DNA of 40,148 nt from Chlamydiota bacterium (GTDB lineage: Bacteria > Chlamydiota > Chlamydiia > Chlamydiales > Parachlamydiaceae). The notes under the pieces are model-generated. The model had not been told where the DNA came from, did no database searches, and saw only the letters and a list, made by a program, of their open reading frames with translations. The translations under genes and the position numbers were made by a program. The stretch covers positions 1 to 40,148 of the forward strand of contig JABDEO010000004.1 of assembly GCA_013287015.1 (NCBI GenBank), in the 5' to 3' direction. Of the stretch, positions 1 to 40,148 are shown in pieces. Numbering within the stretch: position 1 is the first letter of the stretch; every line of letters begins with the position of its first letter.

Positions 1-77
1 CTTTTGCGTAAACTTTAATTCAAGATAAGCTAGCTTTGATGAATAAGTAAGTTCGATAATTTGCGAGGTTAAAAAAA

Positions 78-992
78 ATGCATGCTACAGAATATCCATT
101 TATGAAAATATTTTCAGTAACTAAGCCTAAACCTAATGGGTTAGACCAATACTATCGAGAATTGACCTCCTTAGGAGATCAACTATATGAAATTCTCGAC
201 CAGGGAAAACAGTGGTCAAAAGAGATTGCTTTAGCTTTAAGTAGCGGTGGAGGAGCTATTTTTCCACATACTTTTTTTAGCAAGTGTGGAGAACAAATGG
301 GGGCTGTAATCCATGCTATTTTAGACAGTGGTACCGATCAAGTGATTATGCTTGGAACTGCTCATCCATTTCCGCAGTTTCTACAGGCTCGCATTAAAGA
401 ATTCAATGGAGAAGATATTTCTCAAGAACCCTCATGGGGGATTTTAAATCCTGAATCTGTAAATGCAAAAACACTCCTCAAAGATGAATTTTCATTAAAT
501 CTTTTTAAATCTCTTTTAAAAATTGAAACCAAACGTAGAGGAAAAAAAACTCCTCGTTTAATTGAACGATATCCTAGTCTAGTTAATAGACATCCAGAAG
601 TACTTCCAGGCATACAAGAGCTTAAAGAACTTGCCAAAAATGCGGTTATTGTTGGTACAGAAGACTACTGTCATCATGGTATAGCTTATGCTCTTCCTAA
701 AAACTCCACAATCCCTATGGGAGAAGAGGCTTTATCATTTGCTAAAAATCAAATTGAACAAGGATTTTCCTTTCTAAAGCAAAACGAGTATGCAGAATTT
801 TATAAACACGGAATGCATCTTAATGCTATTGGTGATCGTTCAGATGTTACTGCCACAATGCATTATTTGATTGGTAACCATGCCAAGCCTAAAATTCTAA
901 ATTTGAAGCTGGTTGATGTTTCTCATCTTTTTGAGAATAATCCATCTCCAAGTTGGGTAGCAGCTACGCTTGTAAAAATTACAAAAAATTAA
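78..992 (+). CDS. MEMO1/LigB-like family protein (tentative)
   Basis: 304-aa ORF; 'AIFPHTFFSKCGEQMGAVIHAILDSGTDQVIMLGTAHPF' resembles the N-terminal pattern of the MEMO/AmmeMemoRadiSam protein B family. Confidence 0.6.
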   Translation: MHATEYPFMKIFSVTKPKPNGLDQYYRELTSLGDQLYEILDQGKQWSKEIALALSSGGGAIFPHTFFSKCGEQMGAVIHAILDSGTDQVIMLGTAHPFPQFLQARIKEFNGEDISQEPSWGILNPESVNAKTLLKDEFSLNLFKSLLKIETKRRGKKTPRLIERYPSLVNRHPEVLPGIQELKELAKNAVIVGTEDYCHHGIAYALPKNSTIPMGEEALSFAKNQIEQGFSFLKQNEYAEFYKHGMHLNAIGDRSDVTATMHYLIGNHAKPKILNLKLVDVSHLFENNPSPSWVAATLVKITKN

Positions 993-1021
993 AATAAAAA
1001 GGTTCTCACAAGGAGAAATGA

Positions 1022-1837
1022 ATGCGTTGGATTTATTTTTTTGCGGTTTTCATTATGCACGCGGCTCATGCAGGTCAGATTATTACAACGAACGACTTCA
1101 GTGACATTGAAATAGAATGCAGCTCACTAAACAAAAATTCTCTTTTACTATTTGATGTTGATGCTACATTAATTGTGCCAAATGATGCGATTTTAAAGCC
1201 TAAAGCAAAAGATTTTTTTGAGAAGTTAGTTGCAAGTTATACAGATCGTGATCTCTTTCGAGAAATTCGAATGAAAGCTTCGCATTCAGTTGTAGATAGC
1301 AGAAGTGTGGATTTCATTCGGATGCTTCAGAAACACAAAGTGCCAATATTAGCGCTTACTGCTGCGCCAGCAAAAGTTAAAGGTTCAGAGTGCTCAGGAA
1401 ATTGGCGTGTAGATGAATTGAGACGGTTTGGTTTTGATTTTCAAAATATCTTTCAACGATATAATTGCATCATGTTGCCAAAAAGTGAACAGTATCAACA
1501 ATCCCCTATGTTTAAACTAGGAGTTTTATATTCTTCATTTCACCCTAAGGGAGATATTTTGATTGCTTTTTTACAACATTTGAATTTGAATCCTGAGAAA
1601 ATCATTTTTGTTGATGATGAGCTTAAGCACGTTCAATCAGTCATATCATGTTTGGATAAGGCGGGAATACAATGCGTGGGAATTCACTATACCGCTGCGA
1701 ATGAAATGCCTTGTGATTTAAATCTTGAGCTCGCTCGTTTTCAGGTGAATTTCTTTGTTGAAAATGATGTGTGGCTGAGCGATAAAGAAGGTCTAGACAT
1801 TTTATCTAATCATCTTGAACATTGTCAGATAAAGTAG
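1022..1837 (+). CDS. DUF2608-like/HAD-like secreted protein
   Basis: 271-aa ORF with N-terminal signal-like segment, HAD-like 'LLFDVDATLIVPND' and 'IIFVDDELKHVQSV'; upstream SD 'aaggagaa'. Confidence 0.75.
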   Translation: MRWIYFFAVFIMHAAHAGQIITTNDFSDIEIECSSLNKNSLLLFDVDATLIVPNDAILKPKAKDFFEKLVASYTDRDLFREIRMKASHSVVDSRSVDFIRMLQKHKVPILALTAAPAKVKGSECSGNWRVDELRRFGFDFQNIFQRYNCIMLPKSEQYQQSPMFKLGVLYSSFHPKGDILIAFLQHLNLNPEKIIFVDDELKHVQSVISCLDKAGIQCVGIHYTAANEMPCDLNLELARFQVNFFVENDVWLSDKEGLDILSNHLEHCQIK

Positions 1838-2075
1838 ATGGTAAAAATGAATAAAAGTTTTGGAAGAACAAGGATTTCAAGAACGAATACCACATCCATT
1901 TGGTGAACACGAAAATCTAATGAATATGGATATTTTGCGTCTAATTTATCTTTGGAAGCAGTTGAAGATTATTAAGCCATCGCCAATGAATAAAATATTA
2001 GCAAAAGTCATTCATTCAACAAGCTTTCTATCATTTTGATGGCCATGCCTGACCCCAATCACTGACCCTAATCAT

Positions 2076-2407
2076 TTATAGAGGTTTTCCAGTTTTTCGA
2101 GGCCTTTTTCTTTTTGTTAGCTGATAAATTTCTTGCATATTTGAGGGAAGAAATTCGTAAGATTTTTTAGCCAATGCCTGTATCTCTTGAAGGAATGGAT
2201 AGCGGGGGTTCCAGAGAAAAACTCGTGTACGTCCTTCCAGAAAGCTGACAAGAAGACCACCCCCTTCCAGTTTTTTTAATGTCTTTTGTATAGGATCAAG
2301 AGAGGTTGCAAAGGCACGTTTGAGCTCGGTAGCATTAGCTTTATTATGCAGAGAGAATACATAAGGATTTTCTCTACATTCTTATTTGAAAAAAGATATT
2401 CAAGCAT
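2076..2407 (-). pseudogene. Frameshifted winged-helix (ArsR/MarR-like) transcriptional regulator
   Basis: Reverse strand: MLEYLFSNKNVEKIL in one frame continues as YVFSLHNKANATELKRAFATSLDPIQKTLKKLEGGGLLVSFLEGRTRVFLWNPRYPFLQEIQALAKKSYEFLPSNMQEIYQLTKRKRPRKTGKPL* in another; +/-1 shift near 2350-2375. Confidence 0.65.
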
Positions 2408-2409
2408 GT

Positions 2410-2451
2410 TAAACCTATCTAATCGGTTATATAACCGATTAGATAGGTTTA
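2410..2451. promoter_or_regulatory. Perfect 42-bp palindromic operator-like site
   Basis: TAAACCTATCTAATCGGTTAT|ATAACCGATTAGATAGGTTTA, between divergent ATGs at 2407 (-) and 2451 (+). Confidence 0.8.
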
Positions 2452-2629
2452 TGTCAAGATCTTTTAGTCAGGTAATTGGGCTATTGGTTTAATTTCGTCC
2501 AGTTCTGAAAATCAGTTATTTAATAGGATGAGGCAAAATTTTTCTTCCATATTTTAACTTTAGTATTTAATTTGTTTCCTGATATAATCATGGTAGTAGA
2601 ATATTACAAATATTTATTGGAAGTTTTTT

Positions 2630-3901
2630 ATGTCAATTCCTCTTAATTTTACATATCAAAAAGAACAACACAATGTGCGTTTAGAACTTGTTGACAAACT
2701 AACTGAAAAAACACTTTCAATCGGCGGAAGAGATTATAAAATTTTAGGAAGCGATAAAGATGTTTCTTTATTAAAATCTCATATAGCAAGTTTAAAAACA
2801 TCAGAATTTGAAAGTGTTAGCTCATTCGAAGCAACTCTCGTTGAAATTGGGCCTCAAGAAAAGATAAATTCTGTTTTTCAAAAAACTCTAGCACCTTCTT
2901 CTACTAGCCATACGGAAATAGAAAGTAGTGGCAAAATAGAAGCTTTGAAAGAAAAAGAGGCGTTTAATGTTCACGATTCAGTTGAAAAAGCCTGTAGTCT
3001 TCTGGAAACCTATTATATTTTTCCTGATAAAGCTCAAGAGGGCATTCAAAAAATTCGAGAAAAATTACGAGAGGGGCATTACGATAACATAAAAGATTTT
3101 AACACTTTTTCTGTAGTTTTTACAAAAGATTTACAAGAGATTATTAAAGATAAACATTTTGATATTGTCATCTTACTTAATACAGAGGGGGCTCAGCTTA
3201 GTGAGGATGAAGTTCTTAAGGAACTAGAAGAGTTAAATTTCGGTTTGGATGTTGTGAAAACATCAGAAAATGTTGGTTATCTTAAAATTCATCAATTTCA
3301 TGGAGTAGACTTTTCTGGAAGAGATTATGTTTCTCCAAAAATTGCTCAGAAAACAAGAGAAGCCTTCGACAAAGCAATAGATACGATGCGCGGATCTGAT
3401 GCTATCATTATCGATATGAGAGAAAATGGTGGGGGAAGTCCTTATACAGTCCAATTTTTTAGCAGCTATTTTCTTCAGGAACAAATACCGCTTAATACTA
3501 TTAGATCTAGAGAGAAAGATAAAGAAAGTATTCAGGAATTTAATACATTATCTTACGAAGAGCTTCCAAAAAGCAAAAGGATGCTAGAAGCGCCTTTATA
3601 CATTCTTACAAGTGAAGCGACATTTTCAGCAGCTGAAGAATTTACATATGACATGCGAGCTTTAGGACGTGGTGAAAGCATTGGGGAAACAACTGGTGGA
3701 GGGGCAAATCCAGCGCATCTTAAACCATTGAATAATGAAGGCATATATATTGCGATCCCTGATGAAGAAGCTATCAATCCTTATACAAAAACGAACTGGG
3801 AAGGTAGTGGAATTTCTCCAACACACCCTGTATCTGCTGATCAAGCCTTAAATAAGGCTAATGAATTAATAAAAATAATACAATCAAACAAAAAGGAATA
3901 A
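2630..3901 (+). CDS. S41 family peptidase (C-terminal processing peptidase-like)
   Basis: 423 aa; 'DAIIIDMRENGGGSPYTVQFFSSYFL', 'LYILTSEATFSAAEEFTYDMRALGRGESIGETTGGGANP' typical of S41 with catalytic Ser region. Confidence 0.88.
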   Translation: MSIPLNFTYQKEQHNVRLELVDKLTEKTLSIGGRDYKILGSDKDVSLLKSHIASLKTSEFESVSSFEATLVEIGPQEKINSVFQKTLAPSSTSHTEIESSGKIEALKEKEAFNVHDSVEKACSLLETYYIFPDKAQEGIQKIREKLREGHYDNIKDFNTFSVVFTKDLQEIIKDKHFDIVILLNTEGAQLSEDEVLKELEELNFGLDVVKTSENVGYLKIHQFHGVDFSGRDYVSPKIAQKTREAFDKAIDTMRGSDAIIIDMRENGGGSPYTVQFFSSYFLQEQIPLNTIRSREKDKESIQEFNTLSYEELPKSKRMLEAPLYILTSEATFSAAEEFTYDMRALGRGESIGETTGGGANPAHLKPLNNEGIYIAIPDEEAINPYTKTNWEGSGISPTHPVSADQALNKANELIKIIQSNKKE

Positions 3902-3950
3902 ATATAATTTTAAGAAATATAATTTTACAACATAACTTTTTTAGGTTTTT

Positions 3951-5453
3951 ATGACCAGTTTCCGTTCTGATATTGTTGAAAAAACAATAGCCTCTACTTA
4001 CCCAAAGTATTCAGAGTTATCTGAGCGAAGGGCTGGAAGTTCTATTGGAGGGAAGAGTTGTTATATATGTGTTCTTAAAAGTAAAGACGCAAATCTTGGA
4101 GTCGGACGAAGACTGATTGAGGGTTTTGGATTGTTGCTTTTAACTTTAGGAACCGCGGGGTTTGCATTGTTATGCAAGCGTGTGCGTGATCGATGGGATG
4201 AAACGCGAGATGGAAAGGGTGTCAAATATATTAAATTAGCCTTCACTGATATTGATAGAAGATTATCTTCATCCGGATTGACTTCATTAGGAATCGAAAT
4301 TGCTCTTAGTGCAGATAAACAAAAACTACTAAACAATATAATTGAGCGAGCTTCTTTGCTTCTTGGCCTAGATAAAGATTCTATATTGGAAATTTTACAA
4401 AAAGGTGAAAATCAAACCAAAATAAATGAGGCCTTCACAACACCAATTCCCGGAAGTCCACCTATTGCTGAAGACGCTGTGGATAACTTACCACCTATAC
4501 TAGTTGGAATGACAATGCGCGAGATATTAATCCTCGGAGCAATAGCAACAATTTTAGGCAAAAACAAAATTTTAGAAGAGGCGTGCGTTATTAGTAAACA
4601 AAAAGATTGGCAAATGTCTGGTGAATTACTTGAAATTGAACCTGGTCGTAAATTACAGATCCAAAAGTTCGGCGCATATAATCCAGAGCATCGATGCATC
4701 ATTATGGAATCTGGGAGCGGCGGCAATGGATGGGCTTGGCAAGGAGTAAAAGAACTACTAAATGGAACACCAGTATATGGATTAAGTTATGATCGTGCTG
4801 GATTAGGTTTTAGTGATCCCAGCCCTGATCCTGGTTCTATTAAGCAAATTATTAAAGATTTTGATAATATGCTGACCCTTCTTGAAAAGAAAGGAGAAAT
4901 CAGTCGACCATACATTCTCGTTGGCCACTCATTTGGAGGGATATGTATGCAAGTATACGCCAAAATGTTTCCGGAAAAAGTGGCGGGATTGATTTTAGTA
5001 GATTCCTCAAGCGATGCAGTCGTATCCGATCCACGTATGAAATCTCTGTTAAATGCACCACTTCACCAAGACTTTCCTTTAAAATTAATACCTCTTACAA
5101 CTGCACAATTGCTTTTTCCCAGGGCTTGTGACGGCTTGACCGGATATGCTGAAGCCGCACGTATTCGAGAAAATATTGCTATTTTAGGTGACTATGCAAA
5201 AGGTCATTCAAGGGAAGATCCTTTGTTTGGAAATCTACCTCTTAGAGTACTCACTAAACCCAAAACTCTCATAAATAGCGGTTCTGATTCAAATGAAATT
5301 GAAGAAGAAGCATGGCAAGAACACCAACGAGAGCTTGTAGAACGATCCCTAAATTCAAAACAAATCATTTGTGCTGATGGAGTTGGTCATCATATTCACA
5401 ATGATGCCCCACAAGTCGTTGCAGATGCTATTCAAAATATTATAAAAAAATAG
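3951..5453 (+). CDS. Alpha/beta hydrolase with N-terminal membrane segment
   Basis: 500 aa; nucleophile elbow 'GHSFGG', 'YDRAGLGFSDPSP', C-terminal His region 'DGVGHHIHNDAPQVV'. Confidence 0.88.
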   Translation: MTSFRSDIVEKTIASTYPKYSELSERRAGSSIGGKSCYICVLKSKDANLGVGRRLIEGFGLLLLTLGTAGFALLCKRVRDRWDETRDGKGVKYIKLAFTDIDRRLSSSGLTSLGIEIALSADKQKLLNNIIERASLLLGLDKDSILEILQKGENQTKINEAFTTPIPGSPPIAEDAVDNLPPILVGMTMREILILGAIATILGKNKILEEACVISKQKDWQMSGELLEIEPGRKLQIQKFGAYNPEHRCIIMESGSGGNGWAWQGVKELLNGTPVYGLSYDRAGLGFSDPSPDPGSIKQIIKDFDNMLTLLEKKGEISRPYILVGHSFGGICMQVYAKMFPEKVAGLILVDSSSDAVVSDPRMKSLLNAPLHQDFPLKLIPLTTAQLLFPRACDGLTGYAEAARIRENIAILGDYAKGHSREDPLFGNLPLRVLTKPKTLINSGSDSNEIEEEAWQEHQRELVERSLNSKQIICADGVGHHIHNDAPQVVADAIQNIIKK

Positions 5454-5674
5454 ATAAGAAAAGTTATAAATGATCGGGCTGATTCTGCATAAGTCATGCC
5501 GTCTAAGATTTTTTTTCATTAAGTTTGTTCGTTTGATTTGATAAATTTTAGTCAAGGGAGATGGGGGCTGTTGGACGCATTCAGAACTTTGGATTGGATG
5601 AAATTCAGAACAGAGTTAGGCTATTGGTTTAATTTCTATAGAACTGTTACTTGAAAATTTAAAGGAGGATTCTT

Positions 5675-6784
5675 ATGAGCTTCGTTTCACCTGTCTATTG
5701 CGCTTCCGTTGCACATACTCTACACCATCTTAAATTTGCCTCAGAAAAGACTGAATTTGAATCTTTCTGCAGTGTGATGCCACTCGAAAAAAAAGAGGCA
5801 TTGGCTGCTCTTTATAATCTCAAAGTATTTCTAAATACAGAAGAATGTTTGAGTTTTGAAAAAATAAATGGTGGAGATTGTAATGCGCCTATTTTAATTT
5901 TTAAGTTTACAAACTTTTATAAAATTCCTATTGGGGTTCTTAAACATGAGCCAAATAGCTCATGGGCTGAAAAACGAATGAAAGCAATGGATGAAATGAA
6001 AAGCAATGGATTTGAGCGGCTTCCTCATATTTTGAAAGATATAAAAGGAAATTATCTCGTCAAATTGGGCGAAACCTCCTTTTCTTGTATTGAATATCTC
6101 AAACCTGATTCCGATCAATCGAGTTCGATCGAACAAATGTTTATGTTGGCGGCAAGCTTTCACAATTATTCAAAAAGAAGCTCTTTGACAGAAGACCTTC
6201 GATCAAGCGCTTTAGACAATTATTCTAATGAAAATATATCTCATTTGACTCCAGAACTAATGGAATGGAATCCCTCCATTTTTGTAACAGAAGCTTGGAA
6301 GAACTGCATTAAAAGTGCACATTATTTTACCTCTCAGTCATTTCTTAAGATTTATAATAGCTTACCCACTCAGCTTATTCATGGTGATATTACTCCAAAT
6401 AATACCATTATTTCTAATGGCAAATCGTTTTTTATCGACTTAGATAAAGTAAGAACGGATGTTCGCTTGCTAGATTTTGCGACTTTTTCAGGCTGGAGTT
6501 TTTTAGAGCGTTATCTCACATTAACTGAAGAAGATAAATTATTTTCTTGTATTCAAACAAATTATGGAGCCTTAGAAGACGCAGAAAAAGAATATTTTCC
6601 TATTATAGTATTATTCGTGAGATGTTGTGTCTTAGAGTGGTCCTTACGTGAGTTAAAGCAGGCTTTATATGATAAGGATCTACAAAAAGAGCAACAATTT
6701 GGGAGCATTCTCAGAGGAGCCATTAGAGAGATAAATGAAATTTGGAAACGCATTCCTCAAATCAAAGAAATTATAAAAGAGTAA
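5675..6784 (+). CDS. Aminoglycoside phosphotransferase (APH)-like kinase
   Basis: 369 aa; 'LIHGDITPNNTII' (HGDxxxxN) and 'FFIDLDKVRTDVRLLDFA'; SD 'aaaggagg' upstream. Confidence 0.8.
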   Translation: MSFVSPVYCASVAHTLHHLKFASEKTEFESFCSVMPLEKKEALAALYNLKVFLNTEECLSFEKINGGDCNAPILIFKFTNFYKIPIGVLKHEPNSSWAEKRMKAMDEMKSNGFERLPHILKDIKGNYLVKLGETSFSCIEYLKPDSDQSSSIEQMFMLAASFHNYSKRSSLTEDLRSSALDNYSNENISHLTPELMEWNPSIFVTEAWKNCIKSAHYFTSQSFLKIYNSLPTQLIHGDITPNNTIISNGKSFFIDLDKVRTDVRLLDFATFSGWSFLERYLTLTEEDKLFSCIQTNYGALEDAEKEYFPIIVLFVRCCVLEWSLRELKQALYDKDLQKEQQFGSILRGAIREINEIWKRIPQIKEIIKE

Positions 6785-7079
6785 AATAAGAATTTAGCAT
6801 GGTTGTTTAGGTTCAAATTTTGTATTTAAATAAATTGAATTAGAATCAGGCTAGCTTGATTCCAATTTGCAGGATCAGTCTTGTAAAAAATACGTAAAAC
6901 ATGTCTATGCATATTTTAAGTATTTTGCTTTGCAAAAAAAATAAAAATACGTAAAATCTGCATTTACAAGTTCTAAGTAGGGAAAAACCATGAAGAAAAT
7001 TCCTTTTATTGGAATCGATACTCCTACGCTAAATTTTTCAGATATCTTCTTGTTTTATCAAATAAAGAGGATTTCTAAC

Positions 7080-7178
7080 CCCCAGTTATCGTATTTGCAC
7101 ATAGCCAAGGAGCGATCATTTCAGAACACGCTTTAAAGCTATTAAATATTAATGAAAGACAAAAAAATCGAAATGTCT
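7080..7178 (+). pseudogene. Alpha/beta hydrolase remnant
   Basis: Frame reads PVIVFAHSQGAIISEHALKLLNINERQKNRNV*, with a degenerate nucleophile elbow; no intact ORF upstream. Confidence 0.5.
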
Positions 7179-7517
7179 AGCTGTCAGAATGAGGCAGAAT
7201 CCATGCAAAATATTAAAAGAACAGCCAAGATCTGTGCTATAGCTTGGACGATTATTTATGTTTTGCTTTTGCCACTGCTATCTTATTTTGCATTGCTTTC
7301 TTCCATGATATTTGATAATCCTGATTTATCAATCCTAAAGGGGTTATCCATTATTTTTACCATCTCATTAATCCCCCTTTCGTTGCCTGTGAGCATAGAT
7401 CTTATGTGGTCAAGTTATATGTGTGAAGAATACGGTAAAACATTGTTTTTCTGGTTAGTACCTTGGTTGACTCTGATTACTGTGTGGGCTCTAGATTCTA
7501 TAATTCGATGTTTATAA
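7152..7517 (+). CDS. Small membrane protein, paralogue A
   Basis: 121 aa, three hydrophobic segments; similar to the ORFs at 7530 and 39756. Confidence 0.6.
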   Translation: MKDKKIEMSSCQNEAESMQNIKRTAKICAIAWTIIYVLLLPLLSYFALLSSMIFDNPDLSILKGLSIIFTISLIPLSLPVSIDLMWSSYMCEEYGKTLFFWLVPWLTLITVWALDSIIRCL

Positions 7518-7529
7518 CGTAACCTTATT

Positions 7530-7862
7530 ATGATAGCCGAAGATATGACATCATTTGCACAGAAAAAAGCTAAATGTAGCATGATCGTTTGGGGCCTTAC
7601 CTATTTATTTCTTTTTCCATTTTTGTTTTTTTTCTTTGCTCCATTTGTCGGAGCTAATTTAATCAATGCCACCTTTATGAATAAACTGATTGGCTTCATT
7701 AATCTCTTGCCCATTTTTGCGATGCCGTTAAGCTTTTTTTTGATGTGTTTCAGTTATTCAAAAACCTATTACAATATTACCCGCCTGTGTTGGGTTATAC
7801 CCATCTTCTTTTTTGCTTTAGCGCTGATGACCCTTATTGCTAGAGTCTATGTAGTCTTTTAA
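7530..7862 (+). CDS. Small membrane protein, paralogue B
   Basis: 110 aa, same hydrophobic layout as 7152..7517. Confidence 0.6.
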   Translation: MIAEDMTSFAQKKAKCSMIVWGLTYLFLFPFLFFFFAPFVGANLINATFMNKLIGFINLLPIFAMPLSFFLMCFSYSKTYYNITRLCWVIPIFFFALALMTLIARVYVVF

Positions 7863-8032
7863 AGTTTACGAACTTTTCTGGATGGTACTGAGGTTTTTTG
7901 TTTTGGCACACTGGTGGCACAGTTTGATGCCTTACAGACTATCTCTCCTCATCAAATCTCAATTGACTCGTAACCGTCTAATTTAGTCACCTTCCGATAA
8001 TAAACTTTTCTGTCAGTATGAGTCGGCATGAT

Positions 8033-8060
8033 GTCAAGTTTTACAGCAAAAAAACTTGAC
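8033..8060. promoter_or_regulatory. Inverted repeat, putative AbiEi operator
   Basis: GTCAAGTTTT-acagcaaa-AAAACTTGAC, perfect 10-bp arms, just upstream of the likely antitoxin start at 8092. Confidence 0.7.
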
Positions 8061-8091
8061 TAAAAAGGGAAAATTGGGTGATAATAAGGTT

Positions 8092-8844
8092 ATGAAGAAC
8101 AGACAAAAGAAAATCAGATCCGATATTTGCAGCATTGCTAAGACCGTCCGAGACAAAATTGAATCGGGCGGAGAACGGGTTTGGCGACTAACCGATTTTG
8201 AAAACATGCCATTTACAGCGGTTGCACAGACTTTATCTCGCTTATTTCGCCTAGGTATGATTCAAAGACTCGGTAAAGGGCTATACTACAAACCAAGGCA
8301 AACAGCATTTGGACCAAGTAAACCAAACCCTAGTCAATTATGCTCTTTACCCATCTTGAGAAAAGGGATATTTCCTGCTGGTTGTGCGGCGGCAAATCTC
8401 CTCGGGTTTAGCACGCAGCATGCAGCAAAATTAGAAGTCGCGACAAATGGCCTTAGTTTACCGCGTTTACTTGTTGGTAAAGAAACAATCATACACACGC
8501 GAAGGCCAGAATCGTGGCAAGAACTTTCATATAAAGATGCAGCCATTCTAGACTTCCTTCGTCAAAGAGGATCATCTAGCGAATTTTCCCCTGAAGAAAC
8601 CGTTGATAAGCTGTTAAAACACTTTCAAGAAGCCGGGCGATTTAAACATTTACTTCAGATCGCAATATCAGAACCTCCACGTGTCCGCGCAATACTTGGC
8701 GCCATAGGACAGGAACTTGGATATTCCGAAAAGCAGCTCATCGATTTACGAAAAAGCTTGAATACTCTCTCTAGATTTGATTTTGGACACTTAATTGCGC
8801 TGAAATATGCCAAGCAATGGCAAGCAAAGGAACGTAAACCTTGA
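8092..8844 (+). CDS. AbiEi/DUF6088-like antitoxin (type IV TA family)
   Basis: Track ORF starts at TTG 8056, but ATG 8092 is more likely. N-terminal wHTH 'DFENMPFTAVAQTLSRLFRLGMIQRLGKGLYYKPR' followed by 'GIFPAGCAAANLLGFSTQ' typical of the family. Confidence 0.82.
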   Translation: MKNRQKKIRSDICSIAKTVRDKIESGGERVWRLTDFENMPFTAVAQTLSRLFRLGMIQRLGKGLYYKPRQTAFGPSKPNPSQLCSLPILRKGIFPAGCAAANLLGFSTQHAAKLEVATNGLSLPRLLVGKETIIHTRRPESWQELSYKDAAILDFLRQRGSSSEFSPEETVDKLLKHFQEAGRFKHLLQIAISEPPRVRAILGAIGQELGYSEKQLIDLRKSLNTLSRFDFGHLIALKYAKQWQAKERKP

Positions 8845-8948
8845 AATTATTTGAACATGGAGTCAAGTTCAGCAACGATTTATGGACATTCAAGATCCCC
8901 TTTAATTCTATTCGCAGCTAAATCAATCCGTTCACCGTTCGAAGTTTT

Positions 8949-9404
8949 TTACTCTAAAACTTCGACAGGATCGTATTTCATTTCATTTTGATCTAATAAA
9001 GAAAAGACTTCTTCTTTAAACAACTTGGCTTTTTTGATTCTTTCGATCAAATCTCCAACTTCATCTACACCAACAGTAAATCCAAAATCAGATTTCTGCC
9101 ATTCGAATCTTTCAATTTCAGGAAAATTTGTCCGTATCCATAATAAAGATGCAACTTTCAGATTTGTGATCAAATCAAAAAATATTGTATCTGGTGCAAA
9201 TTTTATTACCAATTGGGTATGATCACAAAACACACTTCCACCTATGAGATGACATCCTTCATTTAATGTCAAATTACATAAATAATCGTAAAGATACGGG
9301 ACAACAGAAGGCGTTATAAGTGGTCTTTGACTCATTGTCGACCATAAAAGATGCACATACATCTCATGATTGATTTCATCTTCATCATGCTCTTTCATAA
9401 ACAC
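8949..9404 (-). CDS. IS200-like/RAYT-type Y1 transposase-fold protein lacking catalytic residues
   Basis: 'HLLWSTMSQRPLITPSVVPYLYDYL...GCHLIGGSVFCDHTQLVIKF...FEWQKSDFGFTVG' follows the Y1_Tnp family pattern with HUH changed to HTQ. Confidence 0.7.
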   Translation of the reverse strand: MFMKEHDEDEINHEMYVHLLWSTMSQRPLITPSVVPYLYDYLCNLTLNEGCHLIGGSVFCDHTQLVIKFAPDTIFFDLITNLKVASLLWIRTNFPEIERFEWQKSDFGFTVGVDEVGDLIERIKKAKLFKEEVFSLLDQNEMKYDPVEVLE

Positions 9405-9445
9405 TTACCAAGCTTATTGCTGTCTCACCATTTTCCCTAAATTGG

Positions 9446-9652
9446 CTACTTATTTGATGATGGTTTCACCCTTTTTGCTCGGATAGGAACTCTAACATAT
9501 TTGTATGCTGGTTTGATCTCTTTAATCTTTCCACCTTCTTGTACGACTAATGGTATCCCTGTTCTAATAGAAAGGTCTATTGCTCGTTCCACGCCTTTTT
9601 TATGGGCATCTAATAGGATCTCAAGAATGTCTGATTTACGTTTGCTTGGCAT
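9446..9652 (-). CDS. Small basic protein overlapping the zeta-like gene (possible TA partner)
   Basis: 68 aa MPSKRKSDILEILLDAHKKGVERAIDLSIRTGIPLVVQEGGKIKEI...; its ATG lies inside the end of the zeta-like reading frame. Confidence 0.6.
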   Translation of the reverse strand: MPSKRKSDILEILLDAHKKGVERAIDLSIRTGIPLVVQEGGKIKEIKPAYKYVRVPIRAKRVKPSSNK

Positions 9653-10391
9653 GTGCTACCTCTTGAATCTCTTTCCAAATAATAGGCTCTTCAATTTTTA
9701 ATTCATCAACTGAGTGCTTGCTCGCAATCACTTTATTTAACCCTGCTATCGAGTTATCTAATATGAGCGCTTTATCGGCTAGTGGAAGATAGTGTTTTAT
9801 GAGATTTTTCAACCCACTATAATATCGTCTTCTTATTGGCCTTGTTCACCTTTACTAAGGAGGAACTCAGTCACCTCTCTGTGTGCTCTGTGATCTCTGT
9901 GGTTGATAAAAAAGCTTGAAACGTTTTTATCAACCACAGAGACCACAGAGCACACAGAGAGGGGATTCTAGTGACCGAAAAGGTGAACAAGGCCTTCTTA
10001 TTATGTCCTCTGGAACATGATGACCACCCTGCTTCACTCGACGTGCAACTCGCTCAACTGCCAAATCTGGGCTAGGAAGCCATAAAAACATCAAATTAAC
10101 TTCGTATCCCTTTGTTTGAGCTTCTTTAAGATGCTTGATATAATTTGTACCTGATCCCGTTGTTTCAAAGGCAAAATTCATATTGGATTTAAGCAATTCC
10201 CCTAGTCTTTTCAACATCAATTTACTAGCTGTTAAAGACATGCTTTCAGGATGCATGGGAGCCAATCCTCGTGCAATCTCATCTGCATTAATAAACTCAT
10301 CGAGCATGGCGATATTCGATATCAACGACATTGCTGTAGTCGTTTTACCAGCCCCATTCGGTCCAGCAATCATAAAAATTTTCTTGTTCAT
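9636..10391 (-). pseudogene. Zeta-toxin-like P-loop kinase interrupted by a MITE
   Basis: N-terminal 'MNKKIFMIAGPNGAGKTTTAMSLI...FAFETTGSG' to 'VPEDIIRR'. After removing the 157-bp insert plus one TSD the frame continues '...IIRRRYYSGLKNLIKHYLPLADKALILDNSIAGLNKVIASKHSVDELKIEEPIIWKEIQEVAHAKQT*'. Confidence 0.85.
9838..9994. mobile_element. 157-bp MITE-like element with 8-bp TSD
   Basis: Terminal inverted repeats GGCCTTGTTCACC...GGTGAACAAGGCC with long internal complementarity (CTCTCTGTGTGCTCTGTG.TCTCTGTGGTTGATAAAA / TTTTATCAACCACAGAGACCACAGAGCACACAGAGAG); flanking TTCTTATT at 9830-9837 and 9995-10002. Confidence 0.88.
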
Positions 10392-10771
10392 ATGTTCTTA
10401 GAGGATATCAATCCCTGTAAAAGAAAACAAGAATAGCTTTCTTTGTCCATCAGCTGACAGCAATTGTGGGCAAATAGGAAAAGATGCCCTACATATGTTT
10501 TTTCAAATCGATTCATTTGAGTCAATAGCTTGGATAGGTATTTCTCCTCTATGGGTAAATTTTTAAAAACGTCTTTGGGGCATTTACAGCACACTTTCAG
10601 TCTATACGTCTTTAATTGCACCCTCGTTGTTGCATTGAATACAGTTCGAACTTTCCATTGGAAGATTATCAGCATAAATTGAGAAAGTTCCTACCGTTTT
10701 CCTCTTTCCAAGAGATAAATTACCATTGAGATTTACTGCAAATTAATATAAAATCCGCAATTTGGAGCGAC

Positions 10772-11515
10772 ATGCAAGAGAATCAAGAATTCAGCAATTA
10801 CCTCATTTTTGCCGATGAAAGCGGGGATCATGGACTGACGTCTATCAACCTTGAAAATCCTGTTTTTGTTTTGGTTTTTTGCATTTTCAAGAAATCTGAT
10901 TACATGTCGATAGTGAAGCAAGCAATCACTAAGTTGAAGTTAGATTTTTGGGGACATGATCTAGCAATATTGCATAATCATGAAATTCGGAAATCTAAAG
11001 GCGAATTTACCTTCCTTTTTAACGAGGAAATTCGTTTAAAATTTTTATTTGAATTAAACAAGGCAATTGAAAGCATTCCTTTTTCAGTTATAGCGACAGC
11101 AATTGACAAAAGAAATTTGAAAAAAGATTGTCCAAACTCAGATAATCCTTATTTGATTGCTCTTGGTTTTTGCTTGGAACACGCATATACGTTTCTAAAA
11201 GAAGAAAATCAACTTAAGCGCCTCACACATATTGTTGTTGAATGTAGAGGTAAAGCTGAAGATCAGGATTTGGAACTTGCCTTCAGGAGGATTTCTGATC
11301 AGGCTAGTCGACAAGGTGAACAATATCCTTTTGACATCAAGTTTGCCAATAAAAAAACAAATAGTTGTGGATTACAAATAGCTGATTTAGTAGCTCATCC
11401 CATAGCCAGGCATGTTGTGAAACCAGAGCAGGCAAGCATTGCATTTGAGGTCGTTAAAAAGAAACTTTTGGGATATCCAAAACACATGGGGATAGGATTG
11501 AAATGCTACCCCTAG
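10772..11515 (+). CDS. DUF3800 domain protein
   Basis: 247 aa; 'IFADESGDHGL' N-terminus and C-terminal 'NSCGLQIADLVAHPIARHV' pattern of DUF3800. Confidence 0.85.
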   Translation: MQENQEFSNYLIFADESGDHGLTSINLENPVFVLVFCIFKKSDYMSIVKQAITKLKLDFWGHDLAILHNHEIRKSKGEFTFLFNEEIRLKFLFELNKAIESIPFSVIATAIDKRNLKKDCPNSDNPYLIALGFCLEHAYTFLKEENQLKRLTHIVVECRGKAEDQDLELAFRRISDQASRQGEQYPFDIKFANKKTNSCGLQIADLVAHPIARHVVKPEQASIAFEVVKKKLLGYPKHMGIGLKCYP

Positions 11516-11525
11516 AAAGCGAAAA

Positions 11526-11571
11526 GCCCCGGTATACACCGAGGCAGGACGCCGATCGGGAACTCCCGATC
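11526..11571 (+). terminator. Two tandem hairpins downstream of the DUF3800 gene
   Basis: GCCCCGGT-atac-ACCGAGGC (one mismatch) at 11526-11545 and GATCGGGA-ac-TCCCGATC at 11554-11571; function as terminator inferred. Confidence 0.45.
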
Positions 11572-11673
11572 CTTGTAACCCAATTATACGCAAAAATAGA
11601 GTGAAAAGGCAAGAGTTATTTCTAAAAGGTTGCAATGTTCGTTTAAAGCTTTTGCGACGTTTGTTAAACGACC

Positions 11674-12009
11674 CTATTTGCTCAATGATTCCTCAAGTGT
11701 GGCCTTACGCAACTGAAGTGTATCCAATTTCTTCTTGAGATCCGATATTTCTTTTTTGATTTTTCGTAATTCCAACTCGCCATTAACTTTCATCAGGTGT
11801 TTTTCTCCAAGTTCATTGGTTATGTATTTTTCTAATTGACTTCTCAAAATTCTGAGAAATGGGTTTCCCCATACTGTTCCTTCGCGATATTCTAATATTC
11901 CAGCTTTTATGCCTTTGACAATGAATTCGTAATCTACCCCATATTCAGCTTTTGCCGTTACATCGCTTAGAGTCGCGCCTTTTTTGTTCCATTCGTTATA
12001 TTCAGCCAT
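11674..12009 (-). CDS. Hypothetical protein with C-terminal coiled coil
   Basis: 111 aa; 'ELRKIKKEISDLKKKLDTLQLRKATLEESL' heptad pattern. Confidence 0.6.
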   Translation of the reverse strand: MAEYNEWNKKGATLSDVTAKAEYGVDYEFIVKGIKAGILEYREGTVWGNPFLRILRSQLEKYITNELGEKHLMKVNGELELRKIKKEISDLKKKLDTLQLRKATLEESLSK

Positions 12010-12124
12010 TTATCTTCCATACTATTTTCGCCCAGCTCAGCCGCTGCATGTGTTGATCTTCTTGATCCTCATGGTAACGCTTAACGCAATTCTCCACGGC
12101 TTTCTTGTGATTTTTTCTGTAAAA

Positions 12125-12559
12125 TCAAGAATTGATTTCTTGCTTATTTGTGGTTTTTTCAAGCAGCTTCTGTGCTTTTTTCTCTTCCTTGTCAAGTTTT
12201 TCATTAATAGCTTCTGTAAACCATTCCTGTTTTGAGTAACTTCTGCGAGTTTTTTTTATCGTCTGAATTTCTTTTTCGATTTTTTCGTACATGCGTGCAT
12301 TGATTGCGAATCGAAGTCTTTTTTTAGGTATTTCTGGAGAAGTGTCTAAGGCATCTATTTTTTGATTTTTTCCAAGTTTTTCTAGAAAAGCATCTATAAC
12401 TAAACGCTGTCTTGTATGTTTTTTATCATCAACATGGTTCAGCAGACGAATGAGCTTTTCAATTCGGTTATAAAGATGTTCGTCAATAGGAAGCGCATAT
12501 CCAATTTGTGTTGGTGGTTGTAGATTTTCGCATTCGATATCTGGATTTGAATTTTTCAA
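12125..12559 (-). CDS. Protein with two RHH-like repeats, possible TraY-like/tra regulator
   Basis: 144 aa; 'IGYALPIDEHLYNRIEKLIRLLNHVDDKKHTRQRLVIDAFLEKL' and 'LRFAINARMYEKIEKEIQTIKKTRRSYSKQEWFTEAINEKL' have the same beta-helix-helix layout; divergent from tra operon. Confidence 0.6.
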   Translation of the reverse strand: MKNSNPDIECENLQPPTQIGYALPIDEHLYNRIEKLIRLLNHVDDKKHTRQRLVIDAFLEKLGKNQKIDALDTSPEIPKKRLRFAINARMYEKIEKEIQTIKKTRRSYSKQEWFTEAINEKLDKEEKKAQKLLEKTTNKQEINS

Positions 12560-12862
12560 TTTGATCTCCTGTCATTTTCTTTTGGTAAACATATAACAAT
12601 TTTTATTTGAAATTTGCAACAGTTTTATTCCTTCTTTTGAGGCTTTCTTCGTTAATGGCTATAAGCAAGCGTCTTATGGATAACTGCATGCAAGCCTTGA
12701 GAATAGCTTTAGAAGGGGATTATTCTATATGTTTTCTGCATTATCGTTAAGAAAAATCTAACAAGTTGAAAATATTTATGACGTCTCGAAAATTTTTTAC
12801 AGACATCCAACTGAAATTTAAAGGGATAAGGTGTAAATTTTTAACACATAAAAAAAATAATT

Positions 12863-12891
12863 TTGACACAATTTATTACATCTGTTAAAAC
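12863..12891 (+). promoter_or_regulatory. Putative sigma70-like promoter of tra operon
   Basis: TTGACA, 17-bp spacer, TAAAAC, about 50 bp before the traA-like ATG. Confidence 0.4.
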
Positions 12892-12937
12892 CAAATATGC
12901 AATGAGAAACTAAACATAAAATTTGAGAAGAAGAGGT

Positions 12938-13273
12938 ATGAATATGAAGTGGTTAATGGCGCTATTTTTGGTGATTTGGGCAGTTCCAGCAACATTGCCA
13001 GCAGGTATCGTTGTTAAAAATAATACACAAGCGCACGAGGCGACGTGGAAAAATTTTAATGATGCGGTTGATGATAAAATAAAAGAGATTAAGGGAGTTG
13101 TTTTTGGACCTGTCGTCAGGATTCTTGGTGTTTTAGGGATCGCTTATGGAGTGTGCTGTTTAGCCATGGGAAAAACACAGCAAATGATGACATATGCCGG
13201 CATTGGTCTTCTGCTCAATCTTATTCCATTTTTTATAGACTCCGTTTTCAGCGCAATGTTGCCTGGGATGTAA
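12938..13273 (+). CDS. TraA/VirB2-like pilin candidate
   Basis: Signal peptide 'MNMKWLMALFLVIWAVPATLPAG', two C-terminal hydrophobic helices, directly before traL; track ORF starts at TTG 12923 but ATG 12938 follows an SD. Confidence 0.65.
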   Translation: MNMKWLMALFLVIWAVPATLPAGIVVKNNTQAHEATWKNFNDAVDDKIKEIKGVVFGPVVRILGVLGIAYGVCCLAMGKTQQMMTYAGIGLLLNLIPFFIDSVFSAMLPGM

Positions 13274-13274
13274 A

Positions 13275-13535
13275 ATGGAGATCAAAAAAACGTTGGATAA
13301 TATGCCGCGTCTTGTTTTTTGGCGCATTGACGATGCATTAATGTTTCTTATCCTATTTTCGCTGGGCGTTCTATTTGGCAGCCTTTTGCTAATAGGATTC
13401 GGTATTTTCTGCACGTGGTTATATAGGCGCATTCGAAAGCGAAATGGAAATATAAATTTCAAGGCAATGGCTTACTGGTTATTTGGCGCTAGTTATCCCA
13501 ATATCCCTTCACACATTAGAAGAATCCGCCGATGA
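13275..13535 (+). CDS. traL: TraL, F-type conjugation protein
   Basis: 86 aa; 'MPRLVFWRIDDALMFLILFSLGVLFGS'; order. Confidence 0.85.
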   Translation: MEIKKTLDNMPRLVFWRIDDALMFLILFSLGVLFGSLLLIGFGIFCTWLYRRIRKRNGNINFKAMAYWLFGASYPNIPSHIRRIRR

Positions 13536-14089
13536 ATGAAATTATCAGGGAATACACGATACGGTCACTGACGGTGCAACGCAATATTTCGTTAGCCATT
13601 GTTTTTTTTGTGCTGTTGCTGGCCTTGATCTTAAGCGCATTGTTATTTAGAAAAACTGAACGCGTGATTGTGATTCCGGCGACTCTGGAAAAAGAATTTT
13701 GGGTGGAAGGATTAGCTGTATCGCCGACATATCTAGAACAGATGGGATGTTTTGTGGGCGATCTTTTGTTAACGCGTTCTCCGGCTTCCGCTGATATGCA
13801 ATTGACAATCTTAATGCGTCAGGTGGATCCGGCTTTTGCGAGTATTCTGAGCAGCAAGTTGGCTTCTGAATTGGATAAGCTCAAGAAAGATAATGCTTCG
13901 TATGTGTTTTTTCGAACAAAAGTTATCGTGTCTCCACAAAATAACAGTGTGATTTTGGAGGGTGACCGTACGCTTCTTTTAGGCGATAAGGCGCTTTCCA
14001 CTGTACGTGAAAGTTATCGGTTGGGCTTCACAAATTTTGGCGGACGTCTTCTTTTAGCTTCGATAGAACGAGGAGAGAATACGAAATGA
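13532..14089 (+). CDS. traE: TraE, F-type conjugation protein
   Basis: 185 aa, N-terminal TM, 'ERVIVIPATLEKEFWVEGLAVSPTYLEQMGCFVGDLLLTRSPASA'; position. Confidence 0.88.
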   Translation: MNEIIREYTIRSLTVQRNISLAIVFFVLLLALILSALLFRKTERVIVIPATLEKEFWVEGLAVSPTYLEQMGCFVGDLLLTRSPASADMQLTILMRQVDPAFASILSSKLASELDKLKKDNASYVFFRTKVIVSPQNNSVILEGDRTLLLGDKALSTVRESYRLGFTNFGGRLLLASIERGENTK

Positions 14090-14793
14090 TAAAACTATTT
14101 ATGACTTTTTGTTTGTTTCTTTCTAACGTTGCGCTTTTTAGCGCACAGTATATCCCAATGGATCCAACGGCGGTTATTTCTGTTAATCTTTCTTCAAATC
14201 ACCACAATCGCATTGGCATTATTGGAGATCGCATTAAAAAAGCCTTTTTTCGAAATAGCAATCTTTCTGTGGATGTGGAAGAGGATAGCGGTCAGCTGTT
14301 TGTACAAGCGATGAAACCACATTGTCCGAATACAACTCTCTCATTAGTTTCAACTTCTGGGGTCGTTCAAGATTTAGAATTGTGTTTCTTTGATGGTTCT
14401 TCCGAAATTGTGCTTTTACAGCCTGTGTTAAGAGAAATCGATGACAGTATGGATGGCGTAAGAACATGTAATTCAGTTTGCGAGGCATTGGACGACCCTC
14501 TTACCAACTTAGTTGATGGAGTCATTAAGGGGATTATTCCTGATGGGTACACTCTTTTTGAAGATCAAGATTCTCCTGTTAAAATTTGTAAAGAATTGAA
14601 GATGCAACGCATCAGTCGCCTTGTTGGAGACAAACAAATTGTTTTCTTTTATCGACTTCAAAACATTTCTAAAAAGTCTAAATGCGTCACTGAGTGTCAG
14701 GTTAATATATTGGATGGCGATTGGGTTTTTTTGGATCGATATAAGCTAAATCCGGATGAGTGCGCCATTGTTTTAATTGGATGTTTGAGATAG
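14086..14793 (+). CDS. traK: TraK, secretin-like core protein
   Basis: 235 aa, signal peptide, position between traE and traB, beta-rich periplasmic protein. Confidence 0.8.
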   Translation: MIKLFMTFCLFLSNVALFSAQYIPMDPTAVISVNLSSNHHNRIGIIGDRIKKAFFRNSNLSVDVEEDSGQLFVQAMKPHCPNTTLSLVSTSGVVQDLELCFFDGSSEIVLLQPVLREIDDSMDGVRTCNSVCEALDDPLTNLVDGVIKGIIPDGYTLFEDQDSPVKICKELKMQRISRLVGDKQIVFFYRLQNISKKSKCVTECQVNILDGDWVFLDRYKLNPDECAIVLIGCLR

Positions 14794-14809
14794 CGATTAG
14801 GAGAATGGA

Positions 14810-16042
14810 ATGAACGAAGAACATCAAACAAAACAAAAGAGATTAAGATATTTAGTTGCAGCTTGCGCAGGAGTGATTTTTTTAGCTGCATCAGCCTTTA
14901 TCATCCGAGACTATTTGCATGAGACAGAAAATCAAAAGAGCTCCTACATATCAACTCCACACCTGCCTCTTGATGGAATTGATCCTAAAGAAATTTGGGT
15001 GGATCAGATGCGCTCTGAAAATGAAGTTGTACAAGGAAAGGTCGAATTCATTCAGGAAATGTTTCTTAAACGCATTCAAGAAGAAGGCGAACGAGAATAC
15101 TCGACGCAAAATGAAATCACAGCATTGCGTAGTGAGATTGATAAGTTGCGATCTGAACTAAAGAAAAATGAATCGCCAGAGGCTCCTATTCGTGAAAACT
15201 TGCGTGAGGAATTACGAAACGCTTCTGTCAATTATCAGCAGGGTGGATGGGACCCATTTGCAAATTCTCAGCCATCAATACCCCCACAAGAAGTATTCAT
15301 GCCTCTTACTTTAGTCTCATGTCCGGAACCGACAAATCTCCATCATATCAATCGCACCATTCCAGCTGGAACGACTATAAAAGCCATCCTATTATCCAGC
15401 GTGGATATGCCATGCGGTGTTAAGGGCAGTACTGATCCGCTTCCGGTAAAATTGCGCATCATTGCCGATGGCCGTTTGCCGCATGAGGTGCGCGCTCGTT
15501 TAAAAAGCGGCATCGTAACAGCTTGTGTTTATGGAGATTTATCAAGTGAACGCGTTTATTTCCGCCTTGAAAAATTGACTCAAGTCAGGGCCGATGGACA
15601 TTACATCGAAACACAAGTTGCAGGATATGTTTCAGGTGAAGACGGAAAATATGGCTTACGCGGAACCGTTGTAGATAAAAGCTCTCTCCTTATTGAGAAT
15701 GCTTTGATGAGTGGATTTTTATCTGGCGCAAGCAATTTTTTCGAAGCGGCTGCCATGTCTCGTCTCTATCCGGTTACAGGATTAAATGGATATCCTGCCG
15801 AAGATTGTCAAACAAGTTGGAAACAATCCGCTGGACAGCTGGCTATAGCGGGCGGATCTGAAGGCGTTACAAACGCTCTAGACGCATTAACAGACTATTT
15901 TATTAGGAGGGCTGAGCAGTTGCGCCCAGTGATCCAAATAACTCCAGGGCGGATAGTGGACATCACGTTTTCTGATTGCGCTGATCTGGGTGATTTGTAT
16001 ACGCACGAAAGGGTGCGGAACATGGGGAGAGCAGGGGCATGA
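14810..16042 (+). CDS. traB: TraB, VirB10-like scaffold
   Basis: 410 aa, N-terminal TM, coiled coil, 'IPAGTTIKAILLSSVDMPCGV', 'SERVYFRLEKLTQV'. Confidence 0.9.
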   Translation: MNEEHQTKQKRLRYLVAACAGVIFLAASAFIIRDYLHETENQKSSYISTPHLPLDGIDPKEIWVDQMRSENEVVQGKVEFIQEMFLKRIQEEGEREYSTQNEITALRSEIDKLRSELKKNESPEAPIRENLREELRNASVNYQQGGWDPFANSQPSIPPQEVFMPLTLVSCPEPTNLHHINRTIPAGTTIKAILLSSVDMPCGVKGSTDPLPVKLRIIADGRLPHEVRARLKSGIVTACVYGDLSSERVYFRLEKLTQVRADGHYIETQVAGYVSGEDGKYGLRGTVVDKSSLLIENALMSGFLSGASNFFEAAAMSRLYPVTGLNGYPAEDCQTSWKQSAGQLAIAGGSEGVTNALDALTDYFIRRAEQLRPVIQITPGRIVDITFSDCADLGDLYTHERVRNMGRAGA

Positions 16043-16704
16043 AGATCACCAAGGCCTTGATATTGATAGGTGTTTGTGGAACAGCTGCAGCTCTCATTTT
16101 TCCCATTTTCAGCAAGCATGAACCTCAAAAAACAGTCCCCACACATAATCAAGAACCTGTGCAAATATCAAGAGAGCAGGTAGAAGAATTTCGTAAATTA
16201 GATTCAATCTATTGCATCAACTATGGTAGAAAGGACGCTCCCGTTAAAATTATTGAATTTTTTTCATTTCAGTGTCCCCACTGCGTCAGATTATTTAGAG
16301 AGGACTTTGGAAACATTAAAGAGGAACTGATTGATACAGGAAAGGTTCACTTTGAATTTCATCCGGTTCCACAGGATTTGCCTACAGTGCAGGCGATGAT
16401 CTGTTTTGAACAACTGGAGGAAAATGAAAAATGTTTATTTTTAGAGGTTATGTTTGAAGAAGCGACTCCATCGGATCCAGAACTCATGTCCACATTGATG
16501 ATGACGGCAATGAACGTGTTTAAAAAACCATTGGATAAGCTCAAGGATCATCAATTCTTACAAGATCATCATGTTTTTGAAGCGATCTATCCTTTTCTAA
16601 AACAGGAGAAAATCTTTGCGGTACCAACAGTAGAGATCAATGGTCGTTTGTTTTCAAAAGAGATTCCAACCTATCAATTCATTAAATCATTTATTGAGGA
16701 TTAA
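16039..16704 (+). CDS. DsbA-like thiol:disulfide oxidoreductase within tra operon
   Basis: 221 aa; 'VKIIEFFSFQCPHCVRLFREDF' with CPHC active site and cis-Pro 'AVPTVEING'. Confidence 0.88.
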   Translation: MKITKALILIGVCGTAAALIFPIFSKHEPQKTVPTHNQEPVQISREQVEEFRKLDSIYCINYGRKDAPVKIIEFFSFQCPHCVRLFREDFGNIKEELIDTGKVHFEFHPVPQDLPTVQAMICFEQLEENEKCLFLEVMFEEATPSDPELMSTLMMTAMNVFKKPLDKLKDHQFLQDHHVFEAIYPFLKQEKIFAVPTVEINGRLFSKEIPTYQFIKSFIED

Positions 16705-16711
16705 AAAAGAG

Positions 16712-17032
16712 ATGCGCCGTTTATTTTGTTTATTAGGTCTTTTTTTAACCTCTTGCAGCATGTACAAAAGAGACTTTGATTGTCCTCCCGGAGAGGGTGT
16801 TCCCTGCACGCCTGTGACGACATTGGAGAAAATGATTTTAGAATCCCCATGCGGTGAAGATTCATTTACAGGGTGCGTTCCTAAGTTGGTCAATATGTAT
16901 AGCTCCCCATCTTGCAAAAAGGCTTATTCAACCGATTCTGAGCCATTCCAAAGACGCATTTGGCTCGCTCCTAAGGATGGATGTTCCACGTATATTTATT
17001 TCCATAAGGAGATGTTATGCGAGGAGCAATAG
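16712..17032 (+). CDS. traV: TraV lipoprotein
   Basis: 'MRRLFCLLGLFLTSCSMYKRDFDCPPGEGVPCTPVTTLEKMI': lipobox plus Cys pattern; internal ATG in the 16640 ORF. Confidence 0.8.
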   Translation: MRRLFCLLGLFLTSCSMYKRDFDCPPGEGVPCTPVTTLEKMILESPCGEDSFTGCVPKLVNMYSSPSCKKAYSTDSEPFQRRIWLAPKDGCSTYIYFHKEMLCEEQ

Positions 17033-19473
17033 ATGCATTTAGCAAGACCGGACATCGGATCCTGCGTTTTTTTGGGGAAAACAGACCCTTTAATCCAGAA
17101 TATGGGAGCTTAACAGATCTTATAAGCGCAGATACAATGGCCAAGCTGCTGCCTTTTGAAAGTTTTAATGTAGGCCTTGGACTTTTTGTGAATCAGCATA
17201 GCGTTGGATTTGTCATTGAAGCCATGCCGGTAATTGGAGGAGATGAGCATTATCAAAAGCTTTTAAAAAGCATATTTGAAGACTTCTTTTACGAAAACGC
17301 TTCAGTGCAATTTTTACTGCTGGCCGATCATCGCATACGCCCTTTTCTAAGTTGGTGGTCAAAGGGAAATCGAGAAGGCATTTCCAATGAAATTTCCGCT
17401 CATCGTCAAAAGCACTTTGAAAAGGGGGGATTTGCAGCCCGAAATTTTAGATTTTTTATATCTTACAGCCTGCCATACAAAAGCGAATATGCTGAAGAAG
17501 CAAAGCTTTTAGGCGACATGCGGCAAAGAATGTTAAAACTTTTTCAAACCTTTACCCGTGCACACGGCATGGGTCCGCAGGCTTTTTTAGAAACCGCCGG
17601 ATGGATGTTGAATCCTAATCTAGATGCAGAATTAAAAAGACGCCGTCATAACATTTTAGATGATCTCTCCACTCAGCTTATGATGGGCGGCGAAACGAGG
17701 GTGGAGAAAGACGCTATTTATTTTGATGAGGAAGCGGCCTTTAAAAGCTTTTATATATCGGATATGCCTGACAATTGGTCGCCGATGGCGATGCAAAATC
17801 TGATTGGCGATCCAGCAAGAGACAATTACCGCTTGGACTTTCCATTTTTTTTACACTACGGAGTGCATTTTCCTAAGCAATCAAAGGCTGAAAATAACTT
17901 TAATGCACGTTCGCGATTGATTGAAAACCAAGGAAAGTCAGGCTACCTCATAAGAATGATTCCAGAATTGGCAGCCGAGATGAGGGAATGCGATAGCGTG
18001 CGCCGTGAACTTACTCAAGGCGCTAAATTCGTCTGGACACAATTTAGCTGTGGATTTTGGACTCAAAAAAATGGGCTTGCCGACGCAGAGCAAAGCTTGC
18101 GAAATCTATTCAAGGCCCATCAATTTGATCTGGTTGAAAATCGTTACACTCATTTTCCCCATCTGATATCAATTCTGCCTACAGCATGGGGAGAGATGGC
18201 GATGGAGTTGAAAAATATGAATGTTTTAAAAACCACACTCTCTACGGAATGTCAATTGTTTATCCCGATACAAGGAGAGTGGTCTGGAACGAATACGCCA
18301 GGGATGCTTTTTATTGGAAGACGCGGCCAAATGTTCAATTGGAATCCATTCGACAACAAAGCTGGAAATTACAACACCATCGTAGCAGGTCGAAGTGGAG
18401 GAGGTAAATCCGTTTTTATGCAGGACATGCTGGTCAATGGTTTACGCATGGGTGTGCAGATCTATATTTTGGATGTAGGACGCAGTTATAAAAAACTATG
18501 CGATTTAGTGGAAGGACAGGAGATCGAATTTTCAAAGAAATCAAATATATGTCTAAATCCATTCTCCAAACTCAAAATAGACGATCAAGAGGAGAAAGAG
18601 GTCGCATTTAGCATGTTAAAGTCCCTCATTGCATGCATGGCGTCGACAGGCAACGAAGAAAAGCATGAGGGATCTTTAATTGAGATTGCGATTCAAAAAG
18701 CATGGGAACAGAAGGGACGAAAAGCCACCATTACAGATGTCGCCGAAGCGCTTAAAGAAATTTCAGACGAAAAAGCCCGCATTTTAAGCATTATGCTGAC
18801 TCCTTATACGAAGAATGGGATGTATGCCAAATATTTCGAAGGAGAGAGCAATGTCGATTTCAAAAATCCGTTTGTTGTCATTGAATTAGAAGAACTGAAA
18901 GGAAAAAAAGATCTGCAAGCAGTGATTCTACAATTGTTTATCATGGATATCGCCAATCGCGCTTTTCTGGGAGATAGAAAAACGCCTTTCTATATATGCA
19001 TTGATGAAGCATGGGATCTGCTGCGCGCGCCTCAAACAGGTGAGTTTATCGAAACCCTTGCAAGGCGTTTACGTAAATATCGCGGGGCTCTCATTGTGGG
19101 AACGCAAAGAATTGAAGACTTTTTTACGACGCCTGGAGCGAAGGCCGCTTTTGAAAATTCGGATTGGATGTGCTTTTTATCCCAAAAACAAGGGACAACC
19201 CAGCAATTAGCCGACAGTGGAAAATTGCCGCGCAATCCAGGACTTCTCAAGGCCATAGAAAGCGTTGTGATGCAGCAAGGAAATTATAGTGAAATCGTCA
19301 TATGCGACGCCAACAACAACTATTCCATCGGAAGGTTAAAGCTGGATCCCTTTTCCAATCTATTGTACAGCACCCAGCCAGAAGATTACACGCGAATTAA
19401 GGAGCTTACTGAAAAAGGTTTTAGCGTCTCTCAAGCGATTAAGGAATTACTGAAAAAGGGGGCGGTGGCGTGA
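17017..19473 (+). CDS. traC: TraC, VirB4-like ATPase
   Basis: 818 aa; Walker A 'GRSGGGKSVFMQDML', Walker B 'FYICIDEAWDLL'. Confidence 0.95.
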   Translation: MRGAIDAFSKTGHRILRFFGENRPFNPEYGSLTDLISADTMAKLLPFESFNVGLGLFVNQHSVGFVIEAMPVIGGDEHYQKLLKSIFEDFFYENASVQFLLLADHRIRPFLSWWSKGNREGISNEISAHRQKHFEKGGFAARNFRFFISYSLPYKSEYAEEAKLLGDMRQRMLKLFQTFTRAHGMGPQAFLETAGWMLNPNLDAELKRRRHNILDDLSTQLMMGGETRVEKDAIYFDEEAAFKSFYISDMPDNWSPMAMQNLIGDPARDNYRLDFPFFLHYGVHFPKQSKAENNFNARSRLIENQGKSGYLIRMIPELAAEMRECDSVRRELTQGAKFVWTQFSCGFWTQKNGLADAEQSLRNLFKAHQFDLVENRYTHFPHLISILPTAWGEMAMELKNMNVLKTTLSTECQLFIPIQGEWSGTNTPGMLFIGRRGQMFNWNPFDNKAGNYNTIVAGRSGGGKSVFMQDMLVNGLRMGVQIYILDVGRSYKKLCDLVEGQEIEFSKKSNICLNPFSKLKIDDQEEKEVAFSMLKSLIACMASTGNEEKHEGSLIEIAIQKAWEQKGRKATITDVAEALKEISDEKARILSIMLTPYTKNGMYAKYFEGESNVDFKNPFVVIELEELKGKKDLQAVILQLFIMDIANRAFLGDRKTPFYICIDEAWDLLRAPQTGEFIETLARRLRKYRGALIVGTQRIEDFFTTPGAKAAFENSDWMCFLSQKQGTTQQLADSGKLPRNPGLLKAIESVVMQQGNYSEIVICDANNNYSIGRLKLDPFSNLLYSTQPEDYTRIKELTEKGFSVSQAIKELLKKGAVA

Positions 19474-19898
19474 AAGTCATTCAGGCGATTATTTTTTGTT
19501 CGATTGCATTATGTATAATCTTTCTTATTTGTGGGTATGGCATTCGCTATAATTCCAGTCAAAGCCTTCCTCAAAAACTGTATTTAGCTGTTCCAGCGAT
19601 TTCGCCAAAAATAGGACAAATCGTGACATTTTGCCTTCCTGCAAGCCAGGTCACTTTTGCCAAACTCATGATGGGATTGCCAGGGGACTTCATTGAAGTT
19701 AAAAATCAGAAAATTTACATAAATGGTTCTGAAAAAGGAGCCATTGTAGATGCGTTTACACCTATAGAGAGTGGCATCATCCCGGACGGGTTCTGTTTTG
19801 TACTTGGAATGCATCCTGAAAGTTTTGATTCACGCTATGCAGAATTCGGACTTGTTCCTCAAGACTCTATAAAAGAACAACTATGGCCTATTTTTTGA
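19470..19898 (+). CDS. S26 signal-peptidase-like TraF/TrhF-type protease
   Basis: 142 aa; 'NSSQSLPQKLY' Ser region, 'FAKLMMGLPGDFIEV' Lys region, 'ESFDSRYAEFGLVPQDSI'. Confidence 0.87.
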   Translation: MKVIQAIIFCSIALCIIFLICGYGIRYNSSQSLPQKLYLAVPAISPKIGQIVTFCLPASQVTFAKLMMGLPGDFIEVKNQKIYINGSEKGAIVDAFTPIESGIIPDGFCFVLGMHPESFDSRYAEFGLVPQDSIKEQLWPIF

Positions 19899-20467
19899 CT
19901 TTGCTGCTGTTTTGCTCGGCAAATTTAAGCGCAAAAGACTTTGGGGTATTTGGAGCGACTTTTGTCATTCAAGAGGAGGATTTAATTGTGGTTTTACAGG
20001 AACGCTTAGCAAAAGCAAAGCTCGAAGAAAAACAGATTTTAGAATTGCAGGACGCATTCATTGAGTCTGTTAAAAATCCTAAGGGAAAGAAGTTGCCAAA
20101 GGCAATCTATCCACGCATCTTTGAATTCGATCCAACGCTTTGCATGCAAGAGGATATCAAAGATCAAGATGGCAAAATAATCGTTTCAAAGGGGATGCAA
20201 TTTAATCCCTTGAATTCAATTGTGTTGCGCAATGGCTTGCTATTTTTTGACGGCAACGACAAAAAGCAGTTGGCATGGGCAAAACAATTACAGGGCCTCT
20301 GGGTTTTGACTGCAGGAAATCCATTAGAAGTGGAAAGCAGAGAAAATCGACCTGTATATTTTGATCAAGCGGGATATTTAACAAGCAAACTTAAAATCGA
20401 ATCATTACCGGCAAGAGTCACGCAAAAAGGGTTAAAGCTGAAGATCGAGGAAATTCCATGCTTTTAA
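19883..20467 (+). CDS. traW: TraW
   Basis: 194 aa; signal peptide, 'DFGVFGATFVIQEEDLIVVLQERL', 'NPLNSIVLRNGLLFFDGNDKKQLAWAKQL'. Confidence 0.9.
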   Translation: MAYFLTLLLFCSANLSAKDFGVFGATFVIQEEDLIVVLQERLAKAKLEEKQILELQDAFIESVKNPKGKKLPKAIYPRIFEFDPTLCMQEDIKDQDGKIIVSKGMQFNPLNSIVLRNGLLFFDGNDKKQLAWAKQLQGLWVLTAGNPLEVESRENRPVYFDQAGYLTSKLKIESLPARVTQKGLKLKIEEIPCF

Positions 20468-20973
20468 TGTGCCTTTTTCCATTACTGGTTACTTCACTTG
20501 CCCTTGCTGAAAATCAAAAGGACTTGTTAAAGGAAGCGTTGGCAAATGTGAAACCCTCGACTAATCAAGAGAAGCAAGATTTGGAAAAAGGCAAATGTGG
20601 GAATGCATTATCTGTAAAGGCGGATCAACAAATAACCTTATATGTATTTGTCAGTTTTAGTTTGCCTGAGGAGACATGGTTAACGCTTTCAAAAGAAGTG
20701 GAGAAGGTGGGCGGCGTATTAGTTTTGCGCGGATTGCCGGAAAATAGCTTTAATCGTCTCGCAGTAAAAATGCACGCTTTGCGAAAACAAGGCGTTCATG
20801 TCGCAGTGCAGATAGATCCACGACTCTTTACTAAGTTTGGCGTAGAAAAAGTCCCCTGTTTTGTGACTGTAGATGAAGAAAAGTTTGACAAGTTGAGCGG
20901 AAATGTATCTTTGGCATTCGCCTTGCGGAAGATGGAAACAAAAAGCTCTCAAACATTGAGAAAACTCCTATGA
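20458..20973 (+). CDS. trbC: TrbC, F-type
   Basis: 171 aa; 'LYVFVSFSLPEETWLTLSKEVEKVGGVLVLRGLPENSF', 'QIDPRLFTKFGVEKVPCFV'. Confidence 0.9.
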   Translation: MLLMCLFPLLVTSLALAENQKDLLKEALANVKPSTNQEKQDLEKGKCGNALSVKADQQITLYVFVSFSLPEETWLTLSKEVEKVGGVLVLRGLPENSFNRLAVKMHALRKQGVHVAVQIDPRLFTKFGVEKVPCFVTVDEEKFDKLSGNVSLAFALRKMETKSSQTLRKLL

Positions 20974-21947
20974 AATGCCTTTTCATTTTTCTTTTTATTT
21001 CGATGCGAGTTTATGGGGAAATGGTCAACCCAATTACAGATGTATGCTGGGAGTGTATTTTTCCAATTACATTGGGAGGAATAAATGTAACGCCCAGCAT
21101 TCAAGATTTTTCAAGTTATAATACCCCAATTTGCCTCTGCGCTGGAACGCCGCCTAAAATCGGCATACCGATTACTTTTTGGGAACCTGCGCGCATGGTG
21201 GATGTGACGCGACAAGCCTATAAACTTGTTGGTCTTGGCGGCATTAAACTAGGAACGGCAAACTTAAAAAATCGCGGCAGCGTAAGCTCTATCGCCGAAA
21301 CACCTGCTCAAACAAGCTTTCATCATGTGCATTATTACGTTTATCCTATTTTAAGTTTGCTTGGCATTCTCACAGATTTTCAATGTGTAGAAACCGGAGA
21401 ATTGGATGTCGCTTATATGTCGGAATTTGACCCGTTATGGAGTGATGATAATTTGATGAATATTTTTAATCCTGAAGCGCATGCGTTCTCTAATCCTCTT
21501 GCACAGCTTGCTTGCATCGCAGATTGCGCCAAGGCCTCCCTAAATAAGCCGACTGATGAGCTGTTTTGGTGCGCTGGTTGTCAAGGATCTCTTTATCCCT
21601 TTGGAGGCAATATTGCGCATCATACAGGGCATTTGCAAGCAAGTTCCTTAATTGTACATCGTTGTTTGGCCCGACTGCACCGCATGGGAGTCGTTAAAGG
21701 GTATAATGATAGCGATTTTTGCGAAGCGCGCATTATGCCGGTTATTAAAAAGAGCCTTTATAAGACGCAAATTGTTAGGCCAATCCCACAAACCAGCGGG
21801 GAGTGTCAAGCGCTGGGAAAAAGCGATCAACTATGGGGGATAGGGAAAACCTATCCAGTTGGCGGAGAGGATGATTTCGTTTATTTAATTTGGGTGAAAA
21901 AACAATGTTGTTTGGACGCAGTGCGCACTACGCTTTTGTCCTATTAG
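20970..21947 (+). CDS. traU: TraU
   Basis: 325 aa; 'NPITDVCWECIFPITLGGINV', Cys-rich, 'CLCAGTPPKIGIPITFWEPARMVDVTR'. Confidence 0.95.
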   Translation: MKCLFIFLFISMRVYGEMVNPITDVCWECIFPITLGGINVTPSIQDFSSYNTPICLCAGTPPKIGIPITFWEPARMVDVTRQAYKLVGLGGIKLGTANLKNRGSVSSIAETPAQTSFHHVHYYVYPILSLLGILTDFQCVETGELDVAYMSEFDPLWSDDNLMNIFNPEAHAFSNPLAQLACIADCAKASLNKPTDELFWCAGCQGSLYPFGGNIAHHTGHLQASSLIVHRCLARLHRMGVVKGYNDSDFCEARIMPVIKKSLYKTQIVRPIPQTSGECQALGKSDQLWGIGKTYPVGGEDDFVYLIWVKKQCCLDAVRTTLLSY

Positions 21948-23521
21948 CAATGACGGCGATTGCTGCTAATGAAAACCTTGACCATTATCGGAAACAAGGA
22001 AAATCATTGGGATGGTCATCGCAACGCTCAGAGCTATCAAAAGAGGAACAAGAGGCAATTACTCCAAGAGACCTTCGTGGTCAAACATTTGATGGAGAAC
22101 AAGCGCGCAAACAACTCGATAGCACGATGCATCAGGAGGTCAAAAATCTTCCATCTCAAGATCTTGATCCGAATATTCTTTCCGTGGTGGAAAATGTCGA
22201 ACATTCAATGAAAAATCAGAAAGGGATCGATAAACCTGAGGCTGAAATACAAGAAACAATTGAAAAATGCCTCATAGAGAACGAAATAGTTTCAGTGACT
22301 GTTAACCATAATTTGGCTGTTGAAGTTATTCATACGCCAAGAGTTTTTGCAAAATATAAAGTTTGCAAAGGTCATCGCAGTGAAATAAAGTGTGACGGTT
22401 TATTTGAACCTATTGAAATCTACATATCAAAGAAACGAGAATTTTCATTAGATCCTACTATAAAAACATATGATGTAACATTTAAGGAAAGGGGGACTAA
22501 ACATCACGATTTGATAATCAGCTGTTGGACACACTTAGATGATGCCCATACTTGTGAATCCTCTCTAGAATATGAAAGAGAAATCTCCGCCGAAAGCTGG
22601 GCGGAAATTGATGTTTGGGAAACGCCGGAAGATTTATTAGACAGTCTCAATTGTACATTAATTAATACGACATTTGGACTTCCCGAAACACGCATCATTG
22701 AAGGGCATGAAGTGAAACGCCCACACTGGAATAAATTTCTTCACCTGCAATGCATCAATCCTCTCCAAAATGAATGTCATTTTCTTAAAGAAAAAAACTG
22801 CATTTTTTCATCTGAAAGTTGCATAAAACAGATTGGATCTCAGTGTTTGATCTGGGAAAAGCTTTTTAAATGCCGCACACGCCAAGGCGACATAGCCATG
22901 GAGCCTAAAGACACTTATGGAGTGGATCCCAAACTATGGTCAACTGAGTATAAACCTAATCAATCGTTTCCTGATGTAGCGACAAAACTGGCGGTATTTG
23001 ACGAGATGAAAAAGGAGCTTCAGAAGGCCAACGCGACAAGCGGTCAGAGCGTTCGTCTTTTTACAGGATCTGAACAGCGATGCAGCAAGAGTCTCGCTGA
23101 AAATATCATGTATGATTGTTGCTTTGACATGGATGGCTTCACTACGCAAGTCAAGTTAAGTAAATGCACCGCCGACGAGATTGCGTTAGCTGAAAGTCGT
23201 CAAAAAGGTTTGTGTCATTATTTGGGAAAGAAAAAAGAAAAATTTCTAAATCTTTGGGTGAGTAGAACAGAACATATTTTTTGCGTATTTCCGAGTAAAC
23301 TTTCTCGCGTGTTTCAAGAGGAGGCTCGCAAGCAACTGAATATCGCATGGGGAGACGTTCATAATCCGAATTGTCGAGGATTGACTCAAGATGAGATAAA
23401 AAGGTTGGACTTCTCCAAACTTAATCTTTTAGAAGCCTTTGAAGCGCCTAAGAACATTGACAGTGAAGAGAAAGTTAAAAAGATCGAAGAACGTTTAAAA
23501 CAACGCATCGAGGCTTTGTGA
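21890..23521 (+). CDS. traN: TraN, mating-pair stabilisation protein
   Basis: 543 aa, Cys-rich, 'SEQRCSKSLAENIMYDCCFDMDGF...' and position after traU; start codon uncertain. Confidence 0.88.
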   Translation: MGEKTMLFGRSAHYAFVLLAMTAIAANENLDHYRKQGKSLGWSSQRSELSKEEQEAITPRDLRGQTFDGEQARKQLDSTMHQEVKNLPSQDLDPNILSVVENVEHSMKNQKGIDKPEAEIQETIEKCLIENEIVSVTVNHNLAVEVIHTPRVFAKYKVCKGHRSEIKCDGLFEPIEIYISKKREFSLDPTIKTYDVTFKERGTKHHDLIISCWTHLDDAHTCESSLEYEREISAESWAEIDVWETPEDLLDSLNCTLINTTFGLPETRIIEGHEVKRPHWNKFLHLQCINPLQNECHFLKEKNCIFSSESCIKQIGSQCLIWEKLFKCRTRQGDIAMEPKDTYGVDPKLWSTEYKPNQSFPDVATKLAVFDEMKKELQKANATSGQSVRLFTGSEQRCSKSLAENIMYDCCFDMDGFTTQVKLSKCTADEIALAESRQKGLCHYLGKKKEKFLNLWVSRTEHIFCVFPSKLSRVFQEEARKQLNIAWGDVHNPNCRGLTQDEIKRLDFSKLNLLEAFEAPKNIDSEEKVKKIEERLKQRIEAL

Positions 23522-24252
23522 AGCAGTCCATAATCGTTCTCTGTTTAATGTTTGGCTTTGTAAACGCCAGCGAAAAGGAACAAACAGCTTGGCAAAAACG
23601 ACATGCTGAAGGGTGGGCTTGGTATCATAATTTTGAAAAACCTGAAGAGCCAGATGAGGCAAGCGCCGAACCTAAAGATCCGATTGTTATTCTAAATATT
23701 GCCAAGGAGGAGCTGGAACGAACTTTAGCAAAAGCGATGCTAGAGCCAACTAAGGAAAATGTATTAGCCTATATGGTATTGCAAAACAAATGGGTGAATC
23801 AATCTAAAGACTTCTCTCACTTATGGCAACAAAATATTCTGGAACACCCGGAAGTTTACTCTTTGATGCCTACAACCCAATATGGCGTCCAAGTAAGAAA
23901 AAATGTCGATTCTGCGGCTCGGAATAAGCTGATTAAAAAGCTTTCAAAAAGCAGTATGTTGCTTTTCTTTTACGAAGGAGAAAATGCTTTTTCACAGGCC
24001 TTTTCAAGAGTTGTAAGAGAGTTTTCCAAACAACACAACTGGATGGTCAAACCAGTTTCAATTGATGGCGTGATTGCGAAAGATTTTCCAAGATCAATAA
24101 GGGATGCAAGCATTGCCGAGGAAATGCAAGTGAAAACCTTTCCTGCGCTTTTTCTTATGGATGTCAGAACTCTAACAGCGATACCGCTTGCTTTTGGAAT
24201 GGCTACGATTAGTCAGATTGAAGAAAACATCGTCATGCAATTTGAGGAATAG
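23518..24252 (+). CDS. traF: TraF, conjugal pilus assembly, thioredoxin-like fold
   Basis: 244 aa; 'WAWYHNFEKPEEP', 'LLFFYEGENAFSQAFSRVVREF' (no CxxC). Confidence 0.88.
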   Translation: MKQSIIVLCLMFGFVNASEKEQTAWQKRHAEGWAWYHNFEKPEEPDEASAEPKDPIVILNIAKEELERTLAKAMLEPTKENVLAYMVLQNKWVNQSKDFSHLWQQNILEHPEVYSLMPTTQYGVQVRKNVDSAARNKLIKKLSKSSMLLFFYEGENAFSQAFSRVVREFSKQHNWMVKPVSIDGVIAKDFPRSIRDASIAEEMQVKTFPALFLMDVRTLTAIPLAFGMATISQIEENIVMQFEE

Positions 24253-24254
24253 TC

Positions 24255-25592
24255 ATGAGAAGATTTTTATTTACGTTCTGTTTGTTCATCTCTATTCATG
24301 AATATGGATTTGGCAAAATTACAGTTCCTGAACGTCTTTTCCAAATGACCGATTCAGAAGTTAATGTATCGGAAGGAGATCTATTATACAAAAGCCAAGC
24401 TGCTGGATACTATACGGGCGGCGGCGGCATGGTTGTACGATCTCCGGTCAAGTCAACCCAGTTTATGAGCGCTCATATTCCACAAATTCAAGCTGGCTGC
24501 GGTGGAATAGATATTTACACTGGCGGCTTTTCCTTTATCACGGGAAAACAACTTGTTGAAACGCTGCAAACAATTTCATCCAACGCCGCTGGCTTTGCTT
24601 TTATGCTTGGCTTAGAATCTGTTTCGCCAACAATTAACAACACCATGCGCCAGATGCAAAGCTGGGCCAATACAATTAATGGCATCGGCATTAACAGTTG
24701 TGAGACTGCAGCCGAGCTAGTTGGATCTGTTTGGCCTGCCAATGACATGGCAAGCCAACATATTTGCCGAACAGCAAGCACTACTGGCCCATTATACAAA
24801 GATTATATTGAAGGGCGCCACAATTGCTCCAGCGAATCAGGCAAAAAAAAAGCAAGTAGTCTAGTGAAATCCTATCTTCCACTGGAAAGCGAATACAATA
24901 TTGCTTGGGAAGCTCTCATGATCCAGCCATTCTTTAAAAACCAGGCAAATAAAGAACTGGCGGAATTGTACATGACATTAGTTGGCACAGTCGTTGTCAA
25001 AGAAGAATACATAAAAGACTATTTTTCAAAAGCCGAAGATAACGAGTTTCTGACGCATTTACTCGAAGGAGGAAAAATTAAAAAATACACATGCCAAGAT
25101 GAAAAGTGTTTGGTTGTATCAGAAAGTGAACATGACATTGCCATTTCAGATTCATGGTTTGCAAAAATTCGCAGAACACTCTCAAATATGCAAGAAAAAA
25201 TTATCAATGATGAACCATTAGACAGCACAGAAAAAGGATTGCTTCAAACTAGCCGCCTCCCATTATTTAAAATTGTCAATGTTTTGTGCGCCTATCATCG
25301 AGGACCTTGTGCAATGGAATTAGATGGATTAGTGGATATCATCTCTTGGGATGTTTTAGCACAGGTCGTTAACGAGGCATTAGACACTGTACGGAGAGGA
25401 TGTATGCAGCTGCGTCATAAAAGCATGTATGCAATAACAATCGACGACTATTTAAACGACTTAGAACGCGTTCAAAAAGTTGTTCGGAGATATGAAGAGC
25501 ATGCCAAAAAGGGCATCGATTTAGAAATGCGATTAATTCAAAAGGTGCAACTTCTTGAAAAACAGATTAACTCACAAATTATGGTAAATTAA
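24255..25592 (+). CDS. traH: TraH
   Basis: 445 aa; 'YYTGGGGMVVRSPVKSTQFMSAHIPQIQAGCGGIDIYTGGFSFI'. Confidence 0.93.
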   Translation: MRRFLFTFCLFISIHEYGFGKITVPERLFQMTDSEVNVSEGDLLYKSQAAGYYTGGGGMVVRSPVKSTQFMSAHIPQIQAGCGGIDIYTGGFSFITGKQLVETLQTISSNAAGFAFMLGLESVSPTINNTMRQMQSWANTINGIGINSCETAAELVGSVWPANDMASQHICRTASTTGPLYKDYIEGRHNCSSESGKKKASSLVKSYLPLESEYNIAWEALMIQPFFKNQANKELAELYMTLVGTVVVKEEYIKDYFSKAEDNEFLTHLLEGGKIKKYTCQDEKCLVVSESEHDIAISDSWFAKIRRTLSNMQEKIINDEPLDSTEKGLLQTSRLPLFKIVNVLCAYHRGPCAMELDGLVDIISWDVLAQVVNEALDTVRRGCMQLRHKSMYAITIDDYLNDLERVQKVVRRYEEHAKKGIDLEMRLIQKVQLLEKQINSQIMVN

Positions 25593-26315
25593 ATGAAAAA
25601 AACTAAAATCTCATTTTTTTTAATTTTTGTATTTATTGTTTCCACTCAAAACATGGAAGCCTTTCTCGACATATTTACAACTCATGGAAAGCGCAACAAT
25701 CAGATTGATGCGATTATCCGTGAAGCGCTAGACACGGCAAACAACAAATGGAAGAGGAGTCTGGTACCCATTCCAGAAGAATTTGAAAGCACATGCGCCT
25801 ATATACCAGAGCATGAAGAGCGTAAAACATCTAAAGTCGTCTTCAATTTTAGTGAATTGCATCATGCAAAACATCCAAAAATTCAAACGTTGAATGATTT
25901 TTTATTAGATGATCAGAAAACGGCAGAAAAAATCGGTTCAATAATAATGAAGAACCACAATCGCGACAGAACGGTCACAAAAGAAAGATCCTCTTGCACT
26001 ACTAAGCTTATCTCTCATACAGAAAAGGCAATTCTATTTGAGTTCCTTAAATTCAATGCTAAACAGAACTGTAAATCCATTTCTAAGCAAAATCTCTTTG
26101 GTGAAAGAGAAGAAGAAATTGTTTGCATTGGACCAGAAATTATCAGTGAGATTCCTTCTGAGTATTACATAACGTGGATTGTAGATCTGGGAGAACATGA
26201 ATTTCGACAATATCTATTTTGGACAAAGGATCGACAACCTACAGAGGCAGAGAGAACTTATCTTTTAGAATTATTTCAATATATGGAGGCGCAGATAAAA
26301 AATGTCAATGACTGA
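25593..26315 (+). CDS. Hypothetical exported protein between traH and traG
   Basis: 240 aa with N-terminal signal segment 'KISFFLIFVFIVSTQNMEA'; adjacent to traH, overlaps traG. Confidence 0.7.
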   Translation: MKKTKISFFLIFVFIVSTQNMEAFLDIFTTHGKRNNQIDAIIREALDTANNKWKRSLVPIPEEFESTCAYIPEHEERKTSKVVFNFSELHHAKHPKIQTLNDFLLDDQKTAEKIGSIIMKNHNRDRTVTKERSSCTTKLISHTEKAILFEFLKFNAKQNCKSISKQNLFGEREEEIVCIGPEIISEIPSEYYITWIVDLGEHEFRQYLFWTKDRQPTEAERTYLLELFQYMEAQIKNVND

Positions 26316-28992
26316 CGTGGAGGTGATTACCTATGGGGGTGGAGATCTTCTGAGAATGGTTTTCAATGCAGTTGCGATGCTTTTTTACGGCAGTAAAAAT
26401 AACAGCAGTTTTGTACAACCTCTTTGCATAATATCAGCCATGATTGGCGGAGCTTGGGGTGTTTCGCGCTGTTTTTTTCAGTCATATACAGAAGCTTTTC
26501 TTACAAAGTATATGCTGCCGTTATTGGCAATTCCCGCCCTCTTAATTGTTCCACAAGCTAGAGTGCATGTCATTGACAAGCTCAATGACAAACCTCTTGT
26601 GGTCGACCACGTTCCCTTGTTATTCGCAAAAATCGCCGGTATGACCAGCTATTGGGGTTTTAGAATGACTCAAGCAATTGAAAATGTCATGCATACGCCA
26701 AACGATGTCAAATATTGCAAAACAGGAATGATTTTTGGCTCTGATGCAGCATTGGATTTTTCTCGTCTAAAACTTAATAATGGAACTCTTGCTCAAAATC
26801 TTCATCATTTCACACAGCAATGCATCATCTATGACATCGCTTTGGGTCGTTATACAATTGATCAGCTGCGCAGATCGTCACAGCTTTTGACATTTTTAAA
26901 AAATAATACAAGTAAAGTAAGAATGATACCCTACGTTGATCCGGACAGTAAAAAAATGGAGTATCTCACATGCATAGAGTCCGTCGATAAAATGGGGCCT
27001 TTGTTCAATAAAGAAGTGGAATATTATACAAAACATGAAGTTTTAAAGAAAATCCCTATCACATATCAAACACTGCTCAATTTTAAACAACAAACAGAGG
27101 ATAAAATATCGAACCAAATCGCAAATGCAACGAGTGGGGATGTGAATGGCCTCTGTAAAGACATCATTGTGGTAAATGCCTTTAATGACGCCACAACTCG
27201 CTTTGCAACAGAGCGAGCAAAGGATAACCAGCGCAACATCTATCAGACAGCAGGGTCATTAGCTGGCAACAGTCTAGTGACGATGCGTATCGTATTTGAA
27301 GCGTTAATTTATGCCTCTTTTGCACTCATTCTTCCTCTTTCATTATTGCCTGGAGGAATTAAATTTATTGGCAGCTGGGTGTTTCTTAATATCTGGATCC
27401 AATTATGGCCGCCCCTTTATGGAATTTTAAATTACATTACTGTTTTATGCGCCCAAAAGTATGCCAGCAGCGTGATGGGTGGTCTTTCGGAAGGATTTAG
27501 CCTTTTTACAAGCGTTGGTTTTCAAGATATTGCGTTTGACACAGCTGCGCTTAGTGGATTTCTTTCTCTCTCTGTACCTGTCATTTCTTTTTACATTCTC
27601 CAAAATGTACAATCGCTTGTTCATCTTACTGGGTCTTTGATGACGCCAGCGCATTCTTCAGCCATTGCCGCTTCCTCTGAATTAAGCACAGGCAACTATT
27701 CATTTGCAAATACAAGCATGGGACAAGTTTCTTACGAAAATCAAACAGCGTTTCAACAGAATACCGCTCCTACTCTTTCATCTGGATTTTTTACAGACAA
27801 CCATGGCACGCACCAAATCAAGTATGGTGAGAACCATCTAACGGTTAATCAGGATCCGTCAAATCTAAATACGAGCATCTCCACAGCTGAGGCCTATACC
27901 AACAGCTTACAAAACGCTCAACAAAATGCAGAGACGCAAGTTAACTCGAAACAAGGAATGTATACAGAAACGAGAGGAATTGCCGAACGCAACGTCGCGG
28001 ACATCGTCCAACATGTAGCCAGCTCTGATATGTACTCCAATGGTTATAGTACAAGTCAAACTCAAGCGGCGCAAGAGAGCGCCAATTGGATCACCAATGC
28101 TGCGGAAAGTTGGGGGCATCAACATGGGGTTAGCGGCAGGGAAAGCCTTGAATATTTTTCTAGTCTGGGAATGGATTGGCCTATAGGTATCGTTGCAAGA
28201 GGCGGACACAGCGCCAATTGCAGCACGTTAAGCGATGAAGCTAGGCAATCTGCAGAAAATATTTTCATTTCAAAGGATTTTCAAGAGCATTACCAGCGAG
28301 CCTTAAATTGCACCAATAGCGAATCGACAAATTTTATGACAGATGAGGGTAAACGATTAGTCGAAAACTATGCGACCTCAATGGAAAAACTCAAATCAAG
28401 TCAGGAACAATTTAGCACGGCGCACAGCGAACTTAACCAAATTTCAGAAAATCTCAGCTATGTTCAAAGCAATACTAATACCGTGAATACCAATTTGAAT
28501 ACAGAATTTGGCAACTGGTTGAATGAGCGAGGCGCGCTTGGAACCCTTTTTGATAAAAAACGTACACAAGAGTTGAATACACTTAGAGATGCATTTATTG
28601 AAGAAAAATGCCAGTCAGAAATAGGGAATTTAAAGCATTTTAATGATCCAAGCGTTTCGTCCAGTCCACTCCCAAATATTAATAATGGAGACTGGGAAGG
28701 CTTAAAAGACAACTTACAGAACAAGGCCTCAGAAATTGGTCTTTCCCACAGTCAGCATGGCCAACAGGTCATTCGTCAATATGAAGATCAGGCATCGATT
28801 GTTTCACATAAGCTATCTTCACGTGATCAAGAACTCAATGACTCCCATAAACAACATAAAGAAGGCTTTGATGCAGAGCACAAGCGATTACTCTTGTCTC
28901 GATTGAACGAAAGAACGGGAGAAAATATACAAAGCGTCTTTAACGATCCAGGAATCAATTGGTCCTGGTTTGATGATTACGCAAATCCTTAA
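26302..28992 (+). CDS. traG: TraG, mating-pair stabilisation protein
   Basis: 896 aa; N-terminal multi-TM domain, long Gln/Ser/Asn-rich C-terminal region; position. Confidence 0.9.
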   Translation: MSMTDVEVITYGGGDLLRMVFNAVAMLFYGSKNNSSFVQPLCIISAMIGGAWGVSRCFFQSYTEAFLTKYMLPLLAIPALLIVPQARVHVIDKLNDKPLVVDHVPLLFAKIAGMTSYWGFRMTQAIENVMHTPNDVKYCKTGMIFGSDAALDFSRLKLNNGTLAQNLHHFTQQCIIYDIALGRYTIDQLRRSSQLLTFLKNNTSKVRMIPYVDPDSKKMEYLTCIESVDKMGPLFNKEVEYYTKHEVLKKIPITYQTLLNFKQQTEDKISNQIANATSGDVNGLCKDIIVVNAFNDATTRFATERAKDNQRNIYQTAGSLAGNSLVTMRIVFEALIYASFALILPLSLLPGGIKFIGSWVFLNIWIQLWPPLYGILNYITVLCAQKYASSVMGGLSEGFSLFTSVGFQDIAFDTAALSGFLSLSVPVISFYILQNVQSLVHLTGSLMTPAHSSAIAASSELSTGNYSFANTSMGQVSYENQTAFQQNTAPTLSSGFFTDNHGTHQIKYGENHLTVNQDPSNLNTSISTAEAYTNSLQNAQQNAETQVNSKQGMYTETRGIAERNVADIVQHVASSDMYSNGYSTSQTQAAQESANWITNAAESWGHQHGVSGRESLEYFSSLGMDWPIGIVARGGHSANCSTLSDEARQSAENIFISKDFQEHYQRALNCTNSESTNFMTDEGKRLVENYATSMEKLKSSQEQFSTAHSELNQISENLSYVQSNTNTVNTNLNTEFGNWLNERGALGTLFDKKRTQELNTLRDAFIEEKCQSEIGNLKHFNDPSVSSSPLPNINNGDWEGLKDNLQNKASEIGLSHSQHGQQVIRQYEDQASIVSHKLSSRDQELNDSHKQHKEGFDAEHKRLLLSRLNERTGENIQSVFNDPGINWSWFDDYANP

Positions 28993-29002
28993 TGGAAAAA
29001 TC

Positions 29003-30670
29003 ATGTCGCACACGTTAACTGAAGGCGGACAAATTACATCGCACCGCTTGCGGATGCTACGACAAGTCATTAAAGTCGCCTTCTGCCTATCATTCCTTGT
29101 TGGCTTATGCGTGTTTGTTTTTTTAATGTTTCATGTTCCTAAAATAGCTTATGAAGCCACCTGGTATTATTTCAAAGCGCTATTGTTTGAAGGACTTTTT
29201 TCCAACATTGAAGTCAGTCGTGAATTTCTAGCTCAAGCGGCGCATGTACGCTACCGGGAAAATCCTAATCTACCGATAGAATATGTGATTAAGCTAACAA
29301 CTCCTATTGCCACACAACTGCTGCATGAAGCTTATTTTCACTTGAAACAGGCTGTAACGGCTTCAGGCATTTGCATCGTTTCAGTTTTTGCTTTTTTCTT
29401 CTATAGAGGACGTCTTTCAAAGTCTAAAAAACACCTTTCTGGCGCAAAAATAATTTCAGCGCATTGGCTGAGCTGGCGCTTAAGGTTAAAAAGAAAAGCG
29501 TCGCCTATTAAAATTGGACAAGTCCCTTTAGTGAAAGGAACAGAAACACAGCATCTATTGATTACTGGTGGAACGGGCAGCGGCAAGACGAATTGCTTAC
29601 ACCATATTCTGCATCAAATTCGTAAAAATAAACAAAAAGCGATCATTGTCGACACAACAGGCGTTTTTTTAGATCGTTATTTTTTAGAAGAGAAAGATAT
29701 TCTTTTGAATCCATTTGATCAGCGAGGAAAGACATGGAGTCCGTGGGCGGAAGGTTGTACAAATTCTGATTATGCAAGTCTTGCAGAAGCATTCATCCCA
29801 ACAAGTCAATCCGACAATGAAAACTACTGGAGAATCGCCTCTAGAACAGTCTTTGTTAGTTTATTGGAAATTTTTTCAAATACAAAAAAAACGTCTGAAA
29901 TCATCCGTTGGTTACAATATGAAAAACTGGCAAGCCTTTGCAAATTAGTGGAAGGGACAAAGGCGGCTGCGCACATGGACTTCTCTTCAGAAAAAACAGC
30001 CAGTTCGATCCGTTCCGTCGCCAGTACATTTTTAGAGAGCATGTCAAGCTTGCAAGATACTGAAATGCCCTTTTCAATAAGCAAGTGGCTCGCCATAAAA
30101 GATGACTCATGGTTATTTTTACAATGCTCGCCTACACAAAGATCTCTAATGCGACCTTTGATAAGCGCATGGATCTCTTCAGCCGTTCGTGGGCTTTTGG
30201 CTTTGCCTGTGGATCTAAATCGACGAATTTGGTTTGTCATCGATGAAATGCCAACACTGCAACGCGTCAAGGATATTGAAACTCTATTGACAGAAGGACG
30301 CAAGTATGGGGGATGCGGACTCATTAGTTTACAAAGTCCAGCTCAACTTGAAAACATCTATGGACGGGATATTGCAAAAATCATCATTGGAAATACAGCT
30401 ACAAAGATCATTTTTAGAGAGCGTGATCCGGAAATCGCAGAACGCATCTCCAAAGCCTTTGGAGAGCGTGAAGTGATAGAAATCCAAGAAGGGATTTCCT
30501 ATGGAGCGCATGAAGCTCGCGATGGCGTTAGTCTTTCCATGCAAAACAGGACACGTCCAGTTATCTCCACATCCCAAATTCTAGAGCTGCCGATAAACAG
30601 CGCTTACATCAAACTAGCCGAAGAAACAGCGGTGGCTCTAGTTAAACTGCAAATCGCTCGTAAACTTTGA
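29003..30670 (+). CDS. traD: TraD, type IV coupling protein
   Basis: Walker A 'ITGGTGSGKTNCLHHIL', Walker B 'RIWFVIDEMPTLQRV', two N-terminal TM; track ORF starts 28970, ATG 29003 (MSHTLTEGG) equally plausible. Confidence 0.92.
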   Translation: MSHTLTEGGQITSHRLRMLRQVIKVAFCLSFLVGLCVFVFLMFHVPKIAYEATWYYFKALLFEGLFSNIEVSREFLAQAAHVRYRENPNLPIEYVIKLTTPIATQLLHEAYFHLKQAVTASGICIVSVFAFFFYRGRLSKSKKHLSGAKIISAHWLSWRLRLKRKASPIKIGQVPLVKGTETQHLLITGGTGSGKTNCLHHILHQIRKNKQKAIIVDTTGVFLDRYFLEEKDILLNPFDQRGKTWSPWAEGCTNSDYASLAEAFIPTSQSDNENYWRIASRTVFVSLLEIFSNTKKTSEIIRWLQYEKLASLCKLVEGTKAAAHMDFSSEKTASSIRSVASTFLESMSSLQDTEMPFSISKWLAIKDDSWLFLQCSPTQRSLMRPLISAWISSAVRGLLALPVDLNRRIWFVIDEMPTLQRVKDIETLLTEGRKYGGCGLISLQSPAQLENIYGRDIAKIIIGNTATKIIFRERDPEIAERISKAFGEREVIEIQEGISYGAHEARDGVSLSMQNRTRPVISTSQILELPINSAYIKLAEETAVALVKLQIARKL

Positions 30671-30837
30671 GTAAAAATCACAAAGAAGCAGCCAAGCAGA
30701 ATCAGGAAATCGTCTAAATATTAAAAAAATATTAAAAAAATACTATTAATTTATTTACTATTATGCTAGAATCATGAATTTTTATTATACTTTATTTAAT
30801 AATATTAAACTATACTAAATAAAAGCGGAGAGAATTT

Positions 30838-30889
30838 ATGATAAATGCTGATGTACACACCCGGATTTTACAAGCTCAGTATGACCCTG
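30838..30889 (+). pseudogene. Gene start truncated by IS insertion
   Basis: SD 'cggagag' plus MINADVHTRILQAQYDP, then reading frame enters the IS left end. Confidence 0.5.
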
Positions 30890-30908
30890 ATTTCCCGAAA
30901 AATTATAC

Positions 30909-32471
30909 CTACACCTTGTACGGTAGTTCAATGTTGAGGCTCTTTAAAATTTCTCGCTGCTGTTTCGTTACTTCGGTAAGAATATCACCGTATTTGCCGG
31001 AATACTTTATTTTTGTCAGTGTTTCCATTTCTTGAAGGAGCTCGCGAACCGTATATCGCTCAAGGAGACCCGTCTTCCTCATCTCCTTGCGCAAAGCACT
31101 CATATATATAAGTGCAATAAATTGAACAAAGAGTCTCCCATCAACGGTTGATGAACTATGCATTCGCAAGCGTTTCATATCTAGTTGATTTTTTAGATCG
31201 TCAAAACTTTTTTCTACAACATCCTTATCTCTATATATCTGTAAAGCTTCAATTGGATCCTTTATACTATTTGTCAGCAACGCTTGGAATCCTGAGTAAC
31301 GATTAATATACTGGCTTACAGCCTGGTTATTATAGGAGATCTTAAGACCACGCTTTGGAGTTTTTTTTATTACAAAAAACGTATCATAAGCTTCTTGATG
31401 GTCATTATCTGGTTGTCCGGACTCCAATTCTTTCTTGTAGGCTACAAGTTCTTCATTAAATTGATCGACGGCTTTTGCTCGAGCAGAAGCATTATAGTAA
31501 AGATGCAGGTAACAACGACGATTTTCTTGCCCCCATGGATATGGGCGAGAGTGAACATAAAGAGTTTCATCGTCAATTTTTTGATATCCTTCTGGGCCAT
31601 GTATGACGGTGTAGATATCATCAATAGAGTGTTGTAGCCACTTGTTACCCAAAGGTACCGATAGGAGAAATTTATCTCTGGAAACAAACAGTTCATCAAC
31701 GTTTTTCTTGCTATAGAATCCTTTGTCCATCACATAATGGATGGTTTTCTTCTCCATAGCCTTGAATGTTTTCAGTAGGTTATGCAATGTGGTGACGTCG
31801 GTAATATTGCCGGGAGTCCGCTGAAAATACACCGGTAATCGCCCTTTCTGGCCAAAGAGTATGGCAAGATTCATCTGTGGCAATTTTTCCTTATCGCGAT
31901 TATGCCCATATTTGATGTATTCATTGAGTTCGGAGTAGGAAGAAATTGAAGTGATATCGTAACAGAGGTAATCTTCCTCAAGTACTTTATCCATCCATCT
32001 ACCAAGAAAAGTCTGTTTGCCGTCAATATCAATGGCATTTAAGATCTCACTGATGCGCTGGCTATTAAGGGAGTCTCCAATAAAATGCACATGGCTCTTG
32101 CACCATGTTCCACAATGGCTGAGAGGACCACCATGAGAAGATAGATAATATGCCATTGCCTGAATCTGCCTATAATCATTAGGAAAACAGGATTTGAGTA
32201 ATTTTCCAAGACCTAGTGTTTCAGTGATAGCATCAAGGATAATTGATGGGCCTACGACCTCAGCAGAGGCGGTGACCGCTGGATCTCTAATAGCTGCTTG
32301 CTCTGGTGTAAGGCGTTTAGATGCAATAAATTCGCCACTTACTGGATCGAGCTTACCTATGCAGACTCTTTTATTTCGAGGTTGCTTCGTTTCTTTATCC
32401 CTAAATGAAGTTGATTCGTATACGTAGGTAACCCCAGTTTTTTTATTCATAACGTTGATGTGACATGGCAT
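30909..32471 (-). CDS. IS1634-like (IS4 superfamily) DDE transposase
   Basis: 520 aa; 'LCYDITSISSYSE', 'HYVMDKGFYSKKN', 'DKDVVEKSFDDLKNQLD' DDE signature. Confidence 0.92.
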   Translation of the reverse strand: MPCHINVMNKKTGVTYVYESTSFRDKETKQPRNKRVCIGKLDPVSGEFIASKRLTPEQAAIRDPAVTASAEVVGPSIILDAITETLGLGKLLKSCFPNDYRQIQAMAYYLSSHGGPLSHCGTWCKSHVHFIGDSLNSQRISEILNAIDIDGKQTFLGRWMDKVLEEDYLCYDITSISSYSELNEYIKYGHNRDKEKLPQMNLAILFGQKGRLPVYFQRTPGNITDVTTLHNLLKTFKAMEKKTIHYVMDKGFYSKKNVDELFVSRDKFLLSVPLGNKWLQHSIDDIYTVIHGPEGYQKIDDETLYVHSRPYPWGQENRRCYLHLYYNASARAKAVDQFNEELVAYKKELESGQPDNDHQEAYDTFFVIKKTPKRGLKISYNNQAVSQYINRYSGFQALLTNSIKDPIEALQIYRDKDVVEKSFDDLKNQLDMKRLRMHSSSTVDGRLFVQFIALIYMSALRKEMRKTGLLERYTVRELLQEMETLTKIKYSGKYGDILTEVTKQQREILKSLNIELPYKV

Positions 32472-32483
32472 GGCTTGCTCCTG

Positions 32484-32517
32484 TTAATTTGTAGGTATAA
32501 TTCAACCTACAAATTAA
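32484..32517. promoter_or_regulatory. Inverted repeat upstream of transposase containing the TIR core
   Basis: TTAATTTGTAGGT-ataattca-ACCTACAAATTAA; contains TGTAGGTATAATT identical to the right TIR inner end. Confidence 0.6.
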
Positions 32518-32588
32518 AGCAAGTTTTTCGCGAAAATCACTTCTAGTTATCATTTAAGGGCGTTTGTAGGTATAATTTCACGGGAAAT

Positions 32589-32674
32589 GAGGATCCTCCA
32601 TTTACAGCGTGCAAATTTGACATTGCCAGAAAGACAAACATACCTATAAACAGAAGATTTTTTTTTGATTTCAT
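32589..32674 (-). pseudogene. Exported-protein gene start truncated by IS
   Basis: SD ggaggt then MKSKKNLLFIGMFVFLAMSNLHAVNGGSS, running into the IS right end. Confidence 0.55.
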
Positions 32675-33214
32675 ACATTACCTCCTTTTTTTGAAAAACT
32701 CACAAATAAATATCATAAACGACAAATATTTTCATATGTTTTTCGGAAAAAAAAATCATTTTTGCTTTTCAAGTATACGTGACGACATTGTTTTGTCAGA
32801 TCACGCACGTTATGCTTCGCCGTAATGCGGGACGATTGATCTTTTTTGGTGATAGCGACAGGATAACGAAAAAATCTTTGACGTTATAATTGGGGTCAAA
32901 ATTGGGGTCATGCCTAGGGGCATGATCTACGGCGATTTTAGCCTTATAAAACATGAAAAATTTAGGGTGTTTTTTGTCCTCTAAAATCGACATATCAATT
33001 TAATATTAAGCTTGTTATGCTCTTTTTAGCAGACAGAATCTACCTTGAGATTTTTTTGGCCATTTCAGCATAGATCATACCCCTAGGAAAAGGCCCATAA
33101 AAATTGGCTAAAAAGCGACAATTTTGGAACTAAATAAGTTAAATTCATCAAAACTTACACATCAATCTTGATTGGAGTTGAAATCCTTAGAATACATTTT
33201 CATGCCATTAGTCT

Positions 33215-33871
33215 TCAAACTCCTACTTTTCCGCAGCATTTTTTGTATTTTACTGCTGAGCCACATGAACAAAGCTCATTCCTCCCTATAACAGATTGAC
33301 TCTTATTCTTGCCTACACTTGCTTTGCCTATCAGATGCTCTCTGTATAAATCATAATGAAGCTTAATCCTTTTTGCATAAGCGCTTTCCTGTGTACTTGA
33401 ATGGTCATCCGATATCTCGTAACACATTTCCTCAAATACTTTAGCGAAAAAGGCATCATATTGACTGCTTCCAGAATGAAGATCAGCAAATACACACGGA
33501 TATCTCTTCTGATGAAAGTCGAGTCCTATTTTTTTATAAAAAGCCGCATCTTCCCAGCAAAAACGCAATGTCGTAATTGGCTCAAATTTTCCAATTCCTT
33601 CGAATTTATAAACACCAATCATGGCATTGCGACAGTCGCATTGTGGATTCGTGCAAAACATCTCAATAAAATAATAAGTTCCTACCGGTGGTCCGCCTGG
33701 TAAAAGGACGTTAAAAGTCAACTGACGAGTTTCACTGGCTGCCTTCTCAGGAAAAAACTCTTGAAACGGTCCAAAATACATTTTAAATCCTCCTATCGGC
33801 AAATAAATTCTCTGGCCTAACTTAGGCTGATCCCTTTTATAATTACGAAAATTCAACTTGAAATTCTGCAC
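33215..33871 (-). CDS. SEC-C motif protein
   Basis: 218 aa ending 'IGRNELCSCGSAVKYKKCCGKVGV'; plus internal 'CTNPQCDCRNAMIGV'. Confidence 0.85.
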   Translation of the reverse strand: MQNFKLNFRNYKRDQPKLGQRIYLPIGGFKMYFGPFQEFFPEKAASETRQLTFNVLLPGGPPVGTYYFIEMFCTNPQCDCRNAMIGVYKFEGIGKFEPITTLRFCWEDAAFYKKIGLDFHQKRYPCVFADLHSGSSQYDAFFAKVFEEMCYEISDDHSSTQESAYAKRIKLHYDLYREHLIGKASVGKNKSQSVIGRNELCSCGSAVKYKKCCGKVGV

Positions 33872-35558
33872 TCAGGTTTTTAATGATAGTTGCTAATTTA
33901 GGGCGTGCTTTATCGGGGACGAAACAAATCCCAACCTTTGCATCAGGTTGTATAGGGGTCACTCCCATCTCTTCGAAGGCCTTTTTCATTTTTTTGAAAA
34001 AGATCGGGTTCTCCGATTTCAAGGCGATAAAGGCGCTTTCATTAATCTGAACTTTCTCTATCTGTTTAGATTTTTTTTCAACAGACTGAGTTTTAGATCC
34101 TTTGCTTACTCGATGAGAGCATTTTATTTTATCGGCGTTTATTTGTTTTTTTGAATGGTTGACCTTTTCAGGAACTAGACCGGCATCCTCAAGTGAATTA
34201 AAAAGTGAACTTTCATTCGCAATAAGAAAAATATTGGAAATTTTATTGTCTACGATGCGTTCTTTGATAGTCTGACGAATGCCTTCCGGAAGATCTTGAG
34301 CCGTTTTATCGATTTCCAGAACAGCAAAACCTTCATAAACGATGAATTTATCCGCTTGAGAGGTCCACTCTGAGATGTCGGTGGCAACATTTTTTGGAAT
34401 ATTAGTTCCCAATAGATTCAAAATGTCAAGAGGCTGCTGAAGCGAGGGATTATCCGCAAGGCTCTGTATGGTTTTTTTGCGAGATAATTCGAGAGTGGTG
34501 GTGTATTTATCTTCGACGAGGACTTGAGTATATGGCTCAAGCTGCCTAAGCTGTTTATCGGGATAGAGAGTCGACTCAACAAAAATCTTAAAGTCAGGCG
34601 TCACAGTCGTTTTAACGTGGTTGAGGGTTAGAATATCTTTTGATTGCATCGCCTTGAATTTCTTTGTCAGGGTAAAGGATTTAATGAAACAAGGGAGCGC
34701 TGGACTTCTGTCATGCTGCCCATTAAGAAATTCTTCATCGTATTCCAAGTTAACATACAGCATAGGGACTGCTATCGCCTCTAAAAAGTACGCGAGATAA
34801 CGCCCTTCAACCCGAGTAAAAGCATCTGAATCCTTACAATCAATCTCTTTTTCTATAGATCCTTCCCCCCATCTCCCCAAAGCTTCTGCTTTAACAGACG
34901 TGGAATAAATTCTTTCATAAAAGCAATAGTACTTCGTTTGTTTGGCAGTTCCCTGTTTCAGGATTAAGTCAGGAGATTCTTTATGGACCCGCTCCACAAA
35001 GGAATGAAAGGAGATGGGGGTATCGATGGGAAAGGTGGACAAAATTTTCAGCAGGCTTTTACGGATGAACGGCAGATCCATTTTCGACGCGCCGTTAATG
35101 CCGCTGCCGAAAGTGGAAAAACGCTCTTGTGTGCCAAATAATGAAGAGTCATAGAACTCATTAGGGGTTTTAGTCAGTAAGGCCTCGAGAATCTTAAATT
35201 CTTTATCAGCAGAACTGATGCGTAGATATTGCTCGATGTCGGCTGTGCAGGTTTTGATGTAGTTATCGGGAAAACTGGGTTCTTGGCTGGAATAGCCGAC
35301 ATAAACACCTTTGGTGTCATAGGAAACGAGTTTTAAGTTTAAAGCAAGTCCAGAGATCCACTCTATCCAGACAACTTTTCCATCTTCAGTGTCATTAAGG
35401 TATTCCGGAATATTAAGCCTTTTTTCAAGACGTTTGATATCTGTTTTGGGAATTTCATTTCCCCTATGGGAACGTTTGATTCCATAAGATTGGACATAAT
35501 CAATAAATTCTAATAAGTCACGGCGGATATTTATGAACGTCTTCATTGGCTTGTTCAT
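33843..35558 (-). CDS. XPB-associated protein with XPB-NTD/Helicase_C_3-like domain
   Basis: 571 aa; 'VKTTVTPDFKIFVESTLYPDKQLRQLEPYTQVLV...SLQQPLDILNLLGTNIPKNVATDISEWTSQADKFIVYEGFAVLEI' follows that domain's pattern. Confidence 0.6.
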   Translation of the reverse strand: MNKPMKTFINIRRDLLEFIDYVQSYGIKRSHRGNEIPKTDIKRLEKRLNIPEYLNDTEDGKVVWIEWISGLALNLKLVSYDTKGVYVGYSSQEPSFPDNYIKTCTADIEQYLRISSADKEFKILEALLTKTPNEFYDSSLFGTQERFSTFGSGINGASKMDLPFIRKSLLKILSTFPIDTPISFHSFVERVHKESPDLILKQGTAKQTKYYCFYERIYSTSVKAEALGRWGEGSIEKEIDCKDSDAFTRVEGRYLAYFLEAIAVPMLYVNLEYDEEFLNGQHDRSPALPCFIKSFTLTKKFKAMQSKDILTLNHVKTTVTPDFKIFVESTLYPDKQLRQLEPYTQVLVEDKYTTTLELSRKKTIQSLADNPSLQQPLDILNLLGTNIPKNVATDISEWTSQADKFIVYEGFAVLEIDKTAQDLPEGIRQTIKERIVDNKISNIFLIANESSLFNSLEDAGLVPEKVNHSKKQINADKIKCSHRVSKGSKTQSVEKKSKQIEKVQINESAFIALKSENPIFFKKMKKAFEEMGVTPIQPDAKVGICFVPDKARPKLATIIKNLSAEFQVEFS

Positions 35559-37003
35559 GCTGAAGCCTTCGTGTGTGAATTAATAAATTTCGTGGTGAAT
35601 CCTTTCTTTTTGCCATACTGGAGCAATTCCGGCAGATCTTCTTGAGAAACGGCGTAACACCCCTCTCCCAGTTTAACCATGTTATCGCTGTATTTAAAGA
35701 GCAATACGCTTTCAAGGTCGGGGCAGTTTACTTTAATGACCACAAGGCCCGAGTGGACGGCTATTTTCCCTGCTCTCTCTTTGATGGCTTCAAAAGTCTG
35801 ACGATATGCAATGGAATACGTTAACAGCTGTTTGATGAATGGGTGTGCATCCAATTCCGCAACCATTCTACCAATATACTTTGGGCAAGGAACTGCCGCG
35901 ATCCCATCTCCCTCCACACTCAATAATGAAGCTTTGGCGAGAGTCAGAAACTCATCGAGGGAATAATTTTTATTGAGCTTTACCCATGTTTTCCCATTTT
36001 TTTCTTCAAGTGCAAGAGGGAGTGAACGGATCTTATCCGCAGAGTATTCCAGTTGGGGAATGATATACTCAATTCCATCCTGAGATAGCTTTTCAAGAAA
36101 TCCGAAATGGATGCCTGCCTCTACAAACACAGCAAGCTCATCACCAATGAAAGAGCAGTTTAGCTGTGCGCAGTGTTTTTCTAAGTCCTCTTTTTTGATT
36201 CCATGACCTGACGGAACATTTTGAAGTACATATCGCCTTGCTCGCGCCTTTTGTTTTACTCTACTTTCAGTTTCAATCCTGGTATATTTTTCCATCTTGG
36301 CCAATCCCTGCGTACACAACAACCATTTATCGAACATGGCTTCATGGATTTCTTCCGGCGTCGGATGCAACTTGCTTTCGAGCCTTAACGTCCCTGCGAC
36401 AAGGGTGAACTTTGGATGTGTAATCTCCTGAAACGGACGAGGTACGGATTTCTTAAAAATATCCTGAGCAAGAATTTCGCCCATAATAGCGGCCCATTTT
36501 GAATATCGGATCGTACCGGAAATGGGAATTGTTGGCAGCCTCAGCGGAGGCAATAGTTTGGCAAATTCCGGTGGAAGATAAAGCGCATAGCTTTCCCATT
36601 TAGACTTGTTGCTTCGTCGATGCTGCTCAAATGCTGCAAGAACGACGCCGTTGTTGATTAAGCGATCTGTAAGGAACTCAACAATCTGCTTAAGATCTTG
36701 ATCCGAATAATAACCGGAATCCTTCTTAAGAAAAAAAGGCGCTAATTTTTCAGTTTCTTGAGGTTCGCCTGTGAACTTTAAAAAATGCAATACTGCCAAA
36801 GCTTGCTCATCGAGTTGAGAAAATGCCGTCTGCAGTCCGGTTTCATTCATGAATCGCAACTGCACAAAGTCCGCCCAGTCCGATTTTCCACTTTGAGACG
36901 GAGGACCTTGAAATCCTCTGACCTTGCAGATTTTTCTTAACCCCGCCACAGTACATACGTTATGAATGGTTTCCTTCAGAAAGGATTCGATTGAAATTGC
37001 CAT
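35555..37003 (-). CDS. XPB-operon partner protein, helical/winged-helix-like N-terminus
   Basis: 482 aa; between and nearly overlapping the neighbours; 'LDEQALAVLHFLKFTGEPQETEKL...FLTDRLINNGVVLAAF...YALYLPPEFAKLLPP'. Confidence 0.6.
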   Translation of the reverse strand: MAISIESFLKETIHNVCTVAGLRKICKVRGFQGPPSQSGKSDWADFVQLRFMNETGLQTAFSQLDEQALAVLHFLKFTGEPQETEKLAPFFLKKDSGYYSDQDLKQIVEFLTDRLINNGVVLAAFEQHRRSNKSKWESYALYLPPEFAKLLPPLRLPTIPISGTIRYSKWAAIMGEILAQDIFKKSVPRPFQEITHPKFTLVAGTLRLESKLHPTPEEIHEAMFDKWLLCTQGLAKMEKYTRIETESRVKQKARARRYVLQNVPSGHGIKKEDLEKHCAQLNCSFIGDELAVFVEAGIHFGFLEKLSQDGIEYIIPQLEYSADKIRSLPLALEEKNGKTWVKLNKNYSLDEFLTLAKASLLSVEGDGIAAVPCPKYIGRMVAELDAHPFIKQLLTYSIAYRQTFEAIKERAGKIAVHSGLVVIKVNCPDLESVLLFKYSDNMVKLGEGCYAVSQEDLPELLQYGKKKGFTTKFINSHTKASA

Positions 37004-37009
37004 TTTTTA

Positions 37010-38686
37010 TTACTCCACACGGTCCATAATTTCATAGGCATAGCCTTGCTCCGTTAAAAAGAGTTGGCGATTGCGTGCGAATTCCACTTCTGTGGTATCG
37101 CGTGAGACAATTGTATAAAAGTGCGCCTGATTTTCCCCTTGTTTGGGGCGCAGGATTCTCCCCAAGCGCTGAGCCTCTTCCTGCCTTGATCCATAAGTCC
37201 CCGAGACCTGTATTGCAACCTCGGCATCTGGGAGATCCAAAGCAAAATTTGCAACCTTAGATACTATCAAAACAGGAAACTTGCAACAACGAAAATCGTG
37301 AAATATCGCATCTCTCTTTTTCTGAGGCGTTTTCCCATTGATCAAGGGAAGGTCCATGATCTTTGCCAAACTTTCAAGCTGTTCAATATACTGCCCGATG
37401 ATCAATGTCTGCTTGCCTCTATGGCGCTCGAGAATGGATCTGATCACGTGTAGTTTTTCGGAGTTCTCTGAAGCGATACGAAATTTAGTACGAGCATCTG
37501 CAATCGCATATTCCATTCTCTGATGCTTAGGAAGCGGGGTCCTCACTTCATAGCACACCGCCTTAGCTATCCAGCTTTGTTTTTCCAGGACTTTCCAGGG
37601 CACATCGTATTTCTTGGGGCCGATAAGGGCGAACACATCGGATTCCCGACCATCTTCACGGACAAGTGTTGCGGTGAGGCCTAAGCGTCTTCTCGATTGA
37701 ATTTCAGCGGTAATTTGAAAGATTGGGGCAGGGAGAACGTGCACCTCATCATAGACAATGAGACCCCAATCTCTGCCCTGAAATAGCTGAAAGTGTGCAA
37801 ATTCCTCTTCCTGATTCTTACGGTATGTGATGATCTGGTAGGTAGAGATTGTGATAGGACGAATCTCTTTGCAGTGTCCTGAGTATTCTCCGACCATCTC
37901 TTCGTCAATGTCTAGTTTATCGAGGATTTCTCTTTTCCATTGCCTCACAGCGCTGACGCTTGTGGTTAGAATGAGAACAGACACCTGGTATTTCGCCATA
38001 ACAGAAATCGCAACGACCGTTTTTCCCGCTCCGCAGGGAAGAACAATAACACCGCTTCCACCCTTTTCACCGCCACCCGCATAGAAGATTTCAGAAGCCG
38101 TTTTTTGATAATCCCTGATGGAAAAAGGGAGTCCGGAAGATGTTATCGACCTCAACCGGAGAGGTAATTTCTCTCCGGAAACATAACCGATAAAGTCTTC
38201 AGCAGGCCATCCTGTTTTGATAAGTTCAATCTTCAGCTTTCCGCGAAAAACAAGCGGAATCCGGAATGTGATATCGTCCAGACGATCCGTGAAGTATTCC
38301 TTCAACTCTTTGTAGTGAGCCAATTCTTCAGCCAAATATTGCTGTGATGTTTGTAAGAGAAGGAATCCTTCTTCCTCACTTCGAACCAGCTTCACCTGCC
38401 CATAGCGACCGGCATAGTCTTTTATTTCGTGTAAGACATGCGTGGGAACTTCATATTTCGCATAGTTCTGAAGAGTCGCGATCATTTCCTCGGCAAGATA
38501 TCCTGCTGCGGATGCATTCCAGATAGAAAGAGGAGTAATTTTATACGTGTGTATATGCTCCGGAGACTTCAAAAGCTCGGCAAATCGAGCCAAATGATCA
38601 CGAACTTCCTCATAAAGAGGGGAATGCACTTCCACAAGAAGGGTCATATCGCCTTGTACGATCAAGGGATTTTGTTGTTTATTCAT
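37010..38686 (-). CDS. XPB/Ssl2 (ERCC3)-like DNA helicase
   Basis: 558 aa; N-terminal 'LIVQGDMTLLVEVHSPLYEEVRDHLARFAELLKSPEHIHTYKITPLSIWNASAAG', motif I 'LPCGAGKT', II 'YDEVH', RED motif 'LTATLVREDGRESD', VI 'EEAQRLGRILRPK'. Confidence 0.95.
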   Translation of the reverse strand: MNKQQNPLIVQGDMTLLVEVHSPLYEEVRDHLARFAELLKSPEHIHTYKITPLSIWNASAAGYLAEEMIATLQNYAKYEVPTHVLHEIKDYAGRYGQVKLVRSEEEGFLLLQTSQQYLAEELAHYKELKEYFTDRLDDITFRIPLVFRGKLKIELIKTGWPAEDFIGYVSGEKLPLRLRSITSSGLPFSIRDYQKTASEIFYAGGGEKGGSGVIVLPCGAGKTVVAISVMAKYQVSVLILTTSVSAVRQWKREILDKLDIDEEMVGEYSGHCKEIRPITISTYQIITYRKNQEEEFAHFQLFQGRDWGLIVYDEVHVLPAPIFQITAEIQSRRRLGLTATLVREDGRESDVFALIGPKKYDVPWKVLEKQSWIAKAVCYEVRTPLPKHQRMEYAIADARTKFRIASENSEKLHVIRSILERHRGKQTLIIGQYIEQLESLAKIMDLPLINGKTPQKKRDAIFHDFRCCKFPVLIVSKVANFALDLPDAEVAIQVSGTYGSRQEEAQRLGRILRPKQGENQAHFYTIVSRDTTEVEFARNRQLFLTEQGYAYEIMDRVE

Positions 38687-38901
38687 TTATTGACACCGAA
38701 AAGTCAGAGAACTGATTAATGTAAGTGGTTCAATTATCAGAGAAGGGCGGCTCGATTCTACAATCAATCTTGCTGAAAGTCCAGTTTTTAATCGGCAATT
38801 TTTGTGGGATTTACGCAAATTTTACCACAGAATTTAGTGAGAAAAAGCTGTAATAAAATGACGTAAACCAGCACAATTGACACTAAAAAAACAAGGTAAC
38901 T

Positions 38902-39702
38902 ATGGATTTTTTTAAAAATTCGGGTTCCTATCCTGAAGCAGAATTTTTGCAAGGACGTGAAGCCGATCGATTGCAACAACTTATCGATTTCGATTACGAC
39001 GAAATATGCGATACCTATAGTGAAACCTATGCTTATTATGCGCTATCACACAACATAATATTAAAACTGGCATCTAAGCTCCTAACTGGATGCAAGATAT
39101 CTCCGCAAATTATTAAATTGCTTAATCGCGGGCAAAACAAGCTCAAGCACACTCCTCCTCTATCCGACATGAATGCTTTATTGAGTTTTTATATTGTGTA
39201 TGATGCCAAGGAGGGGAGCGGAGCAAAGACTATTGCTGAGGGCCTTCTATTAAGTATGGGCGTGCCGCCCCCCGCTGAAGCCAAACACGCTATAAAAAAC
39301 TGCATGAATTCCAGATGGGGAATATATGAGTACTGGGAATGCATTGATACGCATAATTTTACAGTCAAAGAACTAGCAACAGATAAAGTATTTACGATAC
39401 TCCAGCCTCTTGGGTATATAGGGAAAAAGGGGGATCTTTTAATGTTCAGGCTGTTGCCATCACTCACCCCTGTTGACACAGCAGTTGCAGTTGGCGCACC
39501 TTTTCTTTTATCTGGGAACAGCAAGCAGGAATGGTTGGATTTTCTGCATGAGCAAGATGTAGTTGGCGGCAAAAAGACAGAAGAACAGCTTGTCATCCTT
39601 TTCAAAAAAGGACCACGCTTTGGTTATTGGATTGATTTCTTCTTATCCCTCTCGGGGATAACAGCCACACATTATATCGTTAAAGGACTTCCCAAACAGT
39701 AG
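38902..39702 (+). CDS. Hypothetical protein, divergent from XPB operon
   Basis: 266 aa; 'YEYWECIDTHNFTVKELATDKVFTILQPLGYIGKKGDLLMFRLLPS' faintly resembles the RDLxTGE-type domain seen in SEC-C/YecA-like proteins. Confidence 0.6.
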   Translation: MDFFKNSGSYPEAEFLQGREADRLQQLIDFDYDEICDTYSETYAYYALSHNIILKLASKLLTGCKISPQIIKLLNRGQNKLKHTPPLSDMNALLSFYIVYDAKEGSGAKTIAEGLLLSMGVPPPAEAKHAIKNCMNSRWGIYEYWECIDTHNFTVKELATDKVFTILQPLGYIGKKGDLLMFRLLPSLTPVDTAVAVGAPFLLSGNSKQEWLDFLHEQDVVGGKKTEEQLVILFKKGPRFGYWIDFFLSLSGITATHYIVKGLPKQ

Positions 39703-39755
39703 TTAACAAATCAATGAACAGCTAAAAAAATATAAAAATTGTCAGTCATTGAGCA

Positions 39756-39977
39756 ATGCAAATGGTTGATCTAATTAAAAATAAACAGAGAGTATTTCCT
39801 AAATATCTGGCAATAGCGGCTACGATTATTTATGTACTGACGTTTCCCTTCTTATTAGGGATGTCATTCAGCAGTTTGATGGTTTTTGATAAACCCAATC
39901 TATCAACTTTATTCGGCTCAATGATCATTTTTACATTTGATTACAACAAGAGAATTCCTATTCTCGTGGTTGATTAG
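39756..39977 (+). pseudogene. Truncated third paralogue of the small membrane protein family
   Basis: 'YLAIAATIIYVLTFPFLLGMSFSSLMVFDKPNLSTLFGSMIIFT' matches 7152 ORF 'ICAIAWTIIYVLLLPLLSYFALLSSMIFDNPDLSILKGLSIIFT', then diverges. Confidence 0.65.
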
Positions 39978-40148
39978 CCATTTTTTGCGTGTCAGGCCGC
40001 CGCCATAGCCACCCAACTCCCCGTTCGTGTTTATGACACGGTGACAGGGGATAATAATGGCAAATTGATTTGCGCCATTTGCATTAGCGACAGCACGAAA
40101 TGCAGTTGGTTGTCCAATTCCAGCAGCTATCTCAAAATAAGATCGAGT
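39918..40148 (-). CDS. ogt: Methylated-DNA--[protein]-cysteine methyltransferase, partial (runs off window)
   Basis: Reverse strand: RSYFEIAAGIGQPTAFRAVANANGANQFAIIIPCHRVINTNGELGGYGGGLTRKKWLINHENRNSLVVIKCKNDH*; PCHRV active site. Not in the ORF track. Confidence 0.9.
   Translation of the reverse strand, partial: TRSYFEIAAGIGQPTAFRAVANANGANQFAIIIPCHRVINTNGELGGYGGGLTRKKWLINHENRNSLVVIKCKNDH

What the first reader, a model, noticed from the sequence alone, without database searches (positions are those of the whole stretch)
9636..10391. Zeta-toxin-like gene precisely split by a MITE; excision restores the frame
Removing 9838-9994 and one 8-bp TSD joins 'VPEDIIRR' to 'RYYSGLKNLIKHYLPLADKALILDNS', a canonical zeta-family continuation. 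This is a recent insertional inactivation, and excision could reactivate the toxin. The upstream half still encodes the Walker A region fused to MITE-encoded 'PCSPFRSLESPLCVLCGLCG'.
Basis: seen in the sequence. Interest (0 to 1): 0.6.

Follow-up and report, generated by a model that had tools for sequence, protein, structure and literature searches.

The report
Transposable element split a toxin-like gene
In an environmental relative of Chlamydia, a short hairpin-shaped mobile DNA element jumped recently into a zeta-toxin-like gene, cutting its protein short while the small partner (presumed antitoxin) gene beside it stayed intact; this is a clean but ordinary case of gene inactivation.

Summary
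A 157-bp palindromic element (9838-9994, 16-bp perfect terminal inverted repeats GGCCTTGTTCACCTTT) lies inside a zeta-like P-loop kinase gene (9636-10391, minus strand), flanked by a perfect 8-bp duplication TTCTTATT. About 40 places in the same genome hold this family; of 29 paired copies, 13 have a perfect 8-bp duplication (1.7% expected from shuffled flanks). Uninterrupted homologues occur in related Chlamydiota, and as a 73% identical paralogue in this genome. Neither half has any other stop or frameshift, and both match the homologues about equally (81%/72% to the closest), so the insertion is recent. The modelled fold of the closest intact homologue has PezT and zeta as best PDB matches. 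This is the only paired copy shown to interrupt a recognisable gene. 'Excision could reactivate' is possible but weak: 157+8 = 165 bp keeps the frame, stop codons in the element truncate the protein, and excision leaving both duplications would shift the frame. An ordinary event with good anatomy.

The parts
10003..10391 (-). N-terminal half of the zeta-like P-loop kinase gene (Walker A GPNGAGKTT, NADEIARGL, FETT, GGHHVPED)
   Evidence: Pfam Zeta_toxin 38.0 bits, AAA_33 38.2 bits; 69-81% identical to intact homologues
9930..10391 (-). Truncated ORF now read: 132 native codons plus 21 residues from the element
9995..10002 (.). Target-site duplication copy, TTCTTATT
9838..9994 (.). Palindromic MITE, 157 bp
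   Evidence: about 40 places in own genome; 29 paired copies, 13 perfect 8-bp TSDs; hairpin z = -17; 5/157 substitutions from consensus
9838..9853 (+). Terminal inverted repeat GGCCTTGTTCACCTTT
9979..9994 (-). Terminal inverted repeat GGCCTTGTTCACCTTT
9830..9837 (.). Target-site duplication copy, TTCTTATT
9636..9836 (-). C-terminal part of the zeta-like gene, open to its stop, no convincing start of its own
9446..9652 (-). Small partner gene (68 aa), presumed antitoxin, intact, overlaps the kinase gene's end
   Evidence: small ORF overlapping the kinase stop in 12 of 13 intact homologues; 54-71% identical to five of them; no Pfam match

Best explanation
The locus is a two-gene zeta-like toxin-antitoxin module (kinase first, small partner second, overlapping) in a Chlamydiota genome, recently knocked out by insertion of a non-autonomous palindromic transposable element. 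Shown: insertion with 8-bp duplication, truncation by stop codons in the element, intact sequence on both sides, intact partner gene, uninterrupted relatives. Inferred: an unseen transposase recognising GGCCTTGTTCACCTTT and making 8-bp staggered cuts inserted the element; the truncated protein lacks the conserved motif after IRR and the C-terminal third and is inactive; loss of the toxin was tolerated because the partner gene remained and an intact paralogous module exists elsewhere in the genome.
For: Perfect TIRs and TSD; 13 of 29 paired copies with perfect 8-bp TSD against 1.7% expected from shuffled flanks. Intact homologues of 197-212 open codons without the element in G034, G005, G037, G006 and five named MAG loci, and an intact paralogue G000:C34:13899-14282. 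Both halves evolve alike: 81%/72% identity to L041, 75%/70% to L040, 73%/62% to the paralogue; dN is 0.11-0.18 against dS about 1 to L041. Model of the closest intact homologue (pLDDT 88, pTM 0.84) matches PezT 2p5t (E 3.8e-8) and zeta 1gvn and 3q8x first (TMq 0.58-0.73). Partner ORF conserved.
Against: Toxicity and antitoxin function of this family were not tested here. No transposase with these ends was found in the incomplete (64%) assembly. No reads, so fixation in the population is unknown. A profile of the family finds no zeta chain in the PDB by sequence, only weak P-loop kinases.
Confidence: 0.85

Rival explanations
1. Reversible switch: the element is lost precisely now and then (for example by replication slippage between the 8-bp repeats, helped by the hairpin), so the toxin gene is off in most cells and on in a few.
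For: Near-perfect 157-bp palindrome between perfect 8-bp direct repeats, an arrangement in which slippage deletion is favoured (general knowledge).
Against: No empty allele of this locus seen. The same anatomy holds for at least 13 copies, nearly all outside recognisable genes, so nothing marks this one as a switch. Transposase excision that leaves both repeats would break the frame.
Confidence: 0.07
2. The kinase is not a toxin but a housekeeping or repair P-loop kinase (polynucleotide-kinase-like) with a small accessory protein; the insertion removed a dispensable enzyme.
For: Profile hits polynucleotide kinase Pnkp1 but no zeta chain by sequence; polynucleotide kinase structures appear from rank 9 by fold; partner has no known-family match.
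Against: The top eight fold matches are all PezT/zeta chains; Pfam Zeta_toxin well above cut-off; two-gene overlapping layout; plasmid relatives annotated zeta toxin family; patchy presence, 16 of 39 genomes of the family with any match.
Confidence: 0.2
3. Assembly artefact or strain mixture: a palindromic repeat was misplaced here.
For: Assembly of 194 contigs; palindromic repeats break assemblies, and several repeat ends lie near contig ends in relatives.
Against: The exact 8-bp duplication at both edges and natural continuation on both sides are not expected from misassembly; the copy differs from all others (97% at best).
Confidence: 0.04

Closest known systems
Bacterial MITEs (non-autonomous IS derivatives, e.g. 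MITEPsy2 of P. syringae, PMC6354349)
   Same: Short, no gene, terminal inverted repeats, target duplication, tens of copies, mostly outside genes
   Different: Near-complete palindrome with an inner heptamer array; the parent IS is not found
Zeta/PezT toxins with epsilon/PezA antitoxins (e.g. PMC3062530)
   Same: P-loop kinase fold, Walker A, Pfam Zeta_toxin, small partner gene
   Different: Shorter (about 190-200 aa), toxin gene first, partner matches no Pfam family, sequence too distant to find zeta chains in the PDB
AvrRxo1-ORF1:ORF2 pair (PMC4938570)
   Same: Zeta-like fold (PDB fold hits)
   Different: Larger type III effector protein; only fold-level similarity here

Membership tests
MITE | Terminal inverted repeats | tested here: met
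   16/16 bp
MITE | Target-site duplication of constant length | tested here: met
   8 bp; 13 of 29 paired copies perfect, 15 with at most one mismatch
MITE | Multiple dispersed copies, no transposase gene | tested here: met
   About 40 places in G000; 157 bp without a gene
MITE | Parent IS with the same ends | tested here: inconclusive
   No transposase between TIRs in own assembly or at the relatives' sites inspected; assembly 64% complete
Zeta/PezT toxin family | P-loop kinase fold of zeta type | tested here: met
   Fold search on closest intact homologue: 2p5t, 1gvn, 3q8x first; Pfam Zeta_toxin on the window's N-half
Zeta/PezT toxin family | Partner antitoxin gene in the same operon | tested here: inconclusive
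   Conserved overlapping small ORF, but no match to any Pfam family
Zeta/PezT toxin family | Phosphorylates UDP-N-acetylglucosamine and arrests growth | not testable with these tools
   Needs expression and enzyme assay of an intact natural homologue

The most novel reading that the evidence does not exclude
The hairpin core, heptamer CTCTGTG repeated every 9 bp with variable 2-bp spacers, is an independently conserved module: it recurs in hairpins with different outer ends across Chlamydiota and sporadically in other phyla, so mobile elements may have captured it, or a shared protein may recognise it.
Probability: 0.3. Interest if true: 0.45.

Novelty: new member of a known kind. Interest (0 to 1): 0.27.

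Why it matters
It gives a clean example of a toxin-like gene lost while its presumed antitoxin stays, in a Chlamydiota genome rich in MITEs, and it defines a conserved kinase/partner pair in Chlamydiota whose small partner has no known family. The mechanism itself, gene inactivation by a MITE, is well known.

Tried and rejected
Parent transposase: searched for TIRs with up to 3 mismatches in the genome and 1 mismatch in 39 family genomes, read flanks of unpaired ends, no transposase between ends. Y1 (IS200/RAYT) mobilisation, suggested by the Y1_Tnp-like gene 430 bp away: rejected, since Y1 enzymes make no target duplication (general knowledge) and that gene lacks the HUH motif. GxxExxY association, recalled from memory: one such gene in the genome, no element seen in the 1.6 kb read around it. 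Plasmid relatives of the element: none. Rfam: none. Literature for the heptamer: only a primer sequence from Bacteroides fragilis. Other copies with open frames on both sides: L022 lies between nuoB-like and nuoC-like genes and L007 lies past greA, so neither splits a recognisable gene; L008 second copy undecided.

Full report
OBSERVATION. The window is contig C4 of a 2.14-Mb, 64%-complete genome whose nearest named relatives for this gene are mostly Chlamydiae MAGs. On the minus strand, a P-loop kinase gene starts at 10391. Its frame runs 132 codons and then enters a 157-bp element at 9994, where it ends after 21 more residues at two consecutive stop codons. The element (9838-9994) begins and ends with GGCCTTGTTCACCTTT and is bordered by TTCTTATT on both sides. 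On the far side the kinase frame resumes and is open to a stop at 9636-9638.

THE ELEMENT. A search of the same genome gave matches at about 40 places, many on both strands because the element is a palindrome. Of 29 end-paired copies in fetched loci, 13 have a perfect 8-bp duplication and 15 have at most one mismatch; shuffling the pairing of flanks gives 1.7% and 2.6%. The duplication length is 8. The consensus is 157 bp, with 136 of 157 positions self-complementary; this copy has 5 substitutions from it and ranks among the least diverged. The single-stranded fold is -63.5 kcal/mol, z = -17. Two 49-bp forms holding little more than the two ends also exist. The ends occur at many places in G032 and in small numbers in several other genomes of the family. 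No transposase was found between such ends.

THE GENE. The N-half passes Pfam Zeta_toxin and AAA_33 cut-offs. Homologues without an insertion occur in relatives and as a paralogue in the same genome. Identity to the closest homologue L041 is 81% for the N-half and 72% for the C-half; the C-half is somewhat less conserved than the N-half against every homologue compared, and neither half has a stop or frameshift, so there is no sign of extra decay. The insertion falls inside a strongly conserved stretch (invariant GGH, PE, RR and G). The closest intact homologue was modelled with its natural relatives (pLDDT 88, pTM 0.84), and its best PDB matches are PezT and zeta, including the substrate-bound entry 3q8x. 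By sequence alone the family does not reach zeta chains in the PDB, so substrate and toxicity remain inferred.

THE PARTNER. A small ORF begins 8-23 bp before the end of the kinase gene in 12 of the 13 intact homologues examined; in the thirteenth (L058) the layout is less clear. In the window it is 9446-9652, 68 aa, intact, with an AGAGG sequence before its ATG. It has no Pfam match. Its place and conservation make it the likely antitoxin. Losing the toxin while keeping the antitoxin is the tolerable direction of loss (general knowledge). Translation of the kinase frame now ends about 280 bases before the partner's start, so partner expression may be lowered; this is inference.

CONTEXT OF OTHER COPIES. 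Comparing open frames on the two sides of each copy, without joining them, only four of 29 copies have long open frames on both sides in register: this one, L007, L008 (second copy) and L022. L022 lies between nuoB-like and nuoC-like genes and L007 beyond greA. So this is the only copy in the sample shown to interrupt a recognisable gene.

EXCISION. The element plus one duplication is 165 bp, 55 codons, so the downstream frame is kept and truncation is by stop codons in the element. Loss of the element alone, with both duplications left, would add 8 bp and shift the frame. Only precise loss of element plus one duplication would restore the gene. The hairpin between direct repeats makes rare slippage loss plausible (general knowledge), but no evidence of it was found.

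COMPARISON AND VERDICT. The element meets the tested criteria for a MITE except that the parent IS is unknown. The gene is zeta-like by fold and Pfam, unproven by function. MITE insertion into a gene is a known kind of event, so interest is modest. The most unusual thing seen is the hairpin core: CTCTGTGNNCTCTGTGNNCTCTGTGG occurs exactly in 22 of 116 Chlamydiota genomes and in 2 of 20 genomes reached through loci of mostly other groups, with no hits of the reversed control pattern, in elements with different outer ends.

Noticed in passing
9877-9902 and 9934-9959; also G000:C6:23555-24325: Conserved heptamer CTCTGTG at 9-bp period with variable 2-bp spacers, in hairpins with different ends across Chlamydiota; one locus holds a tandem array of alternating orientation.
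   Followed up: partly
8949-9404: Y1_Tnp (IS200-like) gene with the HUH motif lost (DHTQL), possibly a domesticated or dead transposase; 8 Y1_Tnp matches in the genome.
   Followed up: partly
8056-8844: AbiEi-like antitoxin gene (PADLOC 5.5e-34); no AbiEii toxin gene was noticed directly beside it.
   Followed up: no
12923-30670: F-type conjugation gene cluster (TraC, TraG_N, TrwB_AAD_bind/TraG-D_C coupling protein), so the toxin module lies beside an apparently conjugative region.
   Followed up: no
30909-32471: Transposase with DDE_Tnp_1 domain just after the conjugation genes.
   Followed up: no
G000:C9:6369-6417 and G000:C12:23-71: 49-bp forms of the element holding little more than its two ends.
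   Followed up: no
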